From Variovorax paradoxus (GTDB lineage: Bacteria > Pseudomonadota > Gammaproteobacteria > Burkholderiales > Burkholderiaceae_C), in the NCBI RefSeq assembly GCF_029919115.1, contig NZ_CP123990.1, forward strand, positions 620,001 to 684,000: a stretch of 64,000 bases of DNA, in the 5' to 3' direction. Below the pieces are notes generated by a model that saw only the letters and a program-made list of their open reading frames with translations, was not told the DNA's origin and made no database searches. Position numbers and translations under genes: made by a program. Positions 1 to 64,000 of this stretch are shown here, one piece after another. The stretch's first letter is position 1. Every line of letters starts with the position of its first letter.

Positions 1-1277
1 ACGACCTCGTGTACCGCAACGACTGGCAGAACGCCTTCGCGGTGCTCGACTCGACCAACAACTTTCCGGAGTTCACCGGCCGCATCTGCCCCGCACCCTG
101 CGAGGCGGCCTGCGTGCTCAACGTGAACGACGACCCCGTGGGCATCAAGTCGCTGGAACACGCCATCATCGACCGCGCCTGGGACGAAGGCTGGGTCGCG
201 CCACGCGTTGCCAAGCACAAGACGGGCAAGAAAGTGGCGGTGGTGGGTTCGGGCCCGGCCGGCATGGCCGCGGCGCAGCAACTCGCGCGCGCCGGCCACG
301 ACGTGACGCTGTTCGAAAAGAACGACCGCATCGGCGGCCTGCTGCGCTACGGCATTCCCGACTTCAAGATGGAGAAGACGCACATCGACCGCCGCGTCGA
401 GCAGATGAAGGCCGAGGGCGTCACCTTCCGCACCGGCGTGATCGTCGGCGCCTCGAAAGACACGCTCGGCAAGGGCTCCAAGGTGACCAATCTCGCCAAG
501 GAAACCGTCACGCCCGAGCAACTGGACAAGGAGTTCGATGCCGTGCTGCTCACCGGCGGCGCCGAGCAATCGCGCGACCTGCCGGTACCGGGCCGCGACC
601 TGGACGGCATCCACTTTGCGATGGAGTTCCTGCCGCAGCAGAACCGCGTCAATGCGGGCGACAAGGTCAAGGGCCAGTTGCGCGCCGAAGGCAAGCACGT
701 CATCGTCATCGGCGGCGGCGACACCGGCTCCGACTGCGTGGGTACCAGCAACCGCCACGGTGCAGCCAGCGTCACCCAGTTCGAGCTGATGCCGCAGCCG
801 CCCGAAGAAGAAAACCGCCCGCTGACCTGGCCTTACTGGCCGATCAAGCTGCGCACCAGTTCCAGCCACGAAGAAGGCTGCGAGCGCGAATTCGCCATCT
901 CCACCAAGGAGTTCATCGGCGAAAAGGGCAAGGTTACCGGCCTGAAGACCGTCCGCGTGGAGTGGAAAGACGGAAAAATGCAGGAAGTGGCGGGCAGCGA
1001 GCAGATCCTCAAGGCCGATCTCGTGCTGCTGGCCATGGGCTTCATCAGCCCTGTGGCCACCGTGCTGGATGCCTTCGGCGTCGAGAAGGACGCGCGCGGC
1101 AATGCCAAGGCAACCGTCGATTTCATCGGCGGCTATGCCACCAATGTACCCAAGGTGTTCGCAGCGGGCGATATCCGCCGCGGCCAGTCGCTGGTGGTGT
1201 GGGCAATTCGCGAAGGCCGACAGGCTGCGCGCTCGGTGGATGAATTTTTGATGGGATTTAGCGACTTACCGCGCTGA
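1..1277 (+). CDS. gltD: Glutamate synthase small subunit, 5' end missing
   Basis: The gene enters from the left edge with the open frame in phase from base 3, and about 425 codons are visible. It supplies electrons from NADPH to the large GltB subunit, which makes glutamate from glutamine and 2-oxoglutarate. A cysteine cluster ([10 protein letters not shown]) near the visible N-terminus is the Fe-S ligand motif of the family. An FAD-binding GSGPAG motif follows, then an NADPH-binding motif ([11 protein letters not shown]). The C-terminal [16 protein letters not shown] segment is typical of the amidotransferase beta subunit. Family members are near 480-490 residues, so about 60 N-terminal residues lie outside the window. 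gltB is expected just upstream. A strong terminator follows. Confidence 0.96.
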
Positions 1278-1336
1278 TTTTTGTTTCAATTTCGCGGGGC
1301 CACTCACGGCCCCGCTATCATTTGCAGAAACCGCAT

Positions 1337-1370
1337 GCCGGGATGCCTGTCAAGGCGCCCGGCTTTTTTA
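1337..1370 (+). terminator. Intrinsic terminator after gltD
   Basis: The stem GCCGGG (1337-1342) pairs with CCCGGC (1358-1363). An inner GCCT/AGGC pairing extends the hairpin, and six T residues (1364-1369) follow directly. A second 8-bp hairpin without a T-run (1294-1301 with 1308-1315) lies just upstream. The terminator also shows that the start of the next gene should be the ATG at 1376 and not the in-frame ATG at 1322. Confidence 0.85.
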
Positions 1371-1375
1371 TTGAG

Positions 1376-2200
1376 ATGGACCCAGCCGCACAGCCACACC
1401 CTTTTGTAGAGTTCCGCGACGTTACGTTCGGCTATGGCGCACGTGCGATTCTCGACGGGGTGTCTTTTGCCGTTCCGCGCGGCAAGGTCACTGCGCTCAT
1501 GGGAGCCTCCGGCGGCGGAAAGACCACCGTGCTGCGGCTCGTCGGCGGACAGCAGCGGGCGCAGCGCGGGCAGGTGCTTTTCGACGGCCAGGACGTCGGC
1601 AAATTCGATGCGGCGGCTCTGTATAAAGCGCGGCGGCGCATGGGCATGCTCTTCCAGTTCGGTGCCTTGTTCACTGACATGAGCGTGTTCGACAACGTCG
1701 CCTTTCCTTTGCGTGAGCACACGCAGCTGTCGGAAGCACTGGTGCGCGACATCGTGCTCATGAAGCTTGACGCAGTGGGCTTGCGCGGCGCGCGAGACCT
1801 CTTGCCCAGCGAAGTGTCCGGCGGCATGGCGCGGCGCGTAGCCCTGGCGCGCGCCATTGCGCTCGACCCCGACCTTGTGATGTACGACGAGCCTTTTGCC
1901 GGCCTCGACCCGATTTCGCTCGGCACTGCGGCGCGGCTGATCCGCCAGCTCAACGACACGCTGGGGCTGACCAGCATCGTCGTGTCGCATGATCTCGAAG
2001 AAACATTCCGCATCGCCGATCACGTGATCATCCTGGCCAACGGCGCCATCGCAGCGCAGGGCACGCCTGACGAAGTGCGGCAGAGCGCCGATCCGCTGGT
2101 TCACCAGTTCGTCAATGCGCTGCCCGACGGGCCGGTGCATTTTCATTACCCTGGCGTTGGAATCGAAGCAGATTTCGGCAATGAGGGAGGGCGCGCATGA
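1376..2200 (+). CDS. mlaF: Phospholipid ABC transporter ATP-binding protein MlaF
   Basis: Predicted 274-residue ATPase of the MlaFEDB inner-membrane complex, which moves phospholipids between the membranes and keeps the outer membrane asymmetric. Visible motifs are Walker A (GASGGGKTT), the signature VSGGMARR, and Walker B ([14 protein letters not shown]) with its H-loop SHD. GGMARR is typical of MlaF. The start at 1376 lies immediately after the terminator hairpin. An upstream in-frame ATG at 1322 would put coding sequence across that terminator, so it is rejected. The stop overlaps the mlaE start in an ATGA junction, indicating translational coupling. Confidence 0.96.
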
Positions 2201-2979
2201 CCTGGTGGAAGCCCGCCGATGTCGGCTTTGCTGTGCGCAGCAAGCTTGCCGATATGGGCTATGGCGCCAAGCTGTTCATTCGCCTGGCGTTCCAAGGCGC
2301 GCAGAGCCTCCGGCGCTTCAGCCTGGTGCGCGACCAGATTCACTTTCTGGGCAATTACTCGCTCGCCATCATTGCGGTGTCCGGCCTTTTCGTCGGCTTT
2401 GTGCTCGGCCTGCAGATGTATTACGCACTGCAGCGCTACGGTTCTTCCGAGGCGCTTGGCCTGCTGGTCGCCCTCAGCTTGGTGCGCGAGCTCGGCCCCG
2501 TGGTGGCAGCCTTGCTTTTTACCGGGCGTGCCGGTACCTCGCTGACTGCAGAAATCGGCCTCATGAAGGCCGGCGAGCAGCTCAGTGCCATGGAAATGAT
2601 GGCCGTCGACCCCGTGCGGCGAATTCTTGCTCCACGCTTTTGGGCCGGCGTCATCACCATGCCGCTGCTGGCGGCCGTGTTCAGCGCGGTCGGCATCATG
2701 GGGGGCTACGTAGTGGGCGTGCTGATGCTGGGCGTCGACCCGGGCGCGTTCTGGGGTCAGATGCAAGGCGGCGTCGATGTCTGGCGCGACGTCGGCAACG
2801 GCGTGATCAAGAGCATCGTCTTCGGCTTTACCGTGACCTTCATTGCGCTGCTGCAGGGCTACGAGGCCCAGCCCACGCCTGAAGGCGTGTCGCGCGCGAC
2901 CACGCGCACGGTGGTCATGGCATCGCTGTCGGTGCTCGGCCTCGACTTCCTGTTGACCGCCATGATGTTCAGTATTTGA
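2197..2979 (+). CDS. mlaE: Phospholipid ABC transporter permease MlaE
   Basis: Permease subunit of the Mla complex, 260 residues, the usual length. Several hydrophobic membrane segments are visible, and the conserved MlaE core ([19 protein letters not shown], then [18 protein letters not shown]) is intact. The gene starts inside the mlaF stop (ATGA) and is followed by mlaD after a short gap. It acts in the inner membrane with MlaF, MlaD and MlaB. Confidence 0.97.
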
Positions 2980-3017
2980 AGGAGCCTGGGCTCCAATCGT
3001 TCTAGAGAGTGCAAACC

Positions 3018-3509
3018 ATGCAACGTTCCACTAACGACATCTGGGTCGGCCTGTTCGTCCTGATCGGCGGCGCGGCGCTTCTGTTCCTCGCGCTGCAATC
3101 GGCCAACCTGCTGAGCCTGAATTTCCAGAAGACGTACAACGTCACCGCGCGCTTCGACAACATCGGCGGTCTCAAGCCGCAAACCGCGGTCAAGAGCGCG
3201 GGCGTGGTGGTCGGCCGTGTGGAATCGATCTCGTTCGACGACAAGTCCTTTCAGGCCAGCGTCACGCTGGCATTGCAAAACCGTTACAGTTTTCCCAAGG
3301 ACAGCTCGCTCAAGATCCTGACCAGTGGCCTGCTCGGCGAGCAGTACATCGGAATCGAGGCGGGCGCCGAGGAGAAGAACCTGCAAGCCGGCGACACCAT
3401 TACCTCGACCCAATCGGCCGTGGTGCTGGAAAACCTGATCAGCCAGTTCCTCTACAGCAAGGCGGCAGAAGGAAATACTTCGACGCCGGGAACAGCCAAC
3501 AAAAAATGA
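3018..3509 (+). CDS. mlaD: Mla complex substrate-binding protein MlaD (MCE domain)
   Basis: A 163-residue inner-membrane anchored protein. Residues about 8-28 form an N-terminal transmembrane helix (IWVGLFVLIGGAALLFLALQ). A single MCE/MlaD domain follows, with the hallmark ARFDNIGGLKPQTAVKSAGVVVG. MlaD forms a hexameric ring that accepts lipid from periplasmic MlaC. I chose the ATG at 3018; the GTG at 3009 is less likely. The stop overlaps the next start (ATGA at 3506-3509). Confidence 0.95.
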   Translation: MQRSTNDIWVGLFVLIGGAALLFLALQSANLLSLNFQKTYNVTARFDNIGGLKPQTAVKSAGVVVGRVESISFDDKSFQASVTLALQNRYSFPKDSSLKILTSGLLGEQYIGIEAGAEEKNLQAGDTITSTQSAVVLENLISQFLYSKAAEGNTSTPGTANKK

Positions 3510-4255
3510 AAACAAGCCTTTTTTCCTCGATCGCTATGAATAACGTAGCGAGCCATGCACGCTGGATGAGCGTGGCAGCCGTTTTTGCGGTGCTTGCAGG
3601 CTGCGCTAGCGGCCCCCGGGCCAATCCGGCCGACCCGTTCGAGCCATTCAACCGAGGCGTCACCAGTTTTAACGACAAGGTCGACGAAGCTGTGCTGGTG
3701 CCGGTGGCCACGGCCTACCAGCGCGTGCTGCCCTCCATGGTGCGCACCGGCGTGAGCAATTTCTTCGGCAACCTGGGCGATGTCTGGAGCTTTGCCAACA
3801 GCGTGGCCCAGCTCAAGCTGCAGAACAGCGCCGAAACCTTCATGCGGGTCAACGTCAACACCTTCTTCGGGCTCGGCGGTCTCCTGGACATCGCCACCGA
3901 AGCCGGCATCGACCGCCACGAAGAAGACTTCGGCCAGACGCTGGGACGCTGGGGCGTGGGCGCGGGCCCGTACGTCGTGCTGCCGCTGCTCGGCCCTTCG
4001 ACCCTGCGCGACACGGCGGCCCTGCCGGTCGACCGGGCCGGAAGCGTGATCGGGAACATGAACGACGTTGCATGGCGCAATTCGCTTTCCGTGCTCGAAG
4101 TGGTCGATACGCGCGCAAAGTACCTGCGTGCCGGCCGCCTGCTCGATGATGCGGCGCTCGACAAGTACACCTTCACCCGCGACGCCTTCCTGCAGCACCG
4201 CCGCAACGACGTCTACGACGGCAATCCGCCCGACGACGACCAAGGCGGAAAGTAA
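3506..4255 (+). CDS. mlaA: Outer-membrane lipoprotein MlaA (VacJ)
   Basis: Predicted 249-residue outer-membrane lipoprotein that removes mislocalised phospholipid from the outer leaflet and passes it to MlaC. A hydrophobic signal ends in a lipobox (VLAGC, Cys33). The mature start, NPADPFEPFNRGVTSFNDKVD, is diagnostic of VacJ/MlaA. Translation may begin at the ATGA overlap with mlaD (3506) or at the internal ATG at 3536; the latter leaves a more conventional 23-residue signal peptide. Carrying mlaA inside the mla operon, as here, differs from E. coli and is usual in Burkholderiales. Confidence 0.94.
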   Translation: MKTSLFSSIAMNNVASHARWMSVAAVFAVLAGCASGPRANPADPFEPFNRGVTSFNDKVDEAVLVPVATAYQRVLPSMVRTGVSNFFGNLGDVWSFANSVAQLKLQNSAETFMRVNVNTFFGLGGLLDIATEAGIDRHEEDFGQTLGRWGVGAGPYVVLPLLGPSTLRDTAALPVDRAGSVIGNMNDVAWRNSLSVLEVVDTRAKYLRAGRLLDDAALDKYTFTRDAFLQHRRNDVYDGNPPDDDQGGK

Positions 4256-4383
4256 GAACAGGAATCGAGCCGAAAAGAGGCTGTTCACTACCGGACGAGA
4301 TGTTTTCTGCTTGCATCCGGTTTCAAGGCTTCACCTGCGCTTCAGGAACCCGGTCGGCTTCGAGCCCGTCGAATACGTTCTTT

Positions 4384-4416
4384 CCACAAGGCGCGCCTTT
4401 CGTTTGCGCCTTGTGG
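4384..4416 (+). promoter_or_regulatory. Hairpin between mlaA and mlaC
   Basis: A perfect 11-bp stem (4384-4394 with 4406-4416) with an 11-nt loop lies in the 186-nt gap between mlaA and mlaC, ending 25 nt before the mlaC ATG. It is followed by ATTTTC and not by a long T-run. A weak terminator, an RNA-processing site or a stability element in the mla transcript are all possible. The function is inferred only. Confidence 0.5.
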
Positions 4417-4441
4417 ATTTTCAAAACTTGAGGGAATTGCC

Positions 4442-5101
4442 ATGAACAACAATATCTTGCAACGACGCGGCTTTGGCCGCCTGGTACTGGCCAGCGCACT
4501 TCTTTTTGGCGCCGCCGCGGCGTTCGTGCGCCCGGCGCACGCTGCAGACGAAGCGCCCGATGCGCTGGTCAAGCGGCTGTCTACCGATGTGCTCGAAACC
4601 ATCAAGGCCGACACCTCCATCAAGGCAGGCGACATCAACAAGATCATGCTGCTGGTCGACAGCAAGATCATGCCCAACGTCAATTTCCAGCGCATGACGG
4701 CTTCCGCCGTGGGCCCGGCATGGCGCCAGGCCACGCCCGAACAGCAGAAGCGTCTGCAGGATGAATTCAAGACCCTGCTCGTGCGCACCTATGCCGGCGC
4801 GCTCGACCAGGTAAGCGACCAGACCGTCACGGTTCGCCCGTTCCGCGGTTCGCCCGAAGACACCGAGGTGCTGGTGCGCACCGAGGTCAAGGGCCGCGGC
4901 GACCCGGTGCAGCTGGACTACCGCCTTGAGAAAACACCCGGCCAGGGCGGCGGCTGGAAGGTGTACAACCTCAATGTGCTGGGCGTCTGGCTCGTCGATA
5001 CCTACCGCACCCAGTTCTCGCAGGAAATCAATGCCCGCGGTATCGATGGCCTGATTGCAGCGCTGGCAGCGCGCAACAAGGGCAACAGCGGCAAGAATTG
5101 A
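4442..5101 (+). CDS. mlaC: Periplasmic phospholipid-binding protein MlaC
   Basis: A 219-residue Tol-tolerance/MlaC-family protein that shuttles phospholipid across the periplasm between MlaA and MlaFEDB. The N-terminus carries basic residues, a hydrophobic stretch (LVLASALLFGAAAAFV) and an AHA cleavage-like site before residue 32, as expected of a Sec signal peptide. Family features include NFQRMTASAVG, WRQATPEQQKRLQDEFKTLLVRTYA and the C-terminal GVWLVDTYRTQFSQEI. The RBS-like GAGGGAA lies just before the ATG. mlaB begins 4 nt after the stop. Confidence 0.96.
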   Translation: MNNNILQRRGFGRLVLASALLFGAAAAFVRPAHAADEAPDALVKRLSTDVLETIKADTSIKAGDINKIMLLVDSKIMPNVNFQRMTASAVGPAWRQATPEQQKRLQDEFKTLLVRTYAGALDQVSDQTVTVRPFRGSPEDTEVLVRTEVKGRGDPVQLDYRLEKTPGQGGGWKVYNLNVLGVWLVDTYRTQFSQEINARGIDGLIAALAARNKGNSGKN

Positions 5102-5105
5102 CGCC

Positions 5106-5378
5106 ATGCTGGTGCTGCCGACGAAACTCACCCACGACGAGGCCCCTGCCTGCATGCGCATGCTGCAGCAGGGGTTGGCGGGGCAGACCGACACCTCGAC
5201 AGTGGTCGACGCCAGCGCCTTGACGCAGTTCGATTCGTCGGCCCTGGCCGTGCTGCTGGAGTGCCGGCGCGAGTCGAGCGCGCTGGGCCGCGGTTTTGCC
5301 GTGAAGGGGCTCTCGCCGCGCTTGCGCGAGCTGGCCGCCCTGTACGGCATCGCGGGTCTCTTGCCGGCGGCACCCTAG
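5106..5378 (+). CDS. mlaB: STAS-domain protein MlaB
   Basis: A short 90-residue cytoplasmic STAS-domain protein matching MlaB, which binds MlaF and is needed for complex assembly. The central STVVDASALTQFDSSALAVLL matches the STAS core, including the D-S-S-A motif. An upstream in-frame start (5055) would overlap mlaC by about 47 nt; the ATG at 5106 fits family length. It is the last gene of the operon. Confidence 0.88.
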   Translation: MLVLPTKLTHDEAPACMRMLQQGLAGQTDTSTVVDASALTQFDSSALAVLLECRRESSALGRGFAVKGLSPRLRELAALYGIAGLLPAAP

Positions 5379-5476
5379 CCGGTAGCAGGTAGCCGGTAGT
5401 CAGGGCCCTCGCACGTCAGGGCATCCGGACCCGGCGCAGCAGCTTGCCGGGCGCGCCCGTAAAATCGCCGGCTCCC

Positions 5477-6424
5477 ATGCCCGCGATCTCATTCCAATCG
5501 GTCTCCAAGACCTACCCTCCCTCCAGACAGCAACGGGCCCAAGGCAAGCAAGGGCTGCGCGCCGTCGAGGAGGTCAGCTTCCAGATCGAGCCGGGCGAGT
5601 TCTTCGGCTTGCTCGGCCCCAACGGCGCGGGCAAGACCACGCTCATCAGCATGCTGGCCGGCCTGTCTCGTCCTACGGCCGGGGCCATCAGCGTGCATGG
5701 CTTCGACGTGCAGCGCGACTATGCCGAAGCCCGGCGCCAGCTTGGCATCGTGCCGCAGGAGCTGGTGTTCGACCCGTTTTTCAACGTACGGGAATCGCTG
5801 CGCATCCAGTCGGGCTACTTCGGTATCAAGAACAACGAAGCCTGGATCGACGAATTGCTGCAAAGCCTTGGCCTCGCCGACAAGGCCACGGCCAACATGC
5901 GCCAGCTTTCGGGCGGCATGAAACGCCGGGTGCTCGTGGCGCAAGCGCTGGTGCACAAGCCGCCGGTCATCGTGCTCGACGAGCCCACCGCCGGCGTCGA
6001 CGTGGAGTTGCGCCAGACGCTCTGGCAGTTTGTTGCCAAGCTCAACAAGCAGGGCAGCACCGTGCTACTGACCACGCACTACCTCGAGGAAGCCGAGGCG
6101 CTGTGCAGCCGTATCGCCATGCTCAAGCTGGGCCGCGTGATCGCGCTCGACCGCACCAGCGAACTCCTGAAGTCGGCCGCGAGCAACGTGCTGCGGTTCA
6201 AGACCGATTCCATGCTGCCCTGGGCCATTGCCCAGCATGCGCGCATCACGGGGCGCATCGTGCAACTGCCGGCGCAGAACGCCCATGAAGTCGAACAACT
6301 GCTGGCCGCGATCCGCGAAGCCGGCGTCGCCGTGGAAGATGTGGAAATGCGCAAGGCCGATCTTGAAGACGTGTTCATCGACCTGATGGCGGGTGAGCAA
6401 ACGCCGCTGGAGGTCTCGCGATGA
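5477..6424 (+). CDS. ABC-2 type exporter ATP-binding protein (YadG/NodI-like)
   Basis: A 315-residue ATPase with Walker A (GPNGAGKTT), Q-loop region (GIVPQELVFDPFFNVRESL), signature QLSGGMKRR, Walker B (VIVLDEPTAGVD) and H-loop (TTHYLEEAE). The layout and the C-terminal extension match YadG/NodI/CcmA-type ATPases of ABC-2 exporters. The ATG at 5477 puts the domain start near residue 5; an upstream ATG at 5444 is possible. Its stop overlaps the partner permease gene. The substrate cannot be told from sequence. Confidence 0.92.
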   Translation: MPAISFQSVSKTYPPSRQQRAQGKQGLRAVEEVSFQIEPGEFFGLLGPNGAGKTTLISMLAGLSRPTAGAISVHGFDVQRDYAEARRQLGIVPQELVFDPFFNVRESLRIQSGYFGIKNNEAWIDELLQSLGLADKATANMRQLSGGMKRRVLVAQALVHKPPVIVLDEPTAGVDVELRQTLWQFVAKLNKQGSTVLLTTHYLEEAEALCSRIAMLKLGRVIALDRTSELLKSAASNVLRFKTDSMLPWAIAQHARITGRIVQLPAQNAHEVEQLLAAIREAGVAVEDVEMRKADLEDVFIDLMAGEQTPLEVSR

Positions 6425-7185
6425 TGGCTGTGACAGGTTGGCGCGCGCTGCTTTACAAGGAAACGCTGCGCTTCTGGAAGGTCGGCTTCCAGACCGTGGG
6501 CGCGCCGGTGCTCACCGCGCTGCTCTATCTCATGGTGTTCGGGCACGTGCTCGAAGACCATGTGAAGGTCTATGGGTCGGTCGGCTACACGGCGTTTCTG
6601 GTGCCAGGCCTCGTGATGATGAGCGTGCTGCAGAACGCGTTCGCCAACAGCTCGTCGTCCATCATCCAGAGCAAGATCATGGGCAACCTGGTCTTCGTGC
6701 TGCTCACGCCGCTCTCGCACTGGGGCTGGTTCTTTGCCTATGTGGGATCGTCGGTGATCCGCGGGCTGGCCGTGGGGCTCGGCGTCTTCGCGGTGACCGT
6801 GTTCTTCGCCATGCCGAGCTTCGTCGCGCCGGTCTGGATTCTGGTGTTCGCGCTGCTGGGCTCTGCGATGCTCGGCACGCTGGGGCTCATTGCCGGGCTC
6901 TGGGCCGAGAAGTTCGACCAGATGGCCGTGTTCCAGAACTTCCTGATCATGCCCATGACCTTTCTCTCGGGCGTGTTCTATTCGATCGGCTCGCTGCCGC
7001 CTTTCTGGCAATCAGTGAGCCACCTCAACCCGTTCTTCTACATGATCGACGGCTTCCGCTACGGCTTCTTCGGCGTGAGCGACGCATCGCCCTGGCTCAG
7101 CCTGGGTATCGTCGGAGCCGCCTGGCTGGTGGTGAGCGCCATTGCCGTCCACTTGCTGCGAATCGGCTACAAAATCCGAGGCTGA
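6421..7185 (+). CDS. ABC-2 type transporter permease (YadH-like)
   Basis: A 254-residue integral membrane protein with about six hydrophobic segments. It has the ABC-2 membrane signature near the C-terminus (LIMPMTFLSGVFYSI, then PFFYMIDGFRYGFFG). It starts within the stop of the ATPase gene (two ATGs, 6421 and 6424), so the two form one transporter. Its place between mla and ibaG/murA is a conserved Burkholderiales arrangement that hints at envelope work. That link is contextual only. Confidence 0.92.
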   Translation: MMAVTGWRALLYKETLRFWKVGFQTVGAPVLTALLYLMVFGHVLEDHVKVYGSVGYTAFLVPGLVMMSVLQNAFANSSSSIIQSKIMGNLVFVLLTPLSHWGWFFAYVGSSVIRGLAVGLGVFAVTVFFAMPSFVAPVWILVFALLGSAMLGTLGLIAGLWAEKFDQMAVFQNFLIMPMTFLSGVFYSIGSLPPFWQSVSHLNPFFYMIDGFRYGFFGVSDASPWLSLGIVGAAWLVVSAIAVHLLRIGYKIRG

Positions 7186-7207
7186 CCCGCCTTTCTTTCA
7201 GACCCCC

Positions 7208-7450
7208 ATGACCGCCGAACAACTCCAGGCCCTGATCCAGTCCCATCTTCCTTGCGAGCACATCACGCTCGAAGGCGACGGCCGCCACTGGTACGCCACC
7301 ATCGTGTCGGCCGAATTCGAGGGCAAGCGCGCCATTCAGCGGCATCAGCGGGTCTACGCGACCCTCGGTGCGAAAATGCATACCGACGAGGTGCATGCGC
7401 TCTCCATGAAAACCTATACGCCCGCCGAATGGGCGGCGTTGGAAAAATAA
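7208..7450 (+). CDS. ibaG: BolA-family protein IbaG
   Basis: An 80-residue BolA-like protein, the usual length. The core HQRVYATLGAKMHTDEVHALSMKTYTP carries the conserved histidine used for Fe-S or glutaredoxin binding. IbaG/YrbA lies next to the mla genes and murA in many proteobacteria, as here. I chose the ATG at 7208 over an in-frame start at 7142 that would overlap the permease gene. It lies 39 nt before murA. Confidence 0.9.
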   Translation: MTAEQLQALIQSHLPCEHITLEGDGRHWYATIVSAEFEGKRAIQRHQRVYATLGAKMHTDEVHALSMKTYTPAEWAALEK

Positions 7451-7489
7451 CTCTCCGGCCCGCGGGGCCCTGATTTCGCTGGAAATTCG

Positions 7490-8775
<1,286 letters not shown>

Positions 8776-8779
<4 letters not shown>

Positions 8780-9426
8780 TTACCCTTGCTCTGTCCAAAG
8801 GCCGCATCTTCGAAGAGACGATGCCCCTGCTGGCCGCCGCCGGCATCGAGGTCACGGAAGACCCGGAAAAATCGCGCAAGCTGATTCTTGCGACCACGCG
8901 GCCCGACGTGCGCGTGGTGCTGGTGCGCGCCTCCGACGTGCCCACCTACGTGCAGTACGGCGGCGCCGACCTAGGCGTGACCGGCTCCGACGTGCTGCTG
9001 GAGCACGGCAACCAGGGCCTCTACCAACCGCTCGACCTGCGCATTGCGGCCTGCCGCCTCAGCGTGGCCGTGCGGGCCGACTACGACTACGCCTCGGCCG
9101 TGAAGCAGGGCTCCCGCCTGCGCGTGGCCACCAAATACGTGGGCCTGGCGCGCGACTTCTTCGCCAGCAAGGGCGTGCACGTCGATCTGATCAAGCTCTA
9201 CGGCAGCATGGAACTCGCGCCGCTCACGGGCCTGGCCGACGCCATCGTCGACCTGGTCTCGACTGGCAACACGCTGCGGGCCAATCACCTGGTCGAGGTC
9301 GAGCGCATCATGGACATCAGCGCACGCCTCGTCGTCAACCAGGCCGCGCTCAAGCTCAAGCGCGAACCGATCCGCCGCATCATCGACGCCTTCGCTTCCG
9401 CCATTCCGGCGGCAGCCACGCCCTGA
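8776..9426 (+). CDS. hisG: ATP phosphoribosyltransferase, short form, HisG
   Basis: Catalyses the first step of histidine synthesis (ATP + PRPP). The predicted protein has 216 residues, beginning [19 protein letters not shown], with the PRPP-binding region [16 protein letters not shown]. This is the short form, which lacks the C-terminal regulatory domain and in known systems needs the HisZ partner. No hisZ is in the window. The gene overlaps the murA stop by 4 nt. Confidence 0.97.
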
Positions 9427-9446
9427 CAAGTTTCATACCCAGCCTC

Positions 9447-10769
9447 ATGACACTGAAAGCAGCCCCCGCCCGTCTCTCCACGACTTCAGCCAGCTTCGAT
9501 GCTGAATTCAAGGCGCGGCTGCATTGGTCCGCCGACGCGGACGCGGCCATCGAGAAGGTGGTGGCCGACATCCTGGCCGACGTGCAGAAACGCGGCGACG
9601 ATGCGGTGCTGGAATACACCAACCGCTTCGACAAGCTCGGTGCCAGGACGCTGCCCGAACTGGAGCTGACGCAGGCCGAACTGAAGGCCGCGTTCGAATC
9701 GTTGCCCGCCGCCCAGCGCGACGCACTCGAAGCCGCCGCGCGCCGTGTGCGCAGCTACCACGAGGCCCAGAAGAAGGCGAGCGGCGAGAGCTGGAGCTAC
9801 CGCGATGCCGACGGTACGCTGCTCGGGCAAAAGGTGACGCCGCTCGACCGCGTCGGCATCTACGTGCCGGGCGGCAAGGCGGCCTATCCGTCGAGCGTGC
9901 TGATGAACGCGATTCCGGCGCACGTGGCCGGCGTGGCCGAAATCATCATGGTGGTTCCAACGCCGGGCGGCGAGAAGAACCCGCTCGTTCTGGCCGCAGC
10001 CTACGTGGCCGGCGTGACGCGCGGCTTCACCATCGGCGGCGCGCAAGCCGTGGCTGCCTTGGCCTACGGCACTGCCACCATTCCCGCAGTCGACAAGATC
10101 ACCGGCCCGGGCAACGCCTACGTCGCGGCCGCCAAGCGCCGTGTGTTCGGTACCGTGGGCATCGACATGATCGCCGGCCCGAGCGAAATTCTCGTCCTGG
10201 CCGACGGCACCACGCCGCCCGATTGGGTGGCCATGGACCTGTTCAGCCAGGCCGAGCACGACGAACTCGCGCAAAGCATCTTGCTGTGCCCCGATGCGGC
10301 ATACATCGACCGCGTGCAGGCCGAGATCGACCGCCTGCTGCCAGCCATGCCGCGCGCCGAAATCATCGCGGCCTCGCTCAACGGCCGCGGCGCCCTCATC
10401 CACACGAAGAGCATGGAAGAGGCCTGCGAAATCAGCAACCGCATCGCCCCCGAACACCTGGAAGTCAGCAGCAGCGAGCCGAACCGCTGGGAGCCGCTGC
10501 TGCGCCACGCCGGCGCGATCTTCCTTGGCGCCTTCACCAGCGAAAGCCTGGGCGATTACTGCGCCGGACCCAACCACGTGCTGCCGACCAGCGGCACGGC
10601 GCGTTTCTCGAGCCCGCTCGGCGTCTACGACTTCCAGAAGCGTTCGAGCCTCATCGAAGTGAGCGAAGCCGGTGCCCAGGTGCTCGGCCCCATCGCCGTG
10701 ACGCTGGCTGAAGGCGAGGGCCTGCAGGCGCACGCCGAAGCGGCGCGGATGCGCCTGCGCAAGATCTGA
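9447..10769 (+). CDS. hisD: Histidinol dehydrogenase HisD
   Basis: Catalyses the last two oxidations of histidine synthesis (L-histidinol to L-histidine, NAD and zinc dependent). 440 residues, a typical length. Conserved blocks include [20 protein letters not shown], the [15 protein letters not shown] segment, [14 protein letters not shown], and the zinc-site region [34 protein letters not shown] closes the domain. It lies 20 nt after hisG. A 40-nt gap and then two non-his genes follow. Confidence 0.98.
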
Positions 10770-10809
10770 AGTTCCATAAATAGAAAACCGCTCGGGAGGA
10801 GCAAGCCAG

Positions 10810-11634
10810 ATGATTCATCGTCTTCATAGGTCGCGTTTTTTCAGATTTGCAGCCGGCCTCGTTGCAGGCGCGGGCTTGCTCGTCGCCTGCAGCCAAATCC
10901 CGCAGGCACCGCGCAACGAGTCGGCCGCCTTGTCCGCAACTCCCAGCGCCGCCGCCGCTGCCGCACCCGCACAGCTTGGCACCCAGTGGGGCGAGGGCAT
11001 CGAATCGAAGACACGCACGGTCAATGCGAAGCGGCTGTCGGCGCAGCCTGACGAAGTGGCCTTGCTGGGCTACAACGAGGCCTCCACCGTGCGGCGCGAG
11101 GCCGGCAACAACCCCGAGCGCCGGCTCAACCTGCAATTGGCCCAGGGCGATGTCGAATGGTCGGTGCTCGACGAAAACGGCCGTCCCCTGCCGATGCAGC
11201 GCGCACGCCGCAGCAGCGACATGTTCCGGCTCGCGGGCATCGAAGGTGCGCGCTATACGCTGCGCTTTCGCAACCTGAGCGACCGAAGCTACGAAGTGAT
11301 CGCTACCGTCGACGGCCTCGACGTGCTGAACGGCAAGCCCGGCAGCCTGCGCAACGGCGGCTATGTGCTGGGCCCGCAGCAGGTGCTCGACATCGAGGGC
11401 TTCCGCAAGAGCCAGAGCGAGGTGGCGGCCTTCCGTTTCGCCGCCCCGGGCCGCGCCTATGCGGCAAACACCGAAGCGGGCGACGTACGCAACATCGGCG
11501 TGATCGGCGCTGCGCTGTTCGAGCTCGAGCAGCCGGAGGCACAACGCCGTCCGCGCCGCAATGCCGCGCCAGTGCAGCCTAGCGCTTTCCCGGCAGACGA
11601 GGCGTACGCGCCGCCGCCGCGCTACCGCAAGTAA
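10810..11634 (+). CDS. Predicted lipoprotein of unknown function, within his cluster
   Basis: I do not recognise the family. The 274-residue product starts with a basic N-terminus and a hydrophobic stretch ending in LLVACS (Cys27), a lipobox, so it is probably a lipoprotein. A low-complexity Ala/Pro linker follows, then a mixed alpha/beta region with no catalytic motif I can name. The C-terminus is Pro/Arg rich. An AGGAG-like site (about 10797) precedes the ATG. It sits between hisD and hisC with the same orientation and ends 4 nt before the next gene, so it is probably co-transcribed. Confidence 0.75.
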   Translation: MIHRLHRSRFFRFAAGLVAGAGLLVACSQIPQAPRNESAALSATPSAAAAAAPAQLGTQWGEGIESKTRTVNAKRLSAQPDEVALLGYNEASTVRREAGNNPERRLNLQLAQGDVEWSVLDENGRPLPMQRARRSSDMFRLAGIEGARYTLRFRNLSDRSYEVIATVDGLDVLNGKPGSLRNGGYVLGPQQVLDIEGFRKSQSEVAAFRFAAPGRAYAANTEAGDVRNIGVIGAALFELEQPEAQRRPRRNAAPVQPSAFPADEAYAPPPRYRK

Positions 11635-11638
11635 CGAC

Positions 11639-12010
11639 ATGAGCCGTGCCGCCGTCCTGCTGCTGCCGCGCCTTTCGGTGCTGTTGCTCGCACTGGCGGC
11701 CGCTGCTGGCGCGCAGGCCATGAGCATCCGCGAATTGCGCACGCTCGAAGCCAACGAGAAAGACGGCAAGGCCTACGCGAGCTATTACCTCGTCGGCGTG
11801 CTCGAAGGCCTGCGCGAAGGCGTGGAGGCGTCGCAGCGCAACGGGCAAAAGCCCATCTTCTGCGTTGAAGGCCGCCGCCTCGAGCCGTCGATGGCGCGCT
11901 CCCTCTATCAAACCGAGCTGACCCGCAACGCCGACAGCTATGAAGCCGACATGCCCGTGCAACTGGTGATGTCCGGCGCCCTCAAGAACAGCTACCGCTG
12001 CACCCGATGA
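11639..12010 (+). CDS. Small secreted protein, possibly Rap1a/Tai-like
   Basis: A predicted 123-residue protein. Residues 1-25 are a signal-peptide-like segment (LLLPRLSVLLLALAAAAGAQA). The mature part has two cysteines (in IFCVEG and the C-terminal YRC), which could form one periplasmic disulfide, and a YYLVGVLEGLREG helix. The pattern of a VxGVxxG helix, a mid Cys and a terminal Cys recalls the Rap1a/Tai immunity-protein fold, but I cannot confirm this. No toxin-like gene is nearby. The stop overlaps the hisC start (ATGA). Confidence 0.7.
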   Translation: MSRAAVLLLPRLSVLLLALAAAAGAQAMSIRELRTLEANEKDGKAYASYYLVGVLEGLREGVEASQRNGQKPIFCVEGRRLEPSMARSLYQTELTRNADSYEADMPVQLVMSGALKNSYRCTR

Positions 12011-13095
12011 CCACTTCGCCTACCGCCCGCCCGATCGACCGCATCCGCTCCGACGTGCAGTCCATGCATGCCTATGCGGTGCAGGACGCGCGCGGCTTCG
12101 TCAAGCTCGACGCCATGGAGAACCCGTTCGGCCTGACGCCTGCATTGCAGGCCGAGCTTGGCGCACGGCTCGGCGCCTTGGCGCTCAATCGCTACCCCGG
12201 CGAGCGGGGCGGCGACCTGCAGCGCGCGCTGGCCGCGCATGCGCACATGCCTGAAGGCTTTGCGCTGATGCTGGGTAACGGCTCCGACGAGTTGATTTCG
12301 CTTCTGGCCATTGCCTGCGATGTGCCGGGCGCCACGTTGCTTGCGCCCGTGCCCGGCTTCGTGATGTACGCCATGAGTGCCCAGTTGCAGGGCCTGCGCT
12401 TCGCCGGCGTGCCGCTCACGGCCGATTTCGAGCTCGACGAGGCGGCGATGCTCGCTGCCATCGCGCGCGAGAAGCCGGCCATCGTGTACCTGGCGTATCC
12501 GAACAACCCCACCGCCAACCTCTGGGACGATGCGGTCATCGAAAAGGTCGTCGAGGCCCAGGGCGCGCAGGGCGGCCTGGTGGTGATCGACGAGGCCTAC
12601 CAGCCGTTTGCCGCCAAGAGCTATATCGACCGCATTGCGCGGCATGGCCATGTGCTGCTGATGCGCACGCTCAGCAAGTTCGGCTTGGCGGGCATCCGCC
12701 TCGGCTACCTCATGGGGCCGGCCGAGCTGATCGCGCAGATCGACAAGGTGCGCCCGCCCTACAACATCAGCGTGCTCAACTGCGAATGCGCGCTGTTCGC
12801 GCTCGAGCATGCCGAAGTGTTCGAGGCCCAGGCCCGGCAAATTCGCGAGGAACGCCACCGCCTCATGATGGGGCTCGGCCGGCTCGCGGGCGTGAAGACG
12901 TGGCCGAGCGACGCCAACATGATCCTCGTGCGGGTGCCCGATGCCGCCAAGACCTTCGAGGGCATGAAGGCCCGCGGGATTCTGGTGAAGAACGTTTCTA
13001 AAATGCACGAACTGCTCGCAAATTGCCTGCGCCTCACCGTCGGAACGTCCGACGAGAATGCGCGGATGCTCGCGGCACTCGAAGCCTCACTATGA
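12007..13095 (+). CDS. hisC: Histidinol-phosphate aminotransferase HisC
   Basis: A PLP-dependent fold-type I aminotransferase that converts imidazole-acetol phosphate to histidinol phosphate. 362 residues. The cofactor region NPTANLW, the Asp-bearing [10 protein letters not shown] and the PLP lysine in [16 protein letters not shown] are all visible. It overlaps the upstream secreted-protein gene by 4 nt and the hisB start by 4 nt. Confidence 0.97.
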
Positions 13096-13715
13096 CCACC
13101 CCCCAAACAGCCGACACGGGCACCGCCGCGCGCACCGCATCGGTCACCCGCAACACCGCCGAAACCAAGATCACCGTCAGCGTCAACCTCGACGGCACCG
13201 GCAAGGCCAAGCTCTCCACCGGCATCGGCTTTTTCGACCACATGCTCGACCAGATCGCCCGCCACGGCTTGATCGACCTCGACATCGACTGCCAGGGCGA
13301 CCTGCACATCGACGGCCACCACACGGTGGAAGACGTGGGCATTACCCTCGGCCAGGCGGTTGCCAAGGCCGTGGGCGACAAGAAGGGCATTCGCCGCTAC
13401 GGGCATGCCTATGTGCCGCTGGACGAAGCGCTGAGCCGCGTGGTCATCGACTTTTCGGGCCGCCCTGGGCTGGTGATGCACGTGCCGTTCACCAGCGGCA
13501 TGATCGGCACCTTCGACAGCCAGCTCACCTACGAGTTCTTTCAGGGCTTCGTCAACCACGCCTTCGTTACGCTGCACATCGACAACCTGAAGGGCGTGAA
13601 CGCGCATCACCAGTGCGAGACGGTGTTCAAGGCCTTTGCGCGCGCAATGCGCGGCGCGCTCGAGCTCGATCCGCGTTCCGTGGGCGTCATTCCCTCGACC
13701 AAGGGTTCGCTCTGA
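13092..13715 (+). CDS. hisB: Imidazoleglycerol-phosphate dehydratase HisB
   Basis: A monofunctional 207-residue dehydratase without the HisB-N phosphatase domain of enterobacteria. The metal-binding histidine clusters are visible: [24 protein letters not shown] and [13 protein letters not shown]. The ATG at 13092 overlaps the hisC stop. An in-frame earlier start at 13023 would lie deep inside hisC and is rejected. Confidence 0.97.
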
Positions 13716-13734
13716 AATCTTCCAGCGAACAGCT

Positions 13735-14391
13735 ATGAAATCTGTAGCAAATACCGTCGCGGTCGTCGACTACGGCATGGGCAACCTGCATTCGGTGTCG
13801 CAGGCCGTGCGGCATGCGGCCGACCAGGTGGGCGTCGAGGTTTTCGTCACTTCCGATCCCGAGGTGGTGCGCAGGGCCACCCGCGTGGTGCTGCCGGGGC
13901 AGGGCGCCATGCCCGACTGCATGCGCGAACTGCGCGATTCCGGGCTGCAGGAATCGGTGCTCGAGGCCGCGGCGAACAAGCCGCTCTTCGGCGTATGCGT
14001 GGGCATGCAAATGATGCTGTCGCGCAGCGACGAAGGGCCGACAGATGGCCTGGGCCTGATTCCCGGCGAGGTCGTCAAGTTCGACCTTGCCGGCCGCCTG
14101 CAGCCCGACGGCAGCCGCTTCAAAGTGCCTCAGATGGGCTGGAACCAGGTGCGCCAGGCCCAGCCGCACGCCGTGTGGGCGGGCATTCCCGACCAGAGCT
14201 ACTTCTATTTCGTGCACAGCTTCTACGCGCGGCCAGCGGACGCCCGGCACAGCGTGGGCGAGGCAGATTACGGGGCATGCTTTACCGCAGCCATCGCACG
14301 CGATAACATTTTTGCCACCCAGTTCCACCCGGAGAAGAGTGCGGACCACGGGTTGCAGCTGTACCGAAATTTCCTCCACTGGAATCCCTGA
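13735..14391 (+). CDS. hisH: Imidazole glycerol phosphate synthase glutaminase subunit HisH
   Basis: A class I glutamine amidotransferase, 218 residues, that delivers ammonia to HisF. The nucleophile is in GVCVGMQ (Cys88), and the His/Glu pair is in QFHPEKS (His198, Glu200). The start at 13735 begins the typical [18 protein letters not shown] domain; an in-frame upstream start (13636) would overlap hisB. The synthase partner hisF is not adjacent but lies at 19691. Confidence 0.96.
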
Positions 14392-14454
14392 CCTTATATT
14401 TCCGACCGGGCCGAACCTTCCTCAGCCCGGATTCCGCACACTCGCGTCACTTCC

Positions 14455-15198
14455 ATGCTCCTCATTCCCGCCATTGATCTCAAAGACGGCCACTGCGTTC
14501 GCCTCAAACAGGGCGACATGGACCAGTCCACCATCTTCAGCGAAGACCCCGCCGCCATGGCGCGCAAGTGGGTCGAGGCGGGCGCGCGGCGGCTGCATTT
14601 GGTCGATTTGAATGGTGCCTTCGCTGGAAAGCCGCAGAACCATGCGGCGATCAAGGCAATCTTGCGCGAGGTGGGCGACGACATCCCGGTGCAGTTGGGC
14701 GGCGGCATCCGCGACCTGGACACCATCGAGCGCTACATCGACGACGGCCTGCGCTACGTGATCATCGGCACCGCCGCGGTCAAGAACCCCGGCTTTCTCA
14801 AGGACGCCTGCGTCGCCTTCGGCGGCCACATCATCGTGGGGCTCGACGCCAAGGACGGCAAGGTTGCCACCGACGGCTGGAGCAAGCTCACGGGCCACGA
14901 GGTGGCCGACCTGGGCAAGAAGTTCGAGGACTACGGCGTCGAATCGATCATCTACACCGACATCGGCCGCGACGGCATGCTTTCGGGCATCAACATCGAT
15001 GCCACCGTCAAGCTGGCTCAGGCGCTGACCATTCCGGTGATTGCCTCGGGCGGCTTGTCGAACATGGCCGACATCGACCAGCTTTGCGCGGTCGAGTCCG
15101 AAGGCGTCGAAGGCGTGATCTGCGGCCGCGCCATTTATTCGGGCGACCTCGATTTCGCCGCCGCGCAAGCCCGCGCGGACGAACTCGCGGGCGTCTGA
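14455..15198 (+). CDS. hisA: Phosphoribosylformimino-5-aminoimidazole carboxamide ribotide isomerase HisA
   Basis: A 247-residue (beta/alpha)8-barrel isomerase of histidine synthesis. Conserved phosphate-binding and catalytic segments are visible: [14 protein letters not shown] with the N-terminal Asp, [21 protein letters not shown] and IASGGLSN. In many relatives hisF follows directly; here four other genes intervene (15219-19670). Confidence 0.97.
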
Positions 15199-15218
15199 GG
15201 CCTCCTGCGTAGCGCGGC

Positions 15219-16397
15219 GTGCTCTCCGCGCTCGCCATTGCCAACTACCGGTCGCTGCGCCAGCTGACGGTGCCGCTCGGCCGGCTCACCGTGGTCACGG
15301 GGCCCAACGGCAGCGGCAAATCCAGCGTGTACCGTGCGATGCGGCTTTTGGCCGACATTGCCAACGGCGGCGTCATCCGCTCGCTGGTGCGCGAAGGCGG
15401 GCTTTCTTCCACACTTTGGGCAGGGCCTGAGCGCTTTTCAGCCGCCATGCTGCGCGGCGATGTCCCGGTGCAGGGCACCGTGCGCAGCGAGCCGGTGAAC
15501 CTGCGGCTCGGGTTCTCGGGCGTTGAAGCGAGCGACTTTGGCTACGCCATCGACATCGGCCTGCCACCGCCCGTTCCGCCCACGGCTTTTTCACGCGATC
15601 CCGAAATCAAGCGCGAGGCCATCTGGAGCGGCCCGGTGCTGCGGCCCGCCACGCAACTGGTCGACCGCAAGGGCGCATCGCTGCGGCTGCGCGGCGAGCG
15701 CAGCGGAAGCTGGGACGCGGTGGGCCGGCCCATCGCCCAGTTCGCCAGCATGATGACCGAGTACGCCGATCCGCATGCCGCACCCGAGATGCTCACGCTG
15801 CGCGAGCAGATGCGGTCCTGGCGCTTCTACGACCACTTCCGCTCCGACGCCGATGCGCCCTCGCGCCAGCTGCAGATCGGCACCTACACACCGGTGCTCG
15901 CCAACGACGGCGCCGACCTGGCCGCCGCGCTGCAGACCATCCGCGAGATTGGCGACAGCGATGCACTCGACCGTGCCGTGGACGACGCGTTCCCCGGCGC
16001 CCGCATCCAGGTGCGGGTGAACGAAGAGCGCTTCGAAACGCTGATGCACCAGCACGGCCTGCTGCGGCCGTTGACGGCGGCGGAGCTCTCGGACGGCACC
16101 CTGCGCTACCTGCTCTGGATTGCCGCGCTGCTGACGCCCCGGCCACCGGCGCTGTTGGTGCTCAATGAGCCCGAGACCAGCCTGCATCCCGACCTGTTGC
16201 CCGCGCTCGGGCGGCTGATCGCGCAGGCCGCGCGCGAGTCGCAGATCATCGTCGTGTCGCATGCCCCGCGGCTGATCGCCGCGCTCGAAGACAGCGAAGA
16301 CCTGCAATCGGTGGTGCTCGAAAAGCGCTTCGGCGAAACCCGCATCGCCAATCTCGACATGAGCGGGATCCCGCATTGGGCGTGGCCTGCGCGGTGA
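15219..16397 (+). CDS. AAA-family ATPase (AAA_21/OLD-like ATP-binding, no TOPRIM)
   Basis: A predicted 392-residue P-loop ATPase with GTG start. The N-terminus is RecF/SMC/OLD-like (IANYRSLRQLTVPLGRLTVVTGPNGSGKSS) with Walker A near residues 27-34. The C-terminal half has an ABC-like signature (LSDGTLRYLLWIAAL), Walker B (ALLVLNEPETSLHPDL) and the switch histidine VVSHAPRL. There is no C-terminal TOPRIM nuclease, and no obvious partner gene is nearby. Such stand-alone ATPases are widespread and mostly uncharacterised; some act in defence, but context gives no support here. It follows hisA by 20 nt. Confidence 0.85.
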   Translation: MLSALAIANYRSLRQLTVPLGRLTVVTGPNGSGKSSVYRAMRLLADIANGGVIRSLVREGGLSSTLWAGPERFSAAMLRGDVPVQGTVRSEPVNLRLGFSGVEASDFGYAIDIGLPPPVPPTAFSRDPEIKREAIWSGPVLRPATQLVDRKGASLRLRGERSGSWDAVGRPIAQFASMMTEYADPHAAPEMLTLREQMRSWRFYDHFRSDADAPSRQLQIGTYTPVLANDGADLAAALQTIREIGDSDALDRAVDDAFPGARIQVRVNEERFETLMHQHGLLRPLTAAELSDGTLRYLLWIAALLTPRPPALLVLNEPETSLHPDLLPALGRLIAQAARESQIIVVSHAPRLIAALEDSEDLQSVVLEKRFGETRIANLDMSGIPHWAWPAR

Positions 16398-16409
16398 GCG
16401 CGGGCCTGG

Positions 16410-17327
16410 CTATTCCGCCTTCACCGCCATCGTCTGGATGATCGCCTCCAGCTGCGCGCTCATCGGCAGGTTGATGCTTTCTCCCGTGGGCAGCTTGCGC
16501 AGGAACCAGCGCTTGTACTGGCGCTCGATCTCGCCGTCCTGCGCCAGCACCTGGAAGGCGTCGTTGATCACCTTGCCCAGCTGTGCATCGCCCTTGCGGT
16601 ACATGATGCCGTAGGGGTCGTAGGAGAGGTAGTCGCCCACCACCTCGTAGTCGGCCTTGGCGGCGTCCCGGGCAATCAGTCCGTAGAGCAGAACGTCGTC
16701 GGTGGCGAAGGCGTCGGCCTGGCCGCTCTTCACAAGCCCGAACGAATCGGCATGGTCGCGCGCCACCTGCAGGTCGATGCCGAGCTTGAACTTCTGCGAA
16801 AGCTCGCGCAGCGTCTTTTCATTGGTGGTGCCGGCGGTCACAGCCACCCGTTTGCCGGCCAGGTCGCGAAACGACTTGATCGGCGAGCCCTTCTTCACCA
16901 GCACCTTGGTGCCCGAGACGAAAATCGTGGGCGAAAAGCTCACGCGCTTCTGGCGCTCGAGGTTGTTGGTGGTCGAGCCGCATTCGAGGTCGACCGTGCC
17001 GCGTTCGACCGCTTCGATGCGGGAATCGGAAGTCACCGGCACCCACTTGACCACGAGGCTCCTGTTCACCGCCTCCTCAATGGCCGTAACCAACTCTCGG
17101 CAGAGCTCGATTGAATAGCCGACCGGTTCCTGGCGTGCATTGAGAAACGAAAACGGCACCGAAGACTCGCGGTAGCCAATGGTGATGGCGCCGCTCCCGC
17201 GTGCTTTGGCGAGGGTGCCGGTCAGCATCGCAGGAGCTTCTTGCGCCCGCGCGGCGGCCGCCGTGGCAAGGGCAACAACCGCCAGCAGGCCGGCAATGAA
17301 AACCGGCAGCATGGCCTTGGGCTTCAT
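16410..17327 (-). CDS. Amino-acid ABC-type solute-binding protein (GltI-like)
   Basis: A predicted 305-residue periplasmic binding protein (family 3, PBP2). A signal peptide ends near ARAQ (about residue 29). The family start ITIGYRESSVPFSFLN, the DLECGSTTNN region and VAVTAGTTNEKTL are visible. The profile is closest to glutamate/aspartate binding proteins. No ABC permease or ATPase accompanies it. It lies 8 nt downstream of a dicarboxylate/amino-acid symporter gene in the same direction. I chose the start at 17327; the open frame extends much further upstream, antiparallel over the symporter gene, but that part is a shadow. Confidence 0.9.
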   Translation of the reverse strand: MKPKAMLPVFIAGLLAVVALATAAAARAQEAPAMLTGTLAKARGSGAITIGYRESSVPFSFLNARQEPVGYSIELCRELVTAIEEAVNRSLVVKWVPVTSDSRIEAVERGTVDLECGSTTNNLERQKRVSFSPTIFVSGTKVLVKKGSPIKSFRDLAGKRVAVTAGTTNEKTLRELSQKFKLGIDLQVARDHADSFGLVKSGQADAFATDDVLLYGLIARDAAKADYEVVGDYLSYDPYGIMYRKGDAQLGKVINDAFQVLAQDGEIERQYKRWFLRKLPTGESINLPMSAQLEAIIQTMAVKAE

Positions 17328-17335
17328 GGCGGGCC

Positions 17336-18643
17336 TCACGCGTGAGCGGGGTGGGCAAGGGTAGCGGCGGCTTCCTCGTCCAGGGTCTTGGCATTGGCTG
17401 CTGCGTCGCTTTCCGAGAGCAGCTCGCCCTCCCACTTGGCAACCACGGCGGTGGCGATGGAGTTGCCCACCGCGTTGGTAGCCGAGCGCCCCATGTCCAG
17501 GAAAGTGTCCACGCCCAAGATCAGCAGCAGGCCGGCTTCCGGAATGTCGAAGTGGTTGAGCGTGGCCGCAATGACCACCAGCGAGGCGCGCGGTACGCCG
17601 GCCATGCCCTTGGAAGTGAGCATCAGGATCAGCAGCATGGTGATCTGCGTGCTGAGCGGCATGTGAATGTTGTAGGCCTGTGCAATGAAGAGCACCGCAA
17701 AGGTGCAATACATCATCGAACCGTCGAGGTTGAACGAATAGCCCATGGGCATCACGAAGCTCGAGATCTTGCGTTTCACGCCGAAACGGTCGAGCGCCTG
17801 CAGGATCTTGGGGTAGGCCGCCTCCGAACTGGCAGTGGCAAACGAGAGCAGAAAGGCTTCCTTGATGAGGACCATCAGCTTGAACACGCGCGGGCCGAGG
17901 AACGTGAGGCCCGCGAGGATCAGCACGCCCCACAGCACGAAAAGGCCCAGGTAGAAGTCGCCCATGAAGACCGCAAACTTGAGCAGGATGCCCAGGCCGT
18001 TCGTTGCAACGGTGGCGGCCATGGCAGCCATGACCGCAAGGGGTGCCAGCTTCATCACATAACCCGTGATCTTGAGCATGGCATGCGAAAGCTCGTCGAT
18101 GGCGGCCACCAGCGTCTTGGCCTTGTCTCCGAGCGACGCCAGCGCAACGCCGAAGAACATCGAGAACACCACGATCTGCAGGATCTCGTTGTTGGCCATG
18201 GCCTCGGCAAAAGACTTGGGCACCATGTGGCTCACGAAATCCTTGAGCGTGAACTTGGCGGTGGCCAGGTTGGCCGAAGCGCCGATGTCCGGCAACGGCA
18301 GGCCGAGGTTCTCGCCCGGCTTCAGAACGTTGGCCATCACGAGCCCGATCACCAGCGAGATCAGCGAGGCGGTGAAGAACCAGCCGAGCGACTTGCCGAA
18401 CACGCGGCCCACCGACTTGGCGTCGCCCATGTGCGCAATGCCCACCACCAGCGTGGAGAACACGAGCGGGCCGATCAGCATCTTGATGAGGCGCAGAAAT
18501 ACGTCCGACACGATCGACACGTAGCCTGCAATCTGCGCTGCGGCTTTCTTGTCCGGGAAGCTCGTGAAGATCATGTAGCCGACAAAAATGCCGAGCACCA
18601 TGGCAACCAGGATCCAGATGGCGGACGGCAGTTTTTTCTTCAT
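17336..18643 (-). CDS. Dicarboxylate/amino acid:cation symporter (DAACS family)
   Basis: A 435-residue membrane protein of the DctA/GltP/GltT family, which imports C4-dicarboxylates or glutamate/aspartate with H+ or Na+. Hallmarks are the re-entrant loop ATASSEAAYPK (a variant of the serine-rich motif), GYSFNLDGSMMY, TSKGMAGVPRASLVV and the substrate-site DMGRSATNAVGNS. The start at 18643 gives the usual KKKLPSAIW N-terminus. The substrate (malate/succinate or glutamate) is unresolved. It is first in a leftward pair with the binding-protein gene. Confidence 0.93.
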   Translation of the reverse strand: MKKKLPSAIWILVAMVLGIFVGYMIFTSFPDKKAAAQIAGYVSIVSDVFLRLIKMLIGPLVFSTLVVGIAHMGDAKSVGRVFGKSLGWFFTASLISLVIGLVMANVLKPGENLGLPLPDIGASANLATAKFTLKDFVSHMVPKSFAEAMANNEILQIVVFSMFFGVALASLGDKAKTLVAAIDELSHAMLKITGYVMKLAPLAVMAAMAATVATNGLGILLKFAVFMGDFYLGLFVLWGVLILAGLTFLGPRVFKLMVLIKEAFLLSFATASSEAAYPKILQALDRFGVKRKISSFVMPMGYSFNLDGSMMYCTFAVLFIAQAYNIHMPLSTQITMLLILMLTSKGMAGVPRASLVVIAATLNHFDIPEAGLLLILGVDTFLDMGRSATNAVGNSIATAVVAKWEGELLSESDAAANAKTLDEEAAATLAHPAHA

Positions 18644-18833
18644 GCGTTTCTCTATGGTTATGTATGGTTTTGGAGGTGCGCGCGGACCTGCCGGCGTCTG
18701 TGCTGTGTGCGGCCGGCAAAAGGGTATCCAAGAAGACCCCTTGCGTGCAACCAGCACCACCACTGCCCTGATGAGGTCTTAAGTGTCCAGTGCCGGTTTC
18801 GTGGGCGGGAATTTCGCTGCCTACAATTCCGGC

Positions 18834-19670
18834 ATGGACATCAATCCGATCGAGTTTCGCGGCCAGCCGGCGCTTCGCGCCGCCGGCGCCGACGGCAGTG
18901 CTTTCACCGTGTCCCTGCACGGGGCGCAGCTGCTTTCCTGGACCACGGCGGATAGCGCCGAACGGCTCTACCTGAGCCCGCGCGCCGTGTTCGACGGAGC
19001 GGCCGCAATCCGCGGCGGGGTACCCATTTGCTGCCCTCAATTCAACCAGCGCGGCATGTTGCCCAAGCATGGCTTCATGCGAAATCTGCCTTGGGAAAAC
19101 CGTGGCGTCGACGCTGCATCGGGCGAACTGACCTTGCGGCTGCGCGACAGCGAGGCCACCCGCAAGCTCTGGCCGCACGCTTTCGAGGCACGCCTGCAGA
19201 TCAGCATGGCCCCGGGCAAGCTGCGCACCGCTCTCACGCTGCTCAATGTCGATCATGCGCCATTCAGCTTTGCAGCGGCGTTACATACCTATTTGCGTGT
19301 CGGCAATATTGCAGACGTGCGGCTGGAGGGGCTGCAGGGCGCCAACCGCTGGGATTCGCTGCGCGACGACCGCCACGTGGAAACGGCGCCCGCACTGCGC
19401 TTCGAGGCCGAGTTCGACAGCGTCTACGCCGCTCCCGCCAAACCGCTGCACCTGGTGCAGCCGGACGGCACTCTCGAGATTACGCAAAGCGCGAGCTGCA
19501 GCGAAACCGTGGTCTGGAACCCGGGCGCGGTGCTTGGTGCGAAACTCGCCGACATGCCCGAAGACGGCTACCGGCACATGCTGTGCGTGGAAGCCGCACG
19601 CATCGACGAGCAGGTGCTGCTCTTGCCGGGCGCCCAATGGCAGGGCTGGCAGCAGCTTCGCGTACTCTGA
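18834..19670 (+). CDS. D-hexose-6-phosphate mutarotase-like protein (aldose 1-epimerase family)
   Basis: A predicted 278-residue galactose-mutarotase-fold protein resembling YeaD. Family signs are [35 protein letters not shown] (catalytic His region), [10 protein letters not shown] and the acidic ETVVWNPG segment. It would interconvert alpha and beta hexose 6-phosphate anomers. An upstream in-frame start at 18783 adds 17 atypical residues; the ATG at 18834 is preferred. The 190-nt space to the divergent symporter gene should hold both promoters. hisF follows 20 nt later. Confidence 0.88.
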
Positions 19671-19690
19671 TTTTTCCTTTACGACCGACC

Positions 19691-20470
19691 ATGCTCGCAA
19701 AACGCATCATTCCCTGTCTCGACGTTACCGGCGGCCGCGTGGTCAAGGGTGTCAACTTTCTCGAACTGCGCGATGCCGGCGATCCGGTCGAGATTGCAGC
19801 GCGCTACAACGCGCAGGGCGCCGACGAGCTCACCTTTCTCGACATCACCGCCACCAGCGATGGCCGCGACCTCATCCTGCCGATCATCGAGGCGGTCGCC
19901 TCGCAGGTCTTCATTCCGTTGACCGTAGGAGGCGGCGTGCGCACCGTGGCCGATGTGCGCCGGCTGCTCAACGCGGGCGCCGACAAGACCAGCTTCAATT
20001 CGGCCGCCATTGCCGATCCGCAGGTCATCAACGACGCGTCTCAGAAATACGGCTCGCAGTGCATCGTGGTGGCCATCGATGCCAAGCGCCGCAGTGCGGA
20101 AGAAGCCGTTACCCGCGGCGCAGGCTGGGACGTGTACAGCCATGGCGGCCGCAAGAACACCGGCCTGGACGCCGTCGAGTGGGCCACCGAGATGGTGCGC
20201 CGGGGCGCCGGCGAAATCCTGCTCACGAGCATGGACCGCGACGGAACCAAGAGCGGGTTCGACCTCGAACTCACCCGCGCGGTGAGCGACGCCGTGAATG
20301 TGCCGGTCATTGCGTCGGGCGGGGTCGGCAACCTCGACGACCTGGCCGATGGCATCCAGACCGGCGGCGCCGACGCGGTGCTGGCTGCCAGCATCTTTCA
20401 CTACGGCGAGCACACCGTGGGCGAAGCTAAAGCCCGCATGGCCGCGCGGGGCATTCCCGTGCGGACGTGA
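19691..20470 (+). CDS. hisF: Imidazole glycerol phosphate synthase cyclase subunit HisF
   Basis: A (beta/alpha)8-barrel cyclase, 259 residues. It uses ammonia from HisH to form imidazole glycerol phosphate and AICAR. The catalytic aspartates lie in [18 protein letters not shown] (Asp11) and [33 protein letters not shown] completes the phosphate site. It restarts the his genes after a 4.5-kb interruption. Confidence 0.97.
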
Positions 20471-20507
20471 TCCGCTTCAGGCCGCTCGGGGTGGGACAAT
20501 ACCTTCC

Positions 20508-20897
20508 ATGAATTGGCTTGACGAAGTGAAGTGGGACGCGAACGGCCTGGTGCCCGTGATCGCGCAGGAACAGGGCAGCAACGACGTGCTGATGTTCGCC
20601 TGGATGAACCGCGAGGCGCTCGAAAAGACCGCCGAGCTTGGCCGCGCCGTGTATTTCAGCCGCTCGCGCAACAAGCTGTGGTTCAAGGGCGAGGAGTCGG
20701 GCCACGTGCAAACGGTGCATGAAATCCGTCTGGACTGCGACAACGACGTGGTCCTGCTCAAGGTCACGCAGCTCGGCCATGAGCCGGGCATTGCCTGCCA
20801 CACCGGCCGCCACAGCTGCTTTTTCAGCAAATACGAGAACGGCCAATGGACCGCCGTCGAGCCGGTCTTGAAAGACCCGGAGTCGATCTACAAATGA
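20508..20897 (+). CDS. hisI: Phosphoribosyl-AMP cyclohydrolase HisI
   Basis: A stand-alone 129-residue cyclohydrolase. The zinc- and magnesium-binding motifs are seen in [13 protein letters not shown] and [10 protein letters not shown] segments, and [11 protein letters not shown] and [18 protein letters not shown] are conserved. In enterobacteria HisI and HisE are fused; here they are separate genes overlapping by 4 nt (ATGA). Confidence 0.97.
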
Positions 20898-21274
20898 CGG
20901 CCACAGTGAACACCTCCGACGCCCTCGCGCGCCTTGCTTCGGTCATCGAAAGCCGGCTCCCGGCCCGCGGCGGCGACCCCGAAAAAAGCTACGTGGCGCG
21001 CCTGCTGCACAAAGGCCCGGACGCTTTCCTCAAGAAAATCGGCGAGGAAGCCACCGAGGTGGTCATGGCGGCCAAGGACGCCGACCACGGCGGCGATCGC
21101 ACAAAAATAGTGAACGAAGTGGCCGATTTGTGGTTCCACACCATGGTGGCGCTGGCGCACTACGGTTTCTCGCCCGCCGAGGTCGTTGCGGAGCTCGAGC
21201 GCCGCGAGGGCACCAGCGGCATCGAGGAAAAAGCCCTGCGCAAGGCGCAGGCCCGCGAAGCATCCGACGATTGA
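20894..21274 (+). CDS. hisE: Phosphoribosyl-ATP pyrophosphatase HisE
   Basis: A 126-residue all-alpha pyrophosphohydrolase of the MazG-like superfamily that hydrolyses PR-ATP to PR-AMP. Conserved segments are [30 protein letters not shown] with the metal-binding Glu pairs and [18 protein letters not shown]. It overlaps hisI and is followed 13 nt later by a small membrane protein gene. Confidence 0.96.
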
Positions 21275-21287
21275 AAGGACATCTCCA

Positions 21288-21677
21288 ATGGCCAACGACA
21301 TCGTGAACGTGGAACCCGACGACTCCCTCAAGACCTGGGGCTGGGTCAGCTATATCCTGCACCTGATCGTGGCTGTTTGCGCCGTCCTGCCCGGGGCGCA
21401 GGCGTCGGTGGCGCTCCTGCTGGTTGCGCTGGTAATCGACTTCGTCAAGCGCGACGACGCGGCGGGCACCTGGCAGGCTTCGCATTTCAGCTGGCGCATC
21501 CGGTCGGTGCTGTGGGCCGGCTTGCTGTACATCGTCACGTCGTGGCTCTGGCTGCTGTTTCTGGTGCCCGGCTGGATCGCCTGGAGCCTGATTTCGCTGT
21601 GGTTTCTGTACCGGATCGTGAAAGGCATGATCCGCATGAACGACGGCCGTCCCATGGAACCCAAAGATGTCATCTGA
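21288..21677 (+). CDS. Small membrane protein, DUF4870-like
   Basis: A predicted 129-residue protein with three to four hydrophobic segments (residues about 18-35, 40-52, 72-90 and 92-108). The pattern KTWGWVSYILHLIV at the start and a WASHFxWRIR-type element (QASHFSWRIRSVLW) fit the DUF4870/YIP1-like small membrane proteins seen next to hisE and hinT in Comamonadaceae. The function is unknown. AAAGGAC precedes the ATG. It overlaps the next gene by 11 nt. Confidence 0.8.
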   Translation: MANDIVNVEPDDSLKTWGWVSYILHLIVAVCAVLPGAQASVALLLVALVIDFVKRDDAAGTWQASHFSWRIRSVLWAGLLYIVTSWLWLLFLVPGWIAWSLISLWFLYRIVKGMIRMNDGRPMEPKDVI

Positions 21678-22026
21678 TCCGAACTGCGTCTTCTGCAAAA
21701 TCATCGAAGGCAAGATCCCCTCGCGCAAGGTCTACGAAGACGACGAACTGTTCGGTTTTCACGACATCGCGCCCTGGGCGCCGGTGCATTTCATGCTGGT
21801 GCCCAAGAAGCACATCGCCTCCATGGCGCAACTCACGCCCGACGACGCCGCGCTGATGGGCAAGATCATGACGCTGGCCCCCAAGCTGGCCCTGGAGCAG
21901 GGCTGCAGGCCTTATCCGGAGGGCGGCTGGCGCGTTGTCATCAATACCGGCACCGAGGGCGGACAGGAGGTTCACCATCTCCATGTCCATGTCATGGGCG
22001 GTCCCCGGCCATGGCTTCGCGGCTGA
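21667..22026 (+). CDS. HIT-family purine nucleoside phosphoramidase (HinT-like)
   Basis: A 119-residue HIT-domain hydrolase. The N-terminal CVFCKIIEGKIPSRKVYEDD and the histidine-triad motif (VHHLHVHVMGG) are both intact, and the length is standard for HinT. Family members hydrolyse AMP-lysine and other phosphoramidates. The gene order hisIE, small membrane protein, HIT, tatABC is conserved in related bacteria. Confidence 0.95.
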   Translation: MSSDPNCVFCKIIEGKIPSRKVYEDDELFGFHDIAPWAPVHFMLVPKKHIASMAQLTPDDAALMGKIMTLAPKLALEQGCRPYPEGGWRVVINTGTEGGQEVHHLHVHVMGGPRPWLRG

Positions 22027-22088
22027 ACATTAGGCCAAACTGTCACATTTAGCCCGACTAAAATCGGACACATTCTTAGGAGTCTTCC

Positions 22089-22337
22089 ATGGGTTCATTT
22101 TCAATCTGGCACTGGCTGATCGTGCTGCTCGTCGTGGTCATGATCTTCGGCACCAAGAAGCTGCGGAACATGGGTTCCGATCTTGGCGGCGCCGTCAAGG
22201 GCTTCAAGGACGGCATGAAGGAAGGCGGCTCTTCCGATGCGCCCGCTGCTTCGTCGGCCCCCGCTGCCCAGGTGACAGGCCAGCCGGCCAACAGCGACAA
22301 GTCGGCCATCGACGTCGAAGCGCGTCAGAAGTCCTGA
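22089..22337 (+). CDS. tatA: Sec-independent protein translocase TatA
   Basis: An 82-residue TatA/E component of the twin-arginine translocase. A single N-terminal transmembrane helix ([15 protein letters not shown]) is followed by the [24 protein letters not shown] amphipathic helix. The tail is Ala/Ser rich. TAGGAG precedes the ATG. It is followed by tatB and tatC. Confidence 0.97.
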
Positions 22338-22350
22338 GCGCGGGTTTTAA

Positions 22351-22809
22351 GTGCTCGACCTCGGTATTGAGAAGCTGGCGCTGATCGGCGTCGTGGCGCT
22401 GATCGTCATCGGGCCGGAAAAGCTGCCCCGGGTGGCGCGCACGGTCGGCACCTTGCTGGGCAAGGCGCAGCGTTACGTGAACGACGTCAAGGCCGAGGTC
22501 AATCGCTCGATGGAACTCGAAGAGCTGCGCAAGATGAAAACCACCGTGGAGGATGCGGCGCGCGACGTCGAGCACAGCATCCAGACGGGCGCGACCGATC
22601 TTGAAAAGCAGTTCTCCGGCTCTGGCGAAACCCTCTCGGCGCTGGCCGAACCCGAGCCCGCGGTTCCTGAATACAGGCACCCGCGCAAGAACTGGCGCCT
22701 GAAGCAGGGCGCCACGCCGCAGTGGTACAAGGCCCGAAACGGCGTTCGCACCAAGGCGCTCTCGGGTGCCGCCCGCGTCGCCCGTTTCCGTCCCCACAAG
22801 ATCAACTAG
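22351..22809 (+). CDS. tatB: Sec-independent protein translocase TatB
   Basis: A 152-residue TatB with GTG start. The N-terminal helix with the conserved Glu and Gly-Pro ([19 protein letters not shown]) is characteristic, and an amphipathic helix plus long charged tail follows. TatB with TatC recognises twin-arginine signal peptides. It lies 13 nt after tatA. Confidence 0.95.
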
Positions 22810-22885
22810 CGGCTTTTGCAACCGCGTTCCTCGTGCGCCGCACGCCGGCCGAAGCCACGCTTTCTCCTGCTCTTTTCTCCTTCCA

Positions 22886-23701
22886 ATGGCCGATTCCGAC
22901 AACAAGAACAAAGACGCAGAAGACGAATTGGCGGGCACCGAACAGCCGTTCGTGCAGCACCTGGTCGAACTCCGCGACCGCCTGCTCTATTGCGTCTACG
23001 GCCTGGTGGTCGCGGGCGTGCTGCTGGCCATCTGGCCAGGGCCGGCCGGGCTGATCGACCTTATTGCCATGCCGATCCAGGCCCACATGCCGCCGGGCGC
23101 CAAGCTCATCGCCGTGGGCGTGTTCTCGCCCTTCTTCGTGCCGCTCAAGGTGCTGATGATGACGGCCGTGCTGCTGGCGCTGCCCTGGCTCATGTACCAG
23201 GCCTGGATGTTCGTGGCGCCGGGGCTCTATAGCCATGAAAAGAAATTCGCGCTACCGCTGATCTTGTTCGGCAGCCTGCTGGCCTATGTCGGCATCGCGT
23301 TTGTGCAGTTCTTCGTGCTCGACAAGATGTTCGGCTTCATTCAGAAATTCACGCCGCCGAGCGTGAATGCCACGCCTGACATCTCGTCATACGTGGAGGC
23401 CATTCTCTCGCTGTACATCGCGTTCGGCGTCGCCTTCCAGGTGCCCATCGTCGTGATGCTGCTGGTGCGCTTCGAAATGGTCACCATCGAAAAGCTGCGC
23501 TCCTTCCGCGGCTACTTCATCGTGGTGGCCTTCGTCATTGCCGCGGTGCTCACGCCGCCGGACGTGGTGTCGCAGCTCGCGCTGGCGGTGCCGATGTGCC
23601 TGCTCTACGAGGTCGGCATCATCGGCGCGCGCTACTTCGCAAACGGCACCAGGAAGCCGTCCGAAGAGGAAGAAAGCGCCGATTCCTCGGCGTCTTCCTG
23701 A
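22886..23701 (+). CDS. tatC: Sec-independent protein translocase TatC
   Basis: A 271-residue TatC with about six transmembrane helices. The N-terminal signature FVQHLVELRDRLLYCVYG and the loop FSPFFVPLKVLMMTAVLLALPWLMYQ are typical of signal-peptide receptor TatC. The ATG at 22886 follows an upstream in-frame stretch (from 22766) that is not TatC-like. It converges with the HtrA gene at 23727. Confidence 0.97.
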   Translation: MADSDNKNKDAEDELAGTEQPFVQHLVELRDRLLYCVYGLVVAGVLLAIWPGPAGLIDLIAMPIQAHMPPGAKLIAVGVFSPFFVPLKVLMMTAVLLALPWLMYQAWMFVAPGLYSHEKKFALPLILFGSLLAYVGIAFVQFFVLDKMFGFIQKFTPPSVNATPDISSYVEAILSLYIAFGVAFQVPIVVMLLVRFEMVTIEKLRSFRGYFIVVAFVIAAVLTPPDVVSQLALAVPMCLLYEVGIIGARYFANGTRKPSEEEESADSSASS

Positions 23702-23726
23702 TCGGTCGCTACTCAACCCTCCGCAG

Positions 23727-24887
23727 TTACTCGGGCTGGTTCGGCACCTGCCGAACCGGGCTCTTGGGCCGAAGGCCCGGCGTCACGTCAAGTTCCATCT
23801 TGTCGGTGCCGCGCTGCAGCGCAAAGCGCGCGGTGCTGCCCGGCTTCAGTCCGGCCACGGCGGTCAGCAGGGCCTGCACGTTGTCGGTCTTCTTTTCGCC
23901 GACCGAAGTGATCACGTCGCCCGGGCGGATGCCGGCCTTGGCCGCGGGCCCGTTCTGGAGCACGCCGGTGATGATGACGCCGGTATCCGCCTTCACGCCG
24001 AAGGTCTCGGCCAGTTCGGGCGAGAGTTCGTTCGGCTCGACACCGATCCAGCCACGGCGCACCTGGCCTTCCTTCACGATGCCTTCGAGCACGATCTTCG
24101 CCATGGAAACCGGAATGGCGAAGCCGATGCCCATGCTGCCGCCCGAGCGCGAATAGATGGCCGTGTTGACGCCCTGCAGGTTGCCGTTGACGTCGATCAG
24201 CGCGCCGCCCGAATTGCCGGGGTTGATGGCCGCATCGGTCTGGATGAAATTCTCGAAGTTGTTGATGCCGAGCTGGTTGCGCCCCAGCGCCGAGACGATG
24301 CCACTGGTCACCGTCTGGCCCACGCCGAACGGGTTGCCGATGGCAAGCACCTGGTCGCCCACCTGCAGGTCGTCCGAGTTGCCCAGCACGATGGCGGGCA
24401 GCTTGTCCATTTCGATCTTGAGCACGGCAAGGTCGGTGTCCGGGTCGGTGCCGATCACCTTCGCGCGCGTGTGGCGGCTGTCGTTGAGCGTGATCTCGAT
24501 CTCGTCCGCGCCCTCGACCACGTGGTTGTTGGTGAGGATGTAACCCTCCGAGCTCACGATCACGCCGCTGCCCAGGCCCACCTGGGGCTGGTCGCCCTGG
24601 TCGCCGAAGAAAAACCTGAACCACGGGTCGTTGCTGCGCGGATGGCGCTGCGCCGCCTTGCTGGTGTTGATGCTCACCACCGCCGGAGACGCTTTCTTGG
24701 CGGCTGCGCTCAGGCTGCCGGCGGGCGCCACCGCCGGCGCACCGGCCGGTGCCTCGACAATCGAGACCACGCCGCCGAGCGATGTGGAGCGCCGGTTGAT
24801 CCACTCGGGCTTGAGCGTTGCAACAACAAAATAGGCCGCCAGCAGGACGGTCACGGCTTGGGCAAAGAGCAGCCAGGTGCGTTTCAT
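23727..24887 (-). CDS. Membrane-anchored HtrA serine protease with one PDZ domain (DegS-like)
   Basis: A 386-residue trypsin-like periplasmic protease. Residues 5-24 form an N-terminal membrane anchor and not a cleavable signal. The catalytic triad is intact: His122 (LTNNHVV), Asp152 (DTDLAVL) and Ser226 (NPGNSGGAL). A single C-terminal PDZ domain (about residues 280-370) distinguishes it from two-PDZ DegP. By family it would sense or degrade misfolded envelope proteins. A 9-bp palindrome (23738-23757) inside its last codons may end transcription between it and convergent tatC. Confidence 0.92.
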   Translation of the reverse strand: MKRTWLLFAQAVTVLLAAYFVVATLKPEWINRRSTSLGGVVSIVEAPAGAPAVAPAGSLSAAAKKASPAVVSINTSKAAQRHPRSNDPWFRFFFGDQGDQPQVGLGSGVIVSSEGYILTNNHVVEGADEIEITLNDSRHTRAKVIGTDPDTDLAVLKIEMDKLPAIVLGNSDDLQVGDQVLAIGNPFGVGQTVTSGIVSALGRNQLGINNFENFIQTDAAINPGNSGGALIDVNGNLQGVNTAIYSRSGGSMGIGFAIPVSMAKIVLEGIVKEGQVRRGWIGVEPNELSPELAETFGVKADTGVIITGVLQNGPAAKAGIRPGDVITSVGEKKTDNVQALLTAVAGLKPGSTARFALQRGTDKMELDVTPGLRPKSPVRQVPNQPE

Positions 24888-25171
24888 GGAATTTGTTTAC
24901 GGGTAAGCACGCCGTCCGGTGCGGCGCTACGGATCAATTGTCCCTCAACCCCCGGCCACCGGAAAACCGCGCCGGCCGGTCGAGATTGCCCAAGGTTCCG
25001 GGCGCCAATGCGGGATAACCCTTAGCATCGCGAAGCGAGCCCACACGGCTCCGGATTCCGGCCTTCCGCAACGCCCACCCGGCGCACGCGGCCAGGTGTT
25101 TCGCCGGCGCGCTGCTTTTCCGCTTCAATCCCCCGGCGGTCCTGCGCGCGGCAACGACTTCCCTGCCAGCC

Positions 25172-26527
25172 ATGACTTCTCAAGCCCTTTCCCCGGACGC
25201 TTCTCCGGACGGCGCCCGGCCGCTTTCCGCCCGCACGCTCGACTCCCGCGACTACAAGACCCTTGCCCTGTCCGCTCTTGGCGGAACGCTGGAGTTCTAC
25301 GACTTCGTCATCTACGTTTTCTTTGCCACCGTTCTGGGCGCGCTTTTCTTTCCGGCAGACATGCCCGACTGGCTGCGGCAGCTGCAGACCTTCGGCATCT
25401 TTGCCGCCGGCTACCTGGCCCGGCCGGTAGGCGGCATCGTCATTGCGCACTTCGGCGACCTGCTTGGCCGCAAGCGCATGTTCACGCTGTCGATCTTCCT
25501 GATGGCGGCGCCCACGCTGGTGATCGGCCTGTTGCCTACCTACGCCAGCATCGGCATTGCCGCACCTTTGCTGCTGCTGGCCATGCGGGTGTTGCAGGGC
25601 GCGGCCATCGGCGGCGAAATGCCCGGCGCGTGGGTGTTCGTCGGCGAGCATGTGCCGGCGCAGCGCTATGGCTTCGGCATCGGCACGCTCACTTCGGGCA
25701 TCACCGGCGGCATCCTGCTCGGCTCGCTCGTGGCCGTGGGCATCAACCGCTATTACCTGCCGGCGGAGGTGAGCGACTTTGCCTGGCGCATTCCCTTCGT
25801 GCTGGGCGGCGTGTTCGGCCTCGTCTCGGTGTACCTGCGCCGGTTCCTGCACGAGACACCGGTCTTCAAGGAACTGGCCGACCGCAAGACCGTTGCGCGC
25901 GAGTTGCCGCTGCGCACGGTGCTGCGCGAGCACCGTGCCGCAAGCATCTATGTGGGCCTGCTCACCTGGGTGCTGTCGGCCGCCATCGTCGTGGTGGTGC
26001 TGTACACGCCCACCTACCTGCAGAAGGTGCATCACATTCCGGCTGCACTGGCACTCGAAGCCAATGCGCTGGCCACGCTGACCCTGACCATCGGCTGCGT
26101 GCTGGTCGGCTGGGCCTGTGACCGCATCGGCACGCGCGCGGTCATGCTCATTGGCTGGGGCGGACTGTTCGCGACCGCGTACCTGTTCTACACGGGGTTG
26201 CCGGGTACGCCGGCCACGCTCTTCTGGCACTACGGCTTGGTCGGCTTGTTCGTGGGCACCATTGCCACGGTGCCGATTGCCGGTGTGCGCGCGTTCCCGG
26301 CGCCGGTGCGCTTTACCGGCCTTTCGTTTGCCTACAACATGTCGTATGCCGTGTTCGGCGGACTCACGCCTGTGATCCTGACCGTCTGGCTCCAGCACGA
26401 CACCATGGCGCCTGCACACTACGTTGCCGTGCTGGCAGCCCTGGGCTTTGTGCTGGCCCTGTGGCCCCTGGCGGCACGCGGCCATGCCATGCGAAACGGG
26501 AGCGGGAGCGCGACAATGTCGCGATGA
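25172..26527 (+). CDS. MFS transporter, metabolite:H+ symporter (MHS) type
   Basis: A 451-residue, 12-helix major facilitator. The N-terminal GGTLEFYDFVIYVFFATVLG, the loop 2-3 motif FGDLLGRKRMFTLSIFLM, and RVLQGAAIGGEMPGAWVFVGEH place it in the MHS subfamily (ProP/KgtP/citrate-like). The substrate is unknown; organic acids or betaines are typical. It starts 284 nt from the divergent HtrA gene, in a spacer with no recognisable gene. Its stop overlaps the Nif3-like start. Confidence 0.9.
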   Translation: MTSQALSPDASPDGARPLSARTLDSRDYKTLALSALGGTLEFYDFVIYVFFATVLGALFFPADMPDWLRQLQTFGIFAAGYLARPVGGIVIAHFGDLLGRKRMFTLSIFLMAAPTLVIGLLPTYASIGIAAPLLLLAMRVLQGAAIGGEMPGAWVFVGEHVPAQRYGFGIGTLTSGITGGILLGSLVAVGINRYYLPAEVSDFAWRIPFVLGGVFGLVSVYLRRFLHETPVFKELADRKTVARELPLRTVLREHRAASIYVGLLTWVLSAAIVVVVLYTPTYLQKVHHIPAALALEANALATLTLTIGCVLVGWACDRIGTRAVMLIGWGGLFATAYLFYTGLPGTPATLFWHYGLVGLFVGTIATVPIAGVRAFPAPVRFTGLSFAYNMSYAVFGGLTPVILTVWLQHDTMAPAHYVAVLAALGFVLALWPLAARGHAMRNGSGSATMSR

Positions 26528-27297
26528 GCACCACCCGCCACGAACTGCTGCATGCCTTCGATCTTCTTCTTGCGCCTTCCCGCTTCAAGGACTACGGACC
26601 GAACGGCCTGCAGGTCGAGGGCCGCACCGTGGTGCGGAAAATCGTCTCGGGCGTCACGGCCAGCCGCGCACTGATAGAAGCCGCCATTCATGCCGAGGCC
26701 GACGCCATCTTCGTTCACCACGGCCTGTTCTGGCGCGGCCAGGACGCCTGCGTGACCGGCTGGATGAAGCAGCGCCTGAGCCTGCTGCTTGGCGATGACG
26801 TCAATCTGTTCGCGTACCACCTGCCGCTCGATGCCCACCCCGAGCTTGGCAACAACGCCCAGCTCGGCTTGCAGCTCGGCCTGCTTGCGCATGCCGGCTC
26901 CGCCGGGCGCTTTGGCGAACAGGAACTCGGCTTTCTCGGCGCGCGCGAAAACGGCGAGAGCTTTGCCAATGCCAAGGAGCTTGCCGCCCACGCGGAAAAG
27001 GTCCTCAAGCGGCCCGTGACGCTGGTCGATACCGCCCACAAAGCCATCAAGAACATCGCGTGGTGCACCGGCGGTGCCCAAGGCTACTTCGAGGCCGCCA
27101 TTGCCGCCGGGGCCGATGCGTTCATCACCGGTGAAATCTCCGAACCCGAGGCCCACTATGCACGCGAGATGGGCGTCGCCTTCCTGGCCTGCGGGCACCA
27201 TGCCACCGAACGCTACGGCGCACCGGCGGTCGCGGCCCACGTGGCAGCCCAGCTCGGCCTGAAGCACGAATTCATCGATATCGACAATCCCGCATGA
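26524..27297 (+). CDS. Nif3-like dinuclear metal centre protein (YbgI family)
   Basis: A 257-residue NIF3/DUF34 protein. The KDYGPNGLQVEG start, the metal-ligand histidines in DAIFVHHGLFWRG, the DAHPELGNNAQLG segment and C-terminal FITGEISEPEAHYAREMGVAFLACGHHATERYG are all family hallmarks. Its role is debated (GTP cyclohydrolase-like hydrolase or metal chaperone). Translation is coupled with neighbours on both sides by ATGA overlaps. Confidence 0.93.
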   Translation: MSTTRHELLHAFDLLLAPSRFKDYGPNGLQVEGRTVVRKIVSGVTASRALIEAAIHAEADAIFVHHGLFWRGQDACVTGWMKQRLSLLLGDDVNLFAYHLPLDAHPELGNNAQLGLQLGLLAHAGSAGRFGEQELGFLGARENGESFANAKELAAHAEKVLKRPVTLVDTAHKAIKNIAWCTGGAQGYFEAAIAAGADAFITGEISEPEAHYAREMGVAFLACGHHATERYGAPAVAAHVAAQLGLKHEFIDIDNPA

Positions 27298-28361
27298 CCG
27301 GCAAGGATCCCATCACCGCTGCCGGCGCGCCGGTGGCGATCACGCTCGGCGATCCTGCGGGCATCGGCCCGGAAATCATCGTCAAGGCTTTCCGCCAGGC
27401 GCCCGGCGCCACGCGCGGCGCCTTCGTGGCCGGCGACGTGGCCACCATGCGCCGCGCGTCGCAGGCTCTTGCGCTGCCTGGGCAGCCGGCATGGCCCGTG
27501 GCGGAAATCGAGCATGCGGCCGAGGCAGCTACGGCGCCTCCGGGGTGCATTCCCGTGCTGCAGGTGGCCGCACCGGCCGACAACATTGTGTCCGGCCGGA
27601 TCAGCGCCGAAGCTGGGCGCGTCGCGGGCGACTGCGTGGTGTGGGCTGCGCGCGCCGCATTGCGGGGCGACATTGCCGCCATCGTGACGGCACCGCTGCA
27701 CAAGGAAGCACTGGCCGCGGCGGGGTTTCCTTATCCCGGACATACCGAGCTGCTGCAGGCCGAGGCTGCCGCGCACGCAGGCGTGGCCGTGGACGGCATG
27801 CCGGTGCGCATGATGCTGGCCAACGACGACCTGCGCACCGTGCTCGTCAGCATTCACATGTCGCTGCGCGACGCCATCACTGCGGTGAGTTTCGGCAACG
27901 TGCTTGAAACCCTGCGCATCACGCACCGTGCCTTGCACCGCATGCTCGGGCGGGCGCCGCGCATCGGCGTGGCGGGCCTCAATCCGCATGCAGGCGAGGG
28001 CGGCCTCTTCGGTTCCGAAGAGCGCGACATCATCGCCCCGGCCATTGCGGCCGCACGCGCCGAGGGCATCGACGCCAGCGGCCCGCATGCGCCCGACACT
28101 GTCTTCATGCGTGCCCGCGCCAAGGCAGGCGTGCCTGGGAGCGGCGAATTCGATGTGGTGGTGGCCATGTACCACGACCAGGGGCTGATCCCGGTCAAGT
28201 ACCTGGGCGTGGAGAAGGGCGTGAACGTCACGCTGGGCCTGCCGCTGGTGCGCACCAGCCCCGATCACGGCACCGCGTTCGACATAGCGGGCACGGGCCG
28301 GGCCGATGCGTCCAGCCTCATCGAGGCGCTGCGCATGGCCAGGACGCTGACGGGCGCTTAA
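27294..28361 (+). CDS. pdxA: 4-hydroxythreonine-4-phosphate dehydrogenase PdxA
   Basis: A pyridoxal 5'-phosphate synthesis enzyme, 355 residues, metal and NAD dependent. [45 protein letters not shown] and [16 protein letters not shown] are the conserved metal- and substrate-binding blocks. The TAA stop (28359-28361) shares bases with the stop of convergent mscL. Confidence 0.96.
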
Positions 28362-28792
28362 GGACGGTTCTTCAGGCTGTCCCGGATCTCGCGCAGCAAT
28401 GCAATGTCTTCGGGTGGCGCCACCGGGGCAGCGGGTGCCTCGGCATGAACCTTGCGCAGCTTGTTGATCTGCTTGACCATCATGAAGATGATGAAGGCAA
28501 GGATGATGAAGTTGACCGCAATGGTGATGAAGTTGCCATAGGCCAGCACCGGCACGCCAGCCTTCTTCAGGTCGGCCAGATTGTTCGCCACGCCCGAAGG
28601 GACTGAACCCAGCACCAGGTACAGATTGGAGAAATCGAGCTTGCCGAACACCAGCCCGACGACCGGCATGATGATGTCGCCCACAAGCGAGTCGACGATC
28701 TTCCCGAACGCCGCGCCGATGATCACGCCCACCGCGAGATCGACGACATTGCCCTTGACGGCAAATTCCTTGAATTCACTGAGGATGCTCAT
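28358..28792 (-). CDS. mscL: Large-conductance mechanosensitive channel MscL
   Basis: A 144-residue inner-membrane channel that opens under hypo-osmotic stress. The N-terminal [22 protein letters not shown], including the pore-lining TM1, is diagnostic. A second transmembrane helix ([20 protein letters not shown]) and a charged cytoplasmic helix follow. I chose the ATG at 28792 over an in-frame start at 28975. The gene is convergent with pdxA, their stops overlapping by 3 nt. Confidence 0.96.
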
Positions 28793-28984
28793 GATTTCGA
28801 TGTGCTGGGGCGCACCGGTGTTGAAGATGTCGCGAGTATGCCTGTGGAACAATCGGCCCGCCTGGAACTCGATCGACACATGCCTGTAGTCCGAAAGAGC
28901 TCCCCGGCGGATGGCTGGCTTTAATGATAACGAATCAAATCGCCGAGCCGCCGCACCGAGAAGGCGCAATTCCATTTCAAATCG

Positions 28985-29674
28985 ATGAATAGTTTCTGGT
29001 TAATGGTCACCGGGCTGGGTGACAGCGGCTTTCTATTGCCCGCTGCATTGTGGATCGCAATTTGGTTGGCGGTCGACCGCAGCACGCGTCCGGCAGCAGT
29101 GCATTGGGCGCTCCTCTTCGGGGGATGCGGCTTTGCGGTGATGCTGTCCAAACTGGCTTTTCTCGGCTGGGGAATAGGCTGCGCCCGTTTCGATTTCACC
29201 GGTTTCAGCGGACACACCGCATTGGCAACGAGCGTTTGGACCGTTGTCTTCTGGCTTGCGGCACTGCGATTTGCACCATTCCTGCGCATTGCGGCGGCCA
29301 TTGCGGGATGGGCATGGGGCGTTGCTGTCGGCGTGTCGCGGCTGGCGCTTGAAGTGCATTCAACGGCAGAAGTGGTGACAGGCGTTGCGCTCGGTACCGT
29401 GGTGAGCGCAAGCTTTCTCTGGCTGCAGCGCGACAGGCTGGCTATCGTCTCTCTGCGAACGCCTCTCTGGCTCGCTGCGGGTGTCGTGGTGCCGTTGTTG
29501 TTTTTCGTCATCGTGGGGCGGCCCGCACCCACTCAGTACGCGCTGGAATCCCTTGCCGCCTGGATGGCGGGCATCGAGCGCCCGTACAGGCGCAGCGATC
29601 TTCTGCACAACCGCGCGCCAGCCCGTGCGCCCGGCTGGAATTCACAGGTGCTTACAAAAGAGCAAACCTTTTAG
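28985..29674 (+). CDS. PAP2-superfamily membrane phosphatase
   Basis: A predicted 229-residue membrane protein with several hydrophobic helices. PAP2 motif 2 appears as FSGHT (residues 74-78; usual form PSGH). Motif 3 appears as [12 protein letters not shown] (Ser118, Arg119, His125), with Glu129 in place of the usual Asp. Motif 1 is weak. The family removes phosphate from lipid phosphates such as undecaprenyl pyrophosphate. Its place just upstream of the exopolysaccharide operon suggests a carrier-lipid role, which is an inference. Confidence 0.8.
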
Positions 29675-30059
29675 TTGGCCGGCCAATAGGCGCCAATTGT
29701 CGCTTGAATGCCACAATTGGTCCCGTCAATGGGTTAATTGATAGTTCACATTTGCAAACCGCGCGCAGCGGCTTTGCGTGTCCCCCGAAGGTTTTCATTT
29801 CCCAATGAAGAACAGCCCTTCGGCATTGCGGTTGAACATTCCCCTGCACAGCCTCGGGCTATTCCACAGATGGACACATTTTTTTCGTCTATTCAACGGA
29901 AAACAGGTGATGCGCGGGCAGCGACAATTCGGTCGGCGCGCCTGACGACAACGCGAAGGCCCGCTTTCACGAACCGTGACAAAAAGGCCGGGCCCAAATG
30001 CGTATTGGGCTCGGGCCTTGCATATGAATCACGGAATGTCGAGAAAACCAATTTGTGCA
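29675..30059 (+). promoter_or_regulatory. 385-nt leader before the wza operon, with a hairpin at 29984-30019
   Basis: I see no credible gene here. The stretch is more AT-rich than its neighbours, as expected of a promoter region. The hairpin pairs AAGGCC...GCCCAA (29984-29997) with TTGGGC...GGCCTT (30005-30019), interrupted by a small internal loop. Five A residues precede it, so on the minus strand it would read as a stem followed by a T-run, the layout of a terminator for leftward transcripts. On the plus strand it is a leader structure 41 nt before the wza start. Confidence 0.5.
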
Positions 30060-31223
30060 ATGGGGATCAATTTGACACGCTACGTGCACCCGTCAGTGTG
30101 GGGTTTTGCCCTAATCGGCGCGTTATTGCTGCAGGGCTGCGCACCCGGCTTCAGTTCCGTGTCTGCCTACGAGGCCGACCAGAGCCTGCCGCCGGAATTC
30201 CAGTACCTGCCGGCCGACGGCGCACCAGACGGGGTAATTACCTCGATTTCGCCTGCTCTCATCCGAGCGATGGCCGAAGCGCAGCCCACGACCGTGCCAT
30301 CCGAGGTGAAGGCGCTTTTCGGCGAAGCTCCCGTCTACACGATTGGACCTGGCGACGTGGTGGGCGTGATCGTCTATGACCACCCGGAGCTGCTGCCCAA
30401 TGCGGGCGCGGTGATCACGCAGCAGGCCGACCCCACGGGCATCAGCGTGGCACCCGGCTTCATCGTCGGTGCCGACGGGCAGATCACCTTTCCCTACATC
30501 GGCCGCGTCAAGCTTCAGGGGCTGACTGAAATCGAGGCGTCCGATCTCATTGCGAAGCGCATCGCGGTCTACATCAAGGATCCGCAGGTGACCGTGCGCA
30601 TCCAGTCCTTCAGAAGCCGCCGCGCCTTTGTCGAAGGCGAGGTGCGAACCCCCGGGCTGCAGATATTTACCGACGTGCCGATGACGCTGGCCGAAGCCAT
30701 CAGCCGCGCCGGCGGTATCACTGCGAACGGCGACCGTTCGTTCGTCACGCTGCAGCGCGGCGGCAAATCGACGCTCATCAACCTGACCAACCTCCAGGAT
30801 GTGGGCGCTGACGCGAGCCAGATTCCGCTGCGCAACGGCGACGTAATCCAGGTGCGGAACCGCGACGAGAGCAAGGTGTTCGTCATGGGCGAAATCTCGC
30901 GCCCCTCGGCCTTGCTCATGCACAACGGACGCCTCAGCCTGAACGAAGCGCTTGGCGAGGCGGGCGGGCCCAACCTGGCGTCGGCCAACACCGGGCAGGT
31001 CTACGTCATTCGCAACAACGCCAGGGGCTTGCCGGCAATCTTCCACCTGAACGCGAAGAACCCGGCCGCCCTGGCGCTGGCCGAGCGCTTTCCGCTGCAG
31101 CCGCGCGACGTGGTCTACATCGATTCCGTGCCGCTCGTGACCTGGAACCGCCTGGCCAGCCTGATCCTGCCGGCGGCGCAAGTCATCAATGCCGGCGACG
31201 AGGTCTGGAGCCGCCACAGATGA
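30060..31223 (+). CDS. wza: Polysaccharide export outer-membrane lipoprotein (Wza family)
   Basis: A predicted 387-residue outer-membrane auxiliary (OPX) protein forming the exit channel for exopolysaccharide. With the ATG at 30060 the signal peptide is 27 residues and ends in a lipobox (LLLQGC); earlier in-frame starts back to 29976 would bury the signal. YTIGPGDVVGVIVYDHPEL opens the polysaccharide export (PES) domain, followed by two SLBB-like segments (RRAFVEGEVRTPG and SKVFVMGEISRPS). The stop overlaps the phosphatase gene by 4 nt. Confidence 0.93.
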   Translation: MGINLTRYVHPSVWGFALIGALLLQGCAPGFSSVSAYEADQSLPPEFQYLPADGAPDGVITSISPALIRAMAEAQPTTVPSEVKALFGEAPVYTIGPGDVVGVIVYDHPELLPNAGAVITQQADPTGISVAPGFIVGADGQITFPYIGRVKLQGLTEIEASDLIAKRIAVYIKDPQVTVRIQSFRSRRAFVEGEVRTPGLQIFTDVPMTLAEAISRAGGITANGDRSFVTLQRGGKSTLINLTNLQDVGADASQIPLRNGDVIQVRNRDESKVFVMGEISRPSALLMHNGRLSLNEALGEAGGPNLASANTGQVYVIRNNARGLPAIFHLNAKNPAALALAERFPLQPRDVVYIDSVPLVTWNRLASLILPAAQVINAGDEVWSRHR

Positions 31224-31675
31224 AATCCATCCTGACAGTCTGCATCGGCAACATCTGCCGCAGCCCGATGGCGGAGGGCATCCTCTCCGCCGGCTTGCCG
31301 CATCTTCGCGTGGTGTCGGCGGGTACGGGCGCGCTCGTCGGCAAGCCGGCCGACGCCACGGCGCAAATGCTCATGCACCAGCGCGGCATCGACATTTCGG
31401 CCCATGTGGCGCAACAGGTGAGCCAACTGCTGTGCCGGCAGGCCGACCTGATCCTGGTAATGGACATGGAGCAGCGCCGCTATCTCGAATCGGCCTACCC
31501 CTTTGTGCGTGGCAAGGTCTTTCGCATTGCCGAAGCCGCCAAGCAGGACGTGCCCGATCCCTACCGGAAAGACGAGGCGGCTTTCGAGCATGCACTGGCC
31601 CTCATCGACGTGGGCGCCAGGACCTGGATCGATCGCATTCTGAAAATTACAAAACCCGAGCAGCAACCGACATGA
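31220..31675 (+). CDS. wzb: Low-molecular-weight protein tyrosine phosphatase (Wzb-like)
   Basis: A 151-residue LMW-PTP. The P-loop CIGNICRSP gives catalytic Cys8 and Arg14, and the general acid lies in VPDPYRKD. In capsule systems Wzb dephosphorylates the tyrosine kinase Wzc, whose gene follows with an ATGA overlap. That coupling supports the assignment. Confidence 0.95.
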   Translation: MKSILTVCIGNICRSPMAEGILSAGLPHLRVVSAGTGALVGKPADATAQMLMHQRGIDISAHVAQQVSQLLCRQADLILVMDMEQRRYLESAYPFVRGKVFRIAEAAKQDVPDPYRKDEAAFEHALALIDVGARTWIDRILKITKPEQQPT

Positions 31676-33924
31676 ACGCACCCCAGCAAGCCGCCCTGCC
31701 GATGCCAGCGCTGGAAGAAGAGGGCGAAGGAATCAATCTGGTCGAATACCTGGACATCCTCGCCGACAACCGCTGGCTCATTGCCATCGTTGCCGCGGCC
31801 GCCTTGTTCCTGGGCTTTGCCTATGCCTTCTTCGGCAAGCCCATGTACGAGGCCAACGTGGCGGTGCAGGTGGAAGACTCCGGCAATTCGGCGGGCAGCT
31901 TCCTGGGCGATGCCGCCTCTTCGCTGCTGAGCGTGAAGACCCCCGCCGCGGGCGAGATCGAAATCATCAAGTCGCGCGCCATCCTGGCGCAGGCGGTTGA
32001 AAACACCAAGCTCTACATCAGCGCGCAGCCCCGCTATGCCCCCGTGGTGGGCAGTTGGCTTTCGCGGCGCGCAACCGAGCTTTCGAACCCGGGCTTCATG
32101 GGGCTCTCGGGCTACGTGACCGGAACCGAGAAGATCGTCGTCCCCCAGTTCGATGTGCCGGCCGATCTCGAAGAGCAACAGTTTTCTCTGACTGTGCAAG
32201 CCGACAACCGCTATGAACTGGCTCATCCCGGCATCGAAACCCCGCTCAAGGGCACGGTGGGAACCCCGCTGGCCGCCAGTCTTCCGGGCGGCAGCTTGCG
32301 GCTCCTGGTCAGCTCCATCAACGCCAAACCCGGCGCGCAGTTCCAGCTGGTCAGGTTTTCGAAGCAACTGACGCTGCTGTCGTTGCAGGACGGGCTCAAG
32401 GTTGTCGAGAAGGGCAAGCAGTCGGGCGTGATCGACGTCAGCTGGAAGCACCCGAGTCCTGAAAAGCTGACCCAGCTCCTCAATGAAATCGGCCGCCTCT
32501 ATGTTCGCCAGAATATCGAGCGCAAGGCTGCCGAGGCTGAAAAGACCTTGGGCTTTCTCGACACCGCGCTGCCGCAGTTCAAGAAGCAGCTCGAGCAATC
32601 GGAAGATCTCTACAACCGCTACCGGAACGAGAACGGCACCGTCAGCCTCGACGACGAGGCGAAAAACGCCCTGACGCAGACGGTCGACCTTCAATCGAAA
32701 CTGCTCGAAGCGCAGCAGAAGCGGCGCGAGCTCTCCGCGCGCTTCACGGACAAGCATCCGAGCATCCAGACACTGGACACGCAAATCTCGGCGTGGAAGG
32801 GCGAAATCGCCTCGGTCGATTCGCGCATCCGCAAGATGCCGCTGCTGCAGCAGAACACCGTGCAGATGCAGCGCGACATCAAGGTCAACACCGACCTCTA
32901 CGTATCGCTCCTCAACAGCTCGCTGCAGATGCGGCTGGCCAAGGAAGGCAAAGTCGGCAACGTGCGCCTGCTGGACGACGCCATCGTTCCTGAAGAGCCA
33001 GTCTGGCCCAAGCGGCCGCTGATCCTCGCGCTGGCGTTGCTCGTGGGCCTGATGGCCGGCGTGGCCGCCGCGATTGCCAGGAACTCGTTCTTCGGCGGCA
33101 TTCGCAACCCGAGCGAAATCGAAATGCACACCGGGCTCAATGTCTACAGCAGCATCCCGCTGAGCGGCGCCCAGCGGATGATCGACAAGAGCATCGAGAA
33201 CAAGGCACCCGGCCTACATATCCTGGCCCTGCAGCATTCGGAAGATCCCGCGGTGGAGAGCCTGCGCAGCCTGCGAACCGCGCTGCAGTTCGCCATGCTG
33301 GAGGCGCCCAACAACCGCCTGCTCATCTCGGGTGCCACGCCCGGGGTGGGGAAGACTTTTGTTTCCGTCAATTTCGCGGCAATTACCGCTGCGTCCGGCA
33401 AGAAGGTGCTGCTGGTCGATGCCGATTTGCGCAAGGGCCGGGTTAATCAATTCTTCTCAATGCCGCGATCTTCCGGTTTATCCGAATTGATTGCCGGCAC
33501 ATTGAGCCTTGAAAAAGCCATTCGCCCGTCGGTCCTGCCGAATCTCGACGTCATAACCACCGGGGTGCTCCCGCCGAACCCGGCCGAATTGCTCCTGAGC
33601 GACTCTTTTTCGCAACTTTTGGAAAAGCTTTCGCCGAGCTATGACTTGGTAATCATCGATACGGCGCCCGTGCTGGTGGCTGCCGATACCTCCTCGGTGG
33701 CGCCGCTTGCGGGCTCGCTGCTGCTTGTTGCCCGTGCGGAAAAAACCCAGCTGGGCGAATTGAACGAGAGCGTCAGAAGACTGGCGCATGCGGGCTGCGC
33801 CGCCAATGGTGTCATTTTGAATGCTATGGACTTATCGCGGCGCCACGCCGGTAGCAGCAGCTATAAATATGGCGGTTACCGTTACATACACTATAAATAC
33901 AAAAACAACAGGGATACCACCTAG
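31672..33924 (+). CDS. wzc: Polysaccharide co-polymerase/tyrosine autokinase (Wzc-like)
   Basis: A predicted 750-residue inner-membrane PCP-2a protein. The Wzz-like domain starts at about residue 22, with a first membrane helix (WLIAIVAAAALFLGFAYAFFG) and a second near residue 450 (LILALALLVGLMAGVAAAIA). The BY-kinase domain follows: Walker A (SGATPGVGKTF), Walker A' (VLLVDADLRKG) and Walker B (LVIIDTAPVL). The C-terminus carries six clustered tyrosines (731, 733, 736, 738, 741, 743) for autophosphorylation. It controls chain length and export with Wza and Wzb. The ATG at 31672 overlaps the wzb stop. Confidence 0.95.
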   Translation: MNAPQQAALPMPALEEEGEGINLVEYLDILADNRWLIAIVAAAALFLGFAYAFFGKPMYEANVAVQVEDSGNSAGSFLGDAASSLLSVKTPAAGEIEIIKSRAILAQAVENTKLYISAQPRYAPVVGSWLSRRATELSNPGFMGLSGYVTGTEKIVVPQFDVPADLEEQQFSLTVQADNRYELAHPGIETPLKGTVGTPLAASLPGGSLRLLVSSINAKPGAQFQLVRFSKQLTLLSLQDGLKVVEKGKQSGVIDVSWKHPSPEKLTQLLNEIGRLYVRQNIERKAAEAEKTLGFLDTALPQFKKQLEQSEDLYNRYRNENGTVSLDDEAKNALTQTVDLQSKLLEAQQKRRELSARFTDKHPSIQTLDTQISAWKGEIASVDSRIRKMPLLQQNTVQMQRDIKVNTDLYVSLLNSSLQMRLAKEGKVGNVRLLDDAIVPEEPVWPKRPLILALALLVGLMAGVAAAIARNSFFGGIRNPSEIEMHTGLNVYSSIPLSGAQRMIDKSIENKAPGLHILALQHSEDPAVESLRSLRTALQFAMLEAPNNRLLISGATPGVGKTFVSVNFAAITAASGKKVLLVDADLRKGRVNQFFSMPRSSGLSELIAGTLSLEKAIRPSVLPNLDVITTGVLPPNPAELLLSDSFSQLLEKLSPSYDLVIIDTAPVLVAADTSSVAPLAGSLLLVARAEKTQLGELNESVRRLAHAGCAANGVILNAMDLSRRHAGSSSYKYGGYRYIHYKYKNNRDTT

Positions 33925-34266
33925 GCAGCGGAAAGATATCTGTGAAAATTAGGCCAGAGTGTGGAATTTCTCACTCGCCGCACTAATTTGGTGCCTTTGC
34001 TCAAAAGCTAATTACAAAGGCCTAGGGTCAATTACTTCGTTCTTTTGTATTACGTGGTTGAGTCGCCTGGACTGCGCGATGGTTTTTGTGCGCAGCATCC
34101 TTCAAGGCTCCCGGGCCGAGCCGTATCGGGCTTGGCGCCCGCGCCGCAACTTATCACCGACCCGAGAGGGGCAAGCGTTTGCTTGTAAGACGAAAGGTGC
34201 TCCAGCAATGAGAGTTCTTAAGCTGAAAAATTGCCTCCGCGTCAATTGCGAAAGCGGGGAATTCCT
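33925..34266 (+). other. 342-nt gap between wzc and the second exopolysaccharide operon
   Basis: No convincing coding sequence: a 103-codon frame (33959-34270) has no family resemblance and no RBS. The first 150 nt are AT-rich relative to the surroundings and may hold a separate promoter for the sugar-transferase operon. Around 34117-34141 a GC-rich imperfect palindrome is visible. I do not see a JUMPstart/ops element. Confidence 0.45.
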
Positions 34267-34977
34267 ATGACAAACTTTCGGCCAGAGGAATTGACCGCTC
34301 CCATGAGCGAGGAAATGCATACCGAATTTTCAGATTCGGCATGGGAAGGAATTCGTCATTCGGCCATGTTGCGGGCAGGTAAAAGGGCGGTCGATATCGC
34401 GGCTTCGCTTTTCTTTTTTACCGCCTTCGGCTGGCTTTATGTCTTGCTTGCCATCGGCGTTTTTCTCACTTCCGGAGCGCCGGTCCTGTATTCGCAGCCG
34501 CGGTACGGCCGGGGTGGGCGCGTGTTCAAGTTCTACAAGTTCCGCTCCATGCTCCCCAACTCCGCCCAGATCCTGGAAGAGCACCTGAAGAACGATCCCG
34601 TGGCGCGCCAGCAATGGGACGACTACCAGAAGCTCGAAAACGATCCGCGCATCACCCGTTTCGGCAAGTTCATCCGCAAGACCAGCCTGGACGAATTGCC
34701 GCAGTTCTGGAACGTGCTCGTGGGAGACATGAGCCTGGTCGGCCCCCGGCCCTGCATGCTCGATCAAAAGGGGCTGTACGGCGCCGACTGGTCGTTCTAT
34801 TGCGCGGTGCGGCCCGGCATTACGGGGCTATGGCAAGTCAGCGGACGCAATCAGCTGAGCTACAAAAAACGCGTGGCGCTGGATGTGAGCTATGTCGAGA
34901 CGCTTTCCGTGGGAAGGGATATCTCCATCTTCATCCGCACCATCTGGGTGGTTGCAGTAGGCCACGGGTCGAGATGA
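34267..34977 (+). CDS. Undecaprenyl-phosphate sugar-1-phosphate transferase (ExoY/WbaP catalytic type)
   Basis: A predicted 236-residue initiating transferase that loads the first sugar phosphate on the carrier lipid at the inner membrane. It has one membrane segment (about residues 45-65) and the bacterial sugar transferase domain: [27 protein letters not shown] with the catalytic Asp-Glu, SLVGPRP and [15 protein letters not shown]. It is the short ExoY-like form without the N-terminal multi-helix domain of full WbaP. The start at 34267 is preceded by GCGGGGAA. First gene of the second operon. Confidence 0.93.
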
Positions 34978-34990
34978 ATCCGTTTTGAAG

Positions 34991-36139
34991 ATGAAAAAGA
35001 TCCTGATTTGCGCGGTGCCTTTCAGCGACAACCTCGGAGATGGGGTGATCGCGGCGTCGCTGGCTCATATTGCAGCCATGAAGTACCCGCGGGCCAATGT
35101 CGAGTTTCTGGACATTGCCGGCCGAGTGGGCTTTGAAGAAGAAAACCTGCGGGGTGGGGGCGCTTTCCGTGTTTTTGCAAAGCTGCCATCGCTGCTTCGG
35201 TCGCTGATCGTTTTTCTCTACTGCCTCAAGGGCTACTTTCTCGTCTGGCGAAAGAACTGGAAAGCCGCGGTCGGCGATGCGGATCTCATCGTCATTGGCG
35301 GCGGCCAGCTCTTTTGCGACGTGGCGCTCAATTTTCCGGCCAAGCTTTTTCTGCTGAGCCGCTTGCTGCGCGGAAAGCGCGTGGTGGTGGTGTCGGTGGG
35401 GGTTACCGCACGATGGTCGTTTTGGGGCCGGTTCCTGGTCAAGCGGTTCATCAGCAATGCAAGGCCGGTTTTCTACGCCACGCGCGACAAGGAATCGGCA
35501 AACAACCTGCATGCGCATTTCGGAATTCCGAGGGGCAGCATCAGGGTCGTTCCCGACCCGGCGCTGGTTTGTGCCGATGCGTTTTCGAATGAACTCTCGC
35601 CAGAGAAGAACTGGGACATCGGCATCTGCGTGAGCAGCCTCGATGCGCTGGTCATGAACTCCGAATACGCGAACGCCAACTCGACGGAATCGGCCAGGTT
35701 CTTTTCGACGCTCGCCGAATCGTTGAGGGCCGAGGGAAAGCGGGTGCTGTATTTCACCAACGGGGCTTCTGAAGACAACAAGGTCCTGAACGAGATCTCT
35801 GCGGAATCCAGTGCGCCGAAATCCAATTTCCTGGTTCCCCGTCATCCCGATGAACTGGTCTCGCTGATCAGCGCCTGTTCATGCATCGTGGCTCACCGGC
35901 TGCATGCCAACATCGTGGCCTACAGCCTGAACATTCCTTCCATAGGCATGAATTGGGACAAGAAGGTCGAGTCGTTCTTCGAATTGACGAAGCGAAAGCG
36001 CTATCTCTTCGACCTGTCGCCCCGCGTGGAAAAGCTCGAAGCCTCGGTGCTGGGCCTGCTGAATGAAAAAACGCCGGACCGGCAAGCACTCGACCTGCTC
36101 AGAGGCGAAGTGGTTACCGGAATTCATGCCTTGATCTGA
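34991..36139 (+). CDS. Polysaccharide pyruvyl transferase family protein
   Basis: A predicted 382-residue protein resembling PF04230 enzymes, which add ketal pyruvate to exopolysaccharide sugars using PEP. Features are the N-terminal PFSDNLGDGVIAASLAHI, VIGGGQLFCD, RDKESANNLHAHFGI and the C-terminal AHRLHANIVAYSLNIPSIGMNWDKK with its conserved His-Arg-His. The ATG at 34991 is preferred over the TTG at 34985. If active, the polymer would carry acidic pyruvyl groups, an inference from family. Confidence 0.88.
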   Translation: MKKILICAVPFSDNLGDGVIAASLAHIAAMKYPRANVEFLDIAGRVGFEEENLRGGGAFRVFAKLPSLLRSLIVFLYCLKGYFLVWRKNWKAAVGDADLIVIGGGQLFCDVALNFPAKLFLLSRLLRGKRVVVVSVGVTARWSFWGRFLVKRFISNARPVFYATRDKESANNLHAHFGIPRGSIRVVPDPALVCADAFSNELSPEKNWDIGICVSSLDALVMNSEYANANSTESARFFSTLAESLRAEGKRVLYFTNGASEDNKVLNEISAESSAPKSNFLVPRHPDELVSLISACSCIVAHRLHANIVAYSLNIPSIGMNWDKKVESFFELTKRKRYLFDLSPRVEKLEASVLGLLNEKTPDRQALDLLRGEVVTGIHALI

Positions 36140-36150
36140 CTGCGCAGGCC

Positions 36151-37221
36151 ATGAAAATATTGCACATTGCCGAGACCCTCAAGGGCGGGCTAGAAACCTA
36201 TCTTCGAATGGTTTCGGGCTTTCAGCAAAACTCGCCCGTCATCAGCCAAGCGAAATTCATCTTGCCCGGACCGGTGGAGTGGCTCAGTTCGCAAGACACC
36301 CATGTGGTGCCCACGGCGCGCAGCCCTTTGGCGCTCGCAAGCTATGCCGCGGAGGTCAGGAAGATCATTCGGACGGAGCGGCCGTCGGTTCTGCATCTCC
36401 ACAGTTCGATTGCCGGCGGGGTTGTTCGCGCCATGGCGCTGCTCGGCCAGGTGCCGCAAGAGACAAAAATCGTCTATTGCTCCCATGGCTGGGCATTCGA
36501 CCAGATCGGTCCTTCGTACAAGAAGTCGATCTATCGCTGGGCCGAATGGCTGCTGTCGTACTGGACCGACGCGATCATCTGCATCAGCGACCATGAGCTG
36601 CGCATCGCCGAAAAATTCGGCATCAAGCGATGCAGGTGCATTCCGAACGGCATCACCCCCGCAGCGATCGGCCAGGAGCAACCGGCCGGCGCAAAGGAAA
36701 TGTCGGCGCGGCAAAGGCAGATTCTGTTCGTAGGCCGGCTCGACCGGCAAAAAGGCATCGACTTGCTGCTCGATGCCTATGCCCGCGTGCGGCCGAGATT
36801 CAAGCTGACCATCGTCGGCGGCGCAGTACGAAACGATCTTTCCCTGGCTCATTCGAGCGAAATCGAGTTCAAGGGGTGGCTCGAGAAAGACGATCTCGAT
36901 GCTGCATACAGGTCTTGCGACGCAGTGATCGTTCCGTCCAGATGGGAAGGCTTCGGCTTTGTGGCCGTGGAGGCAATGGCGCGGAGCAAACCGGTTTTCG
37001 CTTCCGCCGTGGGCGGTCTGGTCGACATCATCGAAGACACGAAAAACGGCCGGCTGTTCCCGCTCGATCGCCTGGATGAAGCGCTGCGCGAGATCGACCA
37101 GATCCCGAACGAAGACCTGGTGCGTATGGGGCAGGCCGGGCGCGAGATCTTCGAGAAGAAATACACCGCCGACCGCATGAACTCGGCCATCGTCGATCTC
37201 TACAAGGAGTCGGTGCTGTGA
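36151..37221 (+). CDS. Glycosyltransferase family 4
   Basis: A 356-residue GT-B glycosyltransferase. Seen are the N-terminal acceptor motif GGLETYLRMVSG, PNGI, the sugar-nucleotide domain start ILFVGRLDRQKGIDLLLDAY, and the donor-site EX7E region in VPSRWEGFGFVAVEAMARSKPVFASAVGG. The sugar and linkage cannot be inferred. The stop overlaps the next start by one base. Confidence 0.93.
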   Translation: MKILHIAETLKGGLETYLRMVSGFQQNSPVISQAKFILPGPVEWLSSQDTHVVPTARSPLALASYAAEVRKIIRTERPSVLHLHSSIAGGVVRAMALLGQVPQETKIVYCSHGWAFDQIGPSYKKSIYRWAEWLLSYWTDAIICISDHELRIAEKFGIKRCRCIPNGITPAAIGQEQPAGAKEMSARQRQILFVGRLDRQKGIDLLLDAYARVRPRFKLTIVGGAVRNDLSLAHSSEIEFKGWLEKDDLDAAYRSCDAVIVPSRWEGFGFVAVEAMARSKPVFASAVGGLVDIIEDTKNGRLFPLDRLDEALREIDQIPNEDLVRMGQAGREIFEKKYTADRMNSAIVDLYKESVL

Positions 37222-38480
37222 TGACGATTTCATCGCTGCGCGAAATCGCCAAGCTCTTCTGCACGCTGGCGGTGCTTGCTGCAATTTCGCTTTCAGCCCA
37301 GGCGCGGGGCGTCAGCGAATTGGGCACCGAATATCCGACGGCGCTGAGCGTGCAGATCGACCCGAACGACATCTCGGACGAAGACCTGAACGAAATCAGG
37401 GCTGCGGGATTCGAGTTTGTCCGGTTCGGTGTTCGGCCTCCGTTGAAGAGCGTCAACCCCGCAATGATCGATTACTCGAAACTGATCCGGCGCGTGCGCA
37501 ATGCAAGGCTCGAAGCCATCGTGACGCTGTTTGGCGGCAAGGAGATCTGGGGGCATGACCCGTCGGACCTTCAGGCCGGCGGCCAAAGGGAAAAGCTGTT
37601 CGCAAATTTTGCGGCCCAATTCATGGACGCACATTCGACCGATGTGGCGGTGTGGGAGTTGTGGAACGAGCCCGACTACAAGACCTTTTTGAATCCGGCG
37701 CTCTTTTCGAACTTTGAAACCGCCACCACCGAGTTCTGCCGCAGCATCGCGCAACTCAAGAATCCGCCGAAGATCGTCATGGGATTCGGTTTTGCGAAGC
37801 TCCCTTTCAACCAGGGGCAGGTTCCGCCGCAACTCGAAAGCGCTTTCGTTTCGGGGGCCAAGGCCAACTGCCTGACGGACATATCGATCCATCCGTACCG
37901 CTCGGTTCCCGAGACCGCCATTGCCGACTACGGAAAGCTGCGCGCAAAACTGGACCAGCTGCAACTCGGCAAGGTCGGCATCGTTGCTTCGGAATGGGGC
38001 TATGCGTCTTACCTGCCGGTGCGGGACCGCAACGCACAGGCGTCGTTGATCTTGCGCGAATACCTGACCAATGTGGCCGCCGGCATCAAGCTTTTGAATC
38101 TCTACGCCTGGAAGGACCGGGGTACGTCGGTTGTCTCAAGAGAAGACAACTTCGGACTGAAGTCCAAGGGGGGCGAGAAGAAAGAAGCCTTCTCCAGCCT
38201 TTCCGAGTTCCTCAAGATCGCCAGAAATTCCAGGAAGGTTTCCTACGACAGCACCTCCGGCCTCAACAGGCTGGTGCTGAGCCGCGGAAATTCATTGCTG
38301 CACGTGGTGTGGACGCAAAGCTCGGAGCAGAACGTTCTGGTGTCCGCCGAAAAGGGCAAGAAGTGCACGCGCGTCGACTTCTTTCCGCAGGTGCGCCACG
38401 GAAGCTGCGGCAGTCCGGTCGACGGGGGCTTTGCCGCGAAGGCTAGCGCCTATCCGGTCCTGTTTTCGCTGTCGGACTAG
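37221..38480 (+). CDS. Secreted glycoside-hydrolase-like protein (clan GH-A, GH5/39 type)
   Basis: A predicted 419-residue exported protein. The signal peptide ends near residue 28 (SAQARG). A (beta/alpha)8-barrel follows, with a typical acid/base motif VWELWNEPD (Glu150) and a candidate nucleophile in VASEWGY (Glu258). FEFVRFGVR and ISIHPYRSVPE also fit clan GH-A. Such enzymes in exopolysaccharide clusters trim or cleave the polymer during export. The exact family and substrate are unknown. It overlaps the GT4 gene by one base; the flippase gene follows after 3 nt. Confidence 0.82.
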   Translation: MTISSLREIAKLFCTLAVLAAISLSAQARGVSELGTEYPTALSVQIDPNDISDEDLNEIRAAGFEFVRFGVRPPLKSVNPAMIDYSKLIRRVRNARLEAIVTLFGGKEIWGHDPSDLQAGGQREKLFANFAAQFMDAHSTDVAVWELWNEPDYKTFLNPALFSNFETATTEFCRSIAQLKNPPKIVMGFGFAKLPFNQGQVPPQLESAFVSGAKANCLTDISIHPYRSVPETAIADYGKLRAKLDQLQLGKVGIVASEWGYASYLPVRDRNAQASLILREYLTNVAAGIKLLNLYAWKDRGTSVVSREDNFGLKSKGGEKKEAFSSLSEFLKIARNSRKVSYDSTSGLNRLVLSRGNSLLHVVWTQSSEQNVLVSAEKGKKCTRVDFFPQVRHGSCGSPVDGGFAAKASAYPVLFSLSD

Positions 38481-38483
38481 TGA

Positions 38484-39713
38484 ATGGCGTCGTTCGCGGG
38501 GATTCGAAAACGCCTTGGAGGTCCGATCTATGCAGTTGCTGACCAGTGCATCTATAGCGCGAGCCAGCTGCTGCTGAGCTTTGCGCTGGCGCGGGCGTTG
38601 TCGCCTTCGGACTTTGGCATTGCGTCGGCCTTTCTCGCAATCGTCAGCTTCCAATACATCCTGCATACGGCGGTGGTGCATGAACCGCTGCTGATCAAGC
38701 GCTACTACGCGGACCGCCCGGCAGCCTGGTGGAGTTGGGCGCTGGTTGCCGCAGTGTCGGTTGCGGGCTTCCTGGTGTGGCAGTTCGCGGGCTTTCCGGG
38801 GCCCCTGAGCTGGGCCGGCGTGGCTCTGATCATCGGCTACGAAATATTCTGGATCTCTCGCAGCATCCTGCTGGTCGGGCGCCGCTTCGCGGTGCTCTGC
38901 ATATCGGGCGTCCTGATCAGCATCGGCTATGTGGCGGTCCTGATCGGCCTGAAGCCCGCTTCTTGGACGCAGGCGCTGCTCTGGGTTTCCATCATCCAGC
39001 TGCCGTTCTCGATCCTGATCGCTGCGGGCCTGAAGAATGTGATTGCGCCACTGCCGCCGCCGGCCGATGCGCAGACGCTGACCCTCAAGGAGGCGTCTGC
39101 CTATGGGTGGAAGGCGAGCCTGTCCCAGTTCATGAGCTGGATCATGACCGGGGGCGCCATCTTGCTCCTGGGCTCTTCGGCCGATTCCGCGCAGGGCGGG
39201 TTGCTGAAGATCTACATCACCTTCCTGCTGCCCATGCAGTACGTGCTGCTCGCGCTGGGCTACTACATCCTGCCCAAGCTGGCGGCCAGCTGGAAATCCG
39301 AGCGCCGGAAAGACGCGTTTCGCCTGTTCATCAAGTTCGTCGTCTTCGGATTCGTGGTGGCGGAAATCGGTGGGGTCTTGCTGGGCCTGCTGGGGCCTCA
39401 CCTGGTGGTGCTGGCCTTCGGCAAGAACTACGGTGGGATGGATTTCTCGCCCTTTTTCTATGCGCCTGCAATCTTCGGCCTCACGATGTGCCTGCGGACC
39501 GGGTTCAGGGCCGCGGGCCGGCCGGGGGCTCTCTTGTGGTGCTCGATCTTCGGCGCGCTGGTGTTCGGGGCCTGCATGCTCATGGCCAAGCCGCCAATCT
39601 CCTACATCCACACCATCAACGCCATGACGCTGGGCTTTGCCTGCATGGCTGCGGCAATGATGGCCTGGCTGTTCTTCATCATGCGCGGGCCCGCCGCGCC
39701 GCAGGCTCGCTGA
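38484..39713 (+). CDS. Oligosaccharide flippase (Wzx/MOP superfamily)
   Basis: A predicted 409-residue polytopic membrane protein with about 12 helices. The N-terminal layout ending SQLLLSFALARALSPSDFGIAS and the helix content match polysaccharide-type MOP flippases that translocate lipid-linked repeat units. It closes the rightward exopolysaccharide operon and converges with the yjbGH-type gene 34 nt away. No polymerase (Wzy) gene lies beside it. Confidence 0.88.
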   Translation: MASFAGIRKRLGGPIYAVADQCIYSASQLLLSFALARALSPSDFGIASAFLAIVSFQYILHTAVVHEPLLIKRYYADRPAAWWSWALVAAVSVAGFLVWQFAGFPGPLSWAGVALIIGYEIFWISRSILLVGRRFAVLCISGVLISIGYVAVLIGLKPASWTQALLWVSIIQLPFSILIAAGLKNVIAPLPPPADAQTLTLKEASAYGWKASLSQFMSWIMTGGAILLLGSSADSAQGGLLKIYITFLLPMQYVLLALGYYILPKLAASWKSERRKDAFRLFIKFVVFGFVVAEIGGVLLGLLGPHLVVLAFGKNYGGMDFSPFFYAPAIFGLTMCLRTGFRAAGRPGALLWCSIFGALVFGACMLMAKPPISYIHTINAMTLGFACMAAAMMAWLFFIMRGPAAPQAR

Positions 39714-39747
39714 ACCTGGCGACGCAACGAGCGAAAAGGCGCGAGCC

Positions 39748-42700
39748 CTAGCGCCGTTCGAACTTCAGGATGTTGTCGCCAGTGCCCGGAGCGCCGCTGT
39801 CGGGCGGCGCGAACTTGAAGGCGCTCGGGTCGCGGGCGGATGTCATTTCGTACAGCGGGTGGATGCGGCCAAGGCGCGCACCGCCGTCGCGCACCAGCGG
39901 CGCCCATGCGAAGTTGGCGGTGAACTTGTTCGAGCGCGGCAGCAGTGCATCGAAGGGCACCGAGATGTAGATGCCCTTGTCGAAGCTGCCTTCGCCGAAC
40001 TGCCGTGCCGATATGTTGGTCTTGGTGGCGTAGGCACCGAGCACCACGCCGTTGTCGAAGCGCCGGCTGATGTCGATGGTGACCCCGCGGTCGCCCGCCA
40101 GGTATTGCCCCGCGCTGATCTTGGCCAGGATGCCGTTCCAGCCGGTGTCCCAGTAGAGCGTGGCATGGCCTGTGTTCACCTTGTAGTCGCGCAGGCCGAA
40201 GTCCTGCTCGAAGTCGCGCTGCCGCACATGGTTGAAGTCGACGCCTACGGCCAGCCGGCTGCGCCACGGCCGGTAGAGCCATTCTGCGCCGACGCCCGCA
40301 TACATGCTTTCGAGCGCACCGCCGTACACGCTGTAGTACTGGTTGTCCGTCAGCCGGCCAACGTGGGTCAGCTGCAGCACCGGCATGGTCAGGCGCTTTG
40401 TGGTGACGTACTCGCGCTGGAGCGTTCGCACCCGCGGCAGGTTGCTGGGCGCCGTGTAGGTGAACTTGTCGAAGTTGTCGAGCAGGCGCAGGTTCAGCGC
40501 ACCATTGACCCAGGTGCTCGGCGTGAAGCGGTATTCGGCAACCGCCTGCACGCCGATCTGGTACAGCACGAAAGAGTTGGGGCCCCCGAGGATCTGGCCC
40601 AGGCTGGGCGTCAGGCCAATGCTGAACTTGGAGGTGCGGCGCTCCCACGGCGCCAGTGCCTTGTTGTCGCCTGCAATGTCCGGCGCATCCCTGGACGCGA
40701 TGGCCGCATTGGTGTGCGGAAGATTGGCGGGCTGAAAGTCGGCGCCGATGGGCGGGGGCGCGTAGTCGCGCTGGCTGGCCGCGCGGGCTTCACTCGGCGT
40801 CTGCGCTTGGTAGTGCGCCGTCACCCATTCGTTGCGGTCGACCACTTGCGCATGCATCGGCAAGCCGCGCTCCGAGTAATGCAGCACGAAGTTCTTGATC
40901 GAACCCGGCGCATCGCGATGCAGCACGGCAATGATCTGCTCGACGCGCGCGTTGCGGTAGACGGTGGCGCTTTCGGTGATCCACACGTGCAGCATCTGGC
41001 CCTGCGGGGCGATGCGCTGGATGGTCCACTCGGTGCGGCTTTCGATGTCCGCTGCAGTGGCTGCCCAGCCCGGAGAAGTGGCGGGCGGCGTCGGCGAAAA
41101 GCGCGGTGCCGGCGGATCCGCCGTCTTGGGCATTTGCATGCTCGCCAGGTTGGTCTGCAGCGTAAGACCCACCATCACCTTGTTGCCGCGCTCCAGCCCG
41201 GCGGAAAAGGTTACGCCGGGGGCGTAGCGGTACTCCAGCCCGAAGTTGATCGGCGAGCGCCGCGGCTGGTCGTTGTTGAGCGGCTCGTTCTTGTAGTTGT
41301 TGCCCTCGAACTCGAGCTTGAGCGTGAGCGGGTCCCAGGGCGTGCGCCATTGCACGCCGCCAAAGAGCGCGGTGGGTCCGCGAAAGAGCCGGCCGAAGTT
41401 GGCGCCACCCCATGTCGTCTCGCTGACGCGGGTCTTGAAGCGGCTGCTCAGCACACCGAACGGGTTGCTGATGGTTCCGCTGCTGCCCATGTAGCCCCAG
41501 CCGATGCCGAGGCTGAAATCCAGGTCGCCGTGCCGCTTGCTCGCCACGAGGTATTCGGACGAAAAGAGACCGGTACCGCCGATATCGCGAAAGCCCAGGG
41601 CCACCTCGGGCAGGTAGGCCGACTCTTTCCACAGCCGCGCCTTGAAGTCGATGCTCTTGTCCTTGTAGTCCTGGTTGCTCAAGCCGATGCCGTAGATGCG
41701 GTTGCCGATGGACGTGTAGCGGAAGCCGGCTTCGAGCCAGTCCAGCGGCTGGAACATCACGTTCAGCCGCGTGTAGGGCGAGACGTGCGTGATGGATGTG
41801 CGCATGTCGCCGGCCTGGCCCATGCGCGCAGAAGGCGTCTGCAGCAGGCCGGTTTCACCCCAGTCGTTGCCGCTGGGCTGCAGCGGGCGGTACTGCGGTG
41901 CGGCTTCGGGGCGCACTGAAACAGTGGTGGGCTGGTAGGACGCGGCTTGCGGCACGGGCTCGGCGGATGGGGCGGCCGCAGGTTCAGGTTCAGGTGCAGG
42001 TGCGGGTACCGCGATAGCCGCGGCAGTAGCGCCTTGCGGCGACGGTCCCTGCGTGGCCAGGAACTTGATCAGCCCCTCGGAGGCTGCCTCGAGGTCGTCC
42101 ATGCCGCGAGGCGCCGCCCACACCCAGGCGCCGGGTGCCGGTTCGTCCGAGGGATGCGCATTCCACGTTGCCATGCCGACACGCGCAGTGCGGCCGTCGG
42201 GCTGTGCCACCCATGCCCAGTCATGCTTGCCTTCGGGCGCGCAAGCGGCCACGTAGTCCCATGCCGTGCGGCCAGGCTCGTGGGCCACCTGGCAGAGCCG
42301 CCCGTCGGGCTGCACCACCGAGACTGTGTTCAAGAGCGGCGGTGGCGCAACGAGTTGCTGGCCGGCCGTGAGCACCGGGTCTTCTTCAGGATGCGCCTCG
42401 AGCCAGCGCGGGTCCACGATGCCGAGCGCAACGCGGCCCGTAACGGGGAGGTTCTGCAGCCATCCAATCAGCCGCTGGCGTTGCGCCTGCTCTTCCCGCG
42501 GTGCGCGCCGCCTTGCGGCCTCGAGCCGCAGCAGCACCTGGTTCTTCAGGAATTGCTGCGCCAGCCGCTCTTGCGGAATGCGCCACGACAAGCCCGGGGC
42601 GGCCGTTTCCGCCGGCTGCCGCAGCAGCCAGGTGCTCAGGCGCTCGCCCGGGCGAATGTCGCTGTCGTCGGCGGGGGACTTGTTGTCGACGGGGCCATTG

Positions 42701-42807
42701 CCCAGGGGCTGGGCTGTGGCTGCGCAACTCGCCGCGAGCGCGCAGGCCACCGCTGCGCGAAGGGGCCAGGGGTGTTTGCCGAAGCCACGCAGAAGCGCGC
42801 CGCTCAT
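39748..42807 (-). CDS. Fused YjbG-YjbH (GfcC-GfcD) exopolysaccharide outer-membrane protein
   Basis: A predicted 1019-residue exported protein. After the signal peptide (ending about residue 33, AATAQ), residues about 45-265 look like YjbG/GfcC, with IRPGERLSTWLLRQP, VTGRVAL and APGAWVWAAPRGMDDLEAASEGLIKFL. A Pro/Ala/Glu-rich linker follows (about 270-310). Residues about 330-1019 match the YjbH/GfcD beta-barrel family (GETGLLQTPSARMGQAGD, FRYTSIGNRIYG, WGGANFGRLFRG, ARQFGEGSFDKGIYISVPF). In E. coli these are separate genes of yjbEFGH/gfcABCD. The ATG at 42807 overlaps the yjbF-type stop. An earlier in-frame start (42873) lies inside that gene. Confidence 0.85.
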   Translation of the reverse strand: MSGALLRGFGKHPWPLRAAVACALAASCAATAQPLGNGPVDNKSPADDSDIRPGERLSTWLLRQPAETAAPGLSWRIPQERLAQQFLKNQVLLRLEAARRRAPREEQAQRQRLIGWLQNLPVTGRVALGIVDPRWLEAHPEEDPVLTAGQQLVAPPPLLNTVSVVQPDGRLCQVAHEPGRTAWDYVAACAPEGKHDWAWVAQPDGRTARVGMATWNAHPSDEPAPGAWVWAAPRGMDDLEAASEGLIKFLATQGPSPQGATAAAIAVPAPAPEPEPAAAPSAEPVPQAASYQPTTVSVRPEAAPQYRPLQPSGNDWGETGLLQTPSARMGQAGDMRTSITHVSPYTRLNVMFQPLDWLEAGFRYTSIGNRIYGIGLSNQDYKDKSIDFKARLWKESAYLPEVALGFRDIGGTGLFSSEYLVASKRHGDLDFSLGIGWGYMGSSGTISNPFGVLSSRFKTRVSETTWGGANFGRLFRGPTALFGGVQWRTPWDPLTLKLEFEGNNYKNEPLNNDQPRRSPINFGLEYRYAPGVTFSAGLERGNKVMVGLTLQTNLASMQMPKTADPPAPRFSPTPPATSPGWAATAADIESRTEWTIQRIAPQGQMLHVWITESATVYRNARVEQIIAVLHRDAPGSIKNFVLHYSERGLPMHAQVVDRNEWVTAHYQAQTPSEARAASQRDYAPPPIGADFQPANLPHTNAAIASRDAPDIAGDNKALAPWERRTSKFSIGLTPSLGQILGGPNSFVLYQIGVQAVAEYRFTPSTWVNGALNLRLLDNFDKFTYTAPSNLPRVRTLQREYVTTKRLTMPVLQLTHVGRLTDNQYYSVYGGALESMYAGVGAEWLYRPWRSRLAVGVDFNHVRQRDFEQDFGLRDYKVNTGHATLYWDTGWNGILAKISAGQYLAGDRGVTIDISRRFDNGVVLGAYATKTNISARQFGEGSFDKGIYISVPFDALLPRSNKFTANFAWAPLVRDGGARLGRIHPLYEMTSARDPSAFKFAPPDSGAPGTGDNILKFERR

Positions 42808-43626
42808 GTACCAGCGCTCGCCGCTGCGACGGGTGCTGGAGAAGAAGGCGTCCACTGCTCGAAGCTCATACACAGATCATTGGAAATACATTGCTCGGAA
42901 TAAACGACCCGAGGGGTGCCGCCCGCTTGTGAGACGCCGAAGCGCGCGGGTGGCAACGAGGCGCTTGCCGGCCGCGAAACGCTGCGCTCCTCGTACCAGC
43001 GCAGGGAAGCAGCAGCCGTGCCAGCCAAGGCGGTTTGCTGCGGTGCGGCAATCGGCGACAGCACGATCTCGTCACGAACGCCGAACCGGTAGCCCGGCAT
43101 CATGTCGCGTTGGCGGCGATAGGTTTTTGCAGACGGCGCGGTGCCGGCATCGGCGCTCCAGGCTGGCAGTACTGAAAACCGCACCTCGCGCCAATCGGTG
43201 GAAAGACCGGTGGTTCCCACCAGGCGTCCATCGAGCAGCCTGACGACCTCGCCGCTGCCGCTGTACCAGACTTCGACCGCGCCTTCAGGGCGCTTGTCTA
43301 TACAGCCTGACGACCTCGCCGCTGCCGCTGTACCAGACTTCGACCGCGCCTTCAGGGCGCTTGTCTATATAGCCGAGCACCATGAACACCGTCTGGTCGC
43401 CGGTGGCTACCCGCAAATAGCGGTAATTGGGATTAAAGGCGGGCAGGGGCGCCGAAGGCGCGCCGCTATATAGATGCCGAGCCGTTGCCAGCATGGCAGA
43501 AGATCCGGAAGAACAGCCGCCAACGCCCAAAAGAAATGCCGCCAAAAGACAGCATTCAACAAGTCGCGTGGCGTGGCCAACGCGCGGACTATTCAGCGAA
43601 TGCCCTCCCGTCCGGAGGGCGCCCAC
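42804..43626 (-). pseudogene. YjbF/GfcB-type lipoprotein gene, frameshifted by a 67-bp tandem duplication
   Basis: The gene reads in two frames. The 5' part (43626 to 43285) has a signal and lipobox (LLGVGGC), then RYLRVATGDQTVFMVLGYID and AVEVWYSGSGEVVRL. It runs off frame inside a repeat and stops after 113 codons. The 3' part resumes in another frame with VGTTGLSTDWREVRFSVLP and ends at 42804. Deleting one 67-nt copy leaves 756 nt, a 251-residue protein of normal YjbF size. The GTG at 43626 lacks an RBS; a better Shine-Dalgarno (GGGAGG) precedes an in-frame CTG at 43596. Whether the lesion is real or an assembly error is unresolved. Confidence 0.85.
43236..43369. repeat. Exact 67-bp tandem duplication inside the yjbF-type gene
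   Basis: Copies 43236-43302 and 43303-43369 are identical. The flanking bases differ on both sides (43235 against 43302; 43303 against 43370), so the unit is exactly 67 nt. Since 67 is not a multiple of 3, the reading frame is lost. The same period occurs at 56400. Confidence 0.98.
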
Positions 43627-43628
43627 GG

Positions 43629-43925
43629 TTAATTCGTGCCGGTCGTACCTGTGCCGGTGCCGCCGGTGCCGCCCGTGCCGCTGCCACCGCCGCTGTTGCC
43701 ACCGTTGCCACTGGCTACGGCAGCTGCCAGGCCCACGCTGGCAGCAACGCCACCGGCCTGTCCGGCGGTAATACGGCCGAACGCGGAATTGGTTGCGCCA
43801 GTAGCGCTTGCCGGCTGGGCGACGGGTGTTTGAACGGGAGGCGTCGGGGTCGGGGCCTGTGCCAGAGCCGAAGAAATGCTCAAGGCTGCAATGGCGGTTG
43901 CGAACACCAATGGCTTAATTCTCAT
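43629..43925 (-). CDS. Small exported Gly/Thr-rich protein, YjbE/GfcA-like
   Basis: A predicted 98-residue protein. A signal peptide (residues about 1-21, ending SSALAQ) is followed by a Pro-rich stretch, then a small hydrophobic GVAASVGLAAAVASG segment, and a Gly/Ser/Thr-rich tail. This layout and its position as first gene before YjbF and YjbGH match E. coli YjbE/GfcA. Low complexity makes the similarity hard to prove. AGAGG lies 9 nt before the ATG at 43925; an alternative ATG at 43934 abuts that site. Confidence 0.72.
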   Translation of the reverse strand: MRIKPLVFATAIAALSISSALAQAPTPTPPVQTPVAQPASATGATNSAFGRITAGQAGGVAASVGLAAAVASGNGGNSGGGSGTGGTGGTGTGTTGTN

Positions 43926-44221
43926 GGCAAACATCCTCTCAAATTGACGATTAACAGTTGAGAGAAGATTAGCAGCTAGCGAAGTGTGCCGCAACTAATT
44001 TAGCCTTTTGCAACCATTTGCCGGTGCAAATCGTTGTGACGAAATGTCGGCCAAATAAGTTGCAAATAAATACTAATTAATTGTTCTTAGTTGATCTTCC
44101 AGAGTGTCTGGCGGCAGCGCATTCGCACGTGCTCCGGGCTGGCGGCGTTGAATATGCCCACAACAGCCCGCTACAATCGCCGGTTGACCCTGCTCCAGCG
44201 AAGAAGACTTAGAGGATCCCC
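43926..44221. promoter_or_regulatory. Divergent spacer between the yjbE-type gene and petA
   Basis: The 296-nt spacer is clearly AT-richer than the genes, notably around 43985-44095, and should hold promoters for both directions. I see no gene or RNA here. The last 60 nt before petA are GC-rich and include an AAGAAGACTTAGAGG stretch next to the start. Confidence 0.45.
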
Positions 44222-44836
44222 ATGAGTGACATGACCTCCGGTTCCCCCCGGATCGACACAAGCAAGCGGACGTGGTTAATCGCATCCAGCTGTGCCGGCG
44301 TAGCGGGAGGCGTGGCCACCGCGATTCCCTTCGTAAGTACTTTCCAGCCCTCCGAAAAGGCCAAGGCCGCAGGCGCTGCGGTCGAGGTGGATATCGCAGG
44401 CCTCAAGGTCGGCGAGAAGATCACCGTCGAATGGCGAGGCAAGCCGGTTTGGATCCTCAAGCGTTCGAACGAGCAGGTCGCCGAGCTGGCCAAGCTCGAC
44501 GGGCAGCTGGCCGATCCGCTCTCCAAGCGGCATCCCGACGAGTTCACCCCCGAATACGCGCAAAACCAGCACCGCTCCATCAAGCCGGACGTGCTGGTGG
44601 TCGTGGGTATCTGCACCCACCTCGGCTGCTCGCCCGTCGACCGCCTCCAGGCCGGACCGCAGCCTTCGCTCCCGAACGACTGGGAAGGCGGCTTCCTGTG
44701 CCCTTGCCACGGCTCCACCTTCGACCTGGCCGGCCGCGTCTTCAAGAACAAGCCTGCGCCTGACAACCTGCCTGTGCCCCCGCACATGTACCTGTCGGAA
44801 ACCAAGTTGCTCATCGGCGAAGACAAGAAGGCCTGA
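44222..44836 (+). CDS. petA: Ubiquinol-cytochrome c reductase Rieske iron-sulfur subunit
   Basis: A 204-residue Rieske protein of the bc1 complex, transferring electrons from ubiquinol to cytochrome c1. The [2Fe-2S] ligands are in CTHLGC (131-136) and CPCHGS (160-165). An N-terminal membrane anchor spans about residues 18-40. It is preceded by Ser-Lys-Arg-Thr-Trp-Leu, a Lys-Arg variant of the Tat twin-arginine motif. petB and petC follow. Confidence 0.97.
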   Translation: MSDMTSGSPRIDTSKRTWLIASSCAGVAGGVATAIPFVSTFQPSEKAKAAGAAVEVDIAGLKVGEKITVEWRGKPVWILKRSNEQVAELAKLDGQLADPLSKRHPDEFTPEYAQNQHRSIKPDVLVVVGICTHLGCSPVDRLQAGPQPSLPNDWEGGFLCPCHGSTFDLAGRVFKNKPAPDNLPVPPHMYLSETKLLIGEDKKA

Positions 44837-44850
44837 GGCAGAAGAAGAAC

Positions 44851-46287
44851 ATGGCTGAATTCCACGAAATTTCCCCCAATGCGCCTGCCGGCGAGAAGCT
44901 GCTCAACTGGGTTGACAACCGCTTCCCCCTGACCAAGCTCTGGAACGACCAGTGGGGCAAGTACTACGCGCCGAAGAACTTCAACTTCTGGTACATCTTC
45001 GGCTCGCTCGCGATGCTGGTCCTCGTGATCCAGATCGTGACCGGCATCTTCCTGGTGATGCACTACAAGCCCGACGCTAACCAGGCGTTCGCGTCGGTCG
45101 AGTACATCATGCGCGACGTGCCCTGGGGCTGGCTCATCCGCTACATCCACTCGACGGGCGCCTCGGCGTTCTTCATCGTGGTGTACCTGCACATGTTCCG
45201 CGGCCTCATGTATGGCAGCTACCGCAAGCCGCGCGAGCTGATCTGGGTTTTCGGCTGCGCGATCTTCCTGTGCCTGATGGCCGAAGCCTTCATGGGCTAT
45301 CTTCTGCCGTGGGGCCAGATGTCGTACTGGGGCGCCCAGGTGATCGTGAACCTGTTCGCCGCCATCCCGTTCATCGGCCCCGACCTTGCGTTGCTGATTC
45401 GCGGCGACTACGTGGTGAGCGATGCAACGCTCAATCGCTTCTTCAGCTTCCACGTCATTGCCGTGCCGCTGGTGCTGCTCGGCCTCGTGGTGGCCCACCT
45501 GATCGCTCTGCACGAAGTGGGTTCCAACAACCCCGACGGCATCGAGATCAAGGCCAACCGTGGCCCCGATGGCCATCCGCTCGACGGCATCCCGTCGCAC
45601 CCGTACTACACGGTGCACGACATCTTCGGCGTGGTGGTGTTCCTCACGATCTTCTCGGCGGTGATCTTCTTCGCGCCCGAAGCAGGTGGGTACTTCCTCG
45701 AGTACAACAACTTCATTCCGGCCGATTCGCTCAAGACGCCCAACCACATTGCGCCGGTCTGGTACTTCACGCCGTTCTACTCGATGCTGCGTGCAACCAC
45801 CGACGACATGGTCAACGTGTTCGCGCTGATCATCGGCCTTGCCGCCGTCCTGAACTTCATCAAGGGCAAGTCGGGCACCGGGCTGAAAATCGCGGCTGTC
45901 GTCGCCGCGGCCGTGGTCATCTTCCTGCTCAAGGCCTTCGACGCCAAGTTCTGGGGCGTGGTCGTGATGGGCGGCTCGGTCATCATCCTGTTCTTCCTGC
46001 CCTGGCTGGACAAGAGCGAAGTCAAGTCGATCCGCTATCGTCCCAGCTGGCACAAGTACGTGTATGGCGTCTTCGTGTTCTTCTTCCTGATCCTGGGCTA
46101 CCTGGGTATCCAGGCACCCGGCGTCTGGGGCAACCTGGTCATCGGTTCGTTCGCGCTCGACATCGCGCAGACCATTTCGCAGATCGGCACGCTTTTCTAC
46201 TTCGGTTTCTTCCTGCTCATGCCGTGGTGGAGCAGCAAGGGCGAGTTCAAGCCCGTGCCCGACCGCGTGACCTTCGCCGCCCATTGA
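44851..46287 (+). CDS. petB: Ubiquinol-cytochrome c reductase cytochrome b subunit
   Basis: A 478-residue full-length cytochrome b with both b6-like and subunit IV-like parts. Heme-ligand histidines are visible in GWLIRYIHSTGASAFFIVVYLHMFRG and FSFHVIAVPLVLLGLVVAHL. The Qo-site PEWY-type position appears as PVWYFTPFYSMLR, a Pro-Val-Trp-Tyr form seen in some proteobacteria. The C-terminal region has additional membrane helices. It starts 14 nt after petA. Confidence 0.97.
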   Translation: MAEFHEISPNAPAGEKLLNWVDNRFPLTKLWNDQWGKYYAPKNFNFWYIFGSLAMLVLVIQIVTGIFLVMHYKPDANQAFASVEYIMRDVPWGWLIRYIHSTGASAFFIVVYLHMFRGLMYGSYRKPRELIWVFGCAIFLCLMAEAFMGYLLPWGQMSYWGAQVIVNLFAAIPFIGPDLALLIRGDYVVSDATLNRFFSFHVIAVPLVLLGLVVAHLIALHEVGSNNPDGIEIKANRGPDGHPLDGIPSHPYYTVHDIFGVVVFLTIFSAVIFFAPEAGGYFLEYNNFIPADSLKTPNHIAPVWYFTPFYSMLRATTDDMVNVFALIIGLAAVLNFIKGKSGTGLKIAAVVAAAVVIFLLKAFDAKFWGVVVMGGSVIILFFLPWLDKSEVKSIRYRPSWHKYVYGVFVFFFLILGYLGIQAPGVWGNLVIGSFALDIAQTISQIGTLFYFGFFLLMPWWSSKGEFKPVPDRVTFAAH

Positions 46288-46316
46288 GAAGCCCAAGAGA
46301 GCTCGAGAGAAACACG

Positions 46317-47090
46317 ATGAAGAAAAGCATTTCTGGCTGGCTCGCGGTTGTGGGCCTGGCACTGGGCCTGACCTTTTCCGCAGGTGCATCGGCCGAATCC
46401 GGCGGTATTGCATGGGACAAGGCGCCCAACAAGACCACCGACGTGGCCTCCCTGCAGAACGGCGCCAAGCTGTTCGTCAACTACTGTCTCAACTGCCACT
46501 CGGCCGCCTTCATGCGCTACAACCGCCTGAAGGACATCGGCATTACCGAGCAGCAGATCAAGGACAACCTGCTGTTCTCGACCGACAAGGTCGGCGAGAC
46601 CATGAAGGCCAACATCGACGCCCGCCAGGCCAAGGACTGGTTCGGCACCACGCCGCCCGACCTCACGCTCGTCGCACGCTCGCGCGCCGGCCACGGCGGC
46701 ACCGGTGCCGACTACCTGTACACCTACCTGCGCACCTACTACCGCGACGAGACCAAGGCCACGGGCTGGAACAACCTCGTGTTCCCGAGCGTTGCCATGC
46801 CCAACCCGCTGTGGGAGCTGCAAGGCGAACGCCGCCCGGTGTACGCCAAGGTCGAGCAGCACGGCCACACCAGCGAAGTGTTCAAGGGCTGGGAGCAAGT
46901 CACTCCCGGCACCATGACGCCGCTGCAGTTCGACAACGCCGTGGGCGACTTGGTGAACTACCTGCAATGGATGGCCGAGCCGGCACAGAACACGCGCATC
47001 CGCATCGGCGTGTGGGTGTTGCTGTTCCTGGCGCTGTCGTTGGTTTTTGTGTGGCGACTGAACGCCTCGTACTGGAAAGACGTCAAGTAG
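46317..47090 (+). CDS. petC: Ubiquinol-cytochrome c reductase cytochrome c1
   Basis: A 257-residue membrane-anchored cytochrome c1. The signal peptide ends near ASA (residue 26). The heme c motif is CLNCH (57-61), and the methionine ligand probably lies in FPSVAMPNPLWEL. The C-terminal anchor (IGVWVLLFLALSLVFVW) is followed by a short tail. Last gene of petABC; a clear terminator follows. Confidence 0.97.
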   Translation: MKKSISGWLAVVGLALGLTFSAGASAESGGIAWDKAPNKTTDVASLQNGAKLFVNYCLNCHSAAFMRYNRLKDIGITEQQIKDNLLFSTDKVGETMKANIDARQAKDWFGTTPPDLTLVARSRAGHGGTGADYLYTYLRTYYRDETKATGWNNLVFPSVAMPNPLWELQGERRPVYAKVEQHGHTSEVFKGWEQVTPGTMTPLQFDNAVGDLVNYLQWMAEPAQNTRIRIGVWVLLFLALSLVFVWRLNASYWKDVK

Positions 47091-47132
47091 TTCCGTCCAC
47101 GCCGACCGGGCGCCTCGTGCGTCCGGTCCCAC

Positions 47133-47170
47133 AGAGTGGGTTGCCAACGCGACCCACTCTTTTTGATTTT
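47133..47170 (+). terminator. Intrinsic terminator after petABC
   Basis: A perfect 9-bp stem, AGAGTGGGT (47133-47141) with ACCCACTCT (47152-47160), and a 10-nt loop are followed by TTTTGATTTTT. It ends just before the RBS of sspA (TAGGAG at about 47171). Confidence 0.88.
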
Positions 47171-47185
47171 TAGGAGTCTCTCGCC

Positions 47186-47797
47186 ATGATGGTCTTGTAT
47201 TCAGGAACGACCTGCCCCTTTTCCCACCGCTGCCGCTTCGTGTTGTTCGAAAAGGGCATGGACTTCGAAATCCGCGACGTCGACCTCTACAACAAGCCCG
47301 AAGACATCAGCGTGATGAATCCGTACGGCCAGGTGCCGATCCTGGTCGAGCGCGACCTGATCCTGTACGAGTCGAACATCATCAACGAGTACATCGACGA
47401 GCGCTTTCCGCATCCCCAGCTGATGCCCGGCGACCCGGTCGACCGCGCGCGCGTGCGCCTGTTCCTGCTCAACTTCGAGAAGGAACTCTTCGTGCACGTG
47501 GCAACGCTTGAGAACCGCACCGCCAAGGGCAACGAAAAGGCGCTCGAAAAGGCCCGCTCGCACATTCGCGACCGCCTTACGCAGCTCGCGCCCGTGTTCC
47601 TCAAGAACAAGTACATGCTGGGCGACAACTTCTCGATGCTCGACGTGGCCATCGCGCCGCTGCTCTGGCGCCTCGACTATTACGGCATCGACCTGAGCAA
47701 GAACGCGGCGCCGCTTCTGAAGTACGCTGAGCGCATCTTCTCGCGCCCGGCCTACATCGAAGCACTGACCCCGTCCGAAAAGGTCATGCGAAAGTAA
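47186..47797 (+). CDS. sspA: Stringent starvation protein A (GST-fold)
   Basis: A 203-residue SspA homologue. The glutathione S-transferase-like N-domain begins LYSGTTCPFSHRCRFVLFEKGMDFE, and NPYGQVPILVERDLILYESNIINEYIDERFPHP and PGDPVDRARVRLFL are conserved. In E. coli SspA binds RNA polymerase and alters promoter choice under starvation. Start codons ATG-ATG; TAGGAG is just upstream. It precedes sspB. Confidence 0.96.
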   Translation: MMVLYSGTTCPFSHRCRFVLFEKGMDFEIRDVDLYNKPEDISVMNPYGQVPILVERDLILYESNIINEYIDERFPHPQLMPGDPVDRARVRLFLLNFEKELFVHVATLENRTAKGNEKALEKARSHIRDRLTQLAPVFLKNKYMLGDNFSMLDVAIAPLLWRLDYYGIDLSKNAAPLLKYAERIFSRPAYIEALTPSEKVMRK

Positions 47798-47838
47798 GTA
47801 AGCTGCGTGCCTGCTTCCATCGCTTTTCGCCGTCTTTC

Positions 47839-48426
47839 ATGATCAACGCGCTCGAGTCGTCCTCCACCCGCCCGTACCTTATCCGGGCGCTGTACGAATG
47901 GTGCACCGACAACGGGTTCACGCCCTATGTCGCGGTGCAGGTCGACGACACCGTCCAGGTGCCGCGCGAGTACGTGAAGAACGGCGAGATCGTGCTGAAC
48001 ATCAGCTTCGACGCGACCAGCTCGCTCAAGCTCGGCAATGATTTCATCGAGTTCAAGGCCCGTTTTGCCGGCAGCGCGCGCGAAATCATCGTGCCCGTGG
48101 GCCGGGTGATCGCGATCTATGCACGCGAGAACGGGCAGGGCATGGCTTTCCCGGCTCCGGTGCCCGCAGGCAGCGGCGCCGAGGGCGGTGCTTCCACGGG
48201 CGCCGGGGCGCCTTCGCCCCAGGGGTCCGGGCGCATGCCGCTGCGGGATGCCTCGCGTGGTACCGAAGGCGATGCCGGCAAGATCGTGCACCTGGTCACG
48301 GGTGAAGACTCGGATGAAATGGTCGATGTCGGTGACGATTCCGGCTCATCGGCCGGCCCCCACGACGAGCCGCCGCGTCCTCCGGCCGGTGGCGGCAGCC
48401 GCCCCTCGCTCAAGCGCGTGAAGTAG
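47839..48426 (+). CDS. sspB: ClpXP specificity-enhancing factor SspB
   Basis: A 195-residue adaptor that delivers ssrA-tagged proteins to ClpXP. The conserved core is STRPYLIRALYEWCTDNGFTPY, VNISFDATSSLKLGNDFIEFKARF-like, and VPVGRVIAIYARENGQGMAF. The long, acidic C-terminal linker (VTGEDSDEMVDVGDD) and a basic tail ending LKRVK fit the ClpX-binding tail of SspB. It is 41 nt after sspA. Confidence 0.95.
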   Translation: MINALESSSTRPYLIRALYEWCTDNGFTPYVAVQVDDTVQVPREYVKNGEIVLNISFDATSSLKLGNDFIEFKARFAGSAREIIVPVGRVIAIYARENGQGMAFPAPVPAGSGAEGGASTGAGAPSPQGSGRMPLRDASRGTEGDAGKIVHLVTGEDSDEMVDVGDDSGSSAGPHDEPPRPPAGGGSRPSLKRVK

Positions 48427-48460
48427 GCGCGTTTCGCACCGCTAAAATCCCAGGATTCGT

Positions 48461-48536
48461 GCCGCTTTAGCTCAGTTGGTAGAGCACCCGCCTTGTAAGC
48501 GGAAGGTCGTCAGTTCGATTCCGACAAGCGGCACCA
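48461..48536 (+). tRNA. tRNA-Thr (anticodon TGT)
   Basis: A 76-nt cloverleaf with acceptor arm GCCGCTT/AAGCGGC and encoded CCA at 48534-48536. The D arm is GCTC...GAGC and the T arm includes GTTCGATT. The anticodon TGT is at 48494-48496. The anticodon stem has one mismatch at its outer pair. It lies 34 nt after sspB. Confidence 0.96.
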
Positions 48537-48575
48537 TATATCGAAGATCCCGGAAAGGCATCCGCCTTGGCCGGC

Positions 48576-48613
48576 AAACAAAAAGGGGCGATTTCTCGCC
48601 CCTTTTTTGTTTC
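48576..48613. terminator. Bidirectional intrinsic terminator
   Basis: A 10-bp stem, AAAAGGGGCG (48581-48590) with CGCCCCTTTT (48597-48606), has a 6-nt loop and is flanked by an A-run on one side and a T-run on the other. It can end the sspB/tRNA transcript rightward and the YXWGXW gene leftward. Confidence 0.9.
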
Positions 48614-48633
48614 CTTCCAGCGGCTGACAGAGA

Positions 48634-49035
48634 TCAGCAACGGCCCTTCTTGGCTTGTCCCGGCGGGCAGTGCGGGTGCCCGCCGCCGCCATGGTCGCCG
48701 CCGTGGTCCGCGTGGCGCGGTCGCTCCGCCCGGCGCCAGTCGCCTTCCATCCATCGCCATCCGCCGTCCGCCTGAACCCAGCGGCCCGGCGCGTACGCGT
48801 AGTCTGGCCGTGCGGCCTGCCAGAAGCCGGCGCGCCAGACGTAGGCGCGCTGGTTCCACTGCCAGTGCCCCGGCACCCACACCTGGCCGGCCCTGGGCCC
48901 CGGCATGGGCTCATACCGGGGCGCGGGCGGCGCAACCTGGACCAGAGGCAGGTTGATGTTGACCGAAACCTGTGCCGCGGCGGGCAGGGCGGACGCGACG
49001 AACGCGGCGGCCACCAGAAGAGCTGAGACTTTCAT
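48634..49035 (-). CDS. Secreted protein with tryptophan-rich (YXWGXW-like) repeats
   Basis: A predicted 133-residue protein. The signal peptide (MKVSALLVAAAFVASALPAAAQ) spans residues 1-22. The mature part has three related units (VWVPGHWQWNQRAYVW, RAGFWQAARPDYAYAPG and RWVQADGGWRWMEGDW), typical of YXWGXW-repeat proteins. A His/Gly-rich tail (HADHGGDHGGGGHPH) could bind metal. The function is unknown. AAGG precedes the ATG at 49035; an in-frame earlier start (49179) lacks support. Confidence 0.82.
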   Translation of the reverse strand: MKVSALLVAAAFVASALPAAAQVSVNINLPLVQVAPPAPRYEPMPGPRAGQVWVPGHWQWNQRAYVWRAGFWQAARPDYAYAPGRWVQADGGWRWMEGDWRRAERPRHADHGGDHGGGGHPHCPPGQAKKGRC

Positions 49036-49190
49036 CGGAACCTTTTTTGGATATGTGAACACGTATGCACAACGCAGACCGGCGCAAAGTGTAATCAGCG
49101 CATTCCTCAGGTCGCGTCGTATCGAAAGCGTGCTAGCCGGGCGCCGCCGCTCCTGCCGGGTGCTAGAGTTGAAGTGCAAGTTGCACGCTG

Positions 49191-49979
49191 ATGCGCAGAC
49201 TCCGCTTTCTTACCCACCGGCATCGCGCCCCTTCGACGAATCGGGTGCTCGGCCTTCTGCTGGCCTTCAATGCCGGCGCGGTCAATGCGGGCGGCTTTCT
49301 TGTGCTGCACATGTATACCTCGCACATGACGGGCTTCGCGTCGCAGTTTGCCGACGGCCTCGTGCTTGGCAACACCAGGCTCCTGCTGAATGCGCTGGGC
49401 GCCATTCTGGCTTTTGTCTCGGGCGCCGCCGTCTGCGCCATTCTCGTGAACTGGGGTCGCCAGCATCGCCTGCGCAGCGTCTATGCGGTACCGCTGCTTC
49501 TCGAGGCGGCGCTCATGTTTCCGTTCGGCCTGATGGGGGCCATCACGCTGACATGGCCCACGCCGTTTGCGGTACCGCTCACGGTGCTGTTGCTATCTTT
49601 CATCATGGGCTTGCAGAACGCCGTCGGTTCGAAGACCTCCGGAGGCAGCATTCGCACGACCCACATGACCGGCAACATCACCGACGTGGGCATGGAACTG
49701 GGCAAGCTGCTCTACTGGAACCGCCATGCAACGCCCAAGCAGGCGATGGTGCGCCACAACCGCCGCAAGATGCAGGCGGCGGGCGGGCTGATCGGCATGT
49801 TCGTAGCGGGCGGAATTGTCGGCGCGCTCGGTTTCAGCTATATCGGCTTCGTATGCGTCGTGCCGCTCGCGGCATTGCTGCTGGCCGTCTCGGTGCCGCC
49901 TCTGGTGCAAGACGTGCCGCGGTCCAGAACCCTGCAAAAGCTATTGGCGGCATTCAAACAGCGCCCACACTTCCCGTGA
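49191..49979 (+). CDS. DUF1275 (YoaK) family membrane protein
   Basis: A 262-residue membrane protein with about six helices. Family features are LLAFNAGAVNAGGFLVL, YTSHMTGFASQFAD, and the second half-repeat QNAVGSKTSGGSIRTTHMTGNITDVGMELG. The function is unknown in this widespread family. Its 3' end overlaps the convergent SDR gene by 26 nt. Confidence 0.9.
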   Translation: MRRLRFLTHRHRAPSTNRVLGLLLAFNAGAVNAGGFLVLHMYTSHMTGFASQFADGLVLGNTRLLLNALGAILAFVSGAAVCAILVNWGRQHRLRSVYAVPLLLEAALMFPFGLMGAITLTWPTPFAVPLTVLLLSFIMGLQNAVGSKTSGGSIRTTHMTGNITDVGMELGKLLYWNRHATPKQAMVRHNRRKMQAAGGLIGMFVAGGIVGALGFSYIGFVCVVPLAALLLAVSVPPLVQDVPRSRTLQKLLAAFKQRPHFP

Positions 49980-50979
49980 TCGGCAGCACGATGCCGGTGA
50001 TGTAGCTGGCGCAACTGGGCGCGGCCAGGAACACATAGGCGGGAGAAAGCTCCTCGGGTTGCGCCGGTCTTTGCATGTCGGTGTTCTTGCCGAAGTCCTT
50101 TACTTTTTCCGGCGGGCTGTCCGCCGGGTTCAAGGGCGTCCACACCGGCCCTGGCGCGACCGCATTCACGCGAATGCCCTTCGGCAACAGGTTGCTGGCC
50201 AGCGACTTGGTGAAGGCGTGAATCGCGCCCTTGGTGGTCGAGTAGTCGAGCAGGTGCGCGCTTCCTTCCAGGCCCGTGACCGAACCGGTGTTGATGATCG
50301 ACGAGCCCTGGCCGAGGTGCGGCACCGCGGCGCGCGCCATCTGAAAATAGCCGAACACATTGGTCCGGAGCGTCAGGTCAAAGCGCTCATCGGTAATGTC
50401 CTCGATCGATGAGGCATGCAACTGGAAGGCTGCGTTGTTCACCAGGATGTCGAGCTTGCCGAAGGCTTCGATCGTCTTGTCGACCGCCTCGCGGCAGAAC
50501 GCCGGATCGCAGACATCGCCCTTGATCACGAGGCAGCGCGCGCCTTCGTCCTCGACATGCTTGCGGGTTTCCTCTGCGTCCTCGTCTTCATCGAGGTGCA
50601 CGATGGCCACGTCGGCGCCTTCGCGCGCATAGAGCAGCGCCACGGCGCGGCCGATGCCGGAGTCGCCTCCGGTGATCAGCGCCGTCATGCCTTCGAGCTT
50701 GCCGCTGCCCTGGTAATCCGGCGCTTCGAACCGGGGGCGCAACTCCATGTCTGCTTCCTGCCCGGGTTTGCTCAGGTGCTGTGCCGGCATCGGGTTGGTC
50801 GGCTCGGGGCGCGAGCCGGCCTGTGCGGGCTGGCTGGACTTTTTGGCAGCGGGTTTCCCGCTTTCTTGGGCACTGTCTTTTGCATCCTGTGCGCGTTGAA
50901 CCTCGCGCTGCTTGTCAGCCGTATGGGCTGCCCCTGCGGACTTGGCGGATTTTGGGGGTGATGACGTGGTCGATTTCAT
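49954..50979 (-). CDS. SDR-family oxidoreductase (YghA-like) with disordered N-terminal extension
   Basis: A predicted 341-residue short-chain dehydrogenase. The Rossmann motif TGGDSGIGRAVAL, the NNAAFQ segment, catalytic Ser in GSVTG and YSTTKGA (Tyr-x-x-x-Lys) are intact, and VNAVAPGPVWTPLNP is typical of the YghA/general stress SDR group. The first 85 or so residues are Lys/Ala/Ser/Pro-rich and probably disordered, longer than in E. coli YghA (294 residues). The ATG at 50979 has AGGAG 10 nt upstream. The substrate is unknown. Confidence 0.88.
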   Translation of the reverse strand: MKSTTSSPPKSAKSAGAAHTADKQREVQRAQDAKDSAQESGKPAAKKSSQPAQAGSRPEPTNPMPAQHLSKPGQEADMELRPRFEAPDYQGSGKLEGMTALITGGDSGIGRAVALLYAREGADVAIVHLDEDEDAEETRKHVEDEGARCLVIKGDVCDPAFCREAVDKTIEAFGKLDILVNNAAFQLHASSIEDITDERFDLTLRTNVFGYFQMARAAVPHLGQGSSIINTGSVTGLEGSAHLLDYSTTKGAIHAFTKSLASNLLPKGIRVNAVAPGPVWTPLNPADSPPEKVKDFGKNTDMQRPAQPEELSPAYVFLAAPSCASYITGIVLPITGSVGAV

Positions 50980-51095
50980 GGTGCCTGGGCTCCTCATGTA
51001 AACGACCACCGTAAAACTCCGCCGCCTGGCCGGCGTAGGAATCCGTCCCGACCGCATGCCCGCCGTGTCGCGCGAACCTGCCCCGCGACGGCGAG

Positions 51096-52817
51096 CTAGA
51101 TTTCCGCGCCCTCGACGAGGAAGCGCACGCGGCGCACACCCTGCCACTCATCGGCATCGAGCCTGAAGGCGAGCTTCACGCGCGCAGGCAGCGGATCGGT
51201 ATGGCCGAACCAGATGCCGTCGACCGGATGGCCCTGGTGCCGCAGCTTGAGCGCCAGGTGCTTTTCGCCGACGAGGCGTTGCGACACCACCTCTACCTCC
51301 TCGCTGAAGGTGGGCGGCGCAAAGCCTTGGCCCCATACCTCGCGATGCAGCGTGTCGACGAGGTCGATGCGCATGTACTCGCGTTCCAGCGGGCCGTCGG
51401 TGTCGAGGCGCCGGGTCAGCGTGGCTGCATCGAGCCATTCGTGCGCAACCTCGGCCAGCGCGCGTTCGAACACCTCGAACTTCTCGCGCGCCACGGTGCA
51501 GCCCGCTGCCATGGCATGCCCCCCAAAGCGCAGCAGCACGCCCGGATGCCGCTTGGCCACAAGGTCGAGCGCATCACGCAGGTGAAAGCCCGGAATCGAC
51601 CGGCCCGAGCCCTTGAGCTCGTGTTCCTTGCCCGGCGCGCCGCTGGCGGCAAACACGAAGGTCGGGCGATGGAAGCGGTCTTTCAGGCGCGACGCCACGA
51701 TGCCGACAACGCCCTCGTGGAATTCTGCATCGAACACGCTGATGGCCGCGGGCGGCGCTTCGCCGCCCGCGGCATCGGGGCCGAAGAGCGACTCGGCCAG
51801 CATCAGCGCCTGGTCGCGCATCCCGCCTTCGATGTCGCGCCGCTCTCGGTTGATGCCGTCGAGCATGCGCGCAAGTTCATCGGCACGGCCGGCGTCGTCC
51901 GTCAGCAGGCATTCGATGCCCAGCGTCATGTCGGCGAGCCTTCCGGCCGCGTTGATGCGCGGACCGAGCGCAAAGCCGAAGTCGAAAGTGGTGGCCACCG
52001 AAGCGTTGCGCCCGGCCGCCTTGAAGAGTGCCGCAATGCCCGCTGGCAGTGCGCCAGCGCGAATGCGCCTGAGGCCCTGCGCAACCAGGCGGCGGTTGTT
52101 GGCGTCGAGCTTCACCACGTCGGCGACGGTGCCGAGCGCCACCAGCGGAAGCAGCACGTCCAGCTTGGGCTGCGTTGCCGCCGTGAACACGCCGCGCGTG
52201 CGCAACTCGGAGCGCAGCGCCAGCAGCACATAGAACATCACGCCCACGCCGGCAATGCTCTTGCTCTCGAAGCCGCAGCAGGGCTGGTTGGGGTTCACCA
52301 GCACATCGGCGGCCGGCAGTTCCGGGCCGGGCAGGTGGTGGTCGGTTACCAGCACCTGCAGGCCGCGCGCCTTGGCGGCCGCCACGCCCTCGACGCTGGC
52401 AATGCCGTTGTCCACGGTGATCAGCATGTCGGCGCCGCTGTTTGCGACGCGCTCGGCAATCGGCGGCGTGAGGCCGTAGCCGTCGACCACGCGGTCGGGC
52501 ACCAGGTAGCTCACGTTCTTTGCGCCGAGCAGGCGCAGGCCGCGCACGGCAACGGCGCAGGCAGTGGCGCCGTCGCAGTCGTAGTCGGCCACGATGCACA
52601 GGCGCTTGTCCTGCGCCATGGCATCGGCCAGCAGCACCGCCGCTTCGCGCGCGCCGTGCAGCGTATCGGGCGGCAGCAGGCGCGCCAGGCCGTCGTCGAG
52701 CTCGTCTTTGGCCAGCACGCCGCGCGCGGCAAAAAGGCGGGCCAGCAAGGGGTGCACACCGGCCTGCTCCAGCGCCCAGACCGTGCGGGGCGGAATTTCC
52801 CTGGCGATGATCTTCAT
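51096..52817 (-). CDS. recJ: Single-stranded-DNA-specific exonuclease RecJ
   Basis: A 573-residue 5'-3' ssDNA exonuclease of recombination and repair. The DHH-family motifs are visible: ADYDCDGATACAV, the VTDHH element, NPNQP and ALGTVADVVKLD. The DHHA1 part has FGGHAMAAGC. The start overlaps the stop of the upstream gene (ATGA at 52814-52817), so the two are co-translated. Confidence 0.96.
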   Translation of the reverse strand: MKIIAREIPPRTVWALEQAGVHPLLARLFAARGVLAKDELDDGLARLLPPDTLHGAREAAVLLADAMAQDKRLCIVADYDCDGATACAVAVRGLRLLGAKNVSYLVPDRVVDGYGLTPPIAERVANSGADMLITVDNGIASVEGVAAAKARGLQVLVTDHHLPGPELPAADVLVNPNQPCCGFESKSIAGVGVMFYVLLALRSELRTRGVFTAATQPKLDVLLPLVALGTVADVVKLDANNRRLVAQGLRRIRAGALPAGIAALFKAAGRNASVATTFDFGFALGPRINAAGRLADMTLGIECLLTDDAGRADELARMLDGINRERRDIEGGMRDQALMLAESLFGPDAAGGEAPPAAISVFDAEFHEGVVGIVASRLKDRFHRPTFVFAASGAPGKEHELKGSGRSIPGFHLRDALDLVAKRHPGVLLRFGGHAMAAGCTVAREKFEVFERALAEVAHEWLDAATLTRRLDTDGPLEREYMRIDLVDTLHREVWGQGFAPPTFSEEVEVVSQRLVGEKHLALKLRHQGHPVDGIWFGHTDPLPARVKLAFRLDADEWQGVRRVRFLVEGAEI

Positions 52818-53779
52818 AGGGCCTCGAGCACCGCAGGGGCGCGTGGCCGGTCGAACAGGCTTTTGGCCCAACCCACCAGGCCGCGCTGCTGTACCGCATA
52901 GCGCTGCGCCGCACGGTCGCCGCACAGCGTGAGCGTGATGTCGGCACCGGCGGTGTAGTCGGCCAGCAGGCCGGCGACGGGCCCCGCATCCAGCGCTTGC
53001 CACGCCTGTGCCCATTCCGGCCCGTCGTCGCGCAATGCGGCCACGCGAAGCGCGTCGCTCACGGTGGGCGCGGGCATGGCGGGAGAAGGGTCCGCCTGCA
53101 GCGCGCCGGTGCCGCTGAGCCAGAAGGAGTTGATCGGCGGTACGCCGCGGGCGGCGCGGTCGTCGTTCACGCGTTGGGTATAGAGCAGCATCTGCATTTC
53201 GTTCTGGAGGCGGCGCAGCGGCCGCGCGGCTTCGGCCAGCGGCGACCACTGCGAAATCGGATGGCCCACCGCACGGTCGATCGATGCCGTTGCCAGGCCG
53301 TCGAAGATGCGCGCGCGCGCCAGCCAGCGGCCCGGCGTGGAAGAGGGGTGCAGCGCAATGCCGTCTTCCTCGAAGAAGGGATGGGCGGCGGCCAGCAGTG
53401 TGGCCGATTCCGCGGCATCGATCTCGATGGCGCTCGGGTCGCCCAGCACCACGTCGTCGATGCCCACCTGCCAATTGCAAAGCGACACCAGGCCCCAGCC
53501 TTCGCGGTCGCCGGGCTCGGCAATGCCGATCTGCCTGGCCTCGAGCGCGGCCCAGGGAATGCAGCCGTCGGCTGCAGAAATGCCCAGCGCCGCGGCCAGC
53601 GCCCGTTCATGGGGCGGTGAGCGCGTGCTTTCGTCTTGGGTATCGGTCTCCACCAGCGAGAGGCGGGAGAGCAGGGACTCGAGGTTGGGCAGCCGAAGCG
53701 ATGGCAGCGCGGCGCGGCAAGCAGGGGAACCGCGGCCGGCAAAGGGAATCAACAGATGACGTGGGAGAGGTTCGGCCAT
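52814..53779 (-). CDS. Conserved protein of unknown function upstream of recJ (RpfE-like?)
   Basis: A predicted 321-residue protein with no catalytic motif I can defend. The N-terminus LPRHLLIPFAGRGSPACRAAL and mid motifs (WGLVSLCNWQVGIDDVVL, and NDDRAARGVPPINSFWLSGTG) fit the conserved family found beside recJ. I recall this family being labelled phosphoglycerate-mutase-like or RpfE-like, and Xanthomonas rpfE is also near recJ. Neither label implies a known activity here. The ATG at 53779 is preferred over 53803. It is coupled to recJ. Confidence 0.7.
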   Translation of the reverse strand: MAEPLPRHLLIPFAGRGSPACRAALPSLRLPNLESLLSRLSLVETDTQDESTRSPPHERALAAALGISAADGCIPWAALEARQIGIAEPGDREGWGLVSLCNWQVGIDDVVLGDPSAIEIDAAESATLLAAAHPFFEEDGIALHPSSTPGRWLARARIFDGLATASIDRAVGHPISQWSPLAEAARPLRRLQNEMQMLLYTQRVNDDRAARGVPPINSFWLSGTGALQADPSPAMPAPTVSDALRVAALRDDGPEWAQAWQALDAGPVAGLLADYTAGADITLTLCGDRAAQRYAVQQRGLVGWAKSLFDRPRAPAVLEAL

Positions 53780-53867
53780 TCCCCTATTGTCCGGGAATGC
53801 CACAATCCCGGGGATGAAACGCCCCGAAGCGCCGTTGGCGCCGGAAGCGCGTTAAATAACTGAAAAT

Positions 53868-55124
53868 ATGCGACTTCCTTATGAACTGCAGCTCGGCTGG
53901 CGCTATACGCGCGCAGGCCGGGCGACACGGCGCAACGGCTTCATCTCCTTCATCTCCGGCGTGTCGATGCTTGGCATCGCATTGGGGGTGGCGGCGCTGA
54001 TCATCGTGCTCAGCGTGATGAACGGCTTCCAGAAGGAAGTGCGCGACCGCATGCTCGGCGTGGTGTCGCACATCGAAATACTTTCGCGCGACGGCCAGGC
54101 CCTGCCCGACATCGACGCCATCACGGCAGCCGCCCGCAAGAACCCCGAAGTCATCGGCGCCGCCCCCTTCATTGCCACGCAGGCGCTCATTGCGCGCGGC
54201 GAAGACATGAAGGGCACGCTGGTGCGCGGCATCGTGCCCAAGCTCGAACCCGAGGTCACCGACATTGCCACCACCGCGCAAAAGGGCACGCTCGACAAGC
54301 TGGTGCCGGGCGAGTTCGGCATCGTGCTCGGCGGCGAGCTGGCCCGGTCGCTCTTCGTGCACCCGGGCGACCAGGTCACGCTGGTGGCACCTGGCGGGCA
54401 GGTCACGCCCGCGGGCGTGGTGCCGCGGCTCAAGCAGTTCACCGTGGTGGGCACCTTCGATTCGGGCCACTACGAATACGACTCGGCGCTGGCAATGATT
54501 CATGCCGAAGACGCGCAGCGCGTGTTCCGGCTCGACGGGCCCACCGGTATCCGCATCAAGCTCAAGGACCTCAACGAGGCACGCGACGTGGCCGACCAGA
54601 TGGCCGTCACCCTGCCGGGCCAGTTTCTCATTCGAGACTGGACGCGCCAGAACAAGACATGGTTTGCGGCCGTCCAGGTCGAGAAACGCATGATGTTCAT
54701 CATCCTCACGCTCATCGTGGCCGTGGCGGCCTTCAATCTGGTGTCCACGCTGGTAATGACCGTGACCGACAAGCGCGCGGACATTGCCATCTTGCGCACA
54801 CTGGGCAGTTCGCCGCGCAGCATCATGGGCATCTTCGTGGTGCAGGGTGCCATGGTCGGCGTGATCGGCACCGTGGCCGGGCTGCTGCTGGGGCTGGGCA
54901 TTGCCTACAACATCGACGTGATCGTGCCCGCGCTCGAGCAGCTCTTTCATGCGAGCTTCCTGCCCAAGGACATCTACCTGATCAGCAAGATGCCGAGCGA
55001 CCCGCAGCGCAGCGACATCATGCCGATTGCGATCATTTCCCTTGTCCTGGCCTTCCTGGCCACGCTGTATCCGAGCTGGCGCGCGAGCCGCGTCAACCCC
55101 GCCGAGGCCCTGCGCTATGAGTGA
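53868..55124 (+). CDS. lolC: Lipoprotein-releasing ABC transporter permease LolC/LolE
   Basis: A 418-residue inner-membrane permease that extracts outer-membrane lipoproteins and passes them to LolA. The N-terminal [15 protein letters not shown] is typical. The first membrane helix ([27 protein letters not shown]), the large periplasmic domain and three C-terminal helices are in the right order. Only one LolC/E gene is seen, suggesting a homodimeric permease. It overlaps lolD by 8 nt. Confidence 0.95.
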
Positions 55125-55878
55125 ACGGACCCCCACGCTCGGCACTGACGTGTCCTCGCTGCCCCCCGAGGGGGCCGCCAGCGGCTTGGGGCGGCCCGGC
55201 GCCAATGCCGTCGTCCTGAAGGCCCGCGGCCTTACCAAGCGCTTTCACGAGGGGCGCATCGACCTCACCGTGCTGCACGGCGTCGACCTGGACGTGCGCG
55301 CCGGCGAAACGCTGGCCATCGTCGGCGCCTCGGGTTCCGGCAAGAGCACGCTGCTGCACCTGATGGGCGGGCTCGACGCGCCCACCTCCGGAAAGGTCGA
55401 GCTGCTCGGCAAGGACATCGCGCATGCCGATGCGGCCGAGCAGGGGCGGCTTCGCAACCAGCACCTGGGCTTCGTCTACCAGTTTCACCACTTGCTGCCC
55501 GAATTCAGCGCGCTCGACAACGTGGCGATGCCGCTCAAGATCCGGCGCACCGAGCCCGCGCAAGCGGCGGCGGCGGCCACCAGGATTCTCGAAAGCGTGG
55601 GCCTTGGCGGCCGCCTGCATCACCGGCCCGCGGAGCTGTCCGGCGGCGAGCGCCAGCGCGTGGCCATCGCGCGCGCGCTGGTCACGCAGCCGGCCTGCGT
55701 GCTGGCCGACGAACCCACGGGCAACCTCGACCGCAACACGGCCGACACCGTGTTTGCGCTGATGATCGAACTCGCGCACAAGCACCGCACGGCGTTCGTG
55801 ATGGTCACGCACGACCAGGAACTTGCAAAGCGCTGCGACCGCGTGCTGCAACTTGTGGCGGGACGTCTGGCGGGTTGA
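55117..55878 (+). CDS. lolD: Lipoprotein-releasing ABC transporter ATPase LolD
   Basis: A 253-residue ATPase powering lipoprotein release. Walker A (GASGSGKST), the Q-loop with LolD motif ([20 protein letters not shown]), signature LSGGERQR and Walker B ([12 protein letters not shown]) are intact. The first 30 residues are unusual: Ser13-Gly28 are encoded by a GC-rich double palindrome that looks like a mobile intergenic repeat. No clear alternative start lies between it and the domain. Confidence 0.95.
55155..55200 (+). repeat. REP-like double palindrome inside the lolD 5' coding region
   Basis: Two adjoining hairpins are seen: GCCCCC/GGGGGC (55161-55166 with 55170-55175) and GGCCGCC/GGCGGCC (55173-55179 with 55190-55196). 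The sequence resembles a GC-rich repeat that I associate with intergenic regions of Comamonadaceae genomes. Here it is translated in frame near the LolD N-terminus. No second copy occurs in this window. Confidence 0.65.
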
Positions 55879-55971
55879 GTCGATGCCGCCTGCCACGCGT
55901 GCACGCAATGTCGGCGAAACTGTCTGTCTGTTCGGCAAGATGCCGTTCAACTACAGGAGTGCTTCTTCATC

Positions 55972-56632
55972 ATGGAAACCGACGACGACACCACGCCCGC
56001 TGCCACTGCCGAGCCGCGCAACTCCTATCTGGAAGAAAAAGCGTTCAAGTCGCGCACGCTGCTGATCTTCGGCAGCATCACCGATTCGGTGGCCGCCGAC
56101 GTGACGCGCAGGCTCATCGCGCTGGACGCCGACAGCGCCGACAAACCCATCGACATCCTGGTGAGCTCGCCCGGCGGCCACCTGGAATCGGGCGATGCGA
56201 TCCACGACATCGTGCGTTTCATTTCTGCGCCGGTGAACATGATCGGCACCGGCTGGGTCGGCAGCGCCGCCACGCATCTGTACCTGGCCGCGCCGAAGGA
56301 ACGGCGCGTGTGCCTGCCCAACACCCGCTTCCTGATTCACCAGCCCAGCGGTGGCGCGGGCGGTCAGGCGACGGACATTGCCATTCAGGCGCAAGAGATC
56401 ATCAAGGCCAGGCATCGCATTGCGCACGAAATCGCGCGCGAAACCGGCAAGCCGATCGACGTGGTGCATCAAGGCCAGGCATCGCATTGCGCACGAAATC
56501 GCGCGCGAAACCGGCAAGCCGATCGACGTGGTGCTGGCCGACATCGAGCGCGACCGCTGGCTCTCGGCCGAGGAAGCGGTCGAATACGGCCTGGTCTCGC
56601 GCATCATCCAGCGCAAGACCGAGCTGCGGTAA
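55972..56632 (+). pseudogene. ClpP-like serine peptidase gene, frameshifted by a 67-bp tandem duplication
   Basis: The first 165 codons match a ClpP-type protease: FGSITDSVAADV, ILVSSPGGHLESGDAIHD, VGSAATHLYLAA (Ser98) and FLIHQPSGG (His123). The frame then breaks in a repeat and would stop at 56649 as a 225-residue product without the catalytic Asp. Beyond the repeat the family sequence resumes in another frame (DIERDRWLSAEEAVEYGLVSRI) to 56632. Removing one 67-nt copy gives 197 residues with Asp172 in place, matching the E. coli spacing. No clpX is adjacent, so it is an orphan or ClpP2-type gene. The lesion may be an assembly artefact. Confidence 0.87.
56400..56533. repeat. Exact 67-bp tandem duplication inside the clpP-like gene
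   Basis: Copies 56400-56466 and 56467-56533 are identical; base 56534 also matches by extension. The period (67 nt) equals that of the duplication at 43236-43369. The unit is not a multiple of three and breaks the frame. Confidence 0.98.
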
Positions 56633-56650
56633 TTCAGCGGCGCTGGTGAC

Positions 56651-57037
56651 TTACTTGGGCTTGTAGGCCACCACGTCGATCTCGACCTTGGCGTCGACCA
56701 TCAAGCGCGCCTCGGTGGTCGAGCGCGCCGGCTTGTTTTCACCGAAATAGCTCATGTAGATGCGGTTGAAGGCACCAAAGTCGCGCGCGTCGTGCAGCCA
56801 CACGGTGCTCTTGCACACGTCGTCGAGCGTGGCGCCGGCCAGTGCGAGCACCTTCTTCAGGTTTTCCATTACCTGGCGCGTTTGCGCCTCGATGCCGCCC
56901 ACCACGATTTCGCCCTCGGCGTTGGCGGGCACCTGGCCCGACACGTAGATGAAATCGCCCGCGCGCACGGCGGGGGAGAAGGGGCGGGCCTGGCGGTCCG
57001 AGGCGACGGGCGGGGCGCCGAGGTATTCGAGCGGCAT
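56651..57037 (-). CDS. RidA/YjgF-family enamine/imine deaminase
   Basis: A 128-residue RidA-family protein. Seen are FSPAVRAGDFIYVSGQVP, GIEAQTRQVMENLKKVLALAGATLDDVCKSTVWL, FGENKPARSTTEARLM with the conserved Arg, and DAKVEIDVVAY. Canonical members hydrolyse reactive enamines released by PLP enzymes. AGGAG lies 7 nt before the ATG at 57037. It is divergent from a peptide-transport operon that ends with a PLP deaminase-like gene. Confidence 0.92.
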   Translation of the reverse strand: MPLEYLGAPPVASDRQARPFSPAVRAGDFIYVSGQVPANAEGEIVVGGIEAQTRQVMENLKKVLALAGATLDDVCKSTVWLHDARDFGAFNRIYMSYFGENKPARSTTEARLMVDAKVEIDVVAYKPK

Positions 57038-57227
57038 GGGAAAACTCCTGGAGTGAAAAAAGAAGGGAGGAAAGAGGATCGCAAGTATCGATCCAATCTG
57101 AAAATTAGTTTCAGAAAAGCCATCAAACAAGGGTTAACACGGATGATTTGGCATGAATACTGCTTCAAAGTCCGGGCCGAAAAGAAAATTTCTTTCACAA
57201 CCTGCCCGCCCCATGAAGGAGTTCCCC

Positions 57228-58802
57228 ATGCCTCACGCCGGTCTTGTCCAGCGCCTGCCGCACCTGTCCAAGCGCAGCCTCCTGGGCGCTTCCCTGCTTG
57301 CGCTGCTGTGCGCCGCGCTGCCCCATCAGCAGGCGCAAGCCCAGGGCCCGCGCAACTTTGCCACCCTGGCAATGGTGGCCGAGCCGCAGACGCTCGACCC
57401 GATGGCTTCGACCGCCGACCTGGTCGGAACCATCATGCAGCACGTGTACGAAACGCTGTACACCTTCGACGCCAAGTGGAACGTGGTGCCCATGCTGGCC
57501 GAGACCATGCCGAAGATCTCAGCCGACGGCAAGACCTACGCCATCACCCTGCGCAAGGGCGTCATGCTGCACAACGGCCGCGAACTCACGGCCGACGACG
57601 TGGTGGCCAGCCTGCAGCGCTGGATGGACCAGTCGCCGCGCGGCAAGGCCGTGGGCAAGGAAATCGAAAGCCTCAAGGCCAAGGGCCCGCTGGGCGTGGA
57701 GATCGTGCTGAAGGCGCCGTATGCGCCGCTGCTGTCGCAGCTTGCGCTGCCGAGCGGCATGGCCGCCATCATGGCGAAGGACTCTTTCGCCTCGCCGCTG
57801 AAGGACTTCGTCGGCACCGGGCCCTACAAGTTCAAGGAGCGCCGGCCCGACCAGTTCGTGCTGCTCACGCGCTTCGACAAATACGCAGCGCGCAAGGAGC
57901 CCGCAAGCGGCTACGGCGGCAAGCGCGAAGCCGCCATTGAAGAACTGCGCTTCGTGCCCGTGCCCAACGCCAGCACGCGCGTCGAAGGCGCCCTGGCCGG
58001 CCAGTACGACTTTGCCGACCTGCTGCCAGTAGAGGCATTGCCCCGGCTCGAGAAGGCTGGCGGCAAGACCGTGCCGATCATGACGCCGTCGTTCGGCTTT
58101 CCGTACCTGGTGCTCAACACCAAGGAAGGCGTTGCTTCCAACCAGGCCATCCGCCAGGCCATTCAAACGGCGCTCGGCGAGGGCGAGATGCTCGCGGCCG
58201 GCTTTGGCGACACGCGCTTCTTCGTGGCCGAGGGCAACCACTTTCCGAAGGGCTCGCCGTTCTATTCGGCGGCCGGCGCCACGCTGTACAACGAACGCAA
58301 CGCGCCCAAGGCCAAGGAGGCCGCGGCCAAGGCCGGCTACAAGGGTGAGCCGATCCGCGTGCTCACCAGCCGCCAGTACGACTTTCACTACAACATGTCG
58401 CTCCTGATGGCCGAGCAGCTCAAGCGCGCCGGCTTCAAGGTCGACCTCAACGTGGTCGACTGGGCCACGCTGGTGCAGCGCCGCAACGACCCCAAGCTCT
58501 GGGACATCTACGTCACCCATTCGGGCCAGTTCCCCGAACCGATGCTCTCGCCGCCGCAGCTGGGCGACGGCGCGCCCGGCTGGTGGGATTCGCCCGCCAA
58601 GAAGGCGGCGCTGCAGGCCTTCAACGTCGAGAGCGATCCCGCCAAGCGCGGTGCGCTCTGGGGCAAGGTGCAGCAGGTGGTCTACGAAGAGGTGCCGTAC
58701 ATCAACGTGGGCAAGTTCAACGGCCTCTCGGCCAAGAGCCCGGCGCTGGACAACTACCAGCCCGCCACCTGGCCCTTCTTCTGGAACGCACGGATCAAGT
58801 GA
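57228..58802 (+). CDS. Peptide ABC transporter substrate-binding protein (SBP family 5)
   Basis: A predicted 524-residue periplasmic binding protein of the DppA/OppA family. The signal peptide includes SKRSLLGASLLALLCAALP and ends near QAQAQ. ATLAMVAEPQTLDPMAST, YETLYTFDAKWNVVPMLAE and FVGTGPYKFKE are family blocks. AAGGAG lies 7 nt before the ATG at 57228, which supports this start over 57153. Ligands of the family are di- and oligopeptides, glutathione or nickel; this one is undetermined. Confidence 0.93.
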   Translation: MPHAGLVQRLPHLSKRSLLGASLLALLCAALPHQQAQAQGPRNFATLAMVAEPQTLDPMASTADLVGTIMQHVYETLYTFDAKWNVVPMLAETMPKISADGKTYAITLRKGVMLHNGRELTADDVVASLQRWMDQSPRGKAVGKEIESLKAKGPLGVEIVLKAPYAPLLSQLALPSGMAAIMAKDSFASPLKDFVGTGPYKFKERRPDQFVLLTRFDKYAARKEPASGYGGKREAAIEELRFVPVPNASTRVEGALAGQYDFADLLPVEALPRLEKAGGKTVPIMTPSFGFPYLVLNTKEGVASNQAIRQAIQTALGEGEMLAAGFGDTRFFVAEGNHFPKGSPFYSAAGATLYNERNAPKAKEAAAKAGYKGEPIRVLTSRQYDFHYNMSLLMAEQLKRAGFKVDLNVVDWATLVQRRNDPKLWDIYVTHSGQFPEPMLSPPQLGDGAPGWWDSPAKKAALQAFNVESDPAKRGALWGKVQQVVYEEVPYINVGKFNGLSAKSPALDNYQPATWPFFWNARIK

Positions 58803-58845
58803 TGGGGCCGTTCGCCTTCGCATCGCCTCGACAAGACCGCACTCC

Positions 58846-59787
58846 ATGATCCGCTACATCGCTTCCCGCGCCGCCGGCATGCTGGTGGTTCTCGCCATCG
58901 TGGCGGTGCTCGTCTTCGTGCTCACGCGTGCGGCTTCGGGCGACCCGGTGTCGGTGCTGCTGGGCGACCAGGCCACGGCCACCGACATTGCGCGCGTGCA
59001 AAAGGAATACGGCCTGGACAAGCCGCTGCCGGTGCAGTTCGGCTACTGGCTTCGCGAGGTGCTGCAGGGCAACCTGGGCACCTCCATCTTCCTGCAGCGG
59101 CCGGTCACGCAGGCGCTGTGGGAGCGGGCCGAGCCCACCACGCTGCTTGCGCTCATGGCCGTGGCCATTGCGGCGCTGATCGGCGTGCCCTGCGGCATTG
59201 TTTCGGCCGTGTTCCGCGGACGGGTGGTGGACCAGCTGTTCACCGGCATTGCCATGCTCGGCGCCAGCATTCCGAGCTTCTGGCTCGGCATCGTGCTGAT
59301 CCAGATCTTCGCAGTGTCGTTCGGCTGGTTCCCGGTGTCGGGCTACGGCGCGCCTGACGCGCCGTTTGCCGAGCGCCTGCATGCGCTGGTGCTGCCGGCC
59401 ACGGTGCTCGGCCTCTTGAACTCGGCCCTCATCATCCGCTTCACGCGGGCCTCGATGCTCGACGTGCTCGGTGAAGACTATGTGCGCACCGCGCGCTCCA
59501 AGGGCCTGAGCGAGAGCGTGGTCGTGCTCAAGCATGCGCTGCGCAATGCATTGGTGCCCATCGTCACGGTGATCGGCCTCACGGTGGCGCTGATGATCGG
59601 CGGCGCCGTCATTACCGAAACCGTATTCGGCCTGCCCGGCGTCGGCAACCTGGTGGTGAGCGCGGTGCTCCGGCGCGACTACCCGGTGATCCAGGGCGCG
59701 CTGCTCGTGATTGCGGCGATCTACGTGCTGATCAATTTCTCCATCGACCTGCTGTATGCGGTCGTCGATCCGCGCGTGAAGGTTTGA
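58846..59787 (+). CDS. Peptide ABC transporter permease (DppB-like)
   Basis: A 313-residue inner-membrane permease with about six helices. The family start MIRYIASRAAGMLVVL, GDQATATDIARVQKEYGLDKPLPVQFGYW and the EAA loop (YVRTARSKGLSESVVVLKHALRNALVPI) are present. It forms the channel with the DppC-like protein encoded next. The start at 58846 follows a 43-nt gap after the binding-protein gene. Confidence 0.94.
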   Translation: MIRYIASRAAGMLVVLAIVAVLVFVLTRAASGDPVSVLLGDQATATDIARVQKEYGLDKPLPVQFGYWLREVLQGNLGTSIFLQRPVTQALWERAEPTTLLALMAVAIAALIGVPCGIVSAVFRGRVVDQLFTGIAMLGASIPSFWLGIVLIQIFAVSFGWFPVSGYGAPDAPFAERLHALVLPATVLGLLNSALIIRFTRASMLDVLGEDYVRTARSKGLSESVVVLKHALRNALVPIVTVIGLTVALMIGGAVITETVFGLPGVGNLVVSAVLRRDYPVIQGALLVIAAIYVLINFSIDLLYAVVDPRVKV

Positions 59788-59801
59788 GAGAGAACAACAA
59801 C

Positions 59802-60641
59802 ATGCAAATGCCCCGAATGCTCCGCCAGCTGATGCACCGCCGCATCGTGATGGTCTCCGCGCTGGTGCTGCTGGTCATCGCGGTCATGGCCATCGGCGCG
59901 CCGCTGTTCGCCTCCATCGATCCCAACGACACCGCCGTGCTGCAACGCCTGAAGGGGCCGAGTGCCGAGCACCTGCTGGGCACCGATGAACTGGGCCGCG
60001 ACATGTACTCGCGCATCGTGCACGGTGCGCGCTACTCGCTGGCGATTGCGGCGCTCACCGCCCTTGGCGCGGTGGTTGCCGGCACGGTGCTGGGCCTCAT
60101 GGCCGGCTTCTTCCGCCGGCTCGATGCACCGCTGATGCGCGTGGTCGACGCGATGATGTCGTTCCCAGACATCCTCCTGGCGATCGCGCTCGTTGCCATC
60201 CTCGGCCCTTCGCTCATCAACACGGTGCTGGCGCTGGTGCTCGTGTACACGCCGCGCGTGGCGCGGGTGGTGCGGGCCTCGACATTGGTGGTGCGCGAGC
60301 TGCTGTTCGTCGAAGCGGTGCGTGCATTGGGCGTGCGCACCTCCCGCATCCTGTGGCGGCACATCCTGCCCAACCTGATGTCGCCGATCCTCGTGCAGGT
60401 GTCGTTCATCTTTGCCTACGCCATCCTGGCCGAGGCGGGGCTCTCGTTTCTCGGCGTCGGCGTGCCGCCTGAAATACCGACCTGGGGCACCATGGTCGCG
60501 GGCAGTCAGCAGTACGCGCACCAGGCCTTCTGGGTGGTGCTGTTCCCGGGGCTCGCCATCATCTTTACCGCGCTCTCGCTGCAGCTGCTGGGCGACGGCG
60601 TGCGCGACCTGCTCGACCCCAAGCTCAAGAAGACGCTCTGA
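59802..60641 (+). CDS. Peptide ABC transporter permease (DppC-like)
   Basis: A 279-residue permease. The HLLGTDELGRDMYSRIVHGARYSL segment is diagnostic of DppC/OppC. The EAA loop is FVEAVRALGVRTSRILWRHILPNLMSPI, and FLGVGVPPEIPTWGTMVA is also typical. The ATG at 59802 is preferred over the in-frame TTG at 59784. Its last base is the first base of the next gene. Confidence 0.94.
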   Translation: MQMPRMLRQLMHRRIVMVSALVLLVIAVMAIGAPLFASIDPNDTAVLQRLKGPSAEHLLGTDELGRDMYSRIVHGARYSLAIAALTALGAVVAGTVLGLMAGFFRRLDAPLMRVVDAMMSFPDILLAIALVAILGPSLINTVLALVLVYTPRVARVVRASTLVVRELLFVEAVRALGVRTSRILWRHILPNLMSPILVQVSFIFAYAILAEAGLSFLGVGVPPEIPTWGTMVAGSQQYAHQAFWVVLFPGLAIIFTALSLQLLGDGVRDLLDPKLKKTL

Positions 60642-61678
60642 TGACGACCGCTGCGAACACACCGCGTCTCCAGGTCAGCAACCTGAGCACCAGCTTTCCC
60701 ACCGAAGACGGCCTCATCCGCTCGGTAGCCGATGTGAGCTTTTCAATCCAGCCGGGCAAGACGACGGCGCTGGTGGGCGAATCGGGTTCGGGCAAGTCAG
60801 TCACCAGCCTCACGCTGATGCGCCTCCTGCCCAAGACTGCCAACGCACAGGTCAGCGGTTCGGCTTCATTCGTCACGCGCGAAGGCAAGACGCTCGACCT
60901 GCTGAAGATCGGCGAGCGCGAAATGCGCAGCTTGCGCGGCAACCAGCTGTCGATGATCTTCCAGGAGCCGATGACCAGCCTGAACCCGGTCTTCACCATC
61001 GGCGAGCAGATTGCCGAGAGCGTGCGGCTGCACAAGGGGCTCGACCGCAAGGCCGCGCTCGCACATGCGCTGCGCATGCTGGAGCTGGTCGAGATTCCGG
61101 CCGCGGCGCAGCGCATTCACGAGTACCCGCACCAGCTGTCAGGCGGCATGCGCCAGCGCGTGATGATCGCGCTGGCCATGGCCTGCGACCCGACGCTGCT
61201 GATTGCCGACGAGCCCACCACCGCGCTCGACGTGACCATACAGGCGCAGATTCTCGAGCTCATGCGCCGGCTGCAGGCCGAGACGGGCATGAGCATCCTG
61301 TTCATCACGCACAACCTCGGCGTGGTCGCGCACCATGCGGATGATGTGGTGGTGCTGTACGCAGGTCGCGTGGTTGAAAGCGCGCCCGTGCGGCCGCTGT
61401 TCGCGCAGCCTGAGCATCCGTACACGCAGGGCCTGCTGGCTTGCCTGCCGGGCAAGGCGCGGGTGCCGGGGCAGCCCAAGCCGAAGCGGCTGTTCGCGAT
61501 TCGCGGCCAGGTGTCGAGCCCGCTCGCACCGCCCCCCGGCTGTGCCTTCGAGCCGCGCTGCGACCGCGCGGTGGCAGGGTGCAAGGAGGCGATGCCTCCG
61601 CTCATCGACATCCGCCAGGATCGCCAGGCGCGCTGCACGCGGGTGCAGCCGGAAGCGCAACTTGCGAGGGTTGCATGA
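60641..61678 (+). CDS. Peptide ABC transporter ATP-binding protein (DppD-like)
   Basis: A 345-residue ATPase: Walker A (GESGSGKSV), [21 protein letters not shown], signature LSGGMRQR and Walker B ([13 protein letters not shown]). The C-terminal oligopeptide-transporter extension has the cysteine cluster seen in DppD/F ([15 protein letters not shown]). The 157-nt gap that separates it from its partner holds a large inverted repeat. Confidence 0.95.
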
Positions 61679-61703
61679 GCCGCCCGCTGCCGCCCCTGTC
61701 TTT

Positions 61704-61816
61704 CTCCCTCCCCTTCCGGGGGAGGGTTGGGGTGGGGGCTCTGGGCGGTGGAGACCGTCGCAACAATAAAACGGCCGGCTGCCCCCACCCCAACCCTCCC
61801 CCGGAAGGGGAGGGAG
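61704..61816. repeat. Perfect 36-bp inverted repeat (REP/BIME-like) between dppD- and dppF-like genes
   Basis: Bases 61704-61739 are the exact reverse complement of 61781-61816, separated by 41 nt. Each arm also contains its own palindrome (CCCTCCCC and GGGGGAGGG around TTCC). The polypurine/polypyrimidine content and position suggest a mobile or amplified repeat of the kind common in Comamonadaceae. In RNA it would form a very stable hairpin within the operon. Confidence 0.92.
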
Positions 61817-61835
61817 CCAATACAACATCCCCACA

Positions 61836-62816
61836 ATGACCGCCGCCCCTCTCATCGAAGTCCGCAGCCTCAAGAAATACTTCGGCAGCAGCGACCGCCC
61901 GGTGCGCGCCGTCGACGATGTGTCGTTCGTCATCCGTCCCGGCGAAACACTGGGCCTCGTCGGCGAATCGGGTTCCGGCAAGAGCACCATCGGCCGCACC
62001 GTGCTGCGGCTGGTGGAAAGCACTGCGGGCCAGGTGCTCTACCGCGGCGACGACATCGGCACACTCTCGGGCGAGCGCATGCGCAAGCTGCGCAGCAAGC
62101 TGCAGATCATCTTTCAAGATCCGTACGCAAGCCTGAACCCCAAGATGCGCATCAGCGCCATCCTCGGAGAGGCGCTGTCCACGCACGGCCTGCACAAGGG
62201 CGCCGCCGCACGCGACAAACGCATTGCCGAGCTGCTCGAAACCGTGGGCCTGCGCGCGGAGCATGCGAGCCGTTTCCCGCACGAGTTCTCGGGCGGGCAG
62301 CGCCAGCGCATCGGCGTGGCGCGCGCGCTCGCGGTGGAGCCGGAGTTCATCGTGGCCGACGAGCCGCTGTCGGCGCTGGACGTCTCCATTCAGTCGCAGG
62401 TCATCAACCTGCTGGCCGACCTGCGCGAGCGGCTTGGGCTGACCATGCTCTTCATCTCGCACGATCTCGACGTGGTCGAGTACCTGTGCGACCGCGTGGT
62501 GGTGCTGTACCTTGGCAAGGTGATGGAGGTAGCCACCACCGACGAACTGTTCGCGCGGCCTTCGCACCCCTACACCCAGGCGCTGCTGGCCGCGAGCCCG
62601 AAGCCCGACCCGACGCTGGCCACGGAACGCATCGCGCTCAAGGGCGACATTCCCAGCCCCATCTCTCCGCCTTCGGGCTGCGTGTTCCGCACCCGTTGCC
62701 CGCACGCCATCGCGGCCTGCGCTCAGACCGTGCCGCCGCTCGATGAGATTTCCGTCGGACACTACAGCGCCTGCATCCGCAAAGAGCTGCTCTCCAACAT
62801 TGCCGCACGACCATGA
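61836..62816 (+). CDS. Peptide ABC transporter ATP-binding protein (DppF-like)
   Basis: A 326-residue ATPase partner of the DppD-like protein. Walker A (GESGSGKST), [16 protein letters not shown], signature [15 protein letters not shown], Walker B ([14 protein letters not shown]) and the C-terminal cysteine-containing extension ([15 protein letters not shown]) are visible. The start lies 20 nt after the inverted repeat. The stop overlaps the downstream deaminase-like gene (ATGA). Confidence 0.95.
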
Positions 62817-64000
62817 CCGACACCACAGCCGCCACCGACAAGATCAACGATTTCAACGACCCGCTGCTGGGCAGCAACTTCAAGGGCTACCCGCGCACCC
62901 AGCCGCCGCGCCGCCGCAGCGAGGTTGGCGCCGCAGGGTGGAACGTGCTCGCCGGCGACCTGCCGCTGCCGCTGGCCGTGCTCAAGCGCGAGGCGCTCGA
63001 GCACAACCTGACCTGGATGCAGTCGCGCGTGCGCGAGTGGGGCATCGATTTGGCGCCGCATGGCAAGACGACCATGTCGCCGCAGCTCTTCCAGCGCCAG
63101 CTCGATGCCGGCGCCTGGGGCCTGACCTTCGCTACCGTGACGCAACTCGCCGTTGGCGTCGCGGCCGGCGCCCGCCGCACGCTCATCGCCAACCAGGTGG
63201 TCAGCGACGAAGACCTGGCCGGCATCCAGTTGCTGCTGCATGCGCATGCGGACCTTCGCGTGGTGTTCCTGGTCGATTCGCTGGCGCAGCTCGCGCTGAT
63301 CGAAGACTGGTCGAAGCGCCACCCCGAGAGCGTGCCTTTCGAGGTGATGCTGGAGATTGGCGTCGAAGGCGCACGCACCGGCTGCCGTACCCACGAGGAA
63401 GCCGTGGCCCTTGCCACGCGGCTGCGCGCCAGCGATGCGGTCAAGCTAGTGGGCATCGAAACCTACGAAGGTCAAGGCGCCACCGGCGCCAGCGAACCCG
63501 ATGCGGCCTATGCCACCACGCTGATGGACCGCGTGGAAGCCATTGCGCGCCACTGCGATACGCAGCAGTTGTTCGAAACGGCCGAGGTGCTGGTTTCCGC
63601 TGGCGGCTCGGCCATCTTCGACCTGGTGGCCGGCCGGCTCAAGCCCGCGCTGGGTTCGCCCGTGCGCGGCCTGCTGCGCTCGGGCTGCTATGTCACGCAC
63701 GACCACGGGTTTTACAAGCGCATGGTGAGCGCGGTGGACGAGCGGCTGGGTTGCGATTGCGGGGAGAGCCTGCGCCCCGCCATGGAGGTGTGGGCCACGG
63801 TGCAATCGCGGCCTGAAAAGGGCCTGGCGATTCTGGCGGTCGGCAAGCGCGACATTTCGTTCGATCTCTCGATGCCGGTGCCCATCGCACGCGCCGCACG
63901 CGGCATGCTCGAAGCCGAGGCCGTGCCCGCCGGCTGGAAGATCACCGCGCTGAACGACCAGCACGCCTATCTGCGCTGGAACGAATCCGAAGAGGCGCAG
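62813..64000 (+). CDS. PLP-dependent amino acid deaminase/aldolase (DSD1/D-threonine aldolase-like), 3' end missing
   Basis: The frame is open from the ATG at 62813 to the window end (396 codons) without a stop. The N-terminal alanine-racemase-like barrel has LPLAVLKREALEHNLTWMQ and the PLP lysine in APHGKTTMSPQLF (Lys85). VLVSAGGSAIFDLV and LRSGCYVTHDHGFYKRM lead into the C-terminal D-serine dehydratase-like domain. Members act on D-serine, D-threonine or related amino acids. Translational coupling to the transporter suggests catabolism of amino acids from imported peptides; that is inferred. Confidence 0.88.
   Translation, partial: MTDTTAATDKINDFNDPLLGSNFKGYPRTQPPRRRSEVGAAGWNVLAGDLPLPLAVLKREALEHNLTWMQSRVREWGIDLAPHGKTTMSPQLFQRQLDAGAWGLTFATVTQLAVGVAAGARRTLIANQVVSDEDLAGIQLLLHAHADLRVVFLVDSLAQLALIEDWSKRHPESVPFEVMLEIGVEGARTGCRTHEEAVALATRLRASDAVKLVGIETYEGQGATGASEPDAAYATTLMDRVEAIARHCDTQQLFETAEVLVSAGGSAIFDLVAGRLKPALGSPVRGLLRSGCYVTHDHGFYKRMVSAVDERLGCDCGESLRPAMEVWATVQSRPEKGLAILAVGKRDISFDLSMPVPIARAARGMLEAEAVPAGWKITALNDQHAYLRWNESEEAQ

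Follow-up and report, generated by a model that had tools for sequence, protein, structure and literature searches.

Contigs assembled from a de Bruijn graph overlap at their ends, and these overlaps need to be trimmed so that each contig leads directly into its neighbours, as is described in the Unicycler paper (PMC5481147). Technical artefacts are also treated as a source of pseudogenes in a paper entitled 'Many purported pseudogenes in bacterial genomes are bona fide genes' (PMC11017572), as far as its title and the opening of its abstract indicate. The locus analysed here resembles such cases in that frameshifted genes occur in a deposited genome while the relatives possess intact genes; the signature in the present genome is a duplication of fixed length. 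A paper on exactly such a 67-nt duplication artefact was not found among the literature matches listed.

The analysed stretch of DNA (the window; 64,000 nt, C1:620001-684000, G+C content 64.4%) belongs to the single 5,810,675-bp contig which represents the genome of Variovorax paradoxus. One protein encoded in the window shows 100% identity over 203 residues to proteins from four Variovorax genomes. The initial annotation had claimed two exact duplications with a common period of 67 nt, and the copy pairs at 43236-43369 (duplication A) and 56400-56533 (duplication B) are indeed identical. The runs of identity at a lag of 67 nt comprise 67 nt in the first case (43236-43302) and 68 nt in the second (56400-56467). 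Besides these two duplications, no exact repeat of at least 22 nt was detected when the window was scanned with lags from 5 to 4999. By chance, an exact run of 67 nt at one given lag would be expected approximately 5e-32 times in 1.664 Mb. Putative contig joins are located between positions 43302 and 43303 at duplication A and between 56466 and 56467 at duplication B. If both are untrimmed joins, the segment 43303-56466 would represent one contig, which is consistent with the two join points. The coordinates of all features are compiled in Table 1.

Table 1. Coordinates of the duplications, of the affected genes in the window and of the period-67 sites in the scanned parts of the genome. Positions refer to the window unless C1 is given.
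Feature	Position	Strand	Remarks
Duplication A, copy 1 of the 67-nt unit	43236..43302		
Duplication A, copy 2	43303..43369		G004 with one copy
Duplication B, copy 1 of the 67-nt unit	56400..56466		
Duplication B, copy 2	56467..56533		G004 with one copy
YjbH gene, frame intact	39748..42873	-	PF06082, E 3e-236
Gene adjoining yjbH, split by duplication A	42804..43626	-	ORFs 43285-43626 and 42804-43220
ClpP-like protease gene, interrupted by duplication B	55972..56632	+	two pieces, PF00574, different frames
Period-67 sites	C1: 469336, 542748, 663236, 676400, 909591, 934821, 1242958, 2604818, 4072973, 4075356, 4339493		

Since 67 is a multiple of three plus one, the frame is shifted in any gene that spans such a join. 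Neither piece of the gene adjoining yjbH showed a match to Pfam or NCBIfam, and this gene may be YjbF/GfcB-like, judged by its position in the operon only. To compare the reading frames, all six frames of the relatives' loci were read. For the ClpP-like gene, 41 genomes were searched, the own genome and 24 relatives of the same genus included. A long DNA match was present in 16 of these 24 relatives, and all 16 loci, counted without a weaker locus from the same order (L041), contained both parts of the gene in one open frame, in contrast to the two frames found here. The search for the gene adjoining yjbH, likewise in 41 genomes, revealed long matches in G004, G011, G014, G017, G018 and G020. 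The frame count comprised one locus each of G004, G011, G014, G017 and G020, but neither the weaker G018 locus nor an additional weaker locus in G020; both parts shared one frame in 5/5 loci, but occupy two frames in the window. A full-length ClpP match without internal stops also occurs elsewhere in the genome (C1:2602564-2603103), and the ClpP-like gene of the window is distinct from it. Duplications A and B are truly present and truly frame-breaking in the deposited text, but almost certainly absent from the organism.

The scan for further duplications of period 67 proposed in the initial annotation was performed on three parts of the contig (C1 420001-1284000, 2500001-2900000 and 4000001-4400000; in total 1,664,000 bases or 28.6%), while the other 4,146,675 of the 5,810,675 bases lie outside the scan. 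It bore out the proposal, since eleven exact tandem duplications of this period were found, among them the two of the window (663236 corresponds to duplication A and 676400 to duplication B), versus none in 0.8 Mb of six relatives. The two copies are identical in all eleven pairs, with nothing between them, and the unit sequences of the eleven sites all differ from each other. As control, 800,000 bases from six relatives were used (560 kb of G004, 60 kb each of G011 and G020, 40 kb each of G005, G008 and G014), in which no exact tandem duplication with a period from 20 to 2999 was detected.

Furthermore, G004, the nearest of the relatives searched, is collinear and possesses one copy at nine of the eleven sites, as two flanking alignments overlap there. 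These overlaps comprise 72 bases at 663236, 68 at 676400, 73 at 909591, 67 at 934821, 68 at 1242958, 67 at 2604818, 68 at 4072973, 70 at 4075356 and 65 bases at 4339493. Across duplication A, a single copy is also present in G011 and G020, and across duplication B in G005, G008, G011, G014 and G020. Regarding the two other sites, a multicopy element forms the flank at 469336-469469, where 273 nt in this genome correspond to 13 nt at the collinear position of G004; at 542748, the alignment to G004 extends over just 43-51 nt within the stretches compared. The additional DNA at the join at 469336 resembles a multicopy element, and the left part also matches a second locus in G004.

Three other readings were rejected. 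A mobile element or target-site duplication does not apply, because the eleven sites have different units and their copies directly adjoin each other. Phase variation was rejected, as the relatives compared across duplications A and B possess one copy, and ordinary natural tandem repeats were rejected because none with a period of 20-2999 occurred in the 0.8 Mb of the relatives.

Mutations in nature commonly include exact tandem duplications, and independent events of replication slippage or microhomology-mediated repair might have produced the duplications, with the length of 67 nt arising by coincidence. Such events would be expected to leave homology at the borders and to vary in length. 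Neither was observed: all eleven cases are of period 67, although they lie at unrelated sites, and the runs of identity exceed 67 nt by 1, 0, 0, 1, 0, 2, 1, 0, 1, 0 and 0 nt (order of sites as in Table 1). The mean excess of 0.55 for the eleven sites compares to 0.76 expected by chance extension at the given base composition. Thus, there is no border homology beyond chance, i.e. no microhomology, at the period-67 sites, which argues against slippage as well as against microhomology-mediated repair. Together with the absence of such duplications from the 0.8 Mb of relatives, this makes a natural origin by coincidence extremely improbable.

The doubling of 67 nt at many unrelated places and its absence from the related genomes indicate an assembly artefact, and that the duplications represent an assembly error of some kind can be regarded as practically certain. 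This also affects genes outside the window. The gene context covers the sites other than 469336, 542748, 2604818, 4072973 and 4075356. Site 909591 is located inside sdhA (C1:908232-910074), the two parts of which match TIGR01816 in different frames, while both parts are found in one frame of 646 residues in sdhA of G004. When the whole genome was searched with TIGR01816, no match exceeded the cut-off. Beside the two pieces of sdhA, one further strong match to this family was obtained (2847506-2849035), and this is the L-aspartate oxidase gene nadB (NF006567, 899 bits vs. a cut-off of 629). As only the pieces and nadB match TIGR01816, the deposited genome contains no intact sdhA of this family. 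An aerobe without an intact sdhA is implausible, and natural duplications at this site would mean the loss of the only sdhA.

Additionally, the C-terminal part of feoB lies in another frame at site 934821, while feoB of G004 forms one frame of 643 residues. Site 4339493 is located at the end of the match to cydB (profile position 227 of 378), and 109 open codons follow in a frame that differs from that of the first part of cydB. A later ORF in this region showed no family match, and therefore cydB is only probably broken by the duplication. The duplication at 1242958 is located at the beginning of a gene for KdgD; the sequence from its second copy onward encodes the complete domain, so that no break of this gene is evident. 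The view that period-67 sites cluster at frameshifts thus holds for the four sites that split genes (A, B, sdhA and feoB), and for the site in cydB only probably.

A constant length, exact copies and a lack of microhomology, as observed, would also be predicted by a real process in the cell that acts with fixed length, for example staggered nicking followed by fill-in, and writes 67-nt duplications at dozens of sites including sdhA. We know of no process in the cell that writes fixed duplications of 67 nt. Such a process would likewise cost the strain its only sdhA, and it leaves unexplained the other periods found in repeats and a join with a fold-back, which are described below. Hardly any credence can be given to this explanation.

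In the 1.664 Mb scanned, exact tandem duplications were also found with periods of 33 nt (two), 35 nt (four) and 40, 43, 51 and 58 nt (one each), the last being the sole period above 51 nt other than 67. Most of these are clustered or lie within repeats. One cluster of approximately 2.9 kb (4072546-4075489) contains the periods 33, 40, 35, 67, 51, 35 and 67 in a region with inverted, self-matching paralogous sequence. Together, the first three periods account for the 108 nt by which this stretch exceeds that of G004 (1041 query vs. 933 target bases). The tandems of period 33 or 35 at 539754, 539945 and 730609 lie within a short interspersed multicopy element. At 539754-540000 and 730609, this element is multicopy in G004 and G020, too, and sequence similar to it occurs in imperfect tandem at 2884898 and 4171705. 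A second cluster (4027201-4027590) comprises exact tandems of 43 and 58 nt, plus a 58-nt repeat at a lag of 76 nt.

Two further joins are interrupted. At 1279287-1279470, a 68-mer is repeated after 48 nt, and this filler lies inside a 61-nt stretch which matches the opposite strand of the downstream DNA in G004. At 2776981-2777123, a 67-mer is repeated after 9 nt, next to a perfect hairpin. These deviant joins look like joins in repeats or palindromes that were made with other overlaps or with a fold-back tip. The proposal of a k-mer join artefact in the initial annotation is therefore supported by the eleven sites, but not in the form of a single k: one fixed overlap length does not explain every join, namely those of 33-58 nt and the two interrupted ones.

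The deviant joins also bear on how the extra copies were written. The 67-mers of duplications A and B are unique in the genome, i.e. they have no long match elsewhere, so that contig ends at these positions are not accounted for by a repeat. From this uniqueness and the deviant joins it follows that both plain joining and gap filling are possible. In the latter case, a gap-filling or polishing step would have inserted 67 nt of the flank a second time, instead of contigs being joined untrimmed. The mixed overlaps within the cluster of approximately 2.9 kb resemble filling in hard regions, and the two joins whose copies are separated by a fold-back or filler, as well as the unique units of A and B, point in the same direction. 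However, the constant length of 67 nt at distant single-copy sites is most simply explained by a fixed overlap length, and gap filling is therefore considered quite improbable, if less so than either process in the cell.

Hence, it is very likely that contigs with a common terminal 67-mer were joined untrimmed. An assembly based on k-mers (de Bruijn graph) would have yielded contigs with the same 67-mer at their ends; when these were joined with the overlap left in, the stretch would have been written twice, and a gene lying over the join would have gained 67 nt and lost its frame. The length of 67 nt would then presumably be the overlap length of the assembler (k or k-1), and the extra copy was most probably written by plain joining and not, for example, by gap filling. 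The duplications correspond to untrimmed overlaps of de Bruijn contig ends in their exact copies, constant length, lack of microhomology and placement independent of genes; they differ from them in that some joins in this genome show other lengths or a fold-back tip.

The record itself looks complete: it consists of one contig, is scored 100% complete, and the 1.264 Mb counted contain no N. Extrapolation from the eleven sites in 1.664 Mb suggests approximately 38 period-67 sites in the whole record. An over-represented single exact tandem period could serve as a cheap quality check for any assembly that is called complete. If the duplications are an artefact, the frameshifts in both genes of the window, in sdhA, in feoB and probably in cydB would be false in spite of the complete appearance of the record, and pseudogene counts, claims of gene loss and metabolic models derived from it would be wrong.
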